From Rothia mucilaginosa (lineage in GTDB: Bacteria; Actinomycetota; Actinomycetes; Actinomycetales; Micrococcaceae), in NCBI RefSeq assembly GCF_001548235.1, contig NZ_AP014938.1, positions 682,001 through 746,000 on the forward strand: a stretch of 64,000 bases of DNA. Direction: 5' to 3'. The notes below the pieces were generated by a model, which was not told the origin of the DNA, did not search any database, and worked only from the letters and a program-made list of their open reading frames with translations. The position numbers were made by a program, and so were the translations under genes. Each line of letters begins with the position of its first letter. Positions within the stretch are counted from its first letter, which is position 1. Shown here piece after piece: positions 1 through 64,000 of the stretch.

Positions 1-3222
<3,222 letters not shown>

Positions 3223-3510
3223 AAAATAGAAAAGCTTGATAATCTGATCTCAAACAGCGAATCACACACGGGGGTGCGTGACTCAAGCTGACTAAATTTG
3301 AAACCATTTGATGATTATCAAATATCAATAAATATTTGGTATTAGTTTCAGTTTCCATCACCATTCGGTGATTTTATTGAACAAAGCACACTATTGAGTT
3401 CTCAAGCAACACACCGATTCAACACCTCAACTTACTCTATTTGAGAAGTCTTACCGTTGAACGGTCATTCATGTTTTTTCATCGCTACCGCGTTCCCGCG
3501 GCAACCCAAT
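3223..3510 (-). promoter_or_regulatory. rRNA operon leader with boxA-like element
   Basis: This is the untranslated leader between the proximal promoter and 16S. The minus strand contains TTGCTTGAGAACTCAATAG at about 3390-3408. It resembles the spacer element before 23S and has the form of the actinobacterial boxA/processing region, which supports antitermination and RNase III processing. No protein gene is supported here; short open frames overlap AT-rich sequence without a ribosome-binding site. Confidence 0.65.
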
Positions 3511-3512
3511 CA

Positions 3513-3541
3513 ACTATACCAGCGTTTCGTTTGCCATGCAA
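3513..3541 (-). promoter_or_regulatory. rRNA promoter, proximal (TTGCAT-17-TATAGT)
   Basis: On the minus strand a -35 TTGCAT (complement 3536-3541) and a -10 TATAGT (complement 3513-3518) are separated by exactly 17 nt. The promoter faces 16S, whose 5' end is about 290 nt downstream. The same layout recurs at 3735-3763 and before tRNA-Arg at 24473-24501. Confidence 0.7.
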
Positions 3542-3640
3542 ATCCGTTTTCCGTGATTCACACCACAAAGTTTCTTTCCTAAACTCTTCCATTATCACCA
3601 ATCAGGCGACCCGGATTTCCTTCAAGCAAGAAACCAAAAC

Positions 3641-3646
3641 ACTATA
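3641..3646 (-). promoter_or_regulatory. isolated TATAGT, possible weak third rRNA promoter
   Basis: A third TATAGT lies on the minus strand between the two good promoters, about 125 nt from the proximal one. No acceptable -35 lies 16-18 nt upstream; TTGAAT is only 12 nt away. It may be a decayed or activator-dependent promoter, or chance in AT-rich DNA. Confidence 0.3.
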
Positions 3647-3734
3647 CAATTGAAAGTCATTCAACCGCTTCTGACTAGGAGAAACACCGAAGAAATCTCT
3701 TCGTTTTTTCCTCCTCGCCGCGGCGACTCATACA

Positions 3735-3763
3735 ACTATACAGACCACCAAACAGCCCTGCAA
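3735..3763 (-). promoter_or_regulatory. rRNA promoter, distal (TTGCAG-17-TATAGT)
   Basis: On the minus strand a -35 TTGCAG (complement 3758-3763) and a -10 TATAGT (complement 3735-3740) are separated by 17 nt. The promoter lies about 220 nt upstream of the proximal one, and tandem promoters are normal for rRNA operons. Confidence 0.65.
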
Positions 3764-3990
3764 CCCGAAAATGGGTGAAGTAGCACACAAAAAGGACCTT
3801 GAAAGGGTCTCAAATACCCTCACAAACATCAAACAGCCTAGTCAGTGCGTTTTATGGGTGCTAAAAAATCTTTAAAAAACTTCCAAAAAACCTTATAAAC
3901 GCAGAAGAAACCACTCAAACCCTCACAGAATACCCTCCAGTAGCTCCCCAAACAGCCGATATATGGGGCGTGGAAGGTAACAAGAGACAG
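3764..3990. other. gene-free stretch between rlmB terminator and rRNA promoters
   Basis: This AT-rich sequence lies upstream of the rRNA promoters. An open frame of 64 codons (complement 3838-4032) runs into the rlmB terminator, has no clear ribosome-binding site and resembles nothing I know, so I do not call it a gene. Upstream activating sequence for the rRNA promoters could lie here. Confidence 0.4.
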
Positions 3991-4024
3991 AAAAGGAGGG
4001 CACCCCCTCACGGGGGCGCCCTCC
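3991..4024 (-). terminator. rho-independent terminator of rlmB
   Basis: The minus strand has GGAGGGCGCCCCC, a short loop, then GGGGGTGCCCTCC followed by TTTT. It lies about 40 nt after the rlmB stop codon. Confidence 0.85.
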
Positions 4025-4064
4025 TCACTCAAGCTACAGTCCGCAGCTCGCCAGCTTCAAAACT

Positions 4065-5051
4065 CTAGTTCGCAGAAGCGCGACGACGAGAAACATCGTA
4101 CAGAGTAATGCCCACAGCCATCGCCGCGTTCAAAGACTCCATCGCAGAATCAATCGGAATCGACACAATCTGATCGCAGTTCTCAGTCACCAGACGGGAC
4201 AGGCCCTTACCCTCAGAACCAACCACCACGCACAGCGGCTCATTCGCAAGCTCCAGAGCCGGCAACTCAATATCGCCACCGCCATCCAGACCAATCACGA
4301 AAATACCCTGCTCCTTAGCCTGCTGAATCACGCGAGTCAGATTAGTCGCCATCGCAACAGGAATACGAGCAGCCGCACCAGCACTAGTCTTCCACGCACC
4401 AGCAGTCACAGCAGCCGAACGACGCTCAGGAATAATCACGCCATCACCGCTAAATGCGGACACGCTACGAATAATTGCACCCAGGTTACGCGGATCAGTG
4501 ATACCGTCCAACGCGACAAACAGCGGCGGAGTCGACAGCTTACCCGAGTGCCAACGCTCCATAGTATCCAGCACCAGGTCAGTCGCATCCGGGTACTTGT
4601 ACGGCGGAATCTGCATCGCAACACCCTGGTGCACAGCACCATCAGTCAAACGATCCAGCTCGCTACGCGGAATCTCCAGCATCGGAATGTTGCGCTTATT
4701 CGCAATAGTCATGATCTCGCGAACACGGTCATCAACCTCAACACGGCTCATGATATACAAGTGCTTCGAGGGAATCTCAGTACGCAGAGCCTCAAGCACC
4801 GCATTACGACCAGTCACCAGCTCATCACTAGCGCGCTTACCGCCCAGACGAGTCTGGAACTTACGGTTCGTACCGGTAGCAGCACGACGCTCAGCCGCAC
4901 GCTTCATCTTATACGCCTTGTGATAAACGCGGTCCTCAGCCTTCGGAGTAGGGCCCTTACCCTCAAGCGCCTTACGACCGTGACCACCAGTGCCCTTAGT
5001 AGCACCCTTCTTCTTGCTGGTAGCGCCCGGGCGCGAACCTGCCTTAGCCAT
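4065..5051 (-). CDS. rlmB: 23S rRNA (guanosine-2'-O)-methyltransferase RlmB (SpoU/TrmH family)
   Basis: This 328 aa SPOUT methyltransferase should methylate the ribose 2'-O of a guanosine in 23S rRNA domain V (G2251 in E. coli) using SAM. Residues 1-70 form a Lys/Arg-rich actinobacterial extension. Residues about 76-150 are the substrate-binding domain. The trefoil-knot domain follows with motif 1 NLGAIIRS (189-196), motif 2 VVGSEGKGLS (276-285) and motif 3 SIPIDSAMESLN (297-308). The ATG at 5051 is preceded by GGAAGAG. It is last in the minus-strand run after cysS, 95 nt away, with a strong terminator behind it. The exact nucleotide target is inferred from the family; a paralogous TrmH-type role cannot be excluded. 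Confidence 0.9.
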   Translation of the reverse strand: MAKAGSRPGATSKKKGATKGTGGHGRKALEGKGPTPKAEDRVYHKAYKMKRAAERRAATGTNRKFQTRLGGKRASDELVTGRNAVLEALRTEIPSKHLYIMSRVEVDDRVREIMTIANKRNIPMLEIPRSELDRLTDGAVHQGVAMQIPPYKYPDATDLVLDTMERWHSGKLSTPPLFVALDGITDPRNLGAIIRSVSAFSGDGVIIPERRSAAVTAGAWKTSAGAAARIPVAMATNLTRVIQQAKEQGIFVIGLDGGGDIELPALELANEPLCVVVGSEGKGLSRLVTENCDQIVSIPIDSAMESLNAAMAVGITLYDVSRRRASAN

Positions 5052-5146
5052 TCTTCTCTTCCTTCGTCAAAGTAATGAATACGAGTCTACGCGAGAGAAA
5101 CCCGCACGACCTAAGCCTTACGCACAAACGCGGGGCACATCACCCG

Positions 5147-6565
5147 CTAGCCAACACTCCAGCTCGAACCATTCGCGCCATCCTTCACCTGCACACCAGC
5201 AGACGCCAACAGATCACGCATCGCATCAGCCTTCGCCCAATCCTTCTGAGCACGAGCATCAGCACGCTCCGCCAACACAGCCTGAATCAGCGAATCCAGA
5301 GCCTCATGCTCAGCATCCGAAGCGCCCTCAGCATTAAAACTCATCAGCTGCGCCAGACCCAGAACCTCAGCCATAGCCATCACGGCGTTAGCGGCATCCG
5401 AAGCATCCTCACCAGCAGCAAGCGCAGCATTACCCGCACGAGTCTGCTCATGCAAAACCGCCAGAGCACGCGGAATGTTCACATCATCATCCATAGCCTC
5501 AGCAAAAGCCTGCGGAACCTCACGGCTCGGCTTCAGCAGATCCTGAGTTGCAGCAAGGAACGCCTCAACACGCTCAATAGCGGTAGCCGCCTCCTGCAGA
5601 GACGACGGACGGTAATCAAGAACCGAACGGTAATGCGCACTACCGAGGTAGTAACGAACCACCAGCGGACGCGCCATTTCAAGCATCTGCGCCGGCGAAA
5701 TCGTATTACCGATAGACTTCGACATCTTCTCACCCTCATAGGTGACCATGCCGTTATGCATCCAGAAGTTCGCGAAATCATCACCGGCAGCAGTCGACTG
5801 CGCCAGCTCATTCTCATGGTGCGGGAAACGCAAATCCAAACCGCCACCGTGAATATCGAAACGCGAACCCAAATACTTACCAGCCATCGCCGAGCACTCC
5901 AGATGCCAGCCCGGACGGCCGCGACCCCACGGAGACTCCCACGAAGCAGTCAGCGGCTCACCCTCCTTATAACCCTTCCACAGGGCAAAATCGCGAGGGT
6001 CACGCTTACCGCGCGGATCAGCATCCGCAGAATCCTGCATATCCTCAACGCTCTGATTCGTCAGCGCACCATACTTACCCCACGAACGCACATCAAAATA
6101 CACGTCACCAGAATCATCCAGCGCAGGATACGCGTGGCCACGATCAATCAGACGCTGAATCAAAGCAAACATCTCCGGAATATGACCGGTCGCGCGCGGC
6201 TCATAAGTCGGCGGATCAATACCCAACGCCGCATATGCCTGAGCAAAAACCTTCTCAAAACGGTACGCGAGCGCCCACCACTGCTCATTCGGGAACTCAC
6301 CCTCAAAACCGGGCTCCATAGAATCAGCAGACTTCGCCAAAATCTTGTCATCAATATCAGTGACATTGCGGACCGTCGTCACCTTCAAACCGCGGTAACG
6401 CATCCAACGGCTCAACTGGTCAAAAACCAACGCCGAACGGATATGGCCCAGATGCGGTTCACCCTGCACCGTAGCACCACAATAATAGATACGCGCCTCA
6501 CCGGGCACGACGGGCTCAAACTCGCGAATAGTCGCGGAAGCTGAATCATAAAAACGCATAGTCAC
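5147..6565 (-). CDS. cysS: cysteinyl-tRNA synthetase
   Basis: This 472 aa class I aminoacyl-tRNA synthetase attaches cysteine to tRNA-Cys in the cytoplasm. The HIGH-type signature is PHLGH (37-41) and the KMSKS loop is at 280-284. Zinc ligands appear as C29, C224 (in HLECSAM) and the HHENE cluster near 249-253. The reading [13 protein letters not shown] is typical of actinobacterial CysS. The length is normal. The start could be the ATG at 6565 or the one two codons later at 6559. It lies between ispF and rlmB, an order common in actinobacteria. Confidence 0.95.
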
Positions 6566-6647
6566 ACTCTCATTCTACGGGGTCGGCTCAGACGCCGGGG
6601 CGGTAAATCAGCGATAGGTTACAGAATGGCTCGAAGCAGCCAAACAC

Positions 6648-7130
6648 CTACGAACGCGGGTACACCAGCGCCGTCGCAATAGCAGCCACACCCTCGCCGC
6701 GGCCCGTCAAACCCAAACCATCAGTAGTCGTCGCAATCACCGTCACCGGAGCGCCCGCCGCCTCGCTCAGCACACGGTTCGCCTCATCACGGCGCGGAGA
6801 GAACTTCGGGCGGTTACCCACCAGCTGAACACTCACATTACCAATCTCAAAACCAGCAGCACGCACAATCGCCGCAGCCTCAGAAAGAATACGAACACCA
6901 GAAGCGCCCTTCATATCCGGGCGGTCCACACCAAAATTAGAGCCCAAATCCCCCGTGCCGGAGGCAGCAAAAAGAGCATCCGCGGCAGCATGAGCCACCA
7001 CATCACCATCAGAATGGCCGCTCAAACCACGCTCACCCGGCCAATGCAGACCAGCAATATACAAAGGAGTGCCCTCCTCACCAAAAGCGTGGACATCAAC
7101 ACCGGTACCAACACGAGGAATAACAGTCAT
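6648..7130 (-). CDS. ispF: 2-C-methyl-D-erythritol 2,4-cyclodiphosphate synthase
   Basis: IspF converts CDP-ME 2-phosphate to MEcPP with release of CMP in the MEP isoprenoid pathway; the family is trimeric and zinc-dependent. The metal motif DVHAF lies near the N-terminus, and [15 protein letters not shown] is the conserved second motif. The frame opens at 7157, but the ATG at 7130 gives a family-length 160 aa protein and has GAAGGG at a good distance. It follows ispD by about 85 nt on the same strand, so the two consecutive-pathway enzymes are probably co-transcribed. Confidence 0.93.
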
Positions 7131-7189
7131 CACAGGACCCTTCAATCGATCAAACATCTTCTCAGCAACAGTGCCTCAGCACAAGAGGC

Positions 7190-7228
7190 GTTAGGCGGCA
7201 GATTTAGGAAGCAGGTTTAGGCGGCAGA
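7190..7228 (-). repeat. 13-bp tandem triplication across the ispD stop codon
   Basis: The plus strand reads GTTAGGCGGCAGA, TTTAGGAAGCAGG, TTTAGGCGGCAGA in direct succession (7190-7202, 7203-7215, 7216-7228). The unit nearest the gene contains the ispD stop (complement 7217-7219). Each of the other units repeats the TAA on the minus strand. Confidence 0.8.
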
Positions 7229-7960
7229 ATCACCAAACAGCGCGCGAGCAACCCGCAAATCCATCGGAGTCGTCACCTTAAACGCATCCGCATCACCGGC
7301 AACCGTCAACACCGGCTCGCCCGCAGCCTCCATCGCCATCGCATCATCAGTCAGCAGCTCAGCCTCCTCAGCAGGCAGGGAACGGCTACGCTCATGCGCC
7401 GCCAACAGGGCAGCCACCTCAAAACCCTGAGGAGTCTGCACCGCACGCATCTGCGCACGCGAAGGAGTACCCGTCACCACACCAGCAGAATCCACAGTCT
7501 TCACCGTATCCACCACCGGCAACACAGGAATCACCGCACGCACAACACCCTGCGGGCTCTCAGAGCCCAAACCCTCAAGCACACGGTGATACACCGGCGG
7601 CGGAGTAAACGCACGAGCGCAATCATGAATCAGCACATAATCCACCGGAACCTGCGCATCCTTCAAAGCGTCCAACGCCGCAACCACCGAAGCAGTACGC
7701 GTATCACCACCGGCAGTAATCAACGCACCGGCACGGCGGGCATCCTCCAAAAGCTCCGGGCAACTCACCGAACAATCAGCAGGAACAGTCACCACCACAT
7801 GTTCAGCAACACCCGAAGCGAGCGCACCCTCCAACGCATAATCCAGCAAAGTACGACCGTGCACACGCACAGCAGCCTTCGGAATCGGCTCACCCAGACG
7901 AGTACCCGAACCAGCCGCCAAAACAATCACAGCAGTATTCGCCGCAGAAGCAGAAGTCAT
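7217..7960 (-). CDS. ispD: 2-C-methyl-D-erythritol 4-phosphate cytidylyltransferase
   Basis: This protein of about 247 aa transfers CMP from CTP to MEP to form CDP-ME in the MEP pathway. The nucleotide-binding signature LAAGSGTRLG is near the N-terminus, followed by IPKAAVRVHGRTLL. The central VDYVLIHDCARAF and late LTDDAMAMEAAG are typical of IspD. A TTG three codons upstream (7969) is possible; the ATG at 7960 is chosen. It begins 16 nt after the regX3 stop, so readthrough from senX3-regX3 is likely. Its stop codon lies inside a 13-bp tandem triplication (7190-7228). Confidence 0.93.
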   Translation of the reverse strand: MTSASAANTAVIVLAAGSGTRLGEPIPKAAVRVHGRTLLDYALEGALASGVAEHVVVTVPADCSVSCPELLEDARRAGALITAGGDTRTASVVAALDALKDAQVPVDYVLIHDCARAFTPPPVYHRVLEGLGSESPQGVVRAVIPVLPVVDTVKTVDSAGVVTGTPSRAQMRAVQTPQGFEVAALLAAHERSRSLPAEEAELLTDDAMAMEAAGEPVLTVAGDADAFKVTTPMDLRVARALFGDSAA

Positions 7961-7975
7961 CAGTCTCAAGCCCGC

Positions 7976-8659
7976 CTACGCCTCGAACTTATAGCCCAAG
8001 CCGCGAACCGTCACCACATACTGCGGGGCAGAAGAATCCGGCTCAATCTTCGAACGCAGACGCTTAATATGCACATCCAGAGTCTTCGTATCGCCCACAT
8101 AGTCGGCGCCCCACACGCGCTCAATCAGCTGGCCACGAGTCATCACACGACCCACATTGCGCAGCAGAATCTCCAGGAGCTCAAACTCCTTCAGCGGCAT
8201 AGAAATCTCTTCACCATTAACCGTCACCACATGGCGGTCAATATCCATACGCACCGGGCCGCCCTGCAGCACCGACTCAGTAGCAGAATCAGTCTCCGCC
8301 GAACGACGACGCAACACCGCACGGATACGAGCAATCAACTCACGCGCAGAATACGGCTTCGTCACATAGTCATCAGCGCCCAGCTCCAGGCCCAGAACCT
8401 TATCCAGCTCAGAATCCTTAGCGGTCAGCATGATAATCGGGACCGAAGACACCTCACGCAGCTTGCGGCACACCTCCATACCGGACATGCCCGGAAGCAT
8501 CACATCCAGCAGCACCAAATCCGCGCCCTCGCGGTCAAACACCGGCAGAGCATCCAGGCCGTTGTCCACAACAATCGTCTGGAAACCCTCACGACCCAGC
8601 AAAAACGCAAGGGGATCCGAGAGGGCCTCTTCGTCCTCAACAATCAGAATTTTAGACAT
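7976..8659 (-). CDS. regX3: response regulator RegX3 (OmpR/PhoB family)
   Basis: This 227 aa DNA-binding response regulator is partner of the SenX3 kinase encoded just upstream. The receiver domain (about 1-120) has the acidic pair EDEE, the phosphoacceptor region LVLLDVMLPGMSG, and the conserved MLTAKDSELD and YVTKPYSARELIARI. The C-terminal winged helix (about 130-227) ends with GDTKTLDVHIKRLRSKIE and VVTVRGLGYKFE. The ATG at 8659 has AAGGAAG seven nt upstream. In mycobacteria this pair, next to gpm1, controls phosphate-starvation genes; the same role here is inferred from synteny. Confidence 0.88.
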   Translation of the reverse strand: MSKILIVEDEEALSDPLAFLLGREGFQTIVVDNGLDALPVFDREGADLVLLDVMLPGMSGMEVCRKLREVSSVPIIMLTAKDSELDKVLGLELGADDYVTKPYSARELIARIRAVLRRRSAETDSATESVLQGGPVRMDIDRHVVTVNGEEISMPLKEFELLEILLRNVGRVMTRGQLIERVWGADYVGDTKTLDVHIKRLRSKIEPDSSAPQYVVTVRGLGYKFEA

Positions 8660-8700
8660 CAATAACTTCCTTCGATTCCGTAAAACCTATACCGCTAACA

Positions 8701-9828
8701 CTACACTGCGACCGGAGGCTCATTCAGCGGCAACGCCAACGTAAACGTCGAACCCTCCTGCGGCATCGACCGAACCGTCACGCTACCGCCATGCTGAGTC
8801 ATCACATGCTTCACAATGCTCAAACCCAAACCGGTGCCGCCCGTCTGACGCGAACGAGCCGGATCAACCCGGTAAAAACGCTCAAAAATACGCTTCTGCT
8901 CGTCCTCAGGAATACCCACACCCTGATCAGCAACCTCAACCAGCAGCTGATCAGCCACACGGTGCACCCAAATATCCACCTTCGTATGCTCCGGCGAATA
9001 ACGCACCGCATTCTCCACCAGGTTCTGCACAGCAATACCGAGCAGCTCGGCATCACCGTAAACCTCGGGGACCTCCTCGATGCGGGTAGAAATCTGAATA
9101 TCCTTCTCCTCCGCCACAATATGCGAACGATCCACCGCATCAGACACCAAAGAAGGCACCGACACCGGACCACCACGCGCAATCACATCGGTCGACTGCA
9201 GACGCGAAAGCTCAATAATGTCACGCACCAGCGCAGACAGGCGGCGAGTCTCCTTATGCAGACGGCCCACAAAATACTCAATCGCCTCCGGATCATCACT
9301 CGCCTGCTCAATAGCCTCAGCCAACAGACTCACCGCACCCACCGGAGTCTTCAACTCATGCGACACATTCGCCACAAAATCATTACGCATACGCTGAACA
9401 CGAGAAATCTCAGTGCGGTCATCAGCGAGCACCAGAATGTACTCATCCCCCAGCGAAGCAACACGCACGTCCAAGACCAGCGCCTCACCCTCACCGCGGT
9501 CAATCTCAAAAGTACGCTCCGCAAAAATACCGCGATGACGCACCGTGCGAATCATATCCGCCAACTCATCAGAGGCCACCGTATGACCGCGCACCAGGCC
9601 CATCGCATACGCACCCGGAGAAGCCTGAACCACGCCGCCCACCTCATCAATCACCAGGTAGGCGCGACCAATCACAGCAAGCACCTGAGCGGCACCATCA
9701 CGCAGCGCCGGCGCCGACACCAAGCTACGCTCCTGCTCCCGCTCACTACGCGCCACTGCGTTCATGCTCAGGACGCCCACCAGCAGACCTATCATGCCCG
9801 CAATAAAGGCAATCAGACCGGCATCCAT
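8701..9828 (-). CDS. senX3: sensor histidine kinase SenX3
   Basis: This is a membrane histidine kinase of about 375 aa. One N-terminal hydrophobic segment (LIAFIAGMIGLLVGVLSM) is followed by a PAS-like sensor region (about 40-140). The H-box is FVANVSHELKTPVGAVSLL. The ATPase domain has N-box NLVENAVRYSPEHT, G1 VADQGVGIPEDE, and G2 GGTGLGLSIVKHV. The frame opens at 9921, but the ATG at 9828 has GAAGGGAA ahead of it and gives the expected topology. regX3 follows by about 40 nt. gpmA lies upstream, as in mycobacteria. Confidence 0.9.
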   Translation of the reverse strand: MDAGLIAFIAGMIGLLVGVLSMNAVARSEREQERSLVSAPALRDGAAQVLAVIGRAYLVIDEVGGVVQASPGAYAMGLVRGHTVASDELADMIRTVRHRGIFAERTFEIDRGEGEALVLDVRVASLGDEYILVLADDRTEISRVQRMRNDFVANVSHELKTPVGAVSLLAEAIEQASDDPEAIEYFVGRLHKETRRLSALVRDIIELSRLQSTDVIARGGPVSVPSLVSDAVDRSHIVAEEKDIQISTRIEEVPEVYGDAELLGIAVQNLVENAVRYSPEHTKVDIWVHRVADQLLVEVADQGVGIPEDEQKRIFERFYRVDPARSRQTGGTGLGLSIVKHVMTQHGGSVTVRSMPQEGSTFTLALPLNEPPVAV

Positions 9829-10069
9829 GTACTTCCCTTCCATTCGGGTACCCCATAAGTATAAATGTGGCCGATACCCAGCACTTGAGCGAACGCCCGT
9901 CTTCTCAGGCAGGCTCCCCATGCAGAAACCGCAGACAGCAGAAACCTCAGACAGGCACCCCCTGCAGAAACCTTGCAGATGCCTTTACCCTGCAGAGAAC
10001 GCAATGAGCCGCCCACCTCAACGGTGGACGGCTCATCACAATGACAGGGGTGAAACCCTGCCGGAGGTA
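9829..10069. other. gpmA-senX3 intergenic region with hairpin and short repeats
   Basis: It holds the gpmA 3' hairpin (10004-10036) and three copies of GCAGAAACC at 9922, 9938 and 9964. I do not see a clear promoter for senX3, which may depend partly on readthrough. Confidence 0.4.
10004..10036 (-). terminator. hairpin after gpmA
   Basis: An inverted repeat ATGAGCCGCCCACC / GGTGGACGGCTCAT (one mismatch) with a five-base loop sits about 35 nt after the gpmA stop. The T-tract is poor, so it may act as a weak terminator or an mRNA 3'-end stabiliser allowing some readthrough into senX3. Confidence 0.5.
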
Positions 10070-10807
10070 TTACTTACCCTGGTTTGCTACGGCAGCAATA
10101 GCGTCCTTAGCAGCCTCGGGGTCCAGGTACTCGCCGGGCTTGACGGGCTGGAAGTTCTCGTCCAGCTCGTAGTACAGCGGGATACCGGTGGGGATGTTCA
10201 GGCCAGCAATGTCCTCATCGGAAATACCCTCGAGGTGCTTGACCAGCGAACGCAGGGAGTTACCGTGTGCAGCAACCAGAACGGTCTTGCCTGCTGCGAG
10301 GTCGGGCTTGATGTCCGACTCCCAGTAGGGAAGCATACGGCCCAGAACGTCCTTCAGGCACTCGGTGCGAGGAGCGTTCTCAACATCCGCGTAGCGGGGG
10401 TCGTGTGCCTGCGAGTAGGGGTCGTTGTCGTCCAGCGGGGGCGGCGGAACGTCGTAGGAACGACGCCAAGTCATGAACTTCTCGTCGCCGTATTCCTCGC
10501 GAATCTCGGACTTGTTCTTACCCTGCAGAGCACCGTAGTGACGCTCGTTCAGGCGCCAGGTGCGCTTGACGGGAATCCACAGACGGTCTGCTGCATCCAG
10601 TGCAAGGTTTGCGGTGTTGATTGCGCGACGCTGCAGGGAGGTGTGAACAACATCGGGGAGGATGTTGCGCTCTGCCAGCAGCTCGCCGCCGCGCTTAGCC
10701 TCAGCGCGGCCCTTATCGGTCAGGTTAACGTCCACCCAGCCGGTGAACAGGTTCTTCTCGTTCCACTCGGACTGGCCGTGGCGCAGGAGTACTAGTTTGT
10801 AAGTCAT
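10070..10807 (-). CDS. gpmA: 2,3-bisphosphoglycerate-dependent phosphoglycerate mutase
   Basis: This 245 aa enzyme interconverts 3- and 2-phosphoglycerate in glycolysis and gluconeogenesis. The catalytic phosphohistidine motif [10 protein letters not shown] (about 7-16) is intact, followed by [12 protein letters not shown]. The second active-site region [12 protein letters not shown] and the late histidine in [17 protein letters not shown] are present. The length matches the family. The ATG at 10807 is preceded closely by AGAGG. It lies upstream of senX3-regX3, the conserved actinobacterial arrangement. Confidence 0.95.
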
Positions 10808-11027
10808 ACCTCTATTTTTTCATTTACCCGCCGGTTTGTCATGCCTCAAGGCCTAGAAAATATGCATTCTCCCAAAAATTTATAAGGGTCTTTATTACCA
10901 GAACGAAAGGGTCAAAAACCCCGCCAGAAAAGGGCAAAGCCCCGCACACCACCCAACCGGGACAAACCCGTCAGACAGCGCACGAGGCTTCACCATCTAT
11001 CGCGCAAAGCGAGCGCACAAGCTAACG

Positions 11028-11345
11028 CTAGAAACGGCGGCGACCAACCGAAGGCCACACACCAGCCAGGAACACGCAGCTAATCACAGCAGCTACCAGC
11101 TGAAGAATCAGCACAGTATTACCGCCACCAGTCAGCGCAGCAAAAACGCTAAACAGCGACACCGCAGCAGAACCACCGGTCAAAGCCAGCCACGTGTTCT
11201 TCGGGCGCTTACCGGCAAAATCGTACGCGTTCGCCGGAGACATCCACGCACGCACAAAAGCCAGCACACCAACCGCAGCACCAGCGATAGCCAGCAGCGT
11301 ATCAACAAAAATGGTCACATACCCGACCAGCAGAATAGGAGACAT
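11028..11345 (-). CDS. DUF2516 family small membrane protein
   Basis: This is a protein of about 105 aa with three hydrophobic segments: ILLVGYVTIFVDTLLAIAGAAV, WLALTGGSAAVSLFSVFAAL and VLILQLVAAVISCVFLAG. A conserved polar loop, FAGKRPKNTW, lies between the first two. It matches my memory of actinobacterial DUF2516 proteins, whose function is unknown. The ATG at 11345 has AAGGAAT upstream; an in-frame start seven codons earlier is less likely. It follows the cystathionine synthase gene by 48 nt on the same strand and may be co-transcribed. Confidence 0.7.
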   Translation of the reverse strand: MSPILLVGYVTIFVDTLLAIAGAAVGVLAFVRAWMSPANAYDFAGKRPKNTWLALTGGSAAVSLFSVFAALTGGGNTVLILQLVAAVISCVFLAGVWPSVGRRRF

Positions 11346-11393
11346 AGTATTCCTTAGAATCAGCAACTTCTCTAGACAACCCTAGCAAAGCGC

Positions 11394-12596
11394 TTAGCGG
11401 ACAACCTTAAAGGCCTCAACCAAGTCATTGTAAAGGTCATCCACGTTCTCAATACCCACCGACAGGCGTAGCAGAGACTCCGGAATCGAATCCGGCTCGT
11501 TACCGTGGCGACGACGACGCTCCACCAGCGACTCCACACCGCCCAGGGAAGTTGCCGGGGTCCACAGCTTCAACGCCTCCACGACGTTACGGGCACCCGC
11601 AGCGTCCGTATCAAGAGTGACGCACAGAATCGCACCGAAACCGTCCATCTGCTTCTTCGCAATCTCATGACCGCGGTGGCTTTCCAGACCCGGGTAACGC
11701 ACCTCAGTTACGAAGGGGTGCTCGCTCAGACGCTCCGCAAGAACCTGCGCGTTCTGCACCGCACGCTCCACGCGCAGCGCCAGGGTGCGCAGACCGCGCA
11801 GGCCGAGCCACGCCTCCACCGGGCCGGGGATTGCACCATTGGTGATGCGGTGGTGCAGCATCGCCTTGTACAGCTCCTCGTTCGAGGTCAGAGCCATGCC
11901 CAGCAGAACATCGGAGTGGCCCGCAAGGAACTTCGTAGCGGAGTGAACCACTACGTCTGCACCCAAATCCAGGGGACGTTGCAGAATCGGGGTTGCGAAG
12001 GTGTTATCCACCGCGGTCACAATGCCCAAGCGGCGAGCAGCAGAAAGCAGGGCAGGCAGGTCAGCAACCTCAAGCATCGGGTTCGTGGGGCTCTCCAGCC
12101 ACGCCAGGACCTTCGGTGCCGAGTAGTTCACGTTCTCCGGGGTCACACCGGTGCGCGATGCGGCATCCTCCATAGCGGCGATAACGCTCTCGGTGTCTTC
12201 AATATCCACGCGAACGAGCTCAATGATGCCGCGGCGCTCCAAATCCTTGCACAGGGTCACCGACGCCATGTATGCGTGCTTCGGAATCAGCACGATAGAA
12301 CCAACCGGCACCAAGTCGATGACAGCAGCGACAGCAGCCATACCGGAGGGGAACAGCAGACCGGGCTGGGTGGCGTTCTCCAGCTTCGCGACAACCTCTT
12401 CCATGCCCTCCCAGGTGGGGTTCGAAAAGCGGGCGTACACGCGGTCCTGCTCAATGTTGACGGCGTCCACACCGCGGTAGGTGGAAGAAAGAACAATCGG
12501 AGGGTTCACCGGCGCGTCATGCTCATGTGCCGGGCGGCCACCAGAGACGACGAAGGTCTCTGCGGAGTAATTCATGTCGTGGTTATCTGCACTCAT
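11394..12596 (-). CDS. metB: cystathionine gamma-synthase family PLP enzyme
   Basis: This is a PLP-dependent trans-sulfuration enzyme of about 400 aa. The PLP lysine is in SATKFLAGHSDVLLG. Other family marks are YARFSNPTWEGMEEVVAKLE near the N-terminus, AVDNTFATPILQRPLDLGADVV, and the C-terminal SLGGVESLVERRRRHG. The likely reaction is O-acyl-homoserine plus cysteine to cystathionine in methionine synthesis. Cystathionine gamma-lyase or O-acetylhomoserine sulfhydrylase cannot be excluded from sequence alone. ATGs at 12596 and 12575 are both possible and neither has a strong ribosome-binding site. It is divergent from tmk. Confidence 0.75.
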   Translation of the reverse strand: MSADNHDMNYSAETFVVSGGRPAHEHDAPVNPPIVLSSTYRGVDAVNIEQDRVYARFSNPTWEGMEEVVAKLENATQPGLLFPSGMAAVAAVIDLVPVGSIVLIPKHAYMASVTLCKDLERRGIIELVRVDIEDTESVIAAMEDAASRTGVTPENVNYSAPKVLAWLESPTNPMLEVADLPALLSAARRLGIVTAVDNTFATPILQRPLDLGADVVVHSATKFLAGHSDVLLGMALTSNEELYKAMLHHRITNGAIPGPVEAWLGLRGLRTLALRVERAVQNAQVLAERLSEHPFVTEVRYPGLESHRGHEIAKKQMDGFGAILCVTLDTDAAGARNVVEALKLWTPATSLGGVESLVERRRRHGNEPDSIPESLLRLSVGIENVDDLYNDLVEAFKVVR

Positions 12597-12755
12597 GTAT
12601 TTAAGCCTGGCACACCCGCGCCCAGAACGCACGCCCGCACAGGTGAGGGCACACAGGATTTACATGTTTTTTACCTTGATACGCGCTCAATGCCACGCGG
12701 AGGTATCACCAAAACCGCACCCGTGCAGCTAAGAGACCCGGTACCCTTGAAGGTG

Positions 12756-13472
12756 ATGGATACTCTCAGCTACACCCCCGATGCACAGAATCTTCCCACC
12801 GACCCGACCGGTCGCCGCGGGCTTTTTATCGTGGTCGAAGGAGGCGACGGCGCCGGCAAAACCACCCAGCTCGCCCTGCTGAATGAAGCGCTCAGCGCCC
12901 GCGGATACCGTGTCATCACCACCCGCGAACCCGGCGGCACCGAGATCGGCGAGAAGCTGCGCGCCCTCGTCCTGGAAGCCGGTCAGGGCACCATTGACGA
13001 CCGCACCGAGGCGCTGATTTTTGCGGCGTCCCGCGCGGCTCACGCCTCCCAGCTGATTCGCCCCGCGCTCGCTGAGGGCGCCATCGTGCTCAGTGACCGC
13101 TATATTGATTCTTCCGCCGCGTACCAGGGTGTCGGCCGTGATCTGGGTGTTGAAACCATCGTCGATTTGAGCCGTTGGGCTACCGCCGACCTGGTTCCCG
13201 ACGCGACCCTGTTACTGAGTGTGCCGCTGAGCGCCGAGCAGGAGCGCATGGACCAGCGCGGCACCGTCGACCGTATTGAGGCTGAAGGCGCGGCGTTCAA
13301 GGCACGTATTCACGGTGCGTTCGAGCAGATCGCCCGCGAGGACGCTAACGGTTCGCACCGCATCATTGATGGTGTGGGCACGATTGATGAGGTACACGCG
13401 CGCGTACTCGAGGTGATTGAGCCTCTGCTTGCCGCCCGCGAACTGGTCCACACCGGTCAGGAGGACTCATGA
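12756..13472 (+). CDS. tmk: thymidylate kinase
   Basis: It phosphorylates dTMP to dTDP with ATP for DNA synthesis. The P-loop is VVEGGDGAGKTTQ, preceded by RRGLFI. The DR(Y/H) motif is LSDRYIDSSAAYQG, and TTREPGGTEIGEKLR is the conserved segment after the P-loop. The open frame extends much further upstream, but that part is antisense to the metB-type gene. The ATG at 12756, or the GTG at 12753, gives a family-like N-terminus of about 238 aa. Neither has a well-spaced Shine-Dalgarno, and TACCCT lies 5 nt before the GTG, so a leaderless start is possible. It overlaps holB by 4 nt. Confidence 0.88.
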   Translation: MDTLSYTPDAQNLPTDPTGRRGLFIVVEGGDGAGKTTQLALLNEALSARGYRVITTREPGGTEIGEKLRALVLEAGQGTIDDRTEALIFAASRAAHASQLIRPALAEGAIVLSDRYIDSSAAYQGVGRDLGVETIVDLSRWATADLVPDATLLLSVPLSAEQERMDQRGTVDRIEAEGAAFKARIHGAFEQIAREDANGSHRIIDGVGTIDEVHARVLEVIEPLLAARELVHTGQEDS

Positions 13473-14608
13473 GCCTCTGGGATACCCTGCTGATTCCTGC
13501 CGATAAGCTCCAACAGCTACGCACGGATGCCGCCGCCGACCGTCCCACGCACGCTTGGCTTTTCACGGGTGCGACCGGTGCGCCGCACCGTGAGGCGGCA
13601 AAAGTTTTCGCTGCCGCGCTGCTGTGCGAGCAGCCCGACCCGCAGAACCGCGGATGCGGCCAGTGCAAGGGCTGCGTGACCGTCATGAACGGTTCGCACG
13701 CAGATTTCACGCACTTTAGTACTGAGGCGACGCACATCAGCATTGATGAGGCACGCGAGCTGGTCATGAAGGCTCAGGACCGCCCGACCGTGGGGCGCTG
13801 GCGCGTGATTCTGGTCGAGGACACCGAGCGCATGCCGGAGCGTACCTCCAATGTGTTGTTGAAGGCGATTGAGGAGCCGCCGCCGCATACGATTTGGTTG
13901 TTGACGGCGCCCTCCCCCACCGATGTGCTGGTGACGATTCGTTCGCGTTGCCGCCCGGTACAGTTGCCGGTTCCTACCGATGCGCAGGTGCACGAGTATT
14001 TGCTGGCGCACGGTGTGGCGGATCCTTTGGCGCAGCGTGCGGCGCGGCTGGCTATGGGTGATGCGCAGGAGGGGTACCGTTTGGCGACCGATGAGCAGGC
14101 GATGGCTCGTCGGGAGTTGATTACCTCCCTGATTCTGAATGTTCGTTCTATTTCTTCGGCTTTCAATGCGGCAGAAAAGCTCACCAGCCTTGCCGACCAG
14201 GACGCACAGGCCGTCTCCGCTCTCAAGGATGAGCAGGAACGCCAGGAGCTTCTGGCGCTGCTGGGTATTCGCGAGGGTGAGCGTGTTTCGCCGTCCTTGC
14301 GAGCGCAGGTTCGCCGCCTGGAGGAGCAGCAGAAGCGCCGCGCTAAGCGCGTTTCATCCGATACGCTGTTGCGTTCCGTGGCGCAGGTTCAGACGGTTCT
14401 GCGTGATGCGTTGACGGTGGCACTGTCGGCTCAGGCTCCGCTGATCAATGAGCATCTGCGTGAGCCTCTGGAGGCGTTCTGCACCCGTCGTTCCGCCCAG
14501 CAGCTGCTGGAGGATGTGCAGGCGGTCGAGCTGACTCTGCGTCGCCTGCGGACAAACGCGAATGCACGTCTGGCACTTGAGGCGCTGATGAGCCGTTTCG
14601 TGTATTAG
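13469..14608 (+). CDS. holB: DNA polymerase III subunit delta'
   Basis: This 379 aa subunit belongs to the clamp loader with DnaX and HolA. The N-terminal AAA+ fold has a degenerate P-loop (FTGATGAPHREA), as expected for the non-ATPase delta'. A zinc module of four cysteines (CEQPDPQNRGCGQCKGC) follows. It continues with ISIDEARELVMKAQDRP, ILVEDTERM, NVLLKAIEEPPPHT and the SRC motif IRSRCRPVQLP. The start overlaps the tmk stop (ATGA), so the two are translationally coupled. A perfect 16-bp terminator follows. Confidence 0.92.
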   Translation: MSLWDTLLIPADKLQQLRTDAAADRPTHAWLFTGATGAPHREAAKVFAAALLCEQPDPQNRGCGQCKGCVTVMNGSHADFTHFSTEATHISIDEARELVMKAQDRPTVGRWRVILVEDTERMPERTSNVLLKAIEEPPPHTIWLLTAPSPTDVLVTIRSRCRPVQLPVPTDAQVHEYLLAHGVADPLAQRAARLAMGDAQEGYRLATDEQAMARRELITSLILNVRSISSAFNAAEKLTSLADQDAQAVSALKDEQERQELLALLGIREGERVSPSLRAQVRRLEEQQKRRAKRVSSDTLLRSVAQVQTVLRDALTVALSAQAPLINEHLREPLEAFCTRRSAQQLLEDVQAVELTLRRLRTNANARLALEALMSRFVY

Positions 14609-14636
14609 AAGCTTCTTAGTGGCTCATACAGCAAAA

Positions 14637-14673
14637 GGGGAGGCACCGAAGAGATGATCTTCGGTGCCTCCCC
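14637..14673. terminator. bidirectional terminator between holB and the UPF0210 gene
   Basis: A perfect 16-bp stem (GGGGAGGCACCGAAGA / TCTTCGGTGCCTCCCC) with loop GATGA lies between convergent genes. It has a TTCTATT tail on the plus strand and TTTTGCTG on the minus strand. Confidence 0.88.
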
Positions 14674-14700
14674 TTCTATTGGTTCTCAGCACCCCTAGAA

Positions 14701-14736
14701 CTCAGTTACGGAATCAAGCTTAGTTGCGGAACCCGT
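14701..14736 (-). repeat. imperfect 18-bp tandem duplication across the UPF0210 stop codon
   Basis: The plus strand reads CTCAGTTACGGAATCAAG then CTTAGTTGCGGAACCCGT. The first 15 positions agree at 12. The gene-proximal unit holds the TAA stop (complement 14720-14722). Confidence 0.5.
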
Positions 14737-16075
14737 GAACCGGCGACGGAATACGACCGCAGCGGGCGATGAACGCCTCCGCGCTGGGGGTGTGGGTGGG
14801 CATGACGGGTGCGCGACCAAGCAGACCACCAAATTCGACCATGTCGCCTACACCCAGGCCGACCGCCGGGATGACGCGAACCGCGGTGGTCTTGTGGTTC
14901 ATCACGCCGATTGCCGCCTCGTCGGCAATCATTGCGGCGAGGGTGGCTGCGGGGGTGTCGCCGGGAACCGCAACCATATCCAGGCCGACGGAGCAGATGG
15001 CGGTCATTGCTTCGAGCTTATCCAGGGTGATGTGTCCGGCTGCTGCGGATTCAATCATGCCGATATCCTCAGAGATCGGAATGAAGGAGCCGGAGAGGCC
15101 ACCGACGTTCGAGCACGCCATGAGGCCGCCCTTCTTCACCGCATCATTGAGCAGCGCGAGGGCCGCAACGGTGCCGTGGGTACCGACGGTTTCCAGACCC
15201 ATCTCTTCGAGGATGTGCGCGACCGAGTCGCCAATCTCTGCGGTGGGCGCCAGGGAGAGGTCAATAATGTTGAAGGGCACGCCCAGACGCTCGGAGGCGA
15301 GGGTACCGACCAGCTGACCGACGCGGGTAATCTTGAAGGCTGCCTTCTTGATTTCTTCGGCGCAGGTGTCGAAGGATTCCCCGCGGACCTTCTGCAGGGC
15401 GCGGTGTACCACGCCGGGGCCGGAGACACCCACGGAGATGGTGGTGTCTGCCTCCTGCACGCCGTGGAATGCGCCCGCCATGAAGGGGTTGTCGCTGACT
15501 GCGTTCGCGAAGACGACGAGCTTGGCGCAGCCGAAGCCGTGTGCATCCGCGGTCAGGTCTGCGGTGGTGCGGATGGTTTCACCCATGAGCTTGACGGCGC
15601 TCATATTAATGCCGGCGCGGGAGGATCCGATGTCTACGGAGGAGCAGACCACGTCGGTTTCTGCGAGCGCACGCGGGATGGAGCGGATCAGTTTTTCGTC
15701 GGCGGGGGTCATGCCCTTGTCGACGAGGGCGCTGAAGCCGCCGACAAAGTTCACTCCGACTGCCTTAGCTGCCGCGTCGAGGGTGCGGGCGAATTCTATG
15801 TAGTCCTCATCGCCGGAGGCGCCTGCCACCAGTGCGATGGGGGTGACGGCGATGCGCTTGTTGACGATCGGGATGCCGAGCTCAGCTTCGATACCTTCGC
15901 AGACACTGACGAGGTTTGCGGCGCGGCTGGTGATCTTGTCGTAGATTTTGCGGCGGGCTACTTCGCCGTCGGAGTCGGCGCAGTCGAGCAGGGAGATGCC
16001 CATGGTGACGGTGCGAATGTCGAGCTTCTGCTCCTCGATCATTCGGATGGTTTCTAGAATGTTGGTGTTGCGCAT
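14720..16075 (-). CDS. UPF0210 / DUF711 family protein (PFL-like fold)
   Basis: This conserved protein of about 451 aa begins [20 protein letters not shown] and contains [26 protein letters not shown] and [19 protein letters not shown], all typical of UPF0210. The family is structurally related to pyruvate-formate-lyase-like proteins, but no reaction is established that I can name with confidence. The frame opens at 16162; the ATG at 16075 matches the family start. It lies 10 nt after the UPF0237 ACT-domain gene, and these two families are commonly paired, suggesting a regulated complex. Its stop codon lies in an imperfect tandem duplication (14701-14736). Confidence 0.85.
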
Positions 16076-16085
16076 CAGTGGAGCC

Positions 16086-16355
16086 CTAGATGGCGTGCAT
16101 TGCCTTGAAGATGGATTCTGCCTGGATGCGAATCTGTACCTTCTGTTCGTGTTCGACACCAATCACGGCTTCCTGCAGGTCGATGAGGTTCTGCTGCTTT
16201 TCGTCGAAGGAGCAGTGCATGATCATGGTGAAGTACTCGCCCATGATGGTCTGGGAGACGTCGAGAACGTTGACTTTGCGCTCGGCGAGGGTTGCGGTCA
16301 CGGCGGCGATGATGCCTTCGTGGTCGATGCCTGTGACGGTGAGAATAATCTTCAC
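16086..16355 (-). CDS. UPF0237 ACT domain protein
   Basis: This 89 aa protein is a single ACT domain: [21 protein letters not shown] with the usual bab-bab pattern and a conserved late segment [14 protein letters not shown] domains bind amino acids or similar ligands. Fused or paired with UPF0210 proteins they are thought to be regulatory, but the ligand is unknown. The start is GTG at 16355 with AGGAGA upstream. It is the first gene of the pair with the UPF0210 gene, 10 nt apart. Confidence 0.87.
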
Positions 16356-16662
16356 GGTGTTCTCCTAGTGGTTTGGGGCTGCGTGCCTAAGGAAGAGGTG
16401 CATAAAAGCGCATACATACGCATATTTATAAGACTAATTATAGGTTACTCAGAACACATTCTGTAGGGTCAACAGCAGGGTCAACACAAAAAGCCCCTCC
16501 CACCACACACCGGGAGAATAAAAAATCCACGTCACCTCACCATTTAAAGGTAAGAAAGAACGTGGATTCTTTATTATGTGTCAGTCTTGAAGCATCCTTC
16601 GACACTCCGTATAACTGCCTAGTTATAACTGTCTATAAGTTTTAGTGATCTAGAAGTATTTC
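16356..16662. other. intergenic region with manA terminator
   Basis: About 300 nt hold the manA terminator (16524-16568) and the promoter region of the UPF0237-UPF0210 pair. Near the manA stop, TATAACTGCCTAGT and TATAACTGTCTATA form a 14-bp near-tandem repeat (about 16610-16637). Confidence 0.5.
16524..16568 (-). terminator. terminator of manA
   Basis: On the minus strand AATCCACGT pairs with ACGTGGATT around a long loop that contains a short inner pairing, followed by TTTTTATTC. It lies about 95 nt after the manA stop. Confidence 0.65.
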
Positions 16663-17850
16663 CTAAACATAAGAAGCGATGTACAGCTCACCGCTGCCGC
16701 TCAGGGTTGCCGCCGAGGGCTCACCCACATGCAGTACCGACTCGGTGGCGCCCAGTACGAACTCTTCGGTGCCGTTGCCGTCTGCTGCGTGAATGGTGAT
16801 TTCGCCGGATACGCTCAGCGCGGCGCTAATACCCTCGAAGGTGTATTCCTGCGGCTTGCCCTCTTCAACGCGGATGCGGGTCACGCTCATGCGTTCATCC
16901 CACATGGCGTAGGTGCCAACGGGTGCGTTCTCGGGGGTGGGGCGCTGAATAACCGGGGCGTCCTGGCTTTCACCGAGAACCTTAATGAGCTCCTCGGTGT
17001 CGATGTGCTTTGCGGTCAGACCGGCACGCATCACGTTATCGGAGGGGTTCATCAGCTCGATAGCGGTACCGGAGACGTAGGCGTGCACCTGACCGTCGGG
17101 GGTGAAGGCGGATTCGCCCGGTGCCAGGTGTACCAGGTTCATGACGAAGGCGACGAGCAGACCGCGGTCGCCGGGGTACTTGCCGGCAACAATCTGTACG
17201 AGCTCGGCAGCGTCAGCGATGACGGGGTTCTCTGCGTCGGTCAGCTGTGCTGCCGCCTCGACAAGCTGCTCAACAGCCGCGGTGGCGGCCTCTTCGGGCA
17301 TGCGAATAATCTCGGTCAGCAGCTGCTTGGGGGTATGCTCCACGCGCTCTGCCAGCCAGCCAGCCTTGAACGCCTTAGCCAGCTCTGCCAGCTGCGCGGA
17401 GGTGCGCACACCGGTGAGCACGCGCATCTGGGTCAGCGCAATGACGGTTTCAGGCTTGGAGTAGCGATCCTTGTAGTTGCGGTGCGGCGCGTCGATCGCG
17501 ATGCCGCGTGCCTGCTCATCCTCGAAGCCGGCAATAGCCTGCTCGGGGGTGGGGTGCACCTGAATGGACAGGGGCGCATCAATCGCAAGGATCTTAAAGA
17601 GGAAGGGGAACCAATCGGAGGTACGGTCCGGGCGCAGGAAGCGGGAGGGGTTCTCCACAATCAGCTCATTGAGCGGGGACTCAGTACCATCAACGGTTGC
17701 ACGGGAGGGCGCAGCCGGATGCGCGCCAACCCACACCTCAGCCTCGGGCTGTTCGGTGGGCACGGGCACGCCGCGCATGCGTCCAAGAATTTCGCGGGAA
17801 CCCCACGCATAATTCTGAATCTGGTTTTTTAGGGAAAAAATCTCACCCAT
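16663..17850 (-). CDS. manA: mannose-6-phosphate isomerase, class I
   Basis: This enzyme of about 395 aa interconverts fructose-6-P and mannose-6-P and is zinc-dependent. Type I marks are IQNYAWGSREILG at the N-terminus, zinc-site residues in SIQVHPTPEQA, YSKPETVIAL, and the catalytic-arginine region MNPSDNVMRAGLTAKHID. The ATG at 17850 starts the conserved MGEIFSLKN; the frame opens at 17913. It is divergent from manB (phosphomannomutase), and together they supply mannose-1-P for mannosylated glycans. The 137-nt gap holds both promoters. Confidence 0.93.
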   Translation of the reverse strand: MGEIFSLKNQIQNYAWGSREILGRMRGVPVPTEQPEAEVWVGAHPAAPSRATVDGTESPLNELIVENPSRFLRPDRTSDWFPFLFKILAIDAPLSIQVHPTPEQAIAGFEDEQARGIAIDAPHRNYKDRYSKPETVIALTQMRVLTGVRTSAQLAELAKAFKAGWLAERVEHTPKQLLTEIIRMPEEAATAAVEQLVEAAAQLTDAENPVIADAAELVQIVAGKYPGDRGLLVAFVMNLVHLAPGESAFTPDGQVHAYVSGTAIELMNPSDNVMRAGLTAKHIDTEELIKVLGESQDAPVIQRPTPENAPVGTYAMWDERMSVTRIRVEEGKPQEYTFEGISAALSVSGEITIHAADGNGTEEFVLGATESVLHVGEPSAATLSGSGELYIASYV

Positions 17851-17974
17851 GGGGGGAAATACCTCTCGACGTGAGTTGTTTGAAGTAAGTGACGTGATAA
17901 AAAACCCATACATTCAGCGGAATTTATAAGGTTTTACCTGCCCATTATAGAGGCTAGTTACACTTCTTTACCGC

Positions 17975-17990
17975 TAAAATAAAAGGCGTG
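17975..17990 (+). promoter_or_regulatory. -10 TAAAAT, 7 nt before the manB GTG
   Basis: TAAAAT at 17975-17980 ends 7 nt before the GTG start codon, so transcription would begin at or next to the start codon. No convincing -35 is seen. Confidence 0.4.
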
Positions 17991-19394
17991 ACTACTATTA
18001 ATCTACATGACTCATTCAAAGCGTACGACGTGCGTGGCATCGTCGGCGAGACCATTACCGCAGAGACTGTTCGCGCAACTGGCGCGGCTTTCGTAGACGT
18101 TCTGGGCCTGGAGGGCCAGACCATTCTGGTCGGTGGCGACATGCGCCCCTCCTCCCCCGAATTCATGGATGCATTCGCCCAGGGTGCAACCGCTCGCGGT
18201 GCAAATGTTGAGAAGATTGGCCTGATCTCCACTGACGTTCTGTACTTCGCATGTGGCGTTGAGAACGCTGCCGGTGTTACCTTCACCGCTAGCCACAACC
18301 CCGCAGAGTACAACGGCATGAAGATGGCTAAGGCTGGCGCTGTTCCGCTGTCCTCCGAGTCCGGTCTGTTCGATATCCGTGACCTGGCTCAGAAGTACCT
18401 GGACGCCGGCGAGATTCCTTCGGTCGAGAAGGTCGGCACCGTTTCTGAGAAGGACATCCTCAAGCCCTACGCAGAGTACCTGCGCAAGCTGGTGGACCTG
18501 TCTTCCATCCGCCCCCTGAAGGTTGTTGTTGACGCTGGTAACGGCATGGGTGGTATGACCACTCCCGCTGTTCTGGGCGACACCATCCTGCCGGGCCTGC
18601 CCCTGGAAATCGTTCCCCTGTACTTCGAGCTGGACGGCACCTTCCCGAACCACCCGGCTAACCCGCTGGAGCCGGCTAACCTGGTTGACCTGCAGAAGGC
18701 TGTTGTTGAGCACGGTGCTGACATTGGTCTGGCATTTGACGGTGACGCTGACCGCTGCTTCGTCATCGATGAGAAGGGTGAACCCGTCACTCCTTCGGCT
18801 GTGACCGCTCTGGTTGCTGAGCGCGAGATTGCTCGCGCGAAGGCAGAGGGTAACGAAGAGCCCGTCATCATCTACAACCTGATCACCTCGAAGGCTGTTC
18901 CTGAGCTGGTTGAGAAGCTGGGCGGCCGCGCAGTGAAGACCCGCGTGGGCCACTCCTTCATCAAGGCTGTTATGGCCAAGGAGAACGGCGTTTTCGGTGG
19001 CGAGCACTCCGCTCACTACTACTTCAAGGACTTCTTCAACGCAGACACCGGCATGCTCGCTGCAATGCACGTGCTGGCTGCTCTGGGTGGCGACGACAAG
19101 CCTCTCTCCGAGATCAGCGCGAAGTACTCCCCGTACGTTGCTTCCGGTGAGATTAACTCCGAGATTGAAGACAAGGCTGCCGCTGTGGACCGCGTGCGTG
19201 CACACTACGCTAACGCTCCCGTGGTTGTTGAGGACTCCGACGGCACCACCTTCACCAACACCGAAGAGGGTTGGTGGGTTAACCTGCGTCCTTCGAACAC
19301 TGAGCCTTTCCTGCGCCTGAACCTTGAGGCACCGGATGTTGAGACCATGGAGCGCGTCCGCGATGAGGTTCTGGCTCTGGTTCGCCAGGGCTAA
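17988..19394 (+). CDS. manB: phosphomannomutase / phosphoglucomutase (ManB type)
   Basis: This 468 aa alpha-D-phosphohexomutase interconverts mannose-6-P and mannose-1-P. The phosphoserine loop is TFTASHNPAEYNGMK. The magnesium loop is AFDGDADRC. The sugar-binding loop is GGEHSAHYYF. The phosphate-binding loop RPSNTEPFLRLN is at the C-terminus. The GTG at 17988 is the only reasonable start, and AAAAGG lies too close to it for a normal ribosome-binding site. It is paired divergently with manA. Phosphoglucomutase side activity is common in the family. Confidence 0.93.
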   Translation: MTTINLHDSFKAYDVRGIVGETITAETVRATGAAFVDVLGLEGQTILVGGDMRPSSPEFMDAFAQGATARGANVEKIGLISTDVLYFACGVENAAGVTFTASHNPAEYNGMKMAKAGAVPLSSESGLFDIRDLAQKYLDAGEIPSVEKVGTVSEKDILKPYAEYLRKLVDLSSIRPLKVVVDAGNGMGGMTTPAVLGDTILPGLPLEIVPLYFELDGTFPNHPANPLEPANLVDLQKAVVEHGADIGLAFDGDADRCFVIDEKGEPVTPSAVTALVAEREIARAKAEGNEEPVIIYNLITSKAVPELVEKLGGRAVKTRVGHSFIKAVMAKENGVFGGEHSAHYYFKDFFNADTGMLAAMHVLAALGGDDKPLSEISAKYSPYVASGEINSEIEDKAAAVDRVRAHYANAPVVVEDSDGTTFTNTEEGWWVNLRPSNTEPFLRLNLEAPDVETMERVRDEVLALVRQG

Positions 19395-19413
19395 GCACTA
19401 GCTAGCTACTAAA

Positions 19414-19446
19414 ATCCCGCCCGCAGATTACTTCTGCGGGCGGGAT
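19414..19446 (+). terminator. terminator of manB
   Basis: The 14-bp stem ATCCCGCCCGCAGA / TCTGCGGGCGGGAT has loop TTACT and is followed by ATTTTTCTT. It begins 20 nt after the manB stop. Confidence 0.92.
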
Positions 19447-19462
19447 ATTTTTCTTAAGTTCT

Positions 19463-19510
19463 AAACCCGGCTAGGTTCTTCTGTCTCAGAGAAAGAACCT
19501 AGCCGGGTTT
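19463..19510 (-). terminator. hairpin terminator of hmp
   Basis: A perfect 18-bp stem (AAACCCGGCTAGGTTCTT / AAGAACCTAGCCGGGTTT) lies between the convergent manB and hmp genes. The minus-strand tail is weak (TAGAACTT). It most likely serves hmp. Confidence 0.7.
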
Positions 19511-19545
19511 AAGAAACCTAGCGGACGAGCCGGCTTACGCGGTTT

Positions 19546-20727
19546 TTACGCCTCGCGTGCCTGGTCGTGGAGCATCCACTGGTCGGGGCCGAAGATCTCG
19601 TAGTTGATGTTCTTGCCGGGGACGCCTGCCTCCACCAGTGCGGAGCGTACGCCCTGCATGAAGGGCAACGGGCCGCAGAGGTAAACGTTAGCGTTGGCGG
19701 GAACATCCAGCTTGGATACGTCGACGCGGCCGGTGAAGTCGCCGCCTTCGCCCTCGATGAAGGATACGAGGCGTGCGTTGGGCAGCTTGCCGACGAGCTC
19801 GGTGAGCTCTTCGCGCAGGGGCCAGGTGTCCAGGCGGCGGTCTGCGTGGACCACGGTCACGGGACGCTCGGAGCCCTTCTCAACCAGCTCGGAGAGGAAG
19901 CTGAGCATGGGGGTGGTGCCGATGCCTGCGGAGAAGAGGTACAGGGGCGCCTCGGGGTCGCCGAAGCCTTCCAGAGTCAGGTCACCGTAGGGGTTGGAGA
20001 TTTCGACGACTGCGCCAACTTCCAGCTCGTGCAGGATGGAGGTCATCTCGCCGTTGGGGTCGAGCTTCACAGCGATGCGGCGCTGGTTCTTTTCGCTGGG
20101 CAGCAGGGTGTACTGGCGTGCCTGGCGCAGGCCGTCACGTGCGGGAACGACGATGGAGATGTACTGGCCGCCCTTGGACTCGGTCATGGGGGTCTCGTCG
20201 GCGGGCTCGAAGGTCAGAACTACGACGTTCTCACCGGTCTCCTTGCGGTCAACGAGCTTGAAGGGTGCGAACATGACGTCGTTTGCCTGGGAGGCGTACA
20301 GGCCCTTCTCCAGCTTGATGAGGGCGTTGCCCATGAGCCAGTAGACCTCGGTCCATGCCTCAACGATTTCGGGGGTAGCCAGGTCGCCCAGGTTAGCGGC
20401 GATTGCCTCGAAGAGGTACTTGTAGACGGTGGGGTACTCTTCTTCCTTCAGGCCCAGGGATGCGTGCTTGTGTGCAACGCGGGAGAGGACCTCGTCCGGG
20501 TAGGAGTCCGGGTGCTCGACAATGTAGGAAGCGAATACTGCGATGGAGCCAGCCAGCGCGCGAGGCTGAGTACCTTCAAGCTGGGAGGAGCGGGAGAACA
20601 TGCCGTCCATCAGGTCGGGGCGGGCGGCGAACATTCGACGGTAGAAGTCGGGGGTGATGTCGTTAATGCGCTCAGCAATGATGGGCAGCGTTGCCTCAAT
20701 AATGGGGCGGGACTTTTCGGAGAGCAT
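19546..20727 (-). CDS. hmp: flavohaemoprotein, nitric oxide dioxygenase
   Basis: This 393 aa cytoplasmic enzyme oxidises NO to nitrate with O2 and NAD(P)H. The globin domain (about 1-135) includes the proximal histidine region RVAHKHASLGLKEEEYP. The FAD domain (about 145-255) has QYTLLPSEK and the NAD domain (about 265-393) has LFSAGIGTTPMLSFL and YLCGPLPFMQGVRSAL. The ATG at 20727 has AGAAGG nine nt upstream. The neighbouring NsrR-type gene on the same strand strongly suggests NO-responsive control. The 630-nt upstream region holds inverted repeats. Confidence 0.94.
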   Translation of the reverse strand: MLSEKSRPIIEATLPIIAERINDITPDFYRRMFAARPDLMDGMFSRSSQLEGTQPRALAGSIAVFASYIVEHPDSYPDEVLSRVAHKHASLGLKEEEYPTVYKYLFEAIAANLGDLATPEIVEAWTEVYWLMGNALIKLEKGLYASQANDVMFAPFKLVDRKETGENVVVLTFEPADETPMTESKGGQYISIVVPARDGLRQARQYTLLPSEKNQRRIAVKLDPNGEMTSILHELEVGAVVEISNPYGDLTLEGFGDPEAPLYLFSAGIGTTPMLSFLSELVEKGSERPVTVVHADRRLDTWPLREELTELVGKLPNARLVSFIEGEGGDFTGRVDVSKLDVPANANVYLCGPLPFMQGVRSALVEAGVPGKNINYEIFGPDQWMLHDQAREA

Positions 20728-21357
20728 CGGTGCGTGCCTTCTTCCTGTGTGGTCACCTCGGTCATTGTGGCGAGGCCCCTCAAGATCGGTGTTGCGGGGC
20801 ATTCACTCAGACAGCTTAGTTGGTGACAGAGTGTTTATAAAGCACCCTTACCGTAGCATTTTGCGGGGTGCTTGCGCTGAGTGCAGGTCACTTTCTGAGG
20901 GATATTGAGGGGTCTAGGTGAGACTTATGGTTCAGCTTGACTCAAAGAGAGAGCCGAGCGTCACACTATATATTTTCAGCACTGTTTTTGAGTTCACCGC
21001 GTGACTAGCCCCGGAGTGTGCATAAAAATTCTGACCTGAAAATATATTTACTACGGAAAGTATGCAGTACAGTGCAAAAATGAATATGGTCACATTTTCT
21101 GCATTTGAGAAGCAAATTTGCAATATTCTGCACTTACTGCACAATTTTCGGATTCATGCAGGCGCCGACAACCGCGCACGCAGAGTCAAAAATACCCCCG
21201 CGCGGCCCTCAAAGCCCCCACGAAACACCCCCCCGTGCGAACCGCCTAGCAACCCCGGCATCAAGCGCAGAAACGCCCTAAACTCCGCGTTAAAAACTCT
21301 ATGGAGCCTCCCACCGGAAAGCTCCACAGATATCACGTATCTCTTGAATACTTACGA
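20728..21357. other. hmp upstream region with inverted repeats
   Basis: This 630-nt stretch has no supported gene. It contains AAGCACCC (20838-20845) opposed to GGGTGCTT about 18 nt away. It also holds an exact 12-bp inverted repeat, ATATATTTTCAG (20968-20979) and CTGAAAATATAT (21036-21047), with 56 nt between. GCAAATTTGC (about 21113) is a short palindrome. These are candidate sites for hmp regulation. The short open frames here have no ribosome-binding sites. Confidence 0.5.
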
Positions 21358-21828
21358 CTAGCGCGCAGGCAGCGCATTCTCCGGAGGCCCAAAGCCCAGC
21401 TCGACAAACACCGGGCCAACAGGGCGCGCACCGGCAGTCAACTCGCTAATGATCACCGAATCAACCGATGCATAGAATGCCTCGCGAGCCTTCGCCAGCA
21501 CATTGCGCAGGCGACAGAACTTATCGAGGGGACAGTGGCCGTTCTCATCCTCGCACTCAATCATGGGGATATCGCCCTCAGTAGCGCGAAGAATAGTGCC
21601 GACGGTCGCAGAACGACCCGCATCGGAGAGCATGACGCCACCGGCACGACCACGAGTCGAGTCCAGGTAACCCATGTTCACGAGGAAAGCTACAGCCTTC
21701 GCCACGTGGTTGTAGGGGGTGTCCACACCTTCAGAAATCTTCTGGGTGGAAAGCTTCTGACCGGGCTCCAGAGCAGACAGGAGCATCAGAACGCGGAGCG
21801 AGACATCCGAGAATGCTGTCAAACGCAT
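21358..21828 (-). CDS. nsrR: Rrf2 family transcriptional regulator, NsrR-like
   Basis: This 156 aa regulator has an N-terminal winged helix (MRLTAFSDVSLRVLMLLSAL, then LSTQKISEGVDTPYNHVAKAVAFLV). A three-cysteine cluster-binding segment follows: C, six residues, CPLDKFC. NsrR binds an NO-sensitive iron-sulfur cluster and represses hmp. Adjacency to hmp on the same strand supports this over IscR or RirA, though identity rests on family and context. The ATG at 21828 has GAAGGAG at ideal spacing. Confidence 0.85.
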   Translation of the reverse strand: MRLTAFSDVSLRVLMLLSALEPGQKLSTQKISEGVDTPYNHVAKAVAFLVNMGYLDSTRGRAGGVMLSDAGRSATVGTILRATEGDIPMIECEDENGHCPLDKFCRLRNVLAKAREAFYASVDSVIISELTAGARPVGPVFVELGFGPPENALPAR

Positions 21829-22187
21829 GGATACTCCTTCTATCCTTCTCGTGCTACCGTCCCCTCCACGGAGGCGGCAACGGATGCGTGAACCGGGCGG
21901 GGTTCGACGCGTTCAAAAATCTTACATTGGCATTGTATAGGGGCGGCAAGAGGGCAAGAAATTATGAGCAGCTACTATTGCCCCCAAACCACCCCGGCGG
22001 GGGTTTTAAAGTATTTCTCAAGAGCAAGTGGATTGCATAGCCTTACACTCACACCACTGCAAGAAAACTTGCCGTTCCCCAGGTGATAGGGATTCAAATT
22101 CCCCCTCAACGGAAGGAAGGAGCGGAATCTCACCGGGAGATTCCGCTCCTTACAAAGCGCTATACCGTAGGTATTAGCTGGAGTGTC
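21829..22187. other. nsrR promoter region and pckG 3' region
   Basis: The stretch has no supported gene. On the minus strand ATACAATGCCAATGTAAG (about 21923-21940) is a -10-like and repeat-containing element about 100 nt before nsrR, a candidate promoter and self-operator. The pckG terminator lies at 22117-22151. Confidence 0.4.
22117..22151 (-). terminator. terminator of pckG
   Basis: A perfect 15-bp stem (AAGGAGCGGAATCTC / GAGATTCCGCTCCTT) with a five-base loop sits about 36 nt after the pckG stop. The minus-strand tail is CCTTCCG, so the T-tract is weak. Confidence 0.7.
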
Positions 22188-24038
22188 TTAGTCCTCCAGA
22201 GCCTTTGCCAGAGCGTCGCGCTGTTCGCGAACCTCGGCAGGCAGCTTGTTGCCGAACTTCTCCAGCCACTCGTCGATGCCGGGCAGCTCAGCAGCCCATT
22301 CTTCCTTCGAGACAGCCAGAGCAGCCTTCAGCTCTTCCTCGGAGATTTCCAGACCGGTCAGGTCCAGGTCTTCCTTGGTGGGAACGGTGCCCAGGAAGGT
22401 CTCCTGACCGCCAGCCTTGCCGTCAAGGCGGTCGAAGATCCACTTCACAACGCGAGAGTTCTCGCCGAAGCCGGGCCATGCGAAGCCGCCGTCAGGGGTG
22501 CGGCGGAACCAGTTGACGTAGTAGACCTTCGGCATGTTCTCTGCGCCGTGCTTCTTGCCCAGATCCAGCCAGTGCTTGAAGTAGTCACCAGCGTTGTAGC
22601 CAATGAAGGGCAACATAGCCATCGGGTCGCGGCGAATCACGCCGACAGCGCCCTTAGCAGCCGCGGTGGTCTCGGAGGAGAGGGTAACTGCGCGGAACAC
22701 GCCCTGCTCCCAGCTCTCGGACTCAGAAACCAGGGGGATGGTGGTCTTGCGGCGACCACCCAGAACGATAGCGCTCAGCGGCACACCCTCGGGGTCGTAG
22801 TACTCGGGAGCGAGCATGTCGACCTGGGATGCGGGGGTGCAGAAGCGGGAGTTCGGGTGAGCTGCCGGGCGGCCGGACTCGGGGGTCCAGTCCTTACCGG
22901 TCCAGTCAATCAGGTGTGCGGGAGCCTCGTCGGTCTTGCCCTCCCACCAGACGGAGCCGTCGTCGGTCAGTGCAACGTTGGTGAAGATGGTGTTGCCCTT
23001 GGCGATAGCCTTCATAGCGTTCGGATTGGTGGAGTAACCGGTGCCCGGTGCCACGCCGAACAGGCCAGCCTCGGGGTTGACCACGCGTGCCTGGTGGTTC
23101 TCGTCGAACTCAATCCATGCGATGTCGTCGCCGACCATCTCAGCCTTCCAGCCGTCAATGGTGGGCTCCATCATTGCGAAGTTGGTCTTGCCACATGCGG
23201 AGGGGAACGCTGCGGAAATGTAGCGAACCTTGCCCTCGGGGTTGGTGACCTTCAGGATGAGCATGTGCTCTGCCATCCAGCCCTCGTCGCGACCGATAAC
23301 GGATGCGATACGCAGTGCGTAGCACTTCTTACCGAGCAGTGCGTTACCGCCGTAACCGGAGCCGAAGGACCAGATTTCGCGGGTCTCGGGGAACTGGACG
23401 ATGTACTTCTCGGGGTTGCAGGGCCAGGGAACATCTTCCTGACCGGGCTCCAGGGGTGCACCGACAGAGTGCAGAGCCTTGACGAAGAAGCCGTTGGTCT
23501 CGTTCAGCTTGGCAAGAACGTCCTTACCAATGGTTGCCATGATGCGCATGGAGCAGACAACGTATGCGGAGTCGCTGAGCTCAACAGCAATCTTGGGGTT
23601 CTTAGCCTTCAGGGAGCCCATGACGAAGGGAATAACGTACATGGTGCGGCCGCGCATGGAGCCCTCGAACAGACCGGTCAGGGTCTGCTTCATTTCGACG
23701 GGGTCGCGCCAGTTGTTGGTCGGGCCTGCGCCTTCTTCAGTCTCGGAGCAGATGAAGGTGCGCTCCTCGACACGTGCAACGTCGTCGGGGTCGGAGAAAG
23801 CTGCGTAAGAGTTCGGGAATTCGTGATCGCTGAGGCGAACAAAGGTACCGGCGTCGACCAGTTCCTGTGCCAGGCGGTCGTATTCTTCCTGGGAGCCATC
23901 GACCCAGTAGATGTGCGCGGGCTGGGTCAGGGCCGCAACTTCGCGAACCCAATCCAGAAGGCCCTGGTGGGTAGTGGGTGCACTCTGCAGCTCCTTTTCG
24001 AGCTCAGCAGAGAGAGTACGAGTTGAGGTGTCAGCCAT
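22188..24038 (-). CDS. pckG: phosphoenolpyruvate carboxykinase (GTP)
   Basis: This 616 aa gluconeogenic enzyme converts oxaloacetate plus GTP to PEP, CO2 and GDP. GTP-type marks are present: the kinase loop [16 protein letters not shown], the metal-binding [13 protein letters not shown], the substrate-binding [18 protein letters not shown], and [17 protein letters not shown]. The ATG at 24038 (MADTST) has GAAGGGG nine nt upstream; an in-frame start at 24056 does not. It stands alone with a terminator behind it. A 10-bp inverted repeat 84-118 nt upstream may control it. Confidence 0.96.
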
Positions 24039-24121
24039 TGACGTTTTCCCCTTCAATCGGTGGCCCGGATACTACGTTGATCCGGATAGGTCTGCAGTAA
24101 CAAAGAAGCAGTTAAACACTA

Positions 24122-24155
24122 CAAGCGTGCAAATAATCGTGAATATGCACGCTTG
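24122..24155. promoter_or_regulatory. 10-bp perfect inverted repeat upstream of pckG
   Basis: CAAGCGTGCA and TGCACGCTTG are exact reverse complements separated by 14 nt. The element lies 84-118 nt before the pckG start codon. It fits an operator for a dimeric regulator or a leader hairpin. Confidence 0.5.
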
Positions 24156-24472
24156 GACAGTCTCCACTTCCTCGTGATGCTTACAGAATAACGCATTAAT
24201 GCGCGGTAGAGCCTTCTATAACGCCATTTCTTACGTTTTGCGCATCACATTCTTTGGGCGAGAAGATTTTTTGGAGGATTTTGGGGGTGATTCTGCAGGG
24301 TCTAGGCGGATGTTTTGGGCGTCCTTGAGGTAGGTTTCGGGGCAGAGTTCGGGGCGGAACAAAAATATTTTAAAAAAATTTTAGGAGCGCAAAACCCCCG
24401 GAATCATGCGGTAAAACGGGGTATTTGAGAGTCTTTCGGAGGCGATTTTAGGCAAATTTCGAGTTTTTCGGC

Positions 24473-24501
24473 TTGCGTGCACTCAAGGACATCCGTATAG
24501 T
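24473..24501 (+). promoter_or_regulatory. tRNA-Arg promoter (TTGCGT-17-TATAGT)
   Basis: The -35 TTGCGT (24473-24478) and -10 TATAGT (24496-24501) are 17 nt apart. The mature tRNA starts about 48 nt after the -10. The form matches both rRNA promoters in this window. Confidence 0.75.
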
Positions 24502-24548
24502 AGTACCTGTTGCCGCGACGGGTTGAAGAAATCCAAAGCGAGGAACAT

Positions 24549-24624
24549 GCGCCTGTAGCTCAACGGATAGAGCATCTGACTACGGATCAGAAGGTTGGGG
24601 GTTCGAATCCCTTCGGGCGCACCA
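24549..24624 (+). tRNA. tRNA-Arg (anticodon ACG), CCA encoded
   Basis: The acceptor stem GCGCCTG pairs with CGGGCGC. The anticodon stem-loop is TCTGA CTACGGA TCAGA with anticodon ACG. The T arm contains GGTTCGAATCC. ACCA follows in the DNA. The cloverleaf is 76 nt with CCA. A strong terminator follows at once. Confidence 0.95.
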
Positions 24625-24627
24625 ATG

Positions 24628-24658
24628 ATCCCCGGTTCTTCGGAACCGGGGATTTTTT
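24628..24658 (+). terminator. terminator of tRNA-Arg
   Basis: The 11-bp stem ATCCCCGGTTC / GAACCGGGGAT has a TTCG loop and is followed by six T. Confidence 0.93.
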
Positions 24659-25003
24659 GTGTCTCCAGAAATACGCTCAGACAGTGCCCCGTCAAAAGCA
24701 CCGAGTACAACACAGGCCGCCGCGCTCACGACAGGCTGCGTGTTCACGACAGGCGGCGCGGCGCGTAGAAGCCACAGTGCATGGAGATGCCTATATAGGA
24801 GAGCCTGTATAGAGGTGTAGCAAAGACGCTTCAACCGCCTCGTCCGCATCCAATAGCTGAGCCAAAAGTGCGCCTCACCCTGTGAATCCACAGATTTACG
24901 CTCCAAGATGACGTGCTCCGGGGCACACCCGCGAAAAAACGCCTAGGATGGAAAGAGGACCCTTCACACATAAGCTGGAGGGCAGACAACGCAAAGGAGC
25001 ACT
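24659..25003. other. upstream region of the repeated-module gene pair
   Basis: About 345 nt without a supported gene. TCACGACAGGC occurs twice 18 nt apart (about 24725-24755). I do not recognise a promoter with confidence; TAGGAT near 24943 is a weak -10 candidate. A good ribosome-binding site, AAAGGAG, lies 4 nt before the ATG at 25004. Confidence 0.35.
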
Positions 25004-26659
25004 ATGGCACAGCTATCCATTCCGCAGTCCCTGATAGGTGCGCTCATCGATATTGCTGATTTGGGAACACTCGATTACTTCCCGCCCACCGAACGATGCG
25101 CCCACTGGTCCCTCTATGACGCGCAACGCCAGGAGCTCCTCTGCCCCTGCGCACCCGCCGCCAACACCACCACAGAAAAGCTCTTTGAGGCCGCGGCGAA
25201 GATTCTCTACGAGAATTTCCCCCGATATATCGACTCACCCGAGGAAATTATTCCTTATACTTCCCGCCAGGAACTCGTTGCCGCCCTACGCCGCGGCGAT
25301 GAGGAACCCAGCAACAGTACGCCTCGTGAAGAGGAACAGAACGACCTGCAGGCAGCCGAAGCTACCGCAGACTCCACGGCCGAGGCTCCCGTTGCAGAGG
25401 CTAACGAGGGTGCAGTTAGCGAGGATGCCGCGGTGAGCGCCACCGCCGTTCCCAAGCCGACTGCCCCGAAGCCTGCGGTGCCCAAGCCTGCAGTACCGAA
25501 GCCGACGCCCTCCCCCGCGCTCTTTGCCGCCCGCGCGGCACAGGCACCCGCCCTGACTCCCAGCCCGGCTCCCAGCGTGCCGGCAGAAGCCCCTGTGGAA
25601 GCACCCGCAGAGGCAACAGCAGAAAAGACGGTTCCTGTACCTACCCCCGCCACGGTTACCCCCGCGGCGCCCAAGCCTGTTGCGCCCAAGCCCACCGCAT
25701 CCATGCCCGCTACGCCCAAGCCTGCAGCGCCGACTCCCGGTGCGCCTTCCCCCGGCATGTTCCGCAAGTCCACGCTGACCTACCGCCCGCCGCGCATCGA
25801 AGAGTACCTGGAGGGTCTGCGTGCCCGCCAGCAGGCAGCTGAAGAAGCCACGGAAGCCGCGCAGTCGGCAGCAGCTACCGAGCAGGCACCGGCTGACGAG
25901 TTGCCCATGATCAGCCAGTCGTTGCCGAGCGCGCCCGTAGCCGAGCCGACCGCTCCAAAGCCTGCCGCGCCGAAACCCGGTGCACCGATGCCTGCCGCGT
26001 CCACCCCGAGCGCACCCGTAGCAGAACCGGTAGCCGCCGCACCTCGCGCTATTACCGCCGAGGACCGCGAACGCAGCTACCGCCTGCGCCCGAGCCTGCG
26101 CGCCCGCCTCGAACGCGAAAATATCAGCGAAGAGCTCGTACGCACCATCCTGCGCGAAGGCGAAGCGGAACGCATCAACGACTGGACCATTCGCTTCACG
26201 CACGACGACTACCGCGTTGACGTGAACACCGCCTCCGCAGAAGTCATCACCGTCATTGACGAATACGACGCCGACTACAACGAAGCGGCACAGGCATCCC
26301 TGGCGCAAGGCGAATACACCTCGCTCAACGCCCTGGAACTCGAATTCAGCGAGCGCGCCCGCACCTTCTTGAAGAAGAACCCGCCGTTCGTTTTTGATCT
26401 GATGCTTCAGGCGCTGAGCAGCCCCGAAAGCGTGCGCATGGCTGAAGGCTGGACCCGCATCTACGCGGCGCAGGGTCTGGAAATTGCGATTTCACCCGAT
26501 GAGCGGACCGTTCTGGCTCTGGCGAAGACCCCGGATTTCCATGTTCTGCACGCGGAGAACCTGCGCAAGGCACAGCTGGAAGAGCTCAGTAATACCCTGG
26601 CGAAGCAGGCAGAACATCAAGTAGCTCGGGCAGAAAACACCACCGAGGAGGAGAAATAA
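25004..26659 (+). CDS. unknown protein with Pro/Ala linker and two repeated modules
   Basis: This 551 aa protein is not one I recognise. Residues 1-95 form an ordered-looking N-terminal domain with WSLYDAQRQELLCPC. Residues about 100-350 are a low-complexity linker of PKPTAPKP-type repeats, interrupted near 250-285 by a charged helical stretch. Two copies of a module of about 58 residues follow at 362-418 and 448-508. Each has two short helices, then a basic W/R segment, then a strand ending in hydrophobic residues (VRTILREGE...WTIRF...VITV; MLQALSSPE...WTRIY...VLAL). The pattern resembles DUF4258/BrnT-like toxin folds, by eye only. There is no signal peptide or membrane segment. It has a strong AAAGGAG site and is coupled to the next gene by TAATG. 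Confidence 0.6.
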   Translation: MAQLSIPQSLIGALIDIADLGTLDYFPPTERCAHWSLYDAQRQELLCPCAPAANTTTEKLFEAAAKILYENFPRYIDSPEEIIPYTSRQELVAALRRGDEEPSNSTPREEEQNDLQAAEATADSTAEAPVAEANEGAVSEDAAVSATAVPKPTAPKPAVPKPAVPKPTPSPALFAARAAQAPALTPSPAPSVPAEAPVEAPAEATAEKTVPVPTPATVTPAAPKPVAPKPTASMPATPKPAAPTPGAPSPGMFRKSTLTYRPPRIEEYLEGLRARQQAAEEATEAAQSAAATEQAPADELPMISQSLPSAPVAEPTAPKPAAPKPGAPMPAASTPSAPVAEPVAAAPRAITAEDRERSYRLRPSLRARLERENISEELVRTILREGEAERINDWTIRFTHDDYRVDVNTASAEVITVIDEYDADYNEAAQASLAQGEYTSLNALELEFSERARTFLKKNPPFVFDLMLQALSSPESVRMAEGWTRIYAAQGLEIAISPDERTVLALAKTPDFHVLHAENLRKAQLEELSNTLAKQAEHQVARAENTTEEEK

Positions 26660-27912
26660 TGTCCGCTAAGCAGATTACCGTTCCTCTTGAGGTGTACGTT
26701 CGCCTGCAGGAGCTTGCCTCCCTCGCCGCCTATAGTTACCGCGATGAGCAGGGCTCCGAAGAGAACACTGCATACGATAAGCCCTGGGATTTGCTCTCCA
26801 AGGACGGCGCCTCCCTGCTCGATGAGAACGGCGCGCTCAAGCCCGAAGCGGCAGAGCTCTACTTCACCCTCCTGCCGCTCATCGCCCAGGAATTCGTGCA
26901 GCAGCAACAGGCACTCGTGGACGCGTACCGTCAGGCACCCAAGCCCGCCGCCGCACGCGCCAAGATTCGCCCCTCCAACCAGCGCCTCATTCCGCTGACC
27001 GAGGTGCCGCTGGAGAACCAGCGTATTGCCGCGCGCATCGAGAAGGAATTCTACGGCGACGTGCCACCGCGCCGCCGCGTCTACGGTGTGCTCCCCGGCG
27101 TGATGGATTACATGATGCGCCACGGGCTCACCTACGAGCTGCTTCTAGACATCATCGAATCCCCCGCAAGCACCGTGGTTCAAGAAAGCGCGCAAGAGAA
27201 CCGCTACGGCCGCGAAGTCACCCTCTACACGCATGAAGAGGAAGGCTACCAGGTGGTGCTCAACCCCCTGACCGCCGAAGTGCTCGCGCTACGCCCGCTA
27301 CAGGCTCTCGCCGGAGGCTACCAGCTCTCCCCCGAGGCTCAGGCTCAGCTCAAGTCGCTCGGCCTAACCGGCGAGTACATTGCCCGCATCCTCGATGAGG
27401 CTGAGGACCGCCGCCCGATTCCCGGCAGTAGCCGCACCGTGTACTCACTCAACGGCTACCAGGTCGAGTTCTCGCACTCCGACCAGCAGGTCATTCGTAT
27501 TAGTCGCGGCACCGCACCCAGCCGCAACCCCTTCGAATCGCAGCCGAGGATGAGCGGCACGAAGAGGCAGCGCGGCCGCAAGATTCCGCACGATGTGGAC
27601 GCGTTCGTGCAGCTGTTGCAGGAGCACGGCTTCACCATCACCATGGGCGGTAAGCACTACGATATTCGCCACGAGAAGCTGGCTCCGGGTCAGAAGGCGG
27701 TCACCTCCGTGACCCCCTCGGATTCGCAGCGCTGGCACCTGAACTCGGCACGCCAGATCCGCAATACCTTCGGTATCGACCTGCGCTACGCTGACCCGCG
27801 CGATAGCGTACGCGGTATTGTGCGCGGCCCCGGAGGAAGCGTCCAGAATACCGATCACCACAGCGCAGAAAAGCAGGAGGCCGAGAAGGCTACGGAGAAG
27901 GAATCGGAGTAG
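26659..27912 (+). CDS. unknown protein with two repeated modules and a HicA-like C-terminal domain
   Basis: This 417 aa protein is not assigned to a known family. Residues 1-90 begin with a helical domain (TVPLEVYVRLQELASLA). Two modules follow at about 145-212 and 223-282, alike in pattern to those of the upstream gene (LLLDIIESP...VTLY...VLAL; IARILDEAE...RTVY...VIRI). Residues about 310-377 look like a HicA/YcfA domain: VDAFVQLLQEHGFTITMGG, KHYDIRH, and a late LNSARQIRNTFGI helix. The tail is acidic. The start overlaps the preceding stop by one base after GAGGAGGAG, so production should be coupled and stoichiometric. A terminator follows. Function is unknown. Confidence 0.6.
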   Translation: MSAKQITVPLEVYVRLQELASLAAYSYRDEQGSEENTAYDKPWDLLSKDGASLLDENGALKPEAAELYFTLLPLIAQEFVQQQQALVDAYRQAPKPAAARAKIRPSNQRLIPLTEVPLENQRIAARIEKEFYGDVPPRRRVYGVLPGVMDYMMRHGLTYELLLDIIESPASTVVQESAQENRYGREVTLYTHEEEGYQVVLNPLTAEVLALRPLQALAGGYQLSPEAQAQLKSLGLTGEYIARILDEAEDRRPIPGSSRTVYSLNGYQVEFSHSDQQVIRISRGTAPSRNPFESQPRMSGTKRQRGRKIPHDVDAFVQLLQEHGFTITMGGKHYDIRHEKLAPGQKAVTSVTPSDSQRWHLNSARQIRNTFGIDLRYADPRDSVRGIVRGPGGSVQNTDHHSAEKQEAEKATEKESE

Positions 27913-27953
27913 GTCTTCGTCACCGTTAAAGCGCGCCTGCGTGCCGGTTCTTT

Positions 27954-27992
27954 ATACTGCCCCCAGCATGTCTTTGCATCTGGGGGCAGTAT
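27954..27992 (+). terminator. terminator after the repeated-module gene pair
   Basis: The 13-bp stem ATACTGCCCCCAG / CTGGGGGCAGTAT has a 13-nt loop and a TCATT tail, about 40 nt after the stop. Shortly downstream GGGCAATAC occurs twice (near 28021 and 28043), echoing part of the stem. Confidence 0.7.
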
Positions 27993-28191
27993 TCATTGGC
28001 GCTGATATCCCGCATTGTCAGGGCAATACGGGGTAGACTGGGGGCAATACAGACATGCTATTCAGCATAAAAATTAATATGCGTTCCCGTGATATGCGTG
28101 ACGGTAGGGTTGGGGATGCGCCACAAAGTACGGTGAATAACAGCCCCTACCTCTACAATAGAAACGCATCACTACAGAAGAAGGAGAACGC

Positions 28192-28512
28192 ATGGGCGTA
28201 ACGATTAAGGTCACTGACGAAGCAGGCGTAAACTACGACATTCAGTGGGAAGACCACCACACCCTCCTGGAAGCCCTCCAGGCTAACGGCGTGCCGGTCC
28301 TCGCAACCTGCGGTGGTAACGCATCCTGCGCTACCTGCCACGGCTTCATCGACCCCGAGCACTTCGAAGCTTCCGGTGAACGCACCGAAGCTGAGCAGGA
28401 CCTGCTCGACATGGTCGACGATGTCGCCAACGAATACTCTCGCCTGTGCTGCCAGGTCGAGTACGCCCCCGGTATGGACGGAGCAGAAATTCAAATGCAG
28501 GCGGCGATGTAA
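28192..28512 (+). CDS. 2Fe-2S ferredoxin, adrenodoxin/putidaredoxin type
   Basis: This 106 aa electron carrier has the cluster ligands in CGGNASCATC (C, five residues, C, two residues, C) and a fourth cysteine in SRLCCQVEY. Acidic residues between them and ERTEAEQDLLDMV are typical of the vertebrate-type ferredoxins that serve P450s or similar oxygenases. No redox partner is encoded nearby. The ATG has AAGAAGGAG upstream. TACAAT near 28155 could be its -10. A lipoprotein gene starts 2 nt after the stop. Confidence 0.92.
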   Translation: MGVTIKVTDEAGVNYDIQWEDHHTLLEALQANGVPVLATCGGNASCATCHGFIDPEHFEASGERTEAEQDLLDMVDDVANEYSRLCCQVEYAPGMDGAEIQMQAAM

Positions 28513-28514
28513 TC

Positions 28515-29462
28515 ATGTTTAAATCGGCTCAGGTACTCGCATCAACCACCCTCCTCTGTTGCGTGCTCGCGCTCAGTGGATGCGGCGCGTCCCAGGCCGG
28601 TCAGGAAGCTGAAGGCACCTCGGCGCAGCCGAGTGCTTCGGCTTCGGTCAAGCCCGGTACGATTCGAGTAGCCTCCGACGGGGCTACCCCTTCTGTGTCC
28701 CCGGGCTCCATTACCGTGGTGAACTCCCCCGATGCGGCGCACCACGATTCTTCCTCTGAGCACTCCGAGTCTTCTTCCCACACCGAGACTCACGAGTCGA
28801 AGCAGAACTCTGACTCTCATTCTTCTGATTCCTCCCGCGAGGGTTCCGATCAGAACAAGTCAGACGACTCTGCAGATTCTCAGCAGGATTCCCAGAAGAG
28901 CTCAAACTCGTCGTCACAGTCGGGTTCCAACTCTTCGGGTAACTCCTCGAACTCCTCCGGTTCTTCGGGCTCGTCGAATTCTTCCAATTCCTCGAACTCT
29001 TCGGAGAAGTCCTCTAGCTCCTCCAGCAATACTGTTGCTGAGGGCCCGACCCAGTGCGATCTGGATGACCTGAACATTTCGGTTGCTGTGGGAGAAGGCT
29101 CCCCCGGCGCCCGAAACTACACCCTGTACTTCCAGAACTCCTCAAACTCCTCCTGTACCCTGCGCGGCTACCCGCGTGTGGTGCATGCGGGTCCTTCGGG
29201 AACCTGGGTTGGTCGTGAGGCTTCCACCTCCGATGAGTACATGAACTCTGCGGGCGTGACCCTTAACCCCGGCGATAGCACCACCGCGGTACTGCGTTCG
29301 GTGTACCCGGCACGCTTCGGCGATGATTGCGGTAGCCGCCCGGTTCAGGGCTTCCTGGTGGGTCTTCCCTCGGGTTCCGGTGGAGTGATTGTTCCGCTGG
29401 ATACGACCGCGTGTTCCTCGTCTGTTCCGCAGCTGTCGGTGGGCCAGTTTGGTGCCCGCTAA
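28515..29462 (+). CDS. secreted lipoprotein with Ser-rich stalk and DUF4232 domain
   Basis: This 315 aa protein starts with a lipoprotein signal peptide ending in the lipobox ALSGC (cysteine 23). A long Ser/Asn/Asp-rich low-complexity stalk (about 35-195) looks like a wall-spanning spacer. The C-terminal domain (about 197-315) matches DUF4232: QCDLDDLNISV, SCTLRGYPRVV, and paired cysteines. The function is unknown; such domains are common in actinobacterial surface lipoproteins. The ATG at 28515 follows the ferredoxin stop directly, without a strong ribosome-binding site, so coupling is likely. The stop lies in a perfect 16-bp tandem duplication. Confidence 0.82.
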   Translation: MFKSAQVLASTTLLCCVLALSGCGASQAGQEAEGTSAQPSASASVKPGTIRVASDGATPSVSPGSITVVNSPDAAHHDSSSEHSESSSHTETHESKQNSDSHSSDSSREGSDQNKSDDSADSQQDSQKSSNSSSQSGSNSSGNSSNSSGSSGSSNSSNSSNSSEKSSSSSSNTVAEGPTQCDLDDLNISVAVGEGSPGARNYTLYFQNSSNSSCTLRGYPRVVHAGPSGTWVGREASTSDEYMNSAGVTLNPGDSTTAVLRSVYPARFGDDCGSRPVQGFLVGLPSGSGGVIVPLDTTACSSSVPQLSVGQFGAR

Positions 29463-29484
29463 GGCAGCTGCCCGCTAAGGCAGC
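29453..29484 (+). repeat. perfect 16-bp tandem duplication across a stop codon
   Basis: TGCCCGCTAAGGCAGC is present twice in direct succession (29453-29468, 29469-29484). The first copy contains the lipoprotein stop codon TAA. Confidence 0.9.
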
Positions 29485-29542
29485 GTTGCGGATGTAAATA
29501 ACTCTGGCACGTTGTGTGTACTTATAGTTCACTTGTGCACCT

Positions 29543-29590
29543 ATAGTTCAAGGGCGGTTCCCCGTGCTGGGGGAACCGCCCTTGAACTAT
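29543..29590. terminator. bidirectional terminator
   Basis: A stem of about 21 bp (ATAGTTCAAGGGCGGTTCCC / GGGAACCGCCCTTGAACTAT) is followed by TTTTAAG on the plus strand. It serves the lipoprotein gene and probably the convergent nitroreductase. TATAGTTCA also occurs just before the stem at about 29524. Confidence 0.88.
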
Positions 29591-29601
29591 TTTTAAGCCT
29601 A

Positions 29602-29627
29602 GTGTTTAGCTATGGTGTTTAGCTATG
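29602..29627 (-). repeat. 13-bp tandem duplication downstream of the nitroreductase stop
   Basis: GTGTTTAGCTATG is present twice in direct succession (29602-29614, 29615-29627), 17 nt after the minus-strand stop codon. Each copy carries TAA on the minus strand. Confidence 0.85.
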
Positions 29628-29643
29628 CCGTATCCGCGTGCTC

Positions 29644-30231
29644 TTAGAGGGAGCGGGTGACGTCCTCGTGGCTGAAGCGTGCACCGCGCGGGTATGCGGG
29701 AGCCTCGCCGTGGCCGAGGTTGACGACCAGGAACGGGATCTCTGCGTTGTCCGCGAAGAATTCCTTCTTGATGCCGTCGAAGTCTGCGCCGGTCATGGGG
29801 CCAGCGTCCAGGCCGAGGGCACGGATTGCGGTGATGAAGTAGCCTGCCTGCAGGTGAGCGCTCAGCTCACCTGCAGGGGTGGCAAGCTCCTCGGTGGTGA
29901 AGAAACCCTTGATGAAGTCGGCAGCGTAGGGGTTGAAGGTGTCAGCGTGCTCTACCCAGTTTGCGTCCGCGGAGAGAACCGCGGTCACCGGTGCCGCCTG
30001 GGTCTTTTCCTGGTTACCGTCTGCCATGTGTGCGACGAGGCGCTCGCGTGCTTCGGGGCTCTTGACCCAGGTGATGCGCAGGGGCTGGCTATTGAAGGCG
30101 GTGGGGCCGTAGAAGGTCAGCTCCTGGATGCGGCGCAGCTGCTCGTCAGTGACGGGCTCCTCGGTGAAGGAGGAGACGGTGCGCGGCTCGTGGAAGAGGT
30201 TGATGAGCTGTTCTTCGGTCAGGCGGGTCAT
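29644..30231 (-). CDS. nitroreductase family protein, malonic semialdehyde reductase RutE-like
   Basis: This 195 aa FMN-dependent enzyme of the nitroreductase superfamily carries the RutE/HadB subgroup marks FHEPRTVSSF, YGPTAFNSQPLRITWV and SAHLQAGYFITAIRALGLDAGPMTG. RutE reduces malonic semialdehyde to 3-hydroxypropionate in pyrimidine degradation, but no other rut gene is near. A general quinone or aldehyde reductase role is equally possible. The ATG at 30231 has AAAGGAG at good spacing; the frame opens at 30264. Confidence 0.85.
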   Translation of the reverse strand: MTRLTEEQLINLFHEPRTVSSFTEEPVTDEQLRRIQELTFYGPTAFNSQPLRITWVKSPEARERLVAHMADGNQEKTQAAPVTAVLSADANWVEHADTFNPYAADFIKGFFTTEELATPAGELSAHLQAGYFITAIRALGLDAGPMTGADFDGIKKEFFADNAEIPFLVVNLGHGEAPAYPRGARFSHEDVTRSL

Positions 30232-30366
30232 GGTGAGGCTCCTTTGGGTTGTTCTCTCAGTCAATTACTTTACAAGTAAAATATTACATGCTCTATAGAA
30301 GCTCTGTCAAGCACATCTTCCTCCCCGACCCCCAACAATTCAAGAGACGCACACCATAAACCCCGC

Positions 30367-30378
30367 CATAATAGATAC
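30367..30378 (+). promoter_or_regulatory. -10 CATAAT, 6 nt before the lhr ATG
   Basis: CATAAT at 30367-30372 ends 6 nt before the start codon at 30379. There is no Shine-Dalgarno, which fits a leaderless transcript. No good -35 is seen. Confidence 0.45.
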
Positions 30379-33300
30379 ATGACCGACGCACTCTCCCACT
30401 TCTCCACCCCCGTACGCGACTGGTTCCGCGCCACCTTCAGCGCACCCACCGCCGCCCAAGAAGGCGCCTGGGAGAGCATCCGCAACGGCAACAACACCCT
30501 CATCATCGCCCCCACCGGCTCCGGCAAAACCCTCGCCGCCTTCCTCTGGGCACTCGACGCCCTGCACCGCGAACACGAAGCCGGAACCGCAGGCGGCACG
30601 CGCATCCTCTACATCTCACCCCTCAAAGCACTCGGCGCCGACGTCGAACGCAACCTGCGCGCACCACTGACCGGAATCACCCGCCTAAGCGGAAACAACA
30701 CGGGCGAACCGAACATCAGCGTGGGCGTGCGCAGCGGCGACACCCCCGCACGCGAACGCCGCCAACTCATCAGCAACCCGCCCGACATTCTCATCACCAC
30801 CCCCGAATCCCTCTACCTCATGCTCACCAGCGCCGCCCGCAACACCCTTACGGGCGTGACCACCGTAATCGTGGACGAGATTCACAACCTCGCCGCCACC
30901 AAACGCGGCGCACACCTGGCGGTCTCCCTCGAACGCCTCGACGCGCTCCTCGAAAAGCCCGCACAGCGCATTGGCCTCTCCGCAACCGTCGAAAACCCGG
31001 AGGCGGTCGCCCGGTTCCTCGGCGGCATTCAGCCGGTGACCATCATGAGCCGCCCGGTCGCCAAAGAATGGGACCTGCGTCTGAGCGTGCCCGTACCCAA
31101 TATGGCGGCGCTCGGAGGCGCCAACGACTACGGGCAGGGGCTCTACGCCCCATCAGAATATGCGCCCTCGGAGGTGCCGGGCGGCGGGGGCTCAACTTCT
31201 GCCGGCTCGGCGCAGGGCGCGGCACAGCCTGCCCCCAGCGCAGCGAATACCCCGGCAAGCGCTCCCTACACGCTCGAAGATGCCATTGGCGTATTCCCCG
31301 GCCAAGAAACCGGTCAAGAAACCGGACAGGCAAACCCGGCGCGACAGGGCAATAACGCCGCGCCTAAAAATACGCTCACCATCCCGGAAAAGGTATTGCG
31401 AGAAGGGGAGCTGCGCGAAAAGGCATTGCGAGACACCGCCGATAGCGAGCGCCCCGAGACCTCCATCTGGCCGCGCGTGCAGGAGCGCATCGTCGACCAT
31501 ATTGAGAACAACCGTTCTACGATTGTTTTCGTTAACTCGCGCGGACTAGCGGAAAAACTCACCGCGGCACTCAACGATATTCACCTGCGCCGCGTCCTCG
31601 CGAAGCAGGGAATTGATCCCGAAGACTATGCGGCAGGCATCTGCGACATCGCCGAGGTGCCGCCGCTCGCCCGTGCGCACCACGGCTCCGTATCCAAGGA
31701 ACAGCGCACCCTCATCGAGGAGGCGCTCAAGGGCGGAACCCTGCGCTGCGTGGTCGCCACCAGCTCCCTGGAACTGGGCATCGATATGGGCCACGTGGAC
31801 CTCGTAATCCAGGTGGCCGCGCCTCCCTCGGTCGCCTCCGCGCTGCAGCGCGTGGGTCGCGCCGGACACCGCGTGGGCGAAATTTCGCGCGGATTCTTCT
31901 ACCCCAAGCACCGCGGCGACCTGCTCGGTGCAACAGTCACCCTCGCCGGAATGCGCAGCGGAACCCTCGAGCCGCTCACCATCCCCACCAACCCCCTGGA
32001 CGTACTCGCGCAACAGACCGTCGCCGCCTGCGCGTTGGGCCCCATCAGCGTGGACTCCTGGTACGAGGCGCTACGCCGTAGCGCGCCCTACGCCGAACTG
32101 CCGCGCGCCCTCTTCGACTCCGTGCTCGAAATGCTCGCCGGACGCTACCCCTCCGACGAGTTCGCCGAACTGCGCCCGCGCATCATCTGGGACCGCACCC
32201 CCACCGAGGAGGCACCCTCCGGCAGTATTGAGGGCCGCCCCGGTGCGCAGCGCCTCGCCGTCACCAGCGGCGGCACGATTCCCGACCGCGGACTCTTCCC
32301 CGTCTACCTGGTCAGCGGCGATGAAGAGCGCGGCCCCAAGCGAGTGGGTGAGCTCGACGAGGAAATGGTGTACGAATCCCGCGCTGGCGAGGTCATTACC
32401 CTCGGCGCGAGCAGTTGGCGTATTGAAGAAATTACGCACGACGCGGTGCGGGTCTCCCCCGCGCCCGGTCAGCCCGCGCGCCTGCCCTTCTGGCACGGCG
32501 ACCGCATGGGTCGCCCCTACGCCCTGGGTGTGCAGACGGGTGCGTTCACGCGCGCCCTCTCCAGCCTGGATGCCACCGATAGCGCCGCCGCCCGCCAGCA
32601 GCTTGAACAGCTCGGACTGGACACCTGGGCGGTCGATAACCTGCTCGCCTACCTACGTGAGCAGCGCGAATCCACCGGGGCGGTCCCCTCCGACACCCGC
32701 ATGATTGTGGAGCGGCACCGCGACGAACTGGGCGATTGGCGAGTGGTCCTGCACTCGCCGCTCGGCTACGGAGTGCACGCACCCTGGGCGCTGGCGGTGC
32801 GCGCCCGCATCGAGGAGCGGTACGGGGTGGATGCCTCCGTCATGGCGAGCGATGACGGCTTGATTCTGCGCCTGCCCGCCATGGAGGATGTACCGCCCGG
32901 CGCTGACCTATTCCTTTTCGACCCGGACGAGCTGGAGGCGATTGTCACCGAACGCGTGGGCGATTCGGCGCTTTTTGCGTCTCGGTTCCGTGAGAATGCG
33001 GCGCGTGCCCTGCTGTTGCCGCGCCGTGATCCGGGTAAGCGCACCCCGCTGTGGCAGCAGCGTCAGCGTGCGGCTCAGCTGCTGGATGTGGCGCGTAAGT
33101 ACCCTGATTTTCCGGTGCTTTTGGAGACGGCGCGCGAGTGTCTGCAGGATGTGTACGATGTTCCGGCGCTGGTTCAGGTGCACCGTTCCCTGCAGTCTCG
33201 GGCGGTGTCCATGCTGGAGGTTGAGACGAACGACCCTTCGCCTTTTGCGCGCACCCTGCTCTTTGAGTACGTTGCCGAGCACCTCTACGATGGCGATGCG

Positions 33301-35961
33301 CCCGCCGCCGAACGCCGCGCCGCCGCGCTGTCGCTGGACCCGGCACTGCTGGCTGAGCTTCTAGGTTCGAGCGGTCTGCGCGACCTGCTGGATCCGGCGG
33401 TTCTGGTGCAGACTCAGCAGCGTCTGCAGCGCACGGGTGAGCGTTACCGTGCCTGCGGTGTGGAGGGCGTGGCGGATCTGTTGCGTCAGCTGGGCCCGTT
33501 GAGCGCGCGGGAGTTGAGTCTGCGTTTGCGGGCTGAATCTGCGGCGCACGGTTCTCAAGATTTCGGCGAGTCCGAGGGGGCTGAAAACTACGGCGAGGGT
33601 TCCGGCGCGCACGCCAGCACGGCTGAGGCTTGCGCCCTGGCGGAGGAGCTGGTGCGCTCGCGCCGCGCGTTCTCGTTCATGGGAGCTGCCGATGGTTCCG
33701 CCGAGCCGCAGCTGTACTATGCGGCGGTTGAGGATGCCGCGCGTCTGCGCGATGGACTGGGCATTATGCCCGCTGCGGCGCTTCCTGCTGCCCTCCTGGA
33801 GCCGGTCGCGGAGCCTTTAGAGGATTTGGTTTCTCGCTATGCGCGCACCCATATTCCCTTTACGGCGCAGCAGGTGGCGGAGCATTTTTCGCGCCTGACC
33901 CCGGTGGGTGTGGGCGTGCTGACTCCGGTGTTGCAGCGTCTTCAGCAGCAGCGCCGCCTGAGCTCTGGCGAGTTCCTGCCCGAGGTGCTGCGCGCCTCCG
34001 GGGCGGTCGGCGTTGAGTGGGTGGATGCGCAGGTTTTGCGCACGATTCGCGCCCGTTCCCTGGCGGCGTTGCGTGAGGAGATTGAGCCGGTATCGGCGCA
34101 GGTCTATGGCGTTTTCCTGCCCTCATGGCAGAACGTTCGTTCTTTATCCGTGCGGGTTGCGCAGACCCTGCCGGAGGCGAGCGCCTACGGTGCGTTCATG
34201 CCCTCCCGCCGCGCCGCCACGGTGGTGGGCGAGAGGGTCGCGCCCCTCGGCACAGCGGAACCCAACCCGATGGCACTCAACCCGATGGCTGAGAACGGCG
34301 CAGAAAACGGCACCACTCATGCGGGTCAGGACTCCGCCTCCTCCACGGAGGATCTGCTCACCGCCATCGACCAGTTGGCGGGTGTGCGCGTACCGGCTTC
34401 CGCGCTGGAGACGCTGATTCTTCCGGCGCGCGTGCCCGGCTACCAGCCGCACATGCTGGACGAGCTCATGGCGAGCGGCAGGGTGTTCTTCACCGGCGCC
34501 GGTCAGCTCGGCGGCGGTAGCGCACAGAAGTCTGACGGCTGGATTCGCCTGCATTTGAGCGAGAGTTCTTCGCTGACCCTGGGCGAGGACTACCCGGAGC
34601 AGCTGCTGCGCGCGGAGAACCCGGAGCTCTGGGAGGCGTTGCAGGCTCCGGGCACGCTGGAGCACGCCATCTATGAGGCGCTGGCTCACGGCGGCCTGTT
34701 CGTGCCGGCGCTGCGTGAGCGGGTGGCGCAGTTGATGAGCGCGGCGGCACCCGCCGGTCAGGTGGTGACTTTCCCGGAGGCGGCGGAGGTTTCGGCGGCG
34801 CTGTGGCGCCTGGTGTGGGCTGGTGCGGTGACGAACGATAGTTTCGCGCCGGTTCGGGCGATGCTTGCGGGTGTCCGCAGTGCGCATCCGACCCCGACCG
34901 CCCCTGCGCGCCTGTCGCGGGTGGGTCGCCGCGGGGCGGGCCGTATTGCGGCGGCGCGCGCCTCCATGGGTAACGGCATGGCGGGCGGTTACAGTGCTGA
35001 CAGCTATAGTTCCGGCGGCTACTCTGCTCCTGTCGCCGGGCGTGGCTTGCGTTCCCTGCGCGGTAGTTCCCTCCGCGGCGGGCTCCATACGACCGCCCCC
35101 ACTGTTGCCCCGCAGGATAGCGGTCGCTTCTCGCGCGTGGACACCCTGCTGCAGGAGCCGGTGGAGGCGACCGTTGCGGTGCTCGCACGCGCCGACCTGC
35201 TACTGGATCGCTACGGTGTGCTGACTCGCGGGTGCCTGCAGGTGGAGGATTCTGCCGGCGGGTTCTCGCAGCTGTACCGGATTTATTCGGCGGCTGAGGA
35301 TCGTGCGCTGGTGCGTCGCGGCTACTTTATTGAGGGTTTGGGTGCGGCGCAGTTCGCCGCCCCCGCGACGGTGGACCTGCTGCGTTCTACCGCCGATAAC
35401 CTCAGTATTCCCGCAGGTCCACAGAATTATAGTGCGACACAGGGTTTTGGTGCGAGCGCCTACACCCCGCAGCGTACCGATACGGAACAGGTGTACGGCA
35501 CGTTCACGGTGACCCTGTTGGCGGCGACCGACCCGGCGAACCCGTACGGTGCGGCGCTGAGCTGGCCCGCGATTCCGTCCTTTGCGGGCGAGGGTGTGGG
35601 AGTGGTCAAGCACCGCCCGGCACGCAAGGCGGGCGCCTGCGTGGTGCTGGTGGACGGCGCCCCGGTGCTGTACGTGGAGCGCGGCGCGAAGACCCTGCTG
35701 GCTTTCACCACCGACCCGGTGCTTCTGGAGGCGGCGGCCCCCGCCCTGGCGCGCCTGGTATCCGCCGGTGGTGCGGAGAAGATTTCGGTGGAGAAGGTCA
35801 ACGATGTGGAGCTTTTGAGCACTCACACGCTGGGCACCCACACGCTGAATCCCTCCACCGGCGAGGCTGTGGTGCATCCGGTGGAGGCACTGCGTGCCGC
35901 ACTGCAGGCACAGGGTTTCTACGCGACGGTTCGTGGCCTGTCGCTACGCCGCTCCATTTAA
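30379..35961 (+). CDS. lhr: Lhr-family ATP-dependent helicase, unusually long
   Basis: This 1860 aa superfamily 2 helicase is implicated in DNA repair in mycobacteria. The Walker A motif is APTGSGKT (44-51), motif II is DEIH (166-169), and motif Ia region is YISPLKALGADVERNL. Motif III is SATVENPEA. The second RecA domain has TIVFVNSRGLAEKL, ATSSLELGIDMG and QRVGRAGH. The winged-helix and Lhr C-terminal domains follow. Known Lhr proteins are about 1500 aa; the extra length lies in a Gly/Ala/Pro-rich insertion between the RecA domains (about 245-345) and further inserts in the C-terminal half (near 1045-1095, 1290-1330 and 1530-1590). It has no ribosome-binding site and may be leaderless. Confidence 0.93.
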   Translation: MTDALSHFSTPVRDWFRATFSAPTAAQEGAWESIRNGNNTLIIAPTGSGKTLAAFLWALDALHREHEAGTAGGTRILYISPLKALGADVERNLRAPLTGITRLSGNNTGEPNISVGVRSGDTPARERRQLISNPPDILITTPESLYLMLTSAARNTLTGVTTVIVDEIHNLAATKRGAHLAVSLERLDALLEKPAQRIGLSATVENPEAVARFLGGIQPVTIMSRPVAKEWDLRLSVPVPNMAALGGANDYGQGLYAPSEYAPSEVPGGGGSTSAGSAQGAAQPAPSAANTPASAPYTLEDAIGVFPGQETGQETGQANPARQGNNAAPKNTLTIPEKVLREGELREKALRDTADSERPETSIWPRVQERIVDHIENNRSTIVFVNSRGLAEKLTAALNDIHLRRVLAKQGIDPEDYAAGICDIAEVPPLARAHHGSVSKEQRTLIEEALKGGTLRCVVATSSLELGIDMGHVDLVIQVAAPPSVASALQRVGRAGHRVGEISRGFFYPKHRGDLLGATVTLAGMRSGTLEPLTIPTNPLDVLAQQTVAACALGPISVDSWYEALRRSAPYAELPRALFDSVLEMLAGRYPSDEFAELRPRIIWDRTPTEEAPSGSIEGRPGAQRLAVTSGGTIPDRGLFPVYLVSGDEERGPKRVGELDEEMVYESRAGEVITLGASSWRIEEITHDAVRVSPAPGQPARLPFWHGDRMGRPYALGVQTGAFTRALSSLDATDSAAARQQLEQLGLDTWAVDNLLAYLREQRESTGAVPSDTRMIVERHRDELGDWRVVLHSPLGYGVHAPWALAVRARIEERYGVDASVMASDDGLILRLPAMEDVPPGADLFLFDPDELEAIVTERVGDSALFASRFRENAARALLLPRRDPGKRTPLWQQRQRAAQLLDVARKYPDFPVLLETARECLQDVYDVPALVQVHRSLQSRAVSMLEVETNDPSPFARTLLFEYVAEHLYDGDAPAAERRAAALSLDPALLAELLGSSGLRDLLDPAVLVQTQQRLQRTGERYRACGVEGVADLLRQLGPLSARELSLRLRAESAAHGSQDFGESEGAENYGEGSGAHASTAEACALAEELVRSRRAFSFMGAADGSAEPQLYYAAVEDAARLRDGLGIMPAAALPAALLEPVAEPLEDLVSRYARTHIPFTAQQVAEHFSRLTPVGVGVLTPVLQRLQQQRRLSSGEFLPEVLRASGAVGVEWVDAQVLRTIRARSLAALREEIEPVSAQVYGVFLPSWQNVRSLSVRVAQTLPEASAYGAFMPSRRAATVVGERVAPLGTAEPNPMALNPMAENGAENGTTHAGQDSASSTEDLLTAIDQLAGVRVPASALETLILPARVPGYQPHMLDELMASGRVFFTGAGQLGGGSAQKSDGWIRLHLSESSSLTLGEDYPEQLLRAENPELWEALQAPGTLEHAIYEALAHGGLFVPALRERVAQLMSAAAPAGQVVTFPEAAEVSAALWRLVWAGAVTNDSFAPVRAMLAGVRSAHPTPTAPARLSRVGRRGAGRIAAARASMGNGMAGGYSADSYSSGGYSAPVAGRGLRSLRGSSLRGGLHTTAPTVAPQDSGRFSRVDTLLQEPVEATVAVLARADLLLDRYGVLTRGCLQVEDSAGGFSQLYRIYSAAEDRALVRRGYFIEGLGAAQFAAPATVDLLRSTADNLSIPAGPQNYSATQGFGASAYTPQRTDTEQVYGTFTVTLLAATDPANPYGAALSWPAIPSFAGEGVGVVKHRPARKAGACVVLVDGAPVLYVERGAKTLLAFTTDPVLLEAAAPALARLVSAGGAEKISVEKVNDVELLSTHTLGTHTLNPSTGEAVVHPVEALRAALQAQGFYATVRGLSLRRSI

Positions 35962-36030
35962 CTTAACGCAAGCAGATCCTCAAGCTTAGCCTCAGATTAA
36001 ATTATTTCCTCAACCTCAACCTGAGCATCA

Positions 36031-36070
36031 TAATGCCCCGCACCCTCACGGAAGGGGGTACGGGGCATTA
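36031..36070 (+). terminator. terminator of lhr
   Basis: A stem TAATGCCCCG(c)ACCC / GGGT(a)CGGGGCATTA lies about 70 nt after the lhr stop, followed by TGTTT. It may also serve the convergent TetR gene. Confidence 0.75.
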
Positions 36071-36234
36071 TGTTTCCCTACTCACGAACCGGGTGGTATT
36101 CCCGGAGTCCGCCACGTCGCAAGCGGCGCGACGGAGGAATAACCGCCCGGATGTCCACGTCGCCTTTGCCGTGGAGCACATAACCAAACATCGGAGCGGG
36201 AAGTCCTACGTTGACCTGTCACCTCTTAGAGTGG

Positions 36235-36924
36235 CTAGTAGCCGCCGGTGAGGGTGTCAACGGCACCCAGGCACAGGTCGATAGCTTCTTCGAGCCCGAG
36301 CCCGCGGGAGCGAACGGTGCGCTGATCGCGGGGGTTGAGCTGCACGACGTGCAGGGCGAAGTAGTCGACGAGCTGCAACCAGCCTCCGAGGATGACGCGG
36401 GTGCGGTCATTAATCGGCATGCCGGTGCGTTGGAGCATCCATTCGAGGTAGTCAGTGGGGTTGTTCGGGAAGTCCTCCCCACCGGGGGTGGGGACACCGG
36501 CTACGACGAGGAAGTAGGTGCGCAACGCCCTGCGGAGTGCTTCCTCGGGGTTTTCGTGGTGCTCGCCGAGCGCTTCGAGGACTGCGTTGGCTTCGCGTCG
36601 GGTGACGGCTGCCGCCAGGGAGTCCTTGCCGGGGAAGTAGTGGTAGAGCAGGGCGCGGGTAATGCCTGCATCGCGGGCGATAGCGCTCATGGAGGCGCCG
36701 AGTACGCCGCGTCGAGCGAAATGTTCTGCAGCAATTTTCAGAATTTGCTCTTCGCGTTCGTGCGGTTCCATGCGCAGGGCACCGGTGCGAGGCTCCGCAT
36801 TCTTTTGTGAATGTTCCATAACCTCTCCTATCGCATTTTCCGGTGCTTTGGAATTGTCTGATTGCACCGCCGTAATTGGGGGTGTTCCTTTACTCTCTGC
36901 GCCCTTGCGCTGTTTCTGTCCCAT
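36235..36924 (-). CDS. TetR/AcrR family transcriptional regulator
   Basis: This 229 aa protein has a TetR helix-turn-helix (about 57-105): EEQILKIAAEHFARRGVLGASMSAIARDAGITRALLYHYFPGKDSL in sequence order. The effector domain (about 110-229) is not recognisable. Two starts have good ribosome-binding sites: ATG 36924 (AAGGGG) and ATG 36819 (AGGAG), the latter giving a more typical length of 194 aa. The first 50 residues look disordered. The target is unknown; no divergent gene lies close. Confidence 0.85.
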   Translation of the reverse strand: MGQKQRKGAESKGTPPITAVQSDNSKAPENAIGEVMEHSQKNAEPRTGALRMEPHEREEQILKIAAEHFARRGVLGASMSAIARDAGITRALLYHYFPGKDSLAAAVTRREANAVLEALGEHHENPEEALRRALRTYFLVVAGVPTPGGEDFPNNPTDYLEWMLQRTGMPINDRTRVILGGWLQLVDYFALHVVQLNPRDQRTVRSRGLGLEEAIDLCLGAVDTLTGGY

Positions 36925-37387
36925 TTCGACCCCTTCGTTCGAAATATCGAACTTCTGTGTCTTAATCGTACCGCTTTAAGGCTACTTTCAGCCTTTATTA
37001 AGGCGTTTATGACGTAGGATGCTCAGGTTAGCAGGTATTTATTTGCTTCACATCTTTTATACTTAGAAAAACCACGGGGGCTAAATTGAGGGTTATTAGT
37101 TTCTGATTTGACAGAACTTTCGAAAATACCGCACATAAACGCTGTTTTTTGTAAAATTAATGCAGTTTTTTTAAATTAAATGTCCAATAATTTCAAAAAT
37201 TTGTGAAGTTTTCGTTTTTTGTTCCACGCATTCACACAAACATTCATGAGTGTCAGACAAAACTGCATTCCGCAACCCCACGCCCAAACCCACGGTAATA
37301 TTTCCACTCGCAGGCAACTTAGCCTAGCGCACCCGGGTCGTCGCCGAATCAGCCCCTCCTGAAACTCCCAAAAGGTAGAGTAGAGCC
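36925..37387. other. AT-rich gene-free stretch between tetR and the rluA-like gene
   Basis: About 460 nt without a supported gene. The part at 37120-37220 is markedly richer in A+T than the surroundings, with several runs of T. Promoter and regulator sites for the TetR gene are expected at its left end. A 108-codon frame on the minus strand is not supported by a ribosome-binding site or codon use. Confidence 0.4.
37376..37387 (+). promoter_or_regulatory. -10 TAGAGT, 6 nt before an ATG
   Basis: TAGAGT at 37376-37381 ends 6 nt before the start codon at 37388 and there is no Shine-Dalgarno, suggesting a leaderless mRNA. Confidence 0.45.
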
Positions 37388-38560
37388 ATGCCCGCACAGA
37401 ACATCGCACGCCCCCGCCCTCAGCCCAGCTCACTGCCCAACTCTCAGCCCGATACGCAGCAGGGAATGCAGTCCGGCACCGTCTATCAGGCGAAACCGGC
37501 ACGCCGCACGCACCGCCGCCTACTGACCCCTCCGCTGGCTCAGAAGAACGGTATCGACCCGATTCAGCTGATCCTGCCGCTTGTGGAGGAGCTCCCCGCC
37601 GAGCTCACCCCGAACAACACCGTCCCGGCAACCATTGCGGATTACCTGATTGCGCGTTTCTACCCGAACGACCCGCAGATTATTCACGCCCGCTTCGACA
37701 CCGGCGAGGTGCGTCTGGATGACGGCACAATTCTGACCGGCGATAGCCCGTATATGCCGGGCGAGCGCATCTGGTACTTCCGTGAGCTTGCCGACGAGCC
37801 GCAGCTGCCCTCCGATATGCCGGTGCTCTACGAGGATGAGCACGTGCTGGCGATTGATAAGCCGCATTTTCTGCCGACCACCCCGCGCGGTTCCTATATT
37901 GCGCAGACCGCGCTGACCAAGCTGCGGGTGCGTGAGCGGAACCCGTTGCTGATTCCGATTCACCGCCTGGATCGCCCGACCGCGGGCGTGCTGCTCTTTG
38001 CTAAGACTGTGGAGGCGCGCCGCCCCTTCCAGATGATGTTTCAGCATCGTCAGGTGTCGAAGACCTACCGCGCCGTGGCGCCGGTTCCCGCCGACACGTC
38101 CGCCGCCGAGCAGGCGTTGAGTGCGGAGGGTCTGCAGGTGCGTTCACATATTCAGAAGATTCGTGATCAGCTGCAGGTTCAGCAGCTGTCTGAGGAGCAG
38201 TGCGCGGCGCAGGGTGTGGAGCCGAATACGCTGACGACCGTGAAGATTCTGCGAACTTTCACTCCGAGTGCGCAGGCGGTTAAGGGGTGGGGAGCCGAGC
38301 CTACACTGAACAAAAAACAAGAATGGGCGCTCTATGATTTGGCGCCCCACACCGGCAAGACGCACCAACTGCGGGCGCACCTGAACCTTTTGGGTTCCCC
38401 CATTCTGGGCGATGTTCTCTACCCGCAGGTGTTGCCCGACGCCCCAGACCGCCCGGAGTACCCGCTGCAGCTGCTGGCGTACAGCCTGCACTTTGAGCAC
38501 CCCATCACCGGCGAGCGGGTGGACCTGTACAGCCAGCGCTCGCTGGCTGCCGCCGCCTAA
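37388..38560 (+). CDS. RluA-family pseudouridine synthase
   Basis: This 390 aa enzyme should isomerise uridine to pseudouridine in rRNA or tRNA. The catalytic aspartate is in PIHRLDRPTAGVLLFAKT. It also has VLAIDKPHFLPTTP, VSKTYRAV and the C-terminal GKTHQLRAHLNLLGSPILGD. The first 50 residues are a Pro/Gln-rich extension, and an S4-like region (about 75-130) precedes the catalytic domain. The start is probably leaderless. The specific RNA target cannot be told from sequence. Confidence 0.9.
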   Translation: MPAQNIARPRPQPSSLPNSQPDTQQGMQSGTVYQAKPARRTHRRLLTPPLAQKNGIDPIQLILPLVEELPAELTPNNTVPATIADYLIARFYPNDPQIIHARFDTGEVRLDDGTILTGDSPYMPGERIWYFRELADEPQLPSDMPVLYEDEHVLAIDKPHFLPTTPRGSYIAQTALTKLRVRERNPLLIPIHRLDRPTAGVLLFAKTVEARRPFQMMFQHRQVSKTYRAVAPVPADTSAAEQALSAEGLQVRSHIQKIRDQLQVQQLSEEQCAAQGVEPNTLTTVKILRTFTPSAQAVKGWGAEPTLNKKQEWALYDLAPHTGKTHQLRAHLNLLGSPILGDVLYPQVLPDAPDRPEYPLQLLAYSLHFEHPITGERVDLYSQRSLAAAA

Positions 38561-38607
38561 CCGGTTTTTGAGTGGCGTTCACTCCGTTCCCTGCGGTGCA
38601 TCTTCTT

Positions 38608-38646
38608 GGCGGGCTCTCGAAAAGGGATCACGCCCGAGAGCCCGCC
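38608..38646 (+). terminator. hairpin after the pseudouridine synthase gene
   Basis: The perfect 12-bp stem GGCGGGCTCTCG / CGAGAGCCCGCC has a 15-nt loop. There is no T-tract, so termination strength is uncertain. Confidence 0.5.
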
Positions 38647-38724
38647 CACAGCATCCGGGCGCTCAGAGGGCAAAAAGTGGGATAATTTCAGACGTAATAC
38701 TTCATCGCACACTACAGAGGGTCC

Positions 38725-39987
38725 ATGAAATCCCAGCCGTCTTCCCACAACGAGCAGTCTCTGGAGTCGATTAGCGAGTACGCCCAGCGCACCTCCTCGC
38801 ACGCCGCTGCCGCAGCCGTCAGCGTCACCGATACCTTTGTGCATCGCATCCTCGGTGTGCCCGGTGCCCTCATCGGTTCAGTGCAGGTGCCCGATCCGCG
38901 CCCACTGAGCCAGCGCCTGAACGTTTGGCATTACTGGTGGCAGGCGCACCTGCTGGACTGCGTGATTGACGCCGGTCAGCGTCACCTGCGCGAGGGCGAT
39001 ATTACTGCCGCCCAGGAAGAGCTACACCGCGCCCGCGCGCTGTTGCGCGGCATTAACGTGCGTAACTACGGTCGCTTCGCGAACGATTATTTTGACGATA
39101 TGGCGTGGCTGACCCTCGCGGTGGGCCGCATGAATTCCTTCTGCATTGAGCTGACCGGCGCTAATGACGTTGCCGCTCAGGATGCTGGCGCGGCTCTCTT
39201 CGAGCAACTGGCAAAGGGTATTTCCCCGGTGGGCGGCATGAGTTGGCGTAAGTCCAAGCGTGATTTTGTGAATGCTGCGGCGACCGCGCCGACCGCTCTG
39301 GCGTATGTGCGTGCGGGCGACCCGAAGACTGCCGCCGCGCTCATGGACTGGATGAACGAAACCCTCTGGGATGCAGAACGTTCGCTCTATATTGACGGCG
39401 TGAACGTGCGCGGCGACGAGTATGAATACGAGCGCGGCGAATTCACCTACAACCAGGGAACCGCCCTGGGCGCCCTGCTGAGCCTCGCCGCATCCGGTGT
39501 ATCCTGCGAGGTGGACCCCGCAGAACGCGCTGAGCGCCTCATCGTCGGCATCGTCAAGCACATGACCGAGGAGGTGGAGTTCCTCTCCGGTGCGCGCCGC
39601 CGCATCCTCATCTCGCACGGCAACGGCGACGGCGGCCTGTTCACCGGCATTCTCGTGCGCTACCTGGGCATGGCGGCATCCTCGCCGCTGCTCAGCGATG
39701 AGGCGCGAGCGCTCGCCTCGACCCTGGTGTACTCGACCGCACGCGCCCTGTGGGAGGGTCGCCGCGAGTTCGACCCCGACCTGCCGATGAACGAGTACGG
39801 CATTGACCCGAATGAGATTCGCGGTAAGGCGCTCGTGCAGTTCTCCCCGCGGTTCACCGAGCCGATGAGTAAGGTTGTGAAGCCCGGCGCGCCGGTGGAG
39901 CTGTCCACTCAGGTGCAGGCGTGGACCATTTTCGAGACGGCGGCACGCCTGGCGCATGCCCGTGACCTCGCCTCCCACGGTTTCTAA
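38725..39987 (+). CDS. glycoside hydrolase family 76 protein
   Basis: This 420 aa (alpha/alpha)6-barrel protein of the alpha-1,6-mannanase type carries the GH76 catalytic Asp pair in YFDDMAWLTLA (about D124-D125). GEFTYNQGTALGALL is a second family segment. No signal peptide or transmembrane helix is present, so it looks cytoplasmic, unlike secreted mannanases; a role in mannan or mannoside turnover inside the cell, or another substrate, is possible. GAGGG precedes the ATG. Its stop codon is in a 14-bp near-tandem triplication. Confidence 0.82.
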   Translation: MKSQPSSHNEQSLESISEYAQRTSSHAAAAAVSVTDTFVHRILGVPGALIGSVQVPDPRPLSQRLNVWHYWWQAHLLDCVIDAGQRHLREGDITAAQEELHRARALLRGINVRNYGRFANDYFDDMAWLTLAVGRMNSFCIELTGANDVAAQDAGAALFEQLAKGISPVGGMSWRKSKRDFVNAAATAPTALAYVRAGDPKTAAALMDWMNETLWDAERSLYIDGVNVRGDEYEYERGEFTYNQGTALGALLSLAASGVSCEVDPAERAERLIVGIVKHMTEEVEFLSGARRRILISHGNGDGGLFTGILVRYLGMAASSPLLSDEARALASTLVYSTARALWEGRREFDPDLPMNEYGIDPNEIRGKALVQFSPRFTEPMSKVVKPGAPVELSTQVQAWTIFETAARLAHARDLASHGF

Positions 39988-40021
39988 AGCACTGTTTCTA
40001 AAGCACGGCCTCTAAAACCCT
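39980..40021 (+). repeat. 14-bp tandem repeats across the GH76 gene stop codon
   Basis: GTTTCTAAAGCACT (39980-39993) and GTTTCTAAAGCACG (39994-40007) differ at one position. A degenerate third unit, GCCTCTAAAACCCT, follows (40008-40021). The first holds the stop codon TAA. Confidence 0.75.
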
Positions 40022-40137
40022 ACGATTCTTCACCCCAGCCCTAATCTTCTCCGTTCAGCGCAGAAGATCAGGGCTAGTGCAGAAGGTTAGGGCTGGATTC
40101 ATTGCAGGGGCATGCACACGGGCGTACGGTGGATTTT

Positions 40138-41076
40138 ATGCTTGCTTCAGAATCACAACAGGTCACTGCCAGCCCGAACGCTAACACCATTTTCATGGTC
40201 TGGAAGTTCAAGGAGGGCATCTCGCAGGATGCGCTCGTTGAGGGATTCCAGAACCTCTGCGGGCTCGTCATTAACCTCAACCACACCGCCGCGAACCGCT
40301 ACTCGCCCGAGAACGCCAGCATTGTGCTGGGTATCAGCCACAGCGCGTGGCTGACCCTGGATCTGCCTATGCCGCTGCCGCAGGAGCTCGTGGAGTTCGA
40401 GGAGATTAAGGGCCCCAAGCACACCGCGGTGTCCACTCCCGGTGATCTGCACTTCCACATCCGCGCGACTCAGCCGTCCGTCGCCTACGATATGGCCTCC
40501 GCTATTACTGCGGCTCTACGCGATATTGCCGAGACCGTGGATGAGGTGCACGGCTTCCGCTACTGGGACGGCCGCTCCATCATTGGTTTTGTGGACGGCA
40601 CCGAAAACCCGCAGACCCCCGCGGCACGCGAATACTTCGGCATCATCGGTGACGATGACCCCATGTACAAGGGCGGCAGCTACCAGTTCGTGCAGAAGTA
40701 CATCCACGACATGACCGCGTGGAACGCCCTGCCCGTCTCCGAGCAGGAGAAGGTCATTGGCCGCTCCAAGCACGAGGACATCGAGATGAGCGAGGACGAG
40801 AAGCCCGCCAACTCGCACTCCGCTCTTGCCAATATCGGTGACGACTTCAAGGTTATTCGCGACAACATGCCCTTCGGCACCGTGGGTAACAACGAGCTGG
40901 GCACCTACTTCATCTGCTACGCCAGCACCTTCTCGACCGTTCGGAAGATGCTCATGAACATGTTCATGGGAGTGGATGGCGCCAACTACGACCGTCTGCT
41001 GGATTTCAGCACCGCGGTGACCGGCACCCTCTTCTTCGTGCCGACCGTGGATATGCTCGGCGACTTCGCCGGCTAA
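40138..41076 (+). CDS. Dyp-type haem peroxidase
   Basis: This 312 aa dye-decolourising peroxidase has the signature GFVDGTENP (150-158) with the distal aspartate. The proximal haem histidine is probably in ANSHSA (H227), and the distal arginine in KVIRDNMPFG. It has no signal peptide or Tat motif, so it acts in the cytoplasm, perhaps inside an encapsulin shell, though no encapsulin gene is next to it. The frame opens at a TTG at 40102; the ATG at 40138 with GGTGG upstream is preferred. The end lies in a 13-bp tandem triplication. Confidence 0.9.
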   Translation: MLASESQQVTASPNANTIFMVWKFKEGISQDALVEGFQNLCGLVINLNHTAANRYSPENASIVLGISHSAWLTLDLPMPLPQELVEFEEIKGPKHTAVSTPGDLHFHIRATQPSVAYDMASAITAALRDIAETVDEVHGFRYWDGRSIIGFVDGTENPQTPAAREYFGIIGDDDPMYKGGSYQFVQKYIHDMTAWNALPVSEQEKVIGRSKHEDIEMSEDEKPANSHSALANIGDDFKVIRDNMPFGTVGNNELGTYFICYASTFSTVRKMLMNMFMGVDGANYDRLLDFSTAVTGTLFFVPTVDMLGDFAG

Positions 41077-41101
41077 CTTCGCTGGCTAACTTCGCCGACT
41101 A
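41063..41101 (+). repeat. 13-bp tandem triplication across the DyP stop codon
   Basis: ACTTCGCCGGCTA, ACTTCGCTGGCTA and ACTTCGCCGACTA follow each other directly (41063-41075, 41076-41088, 41089-41101). The stop codon TAA spans the first junction, and each unit brings a further TAA or TAG. Confidence 0.9.
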
Positions 41102-41141
41102 GGGCTAGCTAAACTCAGCCACCCTGCCTATACCCCAATCT

Positions 41142-42584
<1,443 letters not shown>

Positions 42585-42616
42585 ACCCGCTCTTCAACCC
42601 GTTTAAGGAGAACCCT

Positions 42617-43126
42617 ATGAGCATCACTCATGTTCCCGATGAGGAGCTTCTCGTCTTCGACCACGAGATCGCAGCTCCGGTCGAGGACGTCTTCGGCGCC
42701 TACCTGGACCCCGAACTGCTGGTCCGTTGGTACGGCCCTGCCGGCTGGCACGTGCGCCCCACCGACGTTGTCGTGGAGCCCGTCGTCGGCGGTCTGCAGC
42801 GCCTATCCATGATCAACGAGGTTGACCCCTCGGTGTCATGCATTTTGCAGAGCCGCTTTTTGAGCATTGAGCCGTTCAAGGAGCTCGAATACGCCGAGCA
42901 GCTTCCTGACCACCTGGGCAACCCCGGTAGCGTGCTGGTGTACCAGCGTCACCGTTTCTTCCCCGAAACCGTGATTACCGCCGACGGCGTGGGAGCCGGT
43001 ACCCGCATCGTCATTGAGATTGGCCCCATGCCCGCCTCGGTTCACGAGGAGGTGCGCACCACCTGGCGTTCGACCTTCGCCCGCCTGGATGACGTGCTCG
43101 CCGCCCGCGCACGCGGAGAGCTCTAA
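42617..43126 (+). CDS. SRPBCC (AHSA1-like) domain protein
   Basis: This 169 aa single-domain protein has the START-like fold: FDHEIAAPVEDVFGAYLDPELLVRWYGP at the N-terminus and a long C-terminal helix (VHEEVRTTWRSTFARLDDVLA). Such proteins bind hydrophobic ligands or assist Hsp90-like chaperones; the ligand here is unknown. AAGGAG lies 7 nt before the ATG. It follows tgt by 32 nt and is probably co-transcribed. Confidence 0.82.
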   Translation: MSITHVPDEELLVFDHEIAAPVEDVFGAYLDPELLVRWYGPAGWHVRPTDVVVEPVVGGLQRLSMINEVDPSVSCILQSRFLSIEPFKELEYAEQLPDHLGNPGSVLVYQRHRFFPETVITADGVGAGTRIVIEIGPMPASVHEEVRTTWRSTFARLDDVLAARARGEL

Positions 43127-43180
43127 AACCCACCGCGCAGCACTCGCTGCCGCGCCAGCGGCCTGAGGTAGCTTCGAAAC

Positions 43181-43227
43181 ACACAAGCGCCGCGTTGACG
43201 AATGATTCGTCAACGCGGCGCTTGTGT
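43181..43227. terminator. bidirectional terminator, 19-bp perfect stem
   Basis: ACAAGCGCCGCGTTGACGA pairs with TCGTCAACGCGGCGCTTGT around loop ATGAT, followed by GTTT on both strands. It serves tgt-SRPBCC and the convergent lipoprotein gene. Confidence 0.9.
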
Positions 43228-43261
43228 TTAAGACCTGTGCCTGTGGAGTGTGAGCCGTGAA

Positions 43262-43978
43262 CTAGTTGGTCAGCTTCACGGTAATGACGGTGCTGCCACC
43301 ATCCAGGGACACGCACTCGGGGGTCGCACGATCCGCGCCGTCACCCGGCTTCCAGTAGCAGCGCGCCGACATGACGGTACGCTCACCATTCGCCTTATCG
43401 GTCACCTCGGCGGGGTTCTGCACCACAAACTGGCGGATCAGCTCACGCGCAAACAGGCAATCCACCGCGCCGGAGGTCACCTGAACCGTAGCGTTGTGCT
43501 TCAGGTAGCCGGTAGCGTCCATGCTGCCGCAGCTACCGCCCGCAGACTGAACATCCGAGCTGGACAGGCTCGCAGTGCTCGACGCCTTCGCCACAGCGCT
43601 CGCCGAAGTATTCGCCTTAGCCGATGCGGAGGAGCTCGCCGCCGCGCTCGCCTGAGCAGTCGTTGCCGGGCTTGCGGTGGTGATGGTTCCTGGGCTCACG
43701 GTAGCCGCCGCGGTAGGGGTGTGCACAGTACCGGCAGTCGGGGTGCTTTCAGTGACCGTTGCGGTGCGGGTGGGCGAAGGGGTCGCCTTCGCGCTCGTAG
43801 CGCTGGGGCTAGGGACTACGGTGGCGCTCGGGGAGGCGGTGGTAGTGCCTCCGGAGCATGCCGACAGCGCCAGCAGCAGCGTGGCACCGAGCGCTACGGG
43901 GCTGTAGCGCTTAGCGGTGCGGAGCGTAGAACGAGTCTGGGTAGAAGTCTGGTTAGAATGCTTCTGTGCCGGATGCAT
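43262..43978 (-). CDS. lipoprotein with Thr/Ser/Ala-rich stalk and small cysteine domain (paralogue 1)
   Basis: This 238 aa protein has a signal peptide ending in lipobox LALSAC (cysteine 41). A Thr/Ser/Ala/Pro-rich stalk runs to about residue 145. The C-terminal domain of about 90 residues has four cysteines in the order SCGS, VDC, RCYWKP, PEC, with GYLKHNATV and SGAVDC as landmarks. The same domain occurs in the next gene. No known family recognised; surface display on a wall-spanning stalk is inferred. The ATG has GAAAGG at good spacing. Confidence 0.78.
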   Translation of the reverse strand: MHPAQKHSNQTSTQTRSTLRTAKRYSPVALGATLLLALSACSGGTTTASPSATVVPSPSATSAKATPSPTRTATVTESTPTAGTVHTPTAAATVSPGTITTASPATTAQASAAASSSASAKANTSASAVAKASSTASLSSSDVQSAGGSCGSMDATGYLKHNATVQVTSGAVDCLFARELIRQFVVQNPAEVTDKANGERTVMSARCYWKPGDGADRATPECVSLDGGSTVITVKLTN

Positions 43979-44126
43979 GGTGACCTTTCTGCGTCATTGG
44001 TTCGGGTTCCTCAACAGTATTCTAAAGACGCTACCTGTGAGCTAGCTATACGGCATCTGAGGAACCCGCAGGGTGCCCCCTCTAGGGCCCAATGGGAAAG
44101 GGACACAGCGGGCAGAACCCAATAAG

Positions 44127-44156
44127 AGGGGCTCCCCGGCATCGCGGGGAGTCCCT
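44127..44156 (-). terminator. terminator of the second lipoprotein gene
   Basis: The stem AGGGGCTCCCCG / CGGGGAGTCCCT (one mismatch) has a six-base loop and lies about 60 nt after the stop on the minus strand. The T-tract is short. Confidence 0.6.
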
Positions 44157-44217
44157 CCTTAGCTATTTGCCGCTCAATGACAACTCATTGGCAGCTCATT
44201 GCCTCTGGTGCGGGCGC

Positions 44218-45333
44218 TTAGCCTTCGTGCCTGCCACGCACCGTAATAGTGCGGCCGTTTCCGTCATGGCAGGTAATCGAGCCAGCCTCAATCTCGCCGA
44301 AGCAGGTCAGCTGCTTGCCCTCAGCGGCGGGCACCGTCACCACATCCAGGGCGTGCATGATTTTCGTGTTTGCGGTGTTGGTTTCCGCGTGCAGAGCCGA
44401 GGACTCATTCACGGTATTCACCTCGCTGGCGCCGGTCAGGAAGTTCATGCGAGTCACCTCCACCGGGCCGGCAAAAGTACGACCGACCGCACCGTTACCG
44501 TCGCCGGTCTGCTCGCCGGTGCGGCGCTCGCACACCAGGGTTCCGTCCGCGGGGTTCAGCTCGCAGAGGGTGCGCTCGTCCTCGCTCTTGAAACGGTAGT
44601 AGCCGGCGCCGGAATCGTAGTAGGAGGGCTCCATGAGGAAGGGAATCTGAGGAGCATCCGGATTGTCCAGGCGAGCCACAAAGGCGACGTCCTCATCAAT
44701 GGTGCATTCGGGGGCGGCGCGATCCTCGCGACGGTTCTCAGCCATATCGGACGGCGGGTTCCAGTAGCAGGTGGCGTCCTGAACCTTCGCAACCTTGTGC
44801 TGGGTCGTGTTGTCGTCGGCACGCGGGGTGGTGACGTACTCGGTCAGCACATCCAGGGCGTGGGCGCAGTCCACGGTACCGCGCAGCACCATGATTTCCG
44901 CACCGGTCTTCAGGTAGCCCTTGCGGCCAATGTGTCCACAACGCTCACCGGCGGAGGCGCGCTCAGCCTCCACCTTTTCGGGTGCGCGGGGTGTCGCAGC
45001 GGCAGTGGGGTTTGCGACCGCCGCCGTTTCCTTCGCTTCAGCGGGTGCCGAGGATTCGGATGCCTTCGCCTCGGCGCTCTCTGCGGGGGCTGACACCCGG
45101 GTCTCGGTGACGGTCGGCTCGGTCTTCTTCGTTGGCGACGCCGTGGAGGAAGGGAGCGGGTACTTCGAGTGGTTAGCCGTGTTGGAGGGGCTGGGGGTCG
45201 ACGAGGAGTTTTCGCTCTGAGAACCGCCAAAGCAGCCGGTCAGGGCGAGGAGAAGGGCGGCGGCGCATCCGGTGGCGCGCATCGTGCGGCGACCCCAGCC
45301 GACGGAGCCTGCCTGAGTGTGGTGAAACGGCAT
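44218..45333 (-). CDS. lipoprotein with stalk and cysteine domain (paralogue 2), C-terminal extension
   Basis: This 371 aa protein has a lipobox ALTGC (cysteine 34). A Ser/Thr/Pro/Ala/Glu-rich stalk runs to about 130. A cysteine domain at about 131-225 (RCGH, GYLKTGAEI, RGTVDC, TCYWNP, PEC) is clearly paralogous to the neighbouring gene. A unique C-terminal part (about 226-371) has four more cysteines in pairs (CELNPADGTLVCE; CFGEIEAGSITCHDG), each in a two-strand hairpin pattern. The ATG at 45333 has GGGAGAG upstream. Function unknown. The two genes share strand and origin. Confidence 0.78.
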   Translation of the reverse strand: MPFHHTQAGSVGWGRRTMRATGCAAALLLALTGCFGGSQSENSSSTPSPSNTANHSKYPLPSSTASPTKKTEPTVTETRVSAPAESAEAKASESSAPAEAKETAAVANPTAAATPRAPEKVEAERASAGERCGHIGRKGYLKTGAEIMVLRGTVDCAHALDVLTEYVTTPRADDNTTQHKVAKVQDATCYWNPPSDMAENRREDRAAPECTIDEDVAFVARLDNPDAPQIPFLMEPSYYDSGAGYYRFKSEDERTLCELNPADGTLVCERRTGEQTGDGNGAVGRTFAGPVEVTRMNFLTGASEVNTVNESSALHAETNTANTKIMHALDVVTVPAAEGKQLTCFGEIEAGSITCHDGNGRTITVRGRHEG

Positions 45334-45434
45334 TGTTATCTCTCCCGGGAATGAACCTTTTGCACCCTTTGCAGAAGGTATTTAAAGCATACGCTTACCC
45401 CCGTTCAATACCGTTTTATTACAGCGGAGCGCCC

Positions 45435-45944
45435 CTACTTCTGCGGCAGGTAGGAGCTCAGCAGATCACGCTGCTCGGGGGTCAGTCGAGTCAGTCGCCC
45501 CGCAACCGAGTCCCAGAACGCCAGCACGGTAAAGGCACGCACGCATTCACGATGGTCCACCGGGGAGAGAATCGAGTAGCCAATACGCACGGATGCGGCG
45601 CTGACCTTCTCCACGCTCAAGCGCACCGGCACGGGCTCGCCGGTGTAGGGCAGCTGAGCCAGGTAGCGGATGCCGTGCTCGGCAATGAGCGCCTGCACGC
45701 CCTCGGCAACCAGGTCGAACAGCGGAATCGGAGGCTGCGGTGCCACGGTCGGCTTCTGCCCGGAGGACGGCGGTGGGCCGAAGAGCGCTACACGGGCTTC
45801 TTCCATGACCGAGAGGATAGCAACGTTGTTGACGTGCCCGTAGGCGTCCATATCACCCCAGCGGGCGGGCACGTGCACCAGCAGTTCGGTGGTACCGGCC
45901 TCAGAGGCGGGGTTCTGTTCGCGGTTCTTTTCATGGTTTTGCAT
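45435..45944 (-). CDS. acyl-CoA thioesterase, 4-hydroxybenzoyl-CoA type hotdog fold
   Basis: This protein of about 169 aa has the hotdog-fold motif VPARWGDMDAYGHVNNVAILSVMEEAR, with the catalytic-type aspartate and the HVNN turn, as in YbgC/FadM enzymes. It hydrolyses an acyl-CoA to free acid; the chain is unknown. The frame opens at 46019, but the ATG at 45944 fits the family, and TAGAGT lies 7 nt before it with no Shine-Dalgarno, so a leaderless start is plausible. Confidence 0.85.
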   Translation of the reverse strand: MQNHEKNREQNPASEAGTTELLVHVPARWGDMDAYGHVNNVAILSVMEEARVALFGPPPSSGQKPTVAPQPPIPLFDLVAEGVQALIAEHGIRYLAQLPYTGEPVPVRLSVEKVSAASVRIGYSILSPVDHRECVRAFTVLAFWDSVAGRLTRLTPEQRDLLSSYLPQK

Positions 45945-46312
45945 GGTTTTAACTCTACTCGCCCCGCACCACGAGTCGGCCATTCGCACAGACTCGCAAC
46001 ATAAAACAAATGAACACATTATCTAGGATTAATGCTCTAAAAATATGTTCAGAAATTAAAGCGATGAGGCTCGAAAGCTACGATGCTTTCGAGCCTCATC
46101 CAACACACAGACATTTGAACGCATACAAGATCATACGGTTCACTGTCTATGATAGACCCGCCCTGAGGACCAATGGTATTTTTACGGTTTTATTACGGGG
46201 AATTCCAGAAATTTTCCGTATTTTTCGTTTATTACCTTCTTGGAGTTTGGAGTCTCTGCAGGCCCCAACACAGCCCTCCGAGGAGCTACAGAATCCGAGG
46301 AGCCACAGAACC
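45945..46312. other. intergenic region with 16-bp hairpin
   Basis: About 370 nt without a supported gene, AT-rich in 46005-46060 and 46170-46240. It contains the hairpin at 46063-46100. A frame of more than 600 codons on the plus strand begins here but runs antisense through the permease gene and is a shadow. Confidence 0.4.
46063..46100 (-). terminator. perfect 16-bp hairpin, probable terminator of the first permease gene
   Basis: GATGAGGCTCGAAAGC pairs with GCTTTCGAGCCTCATC around TACGAT. On the minus strand GCTTTAATTT follows. It is 213 nt from the permease stop, so the assignment is not certain. Confidence 0.55.
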
Positions 46313-47818
46313 TTAACGGCCCAGCTTTGCCGCGGTCTCCAAGGCATGATCAGCCTCGTACTTCATGGCGTCATACTCGGCAGTTGCCTGCTGAGCCTCC
46401 ACGAAGGTCTGTTCGTCAATCACGTGAGTGTGTCGAATACGAGCAAAGTACAGCAGGCTCAGCACCACAAAGTAGCCCACGCCCACAATTGCCGGAACCA
46501 TGGAACCGCGCACCATGAAGAGCGCAACCCACACCGCGAAGAGCAGCAGAACGCCGACCGCGGCGGTGAACTGGCCACCCCACAGGCGGAAACCGCCCGT
46601 TGCCGGCTCAACACGCTTGTACACGATGTAGGCGAACAGAATCAGAACCCACACGGTCAACGCGCACACCATAATCACGAAAATCATGGAGAGGAACGCT
46701 TCCTTCGGGCTGTACAGCGCCAGCAGAATAGCGATTACCATGCCGCTGGTCGACAGCCATACCGCACGAGCCGGAACGCCAGCGCGGTTCACCTGAGCCA
46801 GCTGGCGAGGCGCCATGCCGTCAGCCGCCAGGGAGTGCAACAGACGCGCACCCGCGTACAGGTTCGCGTTCGCACTCGACAGCGCCGCAATCAGCACCAC
46901 AAAGTTCACGAAGTGCGCCACGCCGTGCACGCCCAGCTGCTCAAAGACCAGAACGAACGGGGACGCCTCCACAGCGTCGCCCAGACCGGACGCCGAACGC
47001 CACGGAATAACAGCTACAACAATCAGAACCGCCAGCACGTAGAAGGTCGCCAGGCGAATCATCATCGCCTTCGCCGAGGAACGCACCGAACGGGAGGGGT
47101 CCTTCGCCTCCGCAGCGGAAATCGAGATCATCTCAATACCGCCGAAGGAGAACATCACAACAGCCAGCGACAGCCACACAGACTGCGGGCCGTTCGGCAT
47201 GAAACCGCCGTCGTTGAAGAGGTTTGCGGTACCCACCGCAGCGTGACCGGGCAGACCGAAGAAAATCAGGCACAGGCCCACCAGCAGGAAGGCAACAATC
47301 GAAATGACCTTAATCGAAGACAGGAAGAACTCCAGCATGCCGAAAGACTTCACACTCGTCAGGTTCAGCACAATCAGCGCCACACCAAACACGGCGATAC
47401 CGACCCACAGGGGCAGCTGCGGCCACCAATAATTCAGGTAGGTCGCCACCGACACCAGCTCAACACCGGCAATCAGAACGGTCGCCGTCCAGTAGGCGAT
47501 GCGAGTCAAAAAGCCCGCGAAGGGGCCCAGGTAGCGGGTAGCGATAGTACCGAAACCGCCACGGACAGGGTAGCGAACCGCCATTTCGCCGGTTGCCGCA
47601 CCAATCACCGAAGCGAGCGCAGAACCAATAGCGTAGGTAAGAATGACCGCAGGACCAGCCATCGCAATGGCGGTGCCCGAACCCAAGAAGAGGCCCGTAC
47701 CGAGCGCGGAACCCATCACGATCATGGTCATCTGTCCGTGGGACAGGGAACGCTTCAGGGTGCGCGATCCGGCGGTCCCCGCTGCAGCGTGGCTGCGGGT
47801 ATCGTCGTTGTGGGACAC
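46313..47818 (-). CDS. amino acid permease, APC superfamily (paralogue 1)
   Basis: This 501 aa protein has about 12 transmembrane segments. The AAT-type N-terminal mark is LSHGQMTMIVMGSALGTGLFLGSG. EMAVRYPVRGGFGTIATRYLGPFAGF and FSFGGIEMISISAAEAKDP are typical of the GABA/lysine/aromatic amino-acid permease group. It would import an amino acid with protons; the substrate is not predictable. The start is GTG at 47818 with GGAAGG. It is a close paralogue of the next gene. Confidence 0.88.
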   Translation of the reverse strand: MSHNDDTRSHAAAGTAGSRTLKRSLSHGQMTMIVMGSALGTGLFLGSGTAIAMAGPAVILTYAIGSALASVIGAATGEMAVRYPVRGGFGTIATRYLGPFAGFLTRIAYWTATVLIAGVELVSVATYLNYWWPQLPLWVGIAVFGVALIVLNLTSVKSFGMLEFFLSSIKVISIVAFLLVGLCLIFFGLPGHAAVGTANLFNDGGFMPNGPQSVWLSLAVVMFSFGGIEMISISAAEAKDPSRSVRSSAKAMMIRLATFYVLAVLIVVAVIPWRSASGLGDAVEASPFVLVFEQLGVHGVAHFVNFVVLIAALSSANANLYAGARLLHSLAADGMAPRQLAQVNRAGVPARAVWLSTSGMVIAILLALYSPKEAFLSMIFVIMVCALTVWVLILFAYIVYKRVEPATGGFRLWGGQFTAAVGVLLLFAVWVALFMVRGSMVPAIVGVGYFVVLSLLYFARIRHTHVIDEQTFVEAQQATAEYDAMKYEADHALETAAKLGR

Positions 47819-47978
47819 GAAGGTGCCTTCCGTCAGTACGCCTTAGGGGCGTGATGTGCAATGTGTGCTCGCACCCGGCTGCTGCGGCTTCTAGCCTTGT
47901 TGACGGGTACGAATAGTTAACTATTCTACGGGCACACTCACGCCGCTCAGAACGGCGTCATCTAGGGCACAAAAGCGA

Positions 47979-48015
47979 AAGGCACCGAACGGGGTGCTCC
48001 CCCATCCGGTGCCTT
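47979..48015 (-). terminator. terminator of the second permease gene
   Basis: On the minus strand AAGGCACCG and CGGTGCCTT form the outer stem with an inner GGGG/CCCC pairing, followed by TCGCTTTTG. It lies about 35 nt after the stop. Confidence 0.75.
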
Positions 48016-48048
48016 GTATGTTTTAGCCTTGTGAGGCTTTCACGCTAT

Positions 48049-49500
48049 TTAGTGCTGTGCCGCGCTGGTGTCTTCGTCGGCGTGCATAGCGTCCAGGTCG
48101 GGGCGCTCATAGCCGCCCTGAACCTTCGAGGAGATGGCGTAGCCGATAGAAATCAGCACGAAGAAGACGATGCCGACCATGATGGATTCCTGAACACCCG
48201 AGCCGGGCAGCATGAACATTGCCGCCAGGGTCGCCAGAACACCCGCCAGAGCCAGGCCTGCGGTGACGCGGCCACCCAGCACGGTGAAGGAGGAGGCGTT
48301 CTTCTGGTCCTTCTTGTACGCCTGGTAGGTCAGCAGAATCATGACCCACACAATCAGGATGCACAGGGTCACCAGTGCCATGAGCAGGGCAAAGATGTCG
48401 CCAATCTTGGCAACGGCCATCACGGTCGCCACGACAACGCCGGTGAAGGAGATGAGCAGAGCCACGACCGGCACGCCGCGCGAGGAGGTGCGTGCAGCCA
48501 CTGCGGGAGCCATGCGGTCAGAGCCCAGGGCGTGCAGCAGGCGGGTTGCCGCGTACAGGGAGGCGTTAGCGCCCGAGAGCGCAGCAACGAGCACGACGAA
48601 GTTCATGATGTCCGCTGCGAAGGGGATGCCCAGTTCAGAGAAGACGAGCACGAACGGCGACTCGGTCAGCTCCGAGTTCTGTGCGGCGGTCTGCCAGGGC
48701 ACCAGGCACAGAATAATTGCCATGGACACCACGTAGAAGGTGGACAGGCGCCAAATCATTGCCTTCACGCTGGTTGCCACCGAGCGTGCCGGGTCTTTCG
48801 CCTCCGCTGCGGAGAGAGAAATCATTTCCACACCGCCGAAGGAGAACATGACAACAGCCATCGAAATCCAGATGGATGCCGGGCCGTTGGGCAGGAAGCC
48901 GCCGTCGTTCACGAGGTTTGCGGTACCCGCCGCGGCGTGACCGGGCAGACCCACGAACACCAGCAGTACACCAATCACCATGAACACGATGACGGCAGAA
49001 ACCTTAATCGAAGAGAGCAGGAACTCCAGGGCGCCGAAGGACTTCACGCTCACCAGGTTCAGCGCCAGAATAATTGCGCCGAAGAGAGCGACGAACACAG
49101 CCAGGGGAACGTCCGGGAACCAGTACGCCATGTAGTGACCAACCGCCACCAGCTCAGCGCCAGCCAGCGGCACGGTGCATGCCCAATACGCCCAGCGAGT
49201 CAGGTAGCCGCTAAAGGGGTTCAGGTATCGGCTCGCAATGGTGCCGAAACCGCCCTGGACGGGGTGACGCACGGACATTTCGCCCGCGCACGCAGCAATG
49301 GTTGCCGCAATCATCGCACCAATAGCGTAAGAGATGATTGCGCCGGGGCCCGCAATTTTAATGGCGGAGGAGGAGCCCAGGAACAGGCCCGTACCCAGCG
49401 CCAAGCCCATTGCAATCATGGTCAACTGGCCGTGGGAGAGGGAACGATTCAACGAGTCGTTCTTCGACTGCTCGGGGGTGTTCCCCTGCAGTTTAGACAT
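48049..49500 (-). CDS. amino acid permease, APC superfamily (paralogue 2)
   Basis: This 483 aa membrane transporter of about 12 segments is closely related to its downstream neighbour along its whole length: LSHGQLTMIAMGLALGTGLFLGSS, EMSVRHPVQGGFGTIASRYLNPFSGYLTR (read in parts) and FSFGGVEMISLSAAEAKDP. The two arose by tandem duplication. The ATG at 49500 has AAAGAG upstream. They have separate terminators, so they may be regulated apart. Confidence 0.88.
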   Translation of the reverse strand: MSKLQGNTPEQSKNDSLNRSLSHGQLTMIAMGLALGTGLFLGSSSAIKIAGPGAIISYAIGAMIAATIAACAGEMSVRHPVQGGFGTIASRYLNPFSGYLTRWAYWACTVPLAGAELVAVGHYMAYWFPDVPLAVFVALFGAIILALNLVSVKSFGALEFLLSSIKVSAVIVFMVIGVLLVFVGLPGHAAAGTANLVNDGGFLPNGPASIWISMAVVMFSFGGVEMISLSAAEAKDPARSVATSVKAMIWRLSTFYVVSMAIILCLVPWQTAAQNSELTESPFVLVFSELGIPFAADIMNFVVLVAALSGANASLYAATRLLHALGSDRMAPAVAARTSSRGVPVVALLISFTGVVVATVMAVAKIGDIFALLMALVTLCILIVWVMILLTYQAYKKDQKNASSFTVLGGRVTAGLALAGVLATLAAMFMLPGSGVQESIMVGIVFFVLISIGYAISSKVQGGYERPDLDAMHADEDTSAAQH

Positions 49501-49607
49501 AACGTATCTCTTTCTTAGACATGCTGTGTATTGAACAAAGCTGAAATGGCAACGCCGCCCAGGCGTTAGGCCGGGCGGCTGTGCACATCAGCTGTAAGGA
49601 GGTTAGC

Positions 49608-50336
49608 TTATGCCACGTACTCGAGTTCGTGACGCTTGAACCAACCAATAATCGGGTAGCTGATCGGCATGAGGAGCACCTCGACCAGGCACTTGTAGAT
49701 ATAGCCGATCAGTACGTAGTTGATGAATGCTTCCACGGTGTCGATACCGAGCACCGGTGCCGCAATGGAGCAGAAGATGAGGGTATCAAGCAGCTCACCG
49801 ACCAGGGTGGAGACAATCATGCGCAGCCACAGGAAACGGCCCTTGCTTGCCTTCTTCATCGCGACCATGACCCAGGCGTTCAGGGTCTGGCCGAAGAGGT
49901 AACCGAGCAGGGAGCCCACAAAAATCTGCCAGACCGGGCCGAGAACCTGCGCGAATGCCTCCTGGCCGGTGTAGAAGCTCGCAGCGGGCAGGTGCACAAT
50001 CAGCAGGAAGCACAGGGCCGCAAAAGCAGCCGAGCCGAAGGACGCCACAATGGCGCGGCGGGCACGCTTGAAGCCGTACACCTCAGAAAGAAGGTCGCCA
50101 ATCACGTAGGCGAGCGGGAAGAGGAAGAAACCACCGTCGGTGACGATGGTCGAGCCAATCAGGGGCAACTCGAAGGGTAGCGGACCGAACTCCACACCCT
50201 TGGTTGCACCAATATTCGAAATGATCAGGATGACGCAGGATGCGCCCAGCAGCAGATCAAAGTAGCCGCGGCGACCAGCCCAGGGCACCTTGACGGTGCT
50301 CGTCTGAGCTTTAGATTCGCTAACGGGTTTAGCCAT
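49608..50336 (-). CDS. yhhQ: queuosine precursor transporter, YhhQ/VUT family
   Basis: This 242 aa inner-membrane protein has about six hydrophobic segments and the family marks ISNIGATKGVEFGP, GGFFLFPLAYVIGDLLSEVYGFKRAR and VGSLLGYLFGQTLNAWVM. YhhQ imports preQ0/preQ1-type precursors for queuosine. The ATG at 50336 has GGGGAAAG upstream; the frame opens at 50360. It pairs functionally with tgt in this window, and no preQ synthesis gene is present here. A structured leader candidate lies upstream (50380-50460). Confidence 0.88.
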   Translation of the reverse strand: MAKPVSESKAQTSTVKVPWAGRRGYFDLLLGASCVILIISNIGATKGVEFGPLPFELPLIGSTIVTDGGFFLFPLAYVIGDLLSEVYGFKRARRAIVASFGSAAFAALCFLLIVHLPAASFYTGQEAFAQVLGPVWQIFVGSLLGYLFGQTLNAWVMVAMKKASKGRFLWLRMIVSTLVGELLDTLIFCSIAAPVLGIDTVEAFINYVLIGYIYKCLVEVLLMPISYPIIGWFKRHELEYVA

Positions 50337-50379
50337 TACTTTCCCCAAGTCTTTCTTCATGCGATGTGTTTCTTCACGT

Positions 50380-50460
50380 CAGGTACGAGCCCTCACGCGT
50401 GGTGGTGAGCCTGCAATGCAGGGCAGGGTTCACCGGCTCGTCTGCCACCCGAGCCTATCT
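50380..50460 (-). promoter_or_regulatory. candidate structured leader RNA upstream of yhhQ
   Basis: On the minus strand GGCTCG (complement 50450-50455) pairs with CGAGCC (50435-50440) to make hairpin 1. Its loop contains GGCAG (50442-50446), which can pair with a downstream CTGCC (50422-50426) as a pseudoknot. A second hairpin, GGTGA...CCTGC-ATT-GCAGG...TCACC, follows. Then a second GGGCTCG (50386-50392) can compete for CGAGCC. The start codon is about 45 nt further on. It does not match the preQ1 classes as I remember them. Confidence 0.4.
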
Positions 50461-50557
50461 AATAGTACCTATACGCCGTACCGGCGGCAGGTTTATGGGC
50501 TCCGTTCAAGAGTGTGGACGCTCATGACCATCCCGCCAGCCTTCCTGACCGCACATT

Positions 50558-50569
50558 TACAATAAATGT
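50558..50569 (+). promoter_or_regulatory. -10 TACAAT, 6 nt before an ATG
   Basis: TACAAT at 50558-50563 ends 6 nt before the ATG at 50570, which has no Shine-Dalgarno. Confidence 0.45.
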
Positions 50570-51634
50570 ATGAAGAATCTGGGCCGCGGAGTTCACCATA
50601 CCGGGCAGGTGGCGTCCCCGCTGGATGCGGGGCATGCTTCACGCGCCTCGGTTCGCGGCTCGGTGCAGCGCTCGGTTCGTGGCTCTCTACGGCGAGCGCG
50701 GAGGCGGCGGTACCGTAACCAGCGGCGGCTGAGCGCGCATATTCCGCGTCTGCATCCGCTGTTGACCTATACAGCGCAGGCTGTGCGCACCGGTCTTTCT
50801 CTGCTGGAGCCGATGCTTCTGGCGTCCTCTGAGCTGCTCGGTTACCGGTCGTTTACGCATCGGGGTCGCAATATCTACTACCGGGTCGATAATCTGCATC
50901 TTCTGTCGGAGTCTGAGTCTGCGCCCGGTGTGCTGTTCTATTTTGATGGTGATCATCTTTCGCGTGCCGGTAGTCGCCTGTTGCGCCGTACTTCTCCCCT
51001 GCGTGCCGAGTTGGCGCAGGTGGCGGCTGAGTTCAATATGCTGTCGGTGCCGGTGCTGTCGCCGGGTAGCCTACGGGAGCCTCGCCTGAAGGATGCCGGT
51101 TCCTATGCGCCTCCTCTGACCTATAACTGGTGGGTTCGTGCCCGCTCGAACGGCAGGATGGTGCGTGCTCTGATTGAGGAGATTGCCCTGGCGTACGGGG
51201 TGGATATGAGCCGCGTCTGGCTTGCGGGCTATTCGGGGGGCGCGGAGTTCCTCAGCTACGAGCTGCTCTCGCACGATATTGACTGGATCCGTGGAGGCGG
51301 TGCGACCTTCATCGGTGGCGGCGGTGCCGACGGTGTGCCGGAACGGGTGCGTGAGCGGGCGGCGTTGAATCCTTCCTCGCATGAGCACCTGTTGATGAGT
51401 TGGCATGTGGGTGTGTTGGATGGGCGTTCGCCGTCGGGTCGTCGGCGTATGGCGACCAGTGCGGAGGGTAGCTGGTCGGCGCGTATTGCGGTGCAGGAGG
51501 GTAGCGCTTTCTACGAAGGTTTGGGGGCGCGGACTTTGTTGCAGGTGACTCCGGGGCGCGGCCATACGGGGTATCCGATTGCGTCGTTGGTGGGTGCTGA
51601 TTTGGCGGCGGCTACTCGTTTGGGGTTCTTGTAG
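50570..51634 (+). CDS. alpha/beta hydrolase-like protein with Arg-rich N-terminus
   Basis: This 354 aa protein has the nucleophile elbow GYSGGAEF in WLAGYSGGAEFLSYELL, preceded by VLFYFDGDHLSRAGS and followed by a late histidine in TPGRGHTGYP. These suit a Ser-His-(Asp) esterase or peptidase-like hydrolase. The first 55 residues are strongly basic (RRARRRRYRNQRR), which could be a nucleic-acid or membrane contact or a wrongly chosen start; the -10/ATG layout supports this start. The substrate is unknown. Confidence 0.7.
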   Translation: MKNLGRGVHHTGQVASPLDAGHASRASVRGSVQRSVRGSLRRARRRRYRNQRRLSAHIPRLHPLLTYTAQAVRTGLSLLEPMLLASSELLGYRSFTHRGRNIYYRVDNLHLLSESESAPGVLFYFDGDHLSRAGSRLLRRTSPLRAELAQVAAEFNMLSVPVLSPGSLREPRLKDAGSYAPPLTYNWWVRARSNGRMVRALIEEIALAYGVDMSRVWLAGYSGGAEFLSYELLSHDIDWIRGGGATFIGGGGADGVPERVRERAALNPSSHEHLLMSWHVGVLDGRSPSGRRRMATSAEGSWSARIAVQEGSAFYEGLGARTLLQVTPGRGHTGYPIASLVGADLAAATRLGFL

Positions 51635-51708
51635 GGGGCGGTTATTTCGTCATAAACGCGAAAATTCGCATGGATTGGGCAAATTTCTTGGTGACACATT
51701 CAATAAAT

Positions 51709-51744
51709 TCGTCATTTGATGACGATTTGGGGTAGAGTGTCACT
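51709..51744 (+). promoter_or_regulatory. TetR self-operator and leaderless promoter
   Basis: TCGTCATTTGATGACGA (51709-51725) is a palindrome with 6-bp perfect arms. TAGAGT (51733-51738) ends 6 nt before the ATG at 51745. A further TCGTCA half-site is at about 51648. The palindrome overlaps where the -35 would be, as expected for a self-repressing TetR gene. Confidence 0.6.
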
Positions 51745-52440
51745 ATGCCTCGTATTTCTGCAGCAACCAACGCCGCCCAGCGCGAGAACACCAAGCGTGC
51801 CATTCTCAACTCCTTCGGCGAGATCCTCTACACCCGCGGCCTGCCCGGCCTGACCATGACCGACGTCGCCAAGAACGCCGGCATCGGCCGCACCGCGGTC
51901 TACAACTACTTCGCCGACATGGGCGAACTGTTGGTCGCCTACGCCCTGGATGAGACCGAACGCTTCCTCAACGAACTGCGCGTCGGTCTGGAGGGCATCG
52001 AGAACCCGATTGACCAGCTCGCGGTCTACATTCGCCTGCAGATCAACGATTTGGCGCGCCGCCACCTGCCTCCGGGCCCGGCGATGCGCTCCATGCTTTC
52101 CCCCGAGTCCTACGCGAAGCTCGGCAAGCACGTGCACGAACTGCAGATGGTGCTGGCGCATATTCTCTCTGCCGCCATTGCTGAAAACTACATTCCGAAG
52201 AACGACATTCGCGAGCTGGCGATGCTCGTACACGGTTCCCTCTCCTCAAGTGCGGGTCGCGCGGAGGATGCACCGGATGAGGAGACTCGCGAGCGCCAGA
52301 TTCTGAATACTATCCGTTTTATTCAGATGGGCCTGGGCGCACGTTTTGACGCCGCAGGCAACCCTGTTCGCCTGGACTCCGAGGAGTCTCTGCCGGAGCA
52401 GTCGCCCGTGCAGGAGGCGAACTTGAAGGTCGCATCCTAA
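51745..52440 (+). CDS. TetR/AcrR family transcriptional regulator
   Basis: This 231 aa protein has an N-terminal TetR helix-turn-helix: RAILNSFGEILYTRGLPGLT, DVAKNAGIGRTAVYNYFADM. The rest is an all-helical ligand domain with no recognisable specificity. The palindrome just before the gene is probably its own operator. The gene upstream on the same strand is the hydrolase; any other target is unknown. A terminator follows. Confidence 0.88.
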   Translation: MPRISAATNAAQRENTKRAILNSFGEILYTRGLPGLTMTDVAKNAGIGRTAVYNYFADMGELLVAYALDETERFLNELRVGLEGIENPIDQLAVYIRLQINDLARRHLPPGPAMRSMLSPESYAKLGKHVHELQMVLAHILSAAIAENYIPKNDIRELAMLVHGSLSSSAGRAEDAPDEETRERQILNTIRFIQMGLGARFDAAGNPVRLDSEESLPEQSPVQEANLKVAS

Positions 52441-52492
52441 GTGTGGCGCTCCAGGCAGTAATACGCAGAGCAGTTATGCGTCAATAAAAATG

Positions 52493-52527
52493 CCGCGGAC
52501 CTGATGCTTCTTTGCATCGGTCCGCGG
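52493..52527 (+). terminator. terminator of the second TetR gene
   Basis: The stem CCGCGGACC(t)GATGC / GCATCGGTCCGCGG (one bulge) is followed by TATTTTC, about 50 nt after the stop. It may be shared with the convergent small gene. Confidence 0.75.
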
Positions 52528-52564
52528 TATTTTCTGTATTCGGGTGGTGTATTCGGGCAGGTTT

Positions 52565-52888
52565 TTACGCGCCGGGCAGCAGTGCCGGGGAGATGGAGTC
52601 CAGGTCCAGTACGCGCGCGTACATGACGGCGCGGCGGTGCAGGGCGTTGCGCAGTGCGCGGTGCACGCCGTCTTCGAGGTAGAGTTCGCCGCCCCATTTG
52701 ACGACGTGCGGGAAGAGGTCGCCGTAGTAGGTGGAGTCTTCGGCGAGTAGGGTCTCGAGGTTGAGGGTTTTTTGGGTGGTGATGAGCGTGTCGAGGCGTA
52801 CCTGCTGCGGCGGGATTCCTCCCCAGTCGGCGTGGGTCATGCCGTGTTGGGGGTAGGGGCGGCTGTCGCCTACTTTTTTGAAGATCAT
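52565..52888 (-). CDS. small conserved actinobacterial protein, ParB/sulfiredoxin-like
   Basis: This 107 aa protein begins MIFKKVGDSRPYPQHG. It contains TLITTQKTLNLETLLAEDSTYYG and ELYLEDGVHRALRNALHRRAVMYARVLD. The DGVHR turn with a preceding short strand is like the ParB/Srx fold. It resembles a conserved actinobacterial protein of unknown function. The ATG at 52888 is chosen for the conserved start; the ribosome-binding site (GAAAG) is weak. It lies just downstream of tRNA-Ser on the same strand. Confidence 0.65.
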   Translation of the reverse strand: MIFKKVGDSRPYPQHGMTHADWGGIPPQQVRLDTLITTQKTLNLETLLAEDSTYYGDLFPHVVKWGGELYLEDGVHRALRNALHRRAVMYARVLDLDSISPALLPGA

Positions 52889-52973
52889 GGTGGTGCTTTC
52901 TGCAGGTGTGGGGCGCTTCGGCGGCACGTGGAACCGTGGGGTTCTGAAGAAATAGTACCAAGGGGCATAAAAA

Positions 52974-53004
52974 ATCCCCGGTCTTAGAATCTAAGACCGG
53001 GGAT
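52974..53004 (-). terminator. terminator of tRNA-Ser
   Basis: The 13-bp stem ATCCCCGGTCTTA / TAAGACCGGGGAT around GAATC is followed by TTTTTTATG on the minus strand. Confidence 0.9.
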
Positions 53005-53007
53005 CGG

Positions 53008-53096
53008 TGGCGGAGGATGGGGGATTTGAACCCCCGAGGGCTGTTAACCCAACACGCGTTCCAGGCGTGCGCCATAGGCCGCTAGGCGAATCCTCC
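53008..53096 (-). tRNA. tRNA-Ser (anticodon GGA), CCA encoded
   Basis: The minus strand starts GGAGGATTCGCCTAGCGG and ends ATCCTCCGCCA. The anticodon loop is CTGGAAC with anticodon GGA. A long variable arm (class II) is present: GTTGGGTTAACAGCCC. The T arm is GGGGGTTCAAATCCCCC. The length with CCA is 89 nt. Confidence 0.95.
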
Positions 53097-53362
53097 AGCT
53101 ATGTTTTCTACGCATTGCGTAGGCAACGAATAAAACTTTACTACGCTTTTGTGAAACATGCAAGCCCCGAATGGGAAAAGTAACAGAAAGCACATTTGTG
53201 GGTGCTTGTGCCCGTTTTTGGGTAAAGAAAAACCTCCTACGCACCCGCTGAAACCCAGGATTCCGAGCGAGCGAGGATATAAATCCTGGGTTGAAGCCGT
53301 CGAACGACAGTGAGACGGATAAGACGGGGGCGAACTACCCAGGTGCCTGATTTTGGGCATGA
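53097..53362. other. region between ffs and tRNA-Ser with a duplicated ffs 3' end
   Basis: No gene is supported. It contains a second copy of the 20 bp at the ffs 3' end (53228-53247) and, between the copies, an inverted repeat ACCCAGGATT ... AATCCTGGGT (about 53253-53288) that would fold as a hairpin. No integrase fragment is visible. Confidence 0.5.
53228..53247 (-). repeat. direct repeat of the ffs 3' end
   Basis: The 20 bp AAAAACCTCCTACGCACCCG (plus strand) is identical to 53363-53382, which is the 3' end and T-tract of the SRP RNA gene. The period is 135 bp. Confidence 0.9.
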
Positions 53363-53452
53363 AAAAACCTCCTACGCACCCGTCATAGCTCGAATACCCT
53401 TGCTACCTTCCGGTCCTGGGGGAGTTTTCCAAGATAACGCCACGTAAGAGGC
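53363..53452 (-). ncRNA. ffs: signal recognition particle RNA, small bacterial type
   Basis: The minus strand carries the conserved SRP domain IV sequence CCCCCAGGACCGGAAGGTAGCAAGGG (read in two parts: CCCCCAGGACC and GGAAGGTAGCAAGGG). The ends pair: CCTCTTACG at the 5' side with CGTAGGAGG at the 3' side, followed by a T-tract. It would bind Ffh for co-translational targeting. The length is about 85-90 nt. The position between tRNA-Ser and dnaX is the usual actinobacterial one. The exact 5' end is inferred. Confidence 0.88.
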
Positions 53453-53674
53453 AAGAACCAGTGTACCGGATTTTTGGGTTCTTGGGAATTCGGCGCCTCC
53501 GCGGTATTTCTGTGGGCGTACATGACGCCGGGGTGAGCGTCCGGGCGGCGGTGTTGTGCTGGGGTGCTGTAGCAGCGTGTTCGCCGGTGACTGTCGGCCA
53601 CTCGGGCCGGGGGGGGTAAAGCGTCTAAAATGGTAGGGATCGTCCTATCCGCACCCCGAGTTGAAGAGGTTGCC

Positions 53675-56497
53675 GTGAGCACTGCCCTTTATCGTCGTTA
53701 TCGCCCCGAGACCTTTGCTGAGGTTATCGGGCAGGAGCACGTGACCGAACCTCTTATGGTCGCTCTGGAGAAGAACCGCGTGAATCACGCGTACCTGTTC
53801 TCGGGTCCGCGTGGTTGCGGTAAGACCACGTCGGCGCGTATTTTGGCGCGCTGTTTGAACTGTGCGCAGGGTCCGACTCCTACTCCGTGTGGTGTGTGCG
53901 ATTCGTGCCGTGAGCTGTCGCGTGATGGTGGCGGTTCCCTTGACGTGATTGAGATGGACGCGGCGAGCCACGGTGGTGTGGATCATGCCCGTGACTTGCG
54001 TGAGCGCGCTACTTTGGCGCCGGTGCGTGACCGTTACAAGATCTTCATTATTGATGAGGCGCATATGGTGACCCGTGAGGGTTTCAATGCGCTGCTGAAG
54101 ATTGTGGAGGAGCCGCCGGAGCACGTGAAGTTTATCTTCGCGACGACTGAGCCGAATAAGGTGCTGGGTACGATTCGTTCGCGTACTCACCATTACCCGT
54201 TCCGTCTGGTCCCGCCGGAGGTTCTTCTGCCGTTCCTGCAGGGTCTGTGCGATCAGGAGCAGGTGGCTGTGGAGCCTGGTGTGTTGCAGCTGGTGATTCG
54301 TGCTGGTGGCGGTTCGGTGCGTGATTCGCTGTCGATTCTTGATCAGCTGATGGCTGGTGCGTCTTCGCAGAACGGTATTGAGTATGACCGTGCGGTGGCG
54401 CTGCTGGGTTATACGCACGCGCAGCTTCTGGATGAGGTTATTGAGGCGTTGGGTGCGAAGGATGCGCCGACTCTCTTTGGTGCGGTTTCTCGTGTGGTCG
54501 CGACCGGTCAGGATCCTCGCCGTTTTGTGGAGGATCTGCTGGAGCGTCTGCGTGATTTGATTGTGGTGAAGGCTGTTCCGCAGGCTGCCGGCCAGATTTT
54601 GCAGGGTGTTCCGCAAGATCAGTTGGAGCGCCTGGCTCAGCAGGCTCAGGCTCTGGGTGAGCGTGAGTTGACGGTTGCCGCGGGTACGGTCAATGAGACT
54701 CTGAATGGTATGACGGGTGCGGCGAATCCGCAGCTTCAGCTGGAGTTGCTGTGTGCTCGTCTGCTTCTGCCTGCGGCGGAGGGTTCTGCCGGTGGTGCTG
54801 AGGTTGCGGCGTTGGCTTCTCGCCTGCAGGTTTTGGAGCGTCGCGTGGCTTCTGGTGCTACTGGTTCGGTTCCGGTGCAGGGTGGCATGTCTGCTGCTCG
54901 TGCGGCGGGTATGGCGGCGGCCGGCCTGGCGCCTAAGGCTCAGGCACCTAACGCCCCGGTTCAGGAAGCAGTTCAGGAGGCGGCTCAGCCCGCGCAGCAG
55001 CCTACCTCTCAGCAGGCTAGTGCTGGTGCTCCCCCGCTGGCGGGCGCGCCCCTGAGCGCTACACCCCTGAGCAGTGCACCTCTGGCACCGACCGCGCAGG
55101 CCCCTGCACCTCCGACTGGTGCTCCCTTGGCGGGTAACACCCCGGCGGCACCTGATGCTCCGGAGGCACCGAATGCCCCGGCATCCCCCGCAGCTAATGC
55201 CGCTGCGGCGGGCACCCCCTCCGCGCCTCTGAAGCTTAACCCGAACGATCCGCTGGCGGCAGTTCAGGGTAATTGGCGTGCCATCCTTAACCGAATGAGC
55301 GTTCCGGGTGCGGCGGAGCAGCTGATGAAGGTGCATCCCGCCCGCATGGACGGCGCGACCCTGTACGTGAGCGCCGACATTGCGACTCTGCGCGCGGTCA
55401 AGGGCTTTGTGCCCGAGCTGACCGCCCGCGTGAGTGAGTTCCTGCGCCGTCAGGTGACTATTCACGCTCAGGTGGCGAAGCCCGGTGAGCAGGTCAAGCC
55501 TGCAGTTCAGCCTGCCCCGGCAGCTCAGCCCGCGGAACCCAGTGCCCCGCCTGCGCCCAGTACTCCTCCAGCGCCCAGTGCTCCCGCAGCCCAGTCCGTA
55601 GCTCCGGCGGCTCCTGCCCCGCAGGTGTCTCAGCCGCCTGTTCAGCAGACTCCCCCGCAGCCCGTTCAGCCGGCGCCTCTGGCTGATGGTCCGCGCGGCG
55701 GTGAGGATGCGTGGCGTCGCCACGGTCAGCCGCTGACCGGCGCAAACACCTCCGAGTCCACGAGCGTGGATGCGCCCCTGGGTGCGTGGGAGGTTGCCCC
55801 GATTCCGCAGAGCGCCCCCGAGGAGGCGCCTCAGCAGACTGCCCCGGCTGCACCGCAGGTACCGGCTGGTCCGCTTGCGCCTGAGCCTCCGCTTCCTCAG
55901 CAGGTTTCGGCTGTTCAGCAGGTTCCGACTGCTCCGGCGGGCGGTTTTGGTGAGCGTGATTCCTTTGCAGCCTCCGGTAGTGGAGTCCCGCAGCAGGAGA
56001 GCACTGCTGAACCCCAGCATGTACAGGAACCTCCCTATGAGGAGGAGCCCCCTTTTGAGGATGAGCCTGCCTACTCTGAACCGGTTGAGGCGCCCACTGC
56101 ACCCCCGATGCCCACTGCGCCCGCACAGCCTGCTGAGCCTGTAGCACTGGCTGGTCCGCTCGCCACTCCGGTTGAGCCTGCAGATCCGCTTGCCCCGGCG
56201 GCGGCACCGGTAGCTCCGGCAGGCCCGCTCTCTACTCCGGTTGCCCCGGCAGGCCCGCTGGCAACTCCCCCGCAGGCGGCTCCGGCCGATAACGCTCCGG
56301 CAAGCGATGAGAAGCCCGCAGCGCCGGCTCCTAGCGCACCGGCGGCACCGGCTCGCCCGGCACGCGCCGCATCCGATGAGGACTACGTCTCTGAGGATGA
56401 CGAGAAGGTCGAAAACAGCACCTTCATCGGTCTGCGCGCTATCGAAAAAATTATTGGTGGCACCGTCATTGACGAACGCCCCCTGCACCAGCCCTAA
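53675..56497 (+). CDS. dnaX: DNA polymerase III subunits gamma/tau, with long Pro/Ala-rich tail
   Basis: This 940 aa clamp-loader ATPase has Walker A GPRGCGKT (about 44-51), a four-cysteine zinc module (CLNCAQGPTPTPCGVCDSC), Walker B IFIIDEAHM, sensor 1 FATTEP, and the SRC-like IRSRTHHYPF. Domain III ends near 370. A long Pro/Ala/Gln-rich tail (about 400-900) is interrupted by a folded region near 515-610 (NWRAILNRMSVPGAAEQLM). The GTG at 53675 has AAGAGG upstream and starts the conserved STALYRRYRPETF; an ATG at 53630 is also in frame. No obvious slippery site for a short gamma form was found by eye. Confidence 0.93.
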   Translation: MSTALYRRYRPETFAEVIGQEHVTEPLMVALEKNRVNHAYLFSGPRGCGKTTSARILARCLNCAQGPTPTPCGVCDSCRELSRDGGGSLDVIEMDAASHGGVDHARDLRERATLAPVRDRYKIFIIDEAHMVTREGFNALLKIVEEPPEHVKFIFATTEPNKVLGTIRSRTHHYPFRLVPPEVLLPFLQGLCDQEQVAVEPGVLQLVIRAGGGSVRDSLSILDQLMAGASSQNGIEYDRAVALLGYTHAQLLDEVIEALGAKDAPTLFGAVSRVVATGQDPRRFVEDLLERLRDLIVVKAVPQAAGQILQGVPQDQLERLAQQAQALGERELTVAAGTVNETLNGMTGAANPQLQLELLCARLLLPAAEGSAGGAEVAALASRLQVLERRVASGATGSVPVQGGMSAARAAGMAAAGLAPKAQAPNAPVQEAVQEAAQPAQQPTSQQASAGAPPLAGAPLSATPLSSAPLAPTAQAPAPPTGAPLAGNTPAAPDAPEAPNAPASPAANAAAAGTPSAPLKLNPNDPLAAVQGNWRAILNRMSVPGAAEQLMKVHPARMDGATLYVSADIATLRAVKGFVPELTARVSEFLRRQVTIHAQVAKPGEQVKPAVQPAPAAQPAEPSAPPAPSTPPAPSAPAAQSVAPAAPAPQVSQPPVQQTPPQPVQPAPLADGPRGGEDAWRRHGQPLTGANTSESTSVDAPLGAWEVAPIPQSAPEEAPQQTAPAAPQVPAGPLAPEPPLPQQVSAVQQVPTAPAGGFGERDSFAASGSGVPQQESTAEPQHVQEPPYEEEPPFEDEPAYSEPVEAPTAPPMPTAPAQPAEPVALAGPLATPVEPADPLAPAAAPVAPAGPLSTPVAPAGPLATPPQAAPADNAPASDEKPAAPAPSAPAAPARPARAASDEDYVSEDDEKVENSTFIGLRAIEKIIGGTVIDERPLHQP

Positions 56498-56515
56498 TAC
56501 GGGGTCGTAGGTGCC

Positions 56516-56544
56516 GCGCCCGCCATCGCACCGATGGCGGGCGC
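56516..56544 (+). terminator. hairpin after dnaX
   Basis: The perfect 13-bp stem GCGCCCGCCATCG / CGATGGCGGGCGC has a three-base loop about 20 nt after the stop. There is no T-tract. Confidence 0.55.
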
Positions 56545-56665
56545 ACTCATTCTGGCCGCATACTCGCTACGCGAAACGCCCCTAAACTGTCAGGGGTTGG
56601 GTGCATACTCATAACGTCGCCCAAACAACACACCAGCACAACACACCGCATTTGAAGGAGAAGCC

Positions 56666-57811
56666 ATGTACGAGGGAGCAGTTCAAAACCTCATTGACGA
56701 GCTCGGCCGCCTGCCGGGTGTGGGCCCCAAGTCGGCTCAGCGCATCGCTTTTCACATCCTGAATGCGGATGCGGCAGATATGGCGCGCCTAGCCAACGCC
56801 ATTTCCACGGTGAAGACCAGCGTGAGCTTCTGCGAGGAGTGCGGTAACGTCTCCGAGACGAAGCTGTGCACCATCTGCCGTGATGAGCGCCGCGACCCGT
56901 CCGTGCTGTGTGTGGTCGAAGAGTCAAAGGACGTGGTGGCGATTGAGCGCACCCGTTCCTTTACCGGCCGCTACCATGTGCTCGGCGGCGCTATTAACCC
57001 GCTGGCTGGTGTGGGTCCGGAGCAGCTGCGTATCCGTGAGCTGGTGTCCCGCCTGGCGGATGAGCGCATCCAGGAGATTATTCTGGCGATGGACCCGAAC
57101 CTTGAGGGTGAGGCAACCGCAACCTACCTCTCGCGCATGCTCGTGCCGCTGGGTGTACGCCTGTCGCGTCTGGCGTCGGGTCTGCCGGTCGGTGGCGATC
57201 TGGAGTATGCGGACGAGATTACCCTGGGCCGCGCATTGGAGGGCCGCCGCGTCATTAGCGAGGGCACGGCGGTGGCTCATACTGCCGCCGAGGATTTTGA
57301 GCGCGTAAACCGCGAGGAGGAGCAGGAGCGTGAGCAGGCGGCTCAGGTTCAGGCTCAGGAGGCGAAGCAGAGTCGTCGCCGCTGGAATTCGAGCATGTTT
57401 GATGACCTGGATTCTGAGGATTCTGCCGTTTCCCACGTGGAGGCGTCCGCCGTCGAGGGTGTGCAGGGCACGGTGGATGAGCAGCTGATTGAGCGGGTTC
57501 TGCAGGAGGCTGAGGAGTCCAAAAACGAGGGCTCACCCACCGATTCTGCTGAGGCTGAAACCACCGCAGAATCCACCCCTGACCTGGGCAAAGACTCCGG
57601 CGAGGACGCCCCAGTTGAGGAAGCTCCGGCGAGCGCCGCCTCCGAACCGGCTGAAGCACCCGTAGCTGAGCAGGCGGAAGATGCGCCGGAGGTGTTCCGC
57701 ACCCCCGACTATGAGGAGAAGATCCGCTCGATTCAGAACGCCCCGTTGCGCACTCCGAAGCCGGATGTTCCGCCGCTGCCGGGTGTCACGTACGTGAACC
57801 CGTGGACCTAG
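56666..57811 (+). CDS. recR: recombination mediator RecR with a long acidic C-terminal extension
   Basis: This 381 aa protein is almost twice the usual RecR length (about 200). Residues 1-198 are a complete RecR: helix-hairpin-helix [20 protein letters not shown], zinc finger C56-x2-C59-x8-C68-x2-C71, and a Toprim domain with [13 protein letters not shown] and [15 protein letters not shown]. Residues 199-381 are Glu/Ala/Ser-rich and probably disordered. They end in a more ordered Pro-containing segment, [11 protein letters not shown]. RecR loads RecA with RecF/RecO. AAGGAG precedes the ATG. The ybaB gene usually next to recR is not here. Confidence 0.92.
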
Positions 57812-57998
57812 AAACTCGCCTCCGCGGGCGTGCTGTACCCGCCTGCGCACCCCGCATCACCGCCCCGTAACACTACGTAATATTTCACGAGGCAATACAC
57901 ACGGGCACCCAGTTAGCCGCTTGTGCTGAACGCCGTCTACTATAAATGAGGAGCCGGTGTCTGCCGGCAGCACACAAGTAACTGACCTGGAGATATCA

Positions 57999-59294
57999 AT
58001 GAGCCTGATCGTCCAAAAGTTCGGCGGTTCCTCCGTAGCGGATGCGGAGGGCGTCAAGCGCGTTGCCCGCCGCGTCGTGGACACTCAGAAGGCAGGTAAC
58101 GATGTGGTCGTCGTGGTGTCCGCTATGGGTGACACCACCGATGAGCTGCTCGACCTTGCCGCAGAGGTCACCAGCAATGTCACTCCTTCGCGTGAGCTGG
58201 ACATGCTGCTGACTGCCGGTGAACGCATTTCGACCGCCATCCTGTCGATGGCTATTAACGACCTGGGTGCTAAGGCCCAGTCTTTCACTGGTTCTCAGGC
58301 TGGCATGATTACCGACGGCGTGCACGGTTCTGCACGTCTGGTGGAGGTCAACCCGGATCGCATCCGTGAGTCGATTGAGGCTGGCAACATTGCGATTGTT
58401 GCTGGTTTCCAGGGTATGAACCGTCAGAGCGGCGATATTACGACTCTGGGCCGTGGCGGTTCTGATACGACTGCTGTTGCTCTGGCTGCTGCTCTGAACG
58501 CTGATGTGTGCGAGATTTACTCGGATGTTGACGGCGTTTTCACTGCCGACCCGCGCATCGTGCCGACCGCGCATAAGCTGGACACCATCACCAGTGAAGA
58601 GATGCTGGAGATGGCTGCTAATGGTGCGAAGATTCTGCACCTGCGCAGTGTTGAGTATGCTCGTCGTTTTAATTTGAAGCTTCACGTGCGTTCTTCGTTC
58701 TCTAACCTTGAAGGCACTATTGTGGTTCCGGAGGAGTCCGCGGAACTGACCCCCACCCATCTGAAGGAGATTCCCTTGGAGCAGCCCCTGATTTCTGGTG
58801 TCGCGCACGATCGCACCCGCGCAAAGATTACTGTTGTTGGTGTTCCGGATGTTCCCGGTTCGGCAGCTAAGGTGTTCGGCCTGATCAACGAGGCGAAGGT
58901 TAACCTGGACATGATTGTTCAGAACGTTCCGACTGACCGCCCCGGCGTGACTGATATTTCCTTCACTCTGGATCAGGCTCAGGGCCCCACCGCGCTGAAG
59001 GCGCTGGAGGCTGCTAAGGCTGAGCTGGGTTTCCAGGAGGTTATTTACAACGAGTCGGTTGGTAAGCTGTCGCTGGTTGGCGCGGGCATGAAGACTAACA
59101 CGGGTGTTTCGTTCACTTTCTTTGAGGCCCTGTCTAACGCTGGCGTGAACATTGACATGATTTCGACTTCTGAGATTCGTATTTCGGTGATTACTGAGCT
59201 GAACAAGCTGGATGAGGCTGTTCGCGCGGTGCACACTGCGTTCGGTCTGGACGCTGAGGGCGAGGCTACTGTTTACGGTGGTACTGGCCGCTAG
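57999..59294 (+). CDS. lysC: aspartate kinase
   Basis: This 431 aa enzyme phosphorylates aspartate, the first step to lysine, threonine and methionine. The kinase domain has the N-terminal [24 protein letters not shown], and [14 protein letters not shown]. Two ACT domains at the C-terminus (about 265-431) include the usual [13 protein letters not shown], so feedback inhibition is expected. The ATG at 57999 has GGAG at good spacing; the frame opens at 57957. In many actinobacteria asd follows; here it does not. A second product (beta subunit) from an internal start is known in relatives but not visible here. Confidence 0.94.
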
Positions 59295-59411
59295 AGTTTA
59301 GCTCGTTTGTGAGCTGCACGCTTCGGGAGGGGCGGTGCTGGTTTGGTCCGGCACCGCCCCTCCCCTTTTGTTGGTGTATTTGTGGGCGTGCGGGTGCTCT
59401 ACTCTAGAAGC

Positions 59412-60362
59412 ATGAGTAGTGTTGTGTTTTCCCAGGTGATGGATGCCCGCGAATGGCGTGCCGCAGAGGCGGCGCATGAGGCGCGTGCCGGCCGCTACGC
59501 CGACCCGTTTGCGCAGCGTCGCGCCCGCCACGAAGTGCACCCCGTGGAGGATTTCCTCTTCACCTACTACACGCTCAAGCCCGGCCAGTTTAAGCGCTGG
59601 CACCCCGGCGCCGGCATCATCCTGCTGGATGCGCCCGAACGCGCCTCCTGGCGTTTTTACCGGCGCGCAACCGAGCAGGAACTCCTTGAGACTGGTTGCA
59701 CTCCTGAGGTGGCGCGCGCCCAGGCGGATGCCGCCTCCGCCGTCACCGTGGACGTCACCGATTTTGTGGAGCGCCGCGCTACCGCCCTCGCCTTTACCCA
59801 CGAGATCCTGCGCAACACCGCCGCTAAGAAGGGTCAGTTCGGTTGCTTCGGCATGCACGAGTGGGCGATGGCGTACAAGTCGGTGGAGAACAATATTCGC
59901 CACGACTACCTGAAGCTGCGCCTGGGTGCGGAGGGTACGGACCAGGTGGTGGAGAGCCACCGCATCCGCTGCTCGCACTTTGACGCGTTCCGTTTCTTCA
60001 TGCCGCAGGCGGCGCCGATGAACGAGCTGCAGCCCACCCGTGAGACGCAGCGCGTGCTGGAGCAGCCGGCGTGCCTGCACGCGAACATGGACGTGTACAA
60101 GTGGGCGTACAAGCTGCTGCCGCTGGTTGATTCGACCCTGGTCATGGATTGTTTCAACCTGGCGTGGGATGCGCGCGAACTAGATATGCGCGCCGCCCCC
60201 TACGATATTCGTGACTGGGGCTATGAGCCGATTCCGGTGGAGACGACCGAGGGTAAGGCTGAGTACGTGCGGATTCAGCGTGGGCTGTCGGAGCGTTCGA
60301 TTGAGCTGCGTGAGCGTCTGCTGCGGGTGTGCGAGCGCTATCTTCCACCCCTCGAGGCGTAA
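59412..60362 (+). CDS. conserved actinobacterial protein, often annotated 3-methyladenine DNA glycosylase
   Basis: This 316 aa protein contains HPVEDFLFTYYTLKPGQFKRWHPG, a Cys/His segment in FGCFGMHEWAMAY and a late SHFDAFRFFMP. I recall relatives in Streptomyces and Arthrobacter annotated as 3-methyladenine DNA glycosylase, but I cannot see the motifs of a proven glycosylase family, so the activity is doubtful. The ATG at 59412 fits the family start, and TACTCT (59400-59405) ends 6 nt before it with no ribosome-binding site, as if leaderless. Confidence 0.7.
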   Translation: MSSVVFSQVMDAREWRAAEAAHEARAGRYADPFAQRRARHEVHPVEDFLFTYYTLKPGQFKRWHPGAGIILLDAPERASWRFYRRATEQELLETGCTPEVARAQADAASAVTVDVTDFVERRATALAFTHEILRNTAAKKGQFGCFGMHEWAMAYKSVENNIRHDYLKLRLGAEGTDQVVESHRIRCSHFDAFRFFMPQAAPMNELQPTRETQRVLEQPACLHANMDVYKWAYKLLPLVDSTLVMDCFNLAWDARELDMRAAPYDIRDWGYEPIPVETTEGKAEYVRIQRGLSERSIELRERLLRVCERYLPPLEA

Positions 60363-60484
60363 AAGACGTGATTCGAGCCTCTTAGGGTATCCACCAACCG
60401 AACACATACCCCCGTTACGGTCGTTAGTACGGTAAGATGAGATACGGCTCATACAGAACCCACGCACCCAAGGAGTGCCCACAC

Positions 60485-60736
60485 ATGGCCCGTATTGTTG
60501 TTGATGTTATGCTCAAGCCCGAAATTCTTGACCCGCAGGGTAAGGCTATTTCTCACGAGCTGCCCCGTATCGGCGTTGATTCTTTCGTTGATGTTCGCCA
60601 GGGTAAGCGCTTCGAGCTGACCGTCGAGGGTGAGGCAACCGAGGAGCACCTCGCAGCTGCCCGCAAGGCTGCTGAAGAGCTGCTCTCGAACCCCGTCATC
60701 GAAGATGTTGTGAACGTTTCGGTTCTGGAGGACTAA
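60485..60736 (+). CDS. purS: phosphoribosylformylglycinamidine synthase subunit PurS
   Basis: This 83 aa subunit bridges PurQ and PurL in the FGAM synthase complex of purine synthesis. It has the family pattern [19 protein letters not shown], then [24 protein letters not shown] lies upstream of the ATG. It is the first gene of purSQL, 5 nt before purQ. Confidence 0.95.
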
Positions 60737-60741
60737 CACCT

Positions 60742-61554
60742 ATGGCAGAGTCCCTCGCACCTACTGAAGTCCCCCTGGTTGGCGACTTTTCTACTTACTC
60801 CCCGAACCCCGCTTTCGCTGATGCACGCGTTGGCGTGGTGACTTTCCCCGGCACCCTGGATGACCGTGACGCTGCGCGTGCTGTCCGTCTGGCTGGCGGT
60901 ACCGTCGTTGAGCTGTGGCACGACGACGCTGATTTGAAGAACGTTGATGCCGTCATTATTCCTGGCGGTTTCTCCTATGGTGACTACCTGCGTGCTGGCG
61001 CTATTGCGGCGAAGGCTCCCGTGATGCGTTCGGTGATTGATGCCGCTAACGCTGCTGGTACCTCCGGTTCCGCACCCCTGCCTGTTCTGGGTATTTGCAA
61101 TGGTTTCCAGATTCTGACTGAGTCTCACCTGCTGCCCGGTTCGATGATTAAGAACAATCACCGCAAGTTCATTTGCCGTGACCAGGTTCTGCGCATTGAG
61201 AATAACTCCACCTCCTGGACGAGCTACTACGCTGCTGGCCAGGAGATTGTTGTCCCGCTGAAGAACCAGGACGGTCAGTATGTTGCTGACCAGAAGACTC
61301 TGGAGGCGCTGGAGGCTGAGGGTCGCGTGGTGTTCCGCTACGTTGGTTTCAACCCGAACGGTTCCCGTAATGACATTGCTGGTATCAGCAATGAGCGCGG
61401 TAACGTGGTCGGTCTGATGCCGCACCCGGAGCACGCTGTGGAGCCTGGCTTCGGTCCTTCCTCTTCTGGTTTTGGTGAGGTTTCTCTGCGTGGTGGCGCC
61501 GATGGTCTCGGCGTGTTCACCTCCGTTCTTGCCAACCTGATTAACGCCCGCTAA
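60742..61554 (+). CDS. purQ: phosphoribosylformylglycinamidine synthase subunit PurQ (glutaminase)
   Basis: This 270 aa class I glutamine amidotransferase releases ammonia from glutamine for PurL. The nucleophile is in LGICNGFQ (C119), and the His/Glu pair is in [26 protein letters not shown] is typical. About 24 extra residues precede the usual start ([10 protein letters not shown]), but GGAGGAC upstream supports the ATG at 60742. It lies between purS and purL. Confidence 0.95.
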
Positions 61555-61579
61555 CGCACGACAAGGATTCTAAGAAGTT

Positions 61580-63898
61580 ATGAGCGAAAAGCAGTTTAAC
61601 CTCGACACCGTCGAGCACGCGGCGGCAACCCCGGACACTGAACTCCCCTGGGCTGAGCTGGGCCTGAAGGAGAACGAGTTCGAGGATATTAAGGAGATTC
61701 TTGGTCGCCGTCCTACCGCGGCTGAGCTGGCAATGTACTCGGTCATGTGGTCCGAGCACTGCTCCTACAAGTCTTCTAAGGTTCATCTGAAGCAGTTCGG
61801 TGCGAAGGTCACCGATGAGATGAAGAAGGACCTGATGGTCGGTATCGGTGAGAACGCCGGTGTGACCGATATTGGTGACGGCTGGGCTGTTACCTTCAAG
61901 ATTGAGTCCCACAACCACCCCTCGTACGTGGAGCCCTACCAGGGTGCTGCGACCGGTGTGGGCGGTATTGTGCGTGACATTATTTCCATGGGTGCACGCC
62001 CGATTGCTGTGATGGATCCGCTGCGTTTCGGCGCGATTGATCACCCGGACACCGCCCGCGTTATTGGCGGCGTGGTTGCCGGTATTGGTGGTTACGGTAA
62101 CTCCCTGGGCCTGCCGAACATCGGCGGCGAGGTTGAGTTCGACTCCTGCTACCAGGCAAACCCGCTGGTCAACGCACTGGCTGTGGGCATTATGCGCCAC
62201 GAGGATATCCGCCTGGCGAACGCATCGGGCGTGGGCAACAAGGTTGTTCTGTTCGGTGCGCGCACCGGTGGCGACGGCATCGGCGGTGCGTCGGTGCTGG
62301 CGTCCGAGTCTTTCGATGACACCAAGCCTTCGAAGCGTCCTGCCGTTCAGGTGGGCGACCCCTTCGCTGAGAAGGTTCTGATTGAGTGCTGCCTGGAGCT
62401 GTTCAAGGGCTCCGTGGTGGAGGGTATTCAGGACCTGGGTGCTGCGGGTATTTCCTGTGCAACCAGCGAGCTGGCTTCTAACGGTGAGGGCGGCATGCAC
62501 GTGGACCTGACCAAGGTTCTGCTGCGTGACCCCACCCTGACCCCGGGCGAGATTCTGATGTCTGAGTCTCAGGAACGCATGATGGCTGTTGTCTCCCCCG
62601 AGAACGTGGAGCGCTTCGAAGCGATCATGAACAAGTGGGGCGTGGAGTACTCCTTCCTCGGTGAGGTCACCAACTCTGGCCGCCTGGTCATCGAGTGGGA
62701 CGGCGAGGTCATCGTGGATGTTGACCCCCGCACCGTTGCACACGACGGCCCGACCTACGAGCGTCCTTACGCACGCCCCGAGTGGCAGGATGACGTTCAG
62801 GCTAACCACTTCACCGGTTCGGCTGCTGACGATTCCCGCCCGCGCGGTAAGGAGCTGGGCGAGGCAATCAAGGCGTTCATGGCGTCCCCGAACATGTGCT
62901 CCAAGTCCTGGATCACTAACCAGTACGACCGCTACGTTCAGGGCAACACCGCCCTGTCCATGCCGGACGACGGCGGTGTGGTGCGCGTGGACGAGAACAC
63001 CAACCTCGGTGTTGCTCTGGCGACCGACGCCTCTCCGCGTTTCACCTACCTGGATCCGTACGAGGGTGCTCGCGCGTCCTTGGCTGAGGCGTACCGTAAC
63101 GTTGCGACCGTTGGTGCACGCCCCGTGGCTGTGTCTGACTGCCTGAACTTCGGTTCTCCCGAGGATCCGGACGTCATGTGGCAGTTCGCTGAGGCTGTTC
63201 GCGGCCTGGCTGATGGTTGCATGGAGCTGGGTGTTCCGGTGACCGGCGGTAACGTGTCCCTGTACAACCAGACCGGTGGCAAGGCTATTAACCCGACCCC
63301 CGTGGTGGCGATGATGGGCGTGATGGATGACGTCACTCGCCGCACCCCTTCGGGTTGGGCTCCTGAGCATGACGGTCAGGCTATCTACCTGCTGGGTACC
63401 ACTCGCGATGAGCTGGACGGCTCCGAGTGGGCTCGTTTCAAGGGTCACCTGGGCGGTCAGCCGCCGAAGGTTGATTTGGCCCTGGAGCGTCAGCTGGGTG
63501 ACATGCTGGTGAACATGTCTCGTGACGGCATGATTGATGCCGCGCACGACGTGTCTGCTGGTGGTCTGGCTGCGGCTCTGTCGGAGGCTTGCCTGCGTTT
63601 CAACACCGGTGCCCGCATTGGTCTGGGTGAGGTTGCTGAGCGTGACGGTCTGGACCTGTTCACCCTGCTGTTCTCGGAGTCCCTGGGCCGCGTTGTGGTT
63701 TCGGTTCCGCGTTCTGAGGAGGTGCGCTTCAAGGATATGTGCACCGCTCGCCAGTTCCCCTTCGCACGTATTGGCGTGGTGGATGCTGAGTCGAACGCTC
63801 TGGACTTCCAGGATGAGGTTTCTATTGACCTAGATGAGCTGCGTGCAGCTCACGAGGGTACTCTCGCTTCTTACTTCGGTGAGGTTGCGAAGGGCTAG
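61580..63898 (+). CDS. purL: phosphoribosylformylglycinamidine synthase subunit PurL (small type)
   Basis: This 772 aa ATP-dependent subunit converts FGAR to FGAM using ammonia from PurQ. It is the short, PurS-dependent form. Marks include [12 protein letters not shown] with the active-site histidine, [22 protein letters not shown], and [15 protein letters not shown]. The second half repeats the fold with [12 protein letters not shown] and [14 protein letters not shown]. It follows purQ by 25 nt and is closed by a strong terminator. All three subunits are present and intact. Confidence 0.97.
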
Positions 63899-63925
63899 TC
63901 TTCGACTAGTTTGAGACAAACGCCG

Positions 63926-63963
63926 AAAGGGGCGGATGCTTGTGAAAGCATCCGCCCCTTTTG
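63926..63963 (+). terminator. terminator of the purSQL operon
   Basis: The 15-bp stem AAAGGGGCGGATGCT / AGCATCCGCCCCTTT has loop TGTGAA and a TTGTT tail, starting 27 nt after the purL stop. GTTATGCCC then occurs twice in the last bases of the window. Confidence 0.93.
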
Positions 63964-64000
63964 TTATGCCCGTGTTATGCCCGCAGGCTTGTGCCCGCGA

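Follow-up and report, generated by a model that had tools for sequence, protein, structure and literature searches.

A two-gene operon of Rothia mucilaginosa with four DUF4258-like modules and a HicA-like domain

The HicA toxin of B. pseudomallei carries a conserved histidine (His24) in the turn between beta1 and beta2, together with Gly22 (PMC3969222). HicA domains that are part of larger proteins were assigned by Gerdes (2024) to classes 11–14, of which 11–13 join HicA to HicB and class 14 joins it to SMC; class 13 is described as 340–440 aa in length, with a mainly helical N-terminal part and a C-terminal HicA domain, and fused type II toxins, such as CapRel and EzeT, can be inhibited in cis (PMC10865869). 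Two phage HicA-like proteins are reported to be strongly toxic in M. smegmatis (PMC11373665, PMC11797047), and an orphan mycobacteriophage HicA-like protein showed no toxicity (PMC13148394). DUF4258 (PF14076) is given as a toxin family of the BECR/RelE superfamily with unknown activity, and according to the same 2025 study it remains undescribed in the literature (PMC11980606).

Both kinds of domain have counterparts in an operon found in a 64,000 nt stretch of the Rothia mucilaginosa genome (hereafter the window; NZ_AP014938.1, nt 682001–746000). Its two genes, here called A and B, bear the names 'DNA repair protein' and 'cell wall biosynthesis glycosyltransferase' in existing sources for this species. 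A preliminary description made from the letters of the window knew of no described system with this architecture, and the limited collection of literature searched in the current study is consistent with that view.

Operon layout and the DUF4258-like modules

Both genes are intact ORFs, and the TAATG overlap noted previously, which would couple their translation, is seen directly at their junction (Table 1). Among the seven genomes that carry both genes, A and B overlap in four and are separated by 0 to 21 bases in three. The Pro/Ala-rich linker had been taken to join the module copies of the two proteins, but it is present only in A, where it lies between the N-terminal domain and the modules (46% P+A over residues 100–350) and includes a conserved stretch in the alignment, LTYRPP...EYL, near nt 25754–25858. 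Also missed at first were the N-terminal domains of both proteins and the HicA-like domain at the C-terminus of B.

Table 1. Positions of the operon and its features in the window.
Feature	Position (nt)	Strand	Description or basis
Gene A	25004..26659	+	551 aa; N-terminal domain, Pro/Ala linker, two DUF4258-like modules; HicA-like domain absent
Gene B	26659..27912	+	417 aa; N-terminal domain, two DUF4258-like modules, HicA-like domain
tRNA-Arg(acg)	24549..24624	+	ARAGORN; borders the A+B site
A N-terminal domain (residues 1-75)	25004..25228	+	hhalign, 96.5% against N-terminal domain of three single-gene relatives
A motif C-x-H-W-x11-C-P-C, metal-ligand-like (residues 32-49)	25097..25150	+	
A Pro/Ala-rich linker	25229..26053	+	Composition, alignment
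Module A1, DUF4258-like (residues 355-425)	26066..26278	+	hhalign
Module A2, DUF4258-like (residues 441-512)	26324..26539	+	hhalign
A/B junction: Shine-Dalgarno-like GAGGAGGAG, then TAATG stop/start overlap	26645..26661	+	
B N-terminal domain (residues 1-92), without the Cys/His set	26659..26934	+	hhalign
Module B1, DUF4258-like (residues 136-212)	27064..27294	+	hhalign
Module B2, DUF4258-like (residues 217-285)	27307..27513	+	hhalign
B HicA-like (mRNA interferase-type) domain (residues 306-377)	27574..27789	+	hhalign, PDB profile matches, Pfam
B His333 codon, GGKH turn, aligned to HicA catalytic-type His	27655..27657	+	Alignment

Four segments of about 60 residues had been aligned by eye, and their boundaries agree with those used here. 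When a profile of 6 to 9 sequences was built for each module and the profiles were compared with one another in hhalign, all four were linked, with probabilities of 95.7% for A1-B2, 95.3% for A2-B2, 88.8% for A2-B1 and 88.5% for A1-B1, and of 77.6% (B1-B2) and 44.5% (A1-A2) for the pairs inside one protein. Each of the six pairs scored above all 8 of its column-shuffled decoys, a lenient test, as the negative-control pairs (A1 with HicA, and the C-terminal domain of B with DUF4258) also exceeded their own shuffles, at probabilities below 2%. In a tree of only 76 columns, from which P0009 and P0012 were omitted, all 27 Rothia modules group together (support 80/89), A1 pairs with B2 (93/94), and A2 is divided, with one row beside B1. 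The simplest history, a single duplication of a two-module gene, does not fit this pairing on the 76 columns. The count of four holds for the window but is not fixed: gene A of G173 has one module, giving three in the operon, and in G153 gene A is interrupted by a stop.

The preliminary description had likened the layout to DUF4258 or BrnT toxins, and of these it is the DUF4258 likeness that is supported by the profile comparisons. The modules of single-copy relatives and the merged modules match DUF4258 at 96.4% and 96.2%, against 37% and 61% for BrnT (PF04365), which was on these figures (61% vs 96.2%) ruled out as the nearest family; the two families are themselves related (95.7% between profiles). 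The DUF4258 profile comprised 8 of 9 hits (7 of the 8 above the cut-off), the partial hit L049 being excluded. Taken singly, the Rothia module sets range from 3 to 59% against DUF4258; against BrnT the single module sets give 0.2 to 37%. Compared directly with DUF4258, B2 reaches 59% (and 91.7% against the single-copy module) and B1 2.8%, hardly above the negative controls. The curated Pfam model PF14076 matched none of 11 modules scanned singly at E≤5, nor the whole proteins, and a PDB search with the module profile returned designed proteins and unrelated chains.

The HicA-like domain of B and the N-terminal heads

In hhalign, the C-terminal domain of B matches 24 PF07927 members at 96.2% (E 2.6e-9). 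This comparison set covers 25 loci less L060; L066, L076, L077, L078 and L082 were not included, and further PF07927 matches were listed without loci. Five HicA-type PDB entries are matched by profile (E 0.016–0.34), PF07927 is reached at E≤1 by 12 of the 15 sequences in the family alignment (the best at 1.6e-6), and the PADLOC HicA-like model matches P0123, P0126 and P0128. The relatives' Pfam matches lie below the curated cut-off of 27 bits. Neither B nor its domain alone matches curated PF07927, B does not reach the PADLOC model, and a search of the PDB with the sequence of B alone gave no match. Two MCM21 matches of the whole-B profile in the PDB look like chance.

A catalytic-type histidine is present in all 20 aligned domain sequences, and GGKHYDIxH in 121/121 B variants among the matches listed. 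P0127, which is outside this alignment, has Leu at the position, and in at least one small relative (L102) the histidine is, by eye, missing; the short locus L104 was set aside. The glycine two residues before the histidine, present in B (GGKH), varies, and several relatives have K, S, P or R there; the usual HicA signature VPxH...GTLR is replaced in the alignment by TPSDxxRW. B ends in a HicA-like mRNA-interferase domain, and would on this likeness be an RNase. Members of the same subfamily also occur in phages and beside recombinase-like ORFs; for the 80-aa HicA-like ORF of L018 no phage match was found. The first suggestion, that toxin folds have given rise to an assembly that binds RNA or acts as a decoy, is an incomplete account, since with such a domain and histidine in B the likelihood of an active or controllable RNase is no lower than that of a pure decoy.

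The N-terminal heads of the two proteins are complementary to this pattern. The motif [CH]xHW-x11-CP[CH] is found in 120/120 A variants and 0/121 B variants among the matches listed (the 120 best for A, and the 120 best plus that of the window for B, a sample skewed to close relatives), and the HicA domain is found in B only. Proteins P0123–P0126 carry both, the head in the form H-x-H-W-x11-C-P-H. The N-terminal domain of B scores 46.5% against that of single-gene relatives and 3.7% against that of A. The motif by itself suggests that the head of A may bind zinc.

Gene A stands upstream of B as a partner gene with a stop/start overlap, and an antitoxin-first layout is common in TA operons. A had no match in Pfam, NCBIfam, PHROGs or PADLOC, and no HicB was detectable by these sequence searches, which are blind to an unlike HicB fold, in A or in the rest of B. 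PADLOC gave no convincing match for either protein; a weak match of B to a CARF model (E 0.022) looks like chance.

Distribution, selection and possible function

Close single-gene relatives in Rothia kristinae and Kocuria rhizophila, and P0125, combine an N-terminal head, a linker, one DUF4258-like module and a HicA-like domain, in what is likely the ancestral order. The genes next to the single-gene relatives include no recognised partner, so that A would not be needed in every lineage. A+B occurs in 7 of 35 Rothia genomes, at one syntenic site within the extent of sequence compared, and by pckG these seven are the genomes most similar to the window. The site was compared in 12 of the 28 genomes that lack A+B: all 12 have a tRNA-Arg(acg) between pckG and fdx, and in 3 of them an NgoMIV-type endonuclease occupies the site. 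In G149, gene breaks accompany frameshifts in pckG and rrf2, and sequence errors may therefore account for them.

Both genes are under purifying selection, with omega over the whole genes of 0.10–0.25 (three comparisons for A, the closest four for B). For the HicA-like domain omega is 0 (G159), 0.030 (G002), 0.039 (G101) and 0.050 (G153); in the same comparisons the tail of B exceeds it, at 0.18 to 0.48. Against G173 the domain gives 0.18, and the stretch of B at residues 93–135 is more tightly constrained than the domain in comparison with G002 and G173.

The reading we favour, with confidence a little short of even, is that B is a toxin-like RNase of the HicA family and A a nuclease-less paralogue that restrains it, both derived from a single fused gene. 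The ancestor would have had a head, a linker, a DUF4258-like module of RelE/BECR type and a HicA-like domain; after duplication the A copy would have lost the HicA domain and kept the metal-ligand-like head, and the B copy the reverse. The evidence for a head-bearing ancestor comes from R. kristinae, P0125 and Kocuria, since the motif is missing in more distant single-gene relatives. Free B, as the effector, would cut RNA and so bring translation to a halt. A, encoded first, would most likely bind B through the shared module or the N-terminal regions and restrain or position its HicA domain, its metal-site-like head possibly acting as a sensor or scaffold, until a trigger such as phage infection or stress frees B. 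The recognition of the HicA-like domain by several, partly overlapping, routes argues for this model, as do the catalytic-type histidine, the low omega of the domain in four comparisons, the complementary heads and HicA domain, the upstream overlapping gene, the endonuclease at the site in some relatives, and the published cases of in-cis inhibition and of toxic phage HicA-like proteins. Against it stand the failure to detect a HicB, the lack of a direct match of B to the curated HicA models, the histidine missing from some relatives, the altered signature and varying glycine, the non-toxic mycobacteriophage protein, the single-gene relatives with no recognised partner or, when more distant, no head motif, the omega values against G002 and G173, and fixed synteny within one clade, which also fits a housekeeping role. 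A more specific form, a TA-like pair whose antitoxin arose as a duplicate of the toxin protein, with complementary losses that let the two work only as a co-translated heteromer, its four DUF4258-type modules serving as scaffold and not as toxins, appears doubtful.

The constant site and gene order in the seven genomes, the purifying selection on both genes, the number of related proteins in the set of scored candidates (391 like B and 1975 like A) and the failure to detect a HicB partner would also suit a housekeeping complex for RNA binding or processing, in which the folds bind RNA or ribosomes non-toxically as a chromosomal post-transcriptional regulator fixed in one Rothia clade. This is somewhat unlikely given that all listed B variants and most relatives keep the catalytic-type histidine, and given the occurrence of the HicA-like subfamily in phages and beside recombinase-like ORFs, and the restriction endonuclease in the same site of some relatives. 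That endonuclease, and the proposal that HicA domains are anti-phage (PMC10865869), would be in keeping with a special case of the toxin/partner model, abortive infection, with A or its head sensing a phage product and releasing B. We consider it improbable, as PADLOC recognised neither protein convincingly, no defence gene was recognised among the neighbours examined (nt 19546–35961), and A+B is fixed rather than patchy within the clade.

A decaying, functionless remnant of an element integrated beside tRNA-Arg is very unlikely. The split gene A of G153, its single module in G173 and the mobile relatives of the HicA-like domain could be read in this way, but the low omega values of the whole genes, and of the domain in the closest four comparisons, speak against it, and the breaks in G149 may not be real. 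Between nt 24626 and 32000 the tRNA 3' end is not repeated exactly over 12 bases or more, and thus there is no sign of site-specific integration.

If the toxin/partner model is correct, the operon illustrates how a toxin protein can become the source of its own partner when it is duplicated and the copies lose complementary domains, and how toxin folds of RelE type can find a second use as the scaffold that surrounds a HicA-type RNase. It would also provide a new setting for DUF4258, and a testable role for genes whose present names point elsewhere.

Comparison with known systems

Among described systems, HicAB (PF07927) is similar in that the domain of B matches HicA by profile and keeps the His of the G-x-H turn, and in that an upstream partner gene overlaps B. 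It differs in that no HicB is seen here, HicA forms the C-terminal end of a longer protein (417 aa), TPSDxxRW takes the place of the VPxH...GTLR loop, and the toxin-like protein has its own paralogue as partner. A HicA domain inside a larger protein is shared with the classes of Gerdes, and the length and domain position of B fit class 13, a likeness drawn from the class description only; the term DUF4258 does not appear in the main text of that work (PMC10865869).

The modules resemble DUF4258 at the profile level (96%) but form four degenerate copies, none of which alone reaches the Pfam model, and the fusions given in Table 2 of the 2025 study are DUF4258-MqsA, not HicA (PMC11980606). BrnT, which is related to DUF4258, matches the modules more weakly. 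PtuZ, from the ptuXYZ operon with an ATPase and a nuclease, joins a PIN-like domain to a BECR-fold RNase and has no HicA; it is similar to the proteins described here in having two toxin-type folds in one chain, one of them possibly structural only (PMC11980606).

The gene pair and its chromosomal site

Genes A (551 aa) and B (417 aa) are joined by a TAATG overlap, as the preliminary description had stated; it lies 3' of the stretch GAGGAGGAG. Among the seven genomes with both genes, the two overlap in four and are spaced by 0 to 21 bases in the other three. The genome containing the window is a single contig of 2.29 Mb. Named records matching B come from Rothia sp. RSM386 (95%) and Rothia mucilaginosa (84%). 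Pfam and NCBIfam searches returned no match for A and chance-level matches only for B. In their source records, R. mucilaginosa homologues (P0143, P0227, P0110) bear the name 'DNA repair protein' for A and 'cell wall biosynthesis glycosyltransferase' for B; these look like misannotations, and the family searches lend neither name support.

Of the 35 Rothia genomes, 32 of which passed the completeness filter, seven have both A and B. They are the genomes most similar to the window by pckG (85–100%; remaining genomes 83% or less), and across the stretches retrieved they share the gene order flavohaemoglobin, Rrf2, pckG, A, B, ferredoxin, lipoprotein, nitroreductase, lhr. Pfam supplied the domain assignments for six of them; the pckG and 'lipoprotein' neighbours are presumed to be such. 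A tRNA-Arg gene separates pckG from the ferredoxin gene in all 12 loci retrieved from the 28 genomes without A and B. The distance from it to the ferredoxin gene is 165–266 bases in eight loci, one has 994 bases with no convincing gene, and in three the interval is occupied by a restriction endonuclease of NgoMIV type (E at most 2.1e-85). Because the interval differs in this way, it is taken as a variable slot. An integration repeat was looked for at the tRNA-Arg site and none was found, and no methyltransferase was seen by eye beside the endonuclease among the listed ORFs of the interval, part of which were searched. In a class-wide draw, the domain profile matches 13 of 394 genomes, including the window's own. 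In the G149 assembly (L091), pckG, rrf2 and lhr appear to be frameshifted and gene A is broken; these breaks may be sequence errors.

A HicA-like domain in B

Residues 306–377 of B are predicted to form a HicA-like domain, which the preliminary description overlooked. In profile-profile comparison with 24 HicA domains it scored 96.2% over 56 columns, with 27% identity. A PDB profile search recovered the HicA-type entries 5yrz, 1whz, 6hpb, 6g26 and 4p78 (E 0.016–0.34), in a list of 18 matches that also held antibodies, arginine repressors and a Holliday junction resolvase. Pfam HicA_toxin gave matches below its cut-off for three relatives (7.3e-4, 2.6e-5, 0.012). At E<=1 it matched 12 of 15 family members (best 1.6e-6), and B itself had no match at this threshold. 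PADLOC 'HicA-like' matches the relatives P0123, P0126 and P0128, and gave no match for B. In PHROGs, B matches phrog_2053 (1.5e-7) and phrog_2089 (5.6e-5), both of function not known, and its relatives weakly match phage families named 'toxin'.

The histidine of the GGKH turn in B aligns with the functionally important HicA histidine, which is His24 in B. pseudomallei HicA (PMC3969222) and H31 in phage Adephagia gp91 (PMC11373665). It is present in 20/20 aligned family sequences and, among the matches listed, in 121/121 B variants; exceptions are the homologue P0127 (Leu) and, by eye, locus L102. A 15-sequence alignment of the domain has one invariant His and one invariant Arg, with a second His in at least 90%, and a TPSD-x-R-like signature stands where the usual HicA loop would be.

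Nei-Gojobori omega was estimated for the window genes against five genomes. For the HicA-like domain it was 0 (G159), 0.030 (G002), 0.039 (G101), 0.050 (G153, dS saturated) and 0.18 (G173, saturated). Modules gave 0 to 0.21 where measurable, the linker 0.23–0.27 and the tails 0.18–0.48, with control values of 0.04–0.05 (pckG), 0.09–0.16 (lhr) and 0–0.08 (ferredoxin). The HicA-like domain does not rank as most constrained in every comparison: against G002, omega is 0 for B 93–135, and against G159 several parts share the value 0.

Small free-standing HicA-like ORFs of the same subfamily occur in three Rothia genomes, next to an ORF that we take to be tyrosine recombinase-like and, in two of the three, also to a presumably glutaredoxin-like ORF; no HicB was seen by eye beside them. 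P0123 matches seven Streptomyces phage records. The gene for Pavo gp51 adjoins an Lsr2-like gene and a serine integrase.

Features and relatives of the A-B family
Feature	Source or locus	Coordinates	Remarks
Gene A	window	25004..26659
Gene B	window	26659..27912
NgoMIV-family endonuclease	L120	4369-5670	tRNA-Arg/ferredoxin interval; long N-terminal extension
NgoMIV-family endonuclease	L118	3352-4749	as above
NgoMIV-family endonuclease	L124	3181-4632	as above
Small HicA-like ORF	L018 (one of G033, G155, G152)	6582-6824	76-84 aa
Small HicA-like ORF	L087 (as above)	5663-5893	76-84 aa
Small HicA-like ORF	L088 (as above)	5966-6220	76-84 aa
Pavo gp51, distant relative	Streptomyces phage Pavo, L085	4088-4588	166 aa; 'hypothetical protein'; HicA-like domain; module by eye
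Distant relative	genus g5, L016, L017, L019, L020, L021		one module + HicA-like
Distant relative	Corynebacterium felinum, P0128		source name YcfA/HicA-like
Distant relative	Microbacterium plasmid protein		annotated HicA; module by eye
Distant relative	genome G403		module by eye

Modules, heads and single-gene relatives

The four homologous modules of the preliminary description (A1, A2, B1, B2) are real: hhalign connects 6/6 pairs at 44–96% probability, with B2 as the hub. Each pair scores above all 8 column-shuffled decoys, a lenient test, as the control pairs A1-HicA (1.8%) and B C-terminal domain-DUF4258 (1.7%) also exceed their shuffles; a third control, single-copy module against HicA, does not. 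The module tree rests on few columns. Of the DUF4258/BrnT-type layout proposed earlier, the DUF4258 part was supported and the BrnT part proved weaker: in profile-profile comparison the module of the single-gene relatives scored 96.4% against DUF4258 (E 1.2e-9 for one comparison) and 37% against BrnT, and all modules merged 96.2% and 61%. Single Rothia modules scored 59% (B2), 39% (A1), 35% (A2) and 3% (B1) against DUF4258, and a scan of 11 modules gave no Pfam DUF4258 match at E<=5. Each taken alone, the Rothia modules are, to judge from sequence, degenerate.

A single chain combines the head and linker with one module and a HicA-like domain in P0123 (R. kristinae form, genome G081), P0124 (R. 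kristinae, 270 aa), P0125 and P0126 (Kocuria rhizophila, 289 aa), an order that is likely the ancestral form. The head motif is lacking in more distant relatives, which combine a single module with the HicA-like domain. By hhalign, the N-terminal domain of P0123, P0125 and P0126 is matched at 96.5% by that of A and at 46.5% by that of B; the N-terminal domains of A and B compared directly give 3.7%. The motif [CH]xHW-x11-CP[CH] is found in 120/120 A variants and 0/121 B variants among the matches listed, as well as in P0123–P0126, and is readable in G149. It looks like a putative metal site, because Cys and His interchange at both outer positions. Since, of the two genes, only A has the head motif and only B the HicA-like domain, and P0123–P0126 have both, the losses would be complementary if the ancestor had both: the head would have been retained in A and lost from B, and the HicA domain retained in B and lost from A.

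In all five loci of genus g5, the module + HicA-like gene (about 300 aa) lies near an ORF that is presumably an RlmC-like methyltransferase, with a common FRNKAKMVV stretch; in L019, L020 and L021 an alpha/beta-hydrolase-like ORF adjoins the gene.

Possible function and comparison with known systems

B looks like a HicA-type RNase inside a larger protein, and A is its upstream, overlapping paralogue without the nuclease domain. In the simplest mechanism, A would bind B co-translationally via their shared parts and might hold it in check until a trigger arrives. Cis inhibition is known in the fused type II toxins CapRel and EzeT (PMC10865869). Counting against such restraint, the neighbourhoods of the single-gene relatives contained no gene recognisable as a partner, a HicB was not seen for A-B, and an orphan HicA-like phage protein was not toxic (PMC13148394). 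The main rival reading is that A and B make up a housekeeping RNA-binding complex.

In the portions of the literature searched, neither a DUF4258-HicA fusion nor a toxin with a paralogue partner of the kind proposed here is described, in line with the earlier view that no described system has this architecture. Among the 14 HicA contexts catalogued in PMC10865869, DUF4258 is absent from the main text, whereas B joins DUF4258-like modules to a HicA-like domain. DUF4258 has been placed among BECR-fold toxin families and called undescribed (PMC11980606); the DUF4258 fusions listed there are to MqsA, whereas in B the fusion partner is the HicA-like domain.
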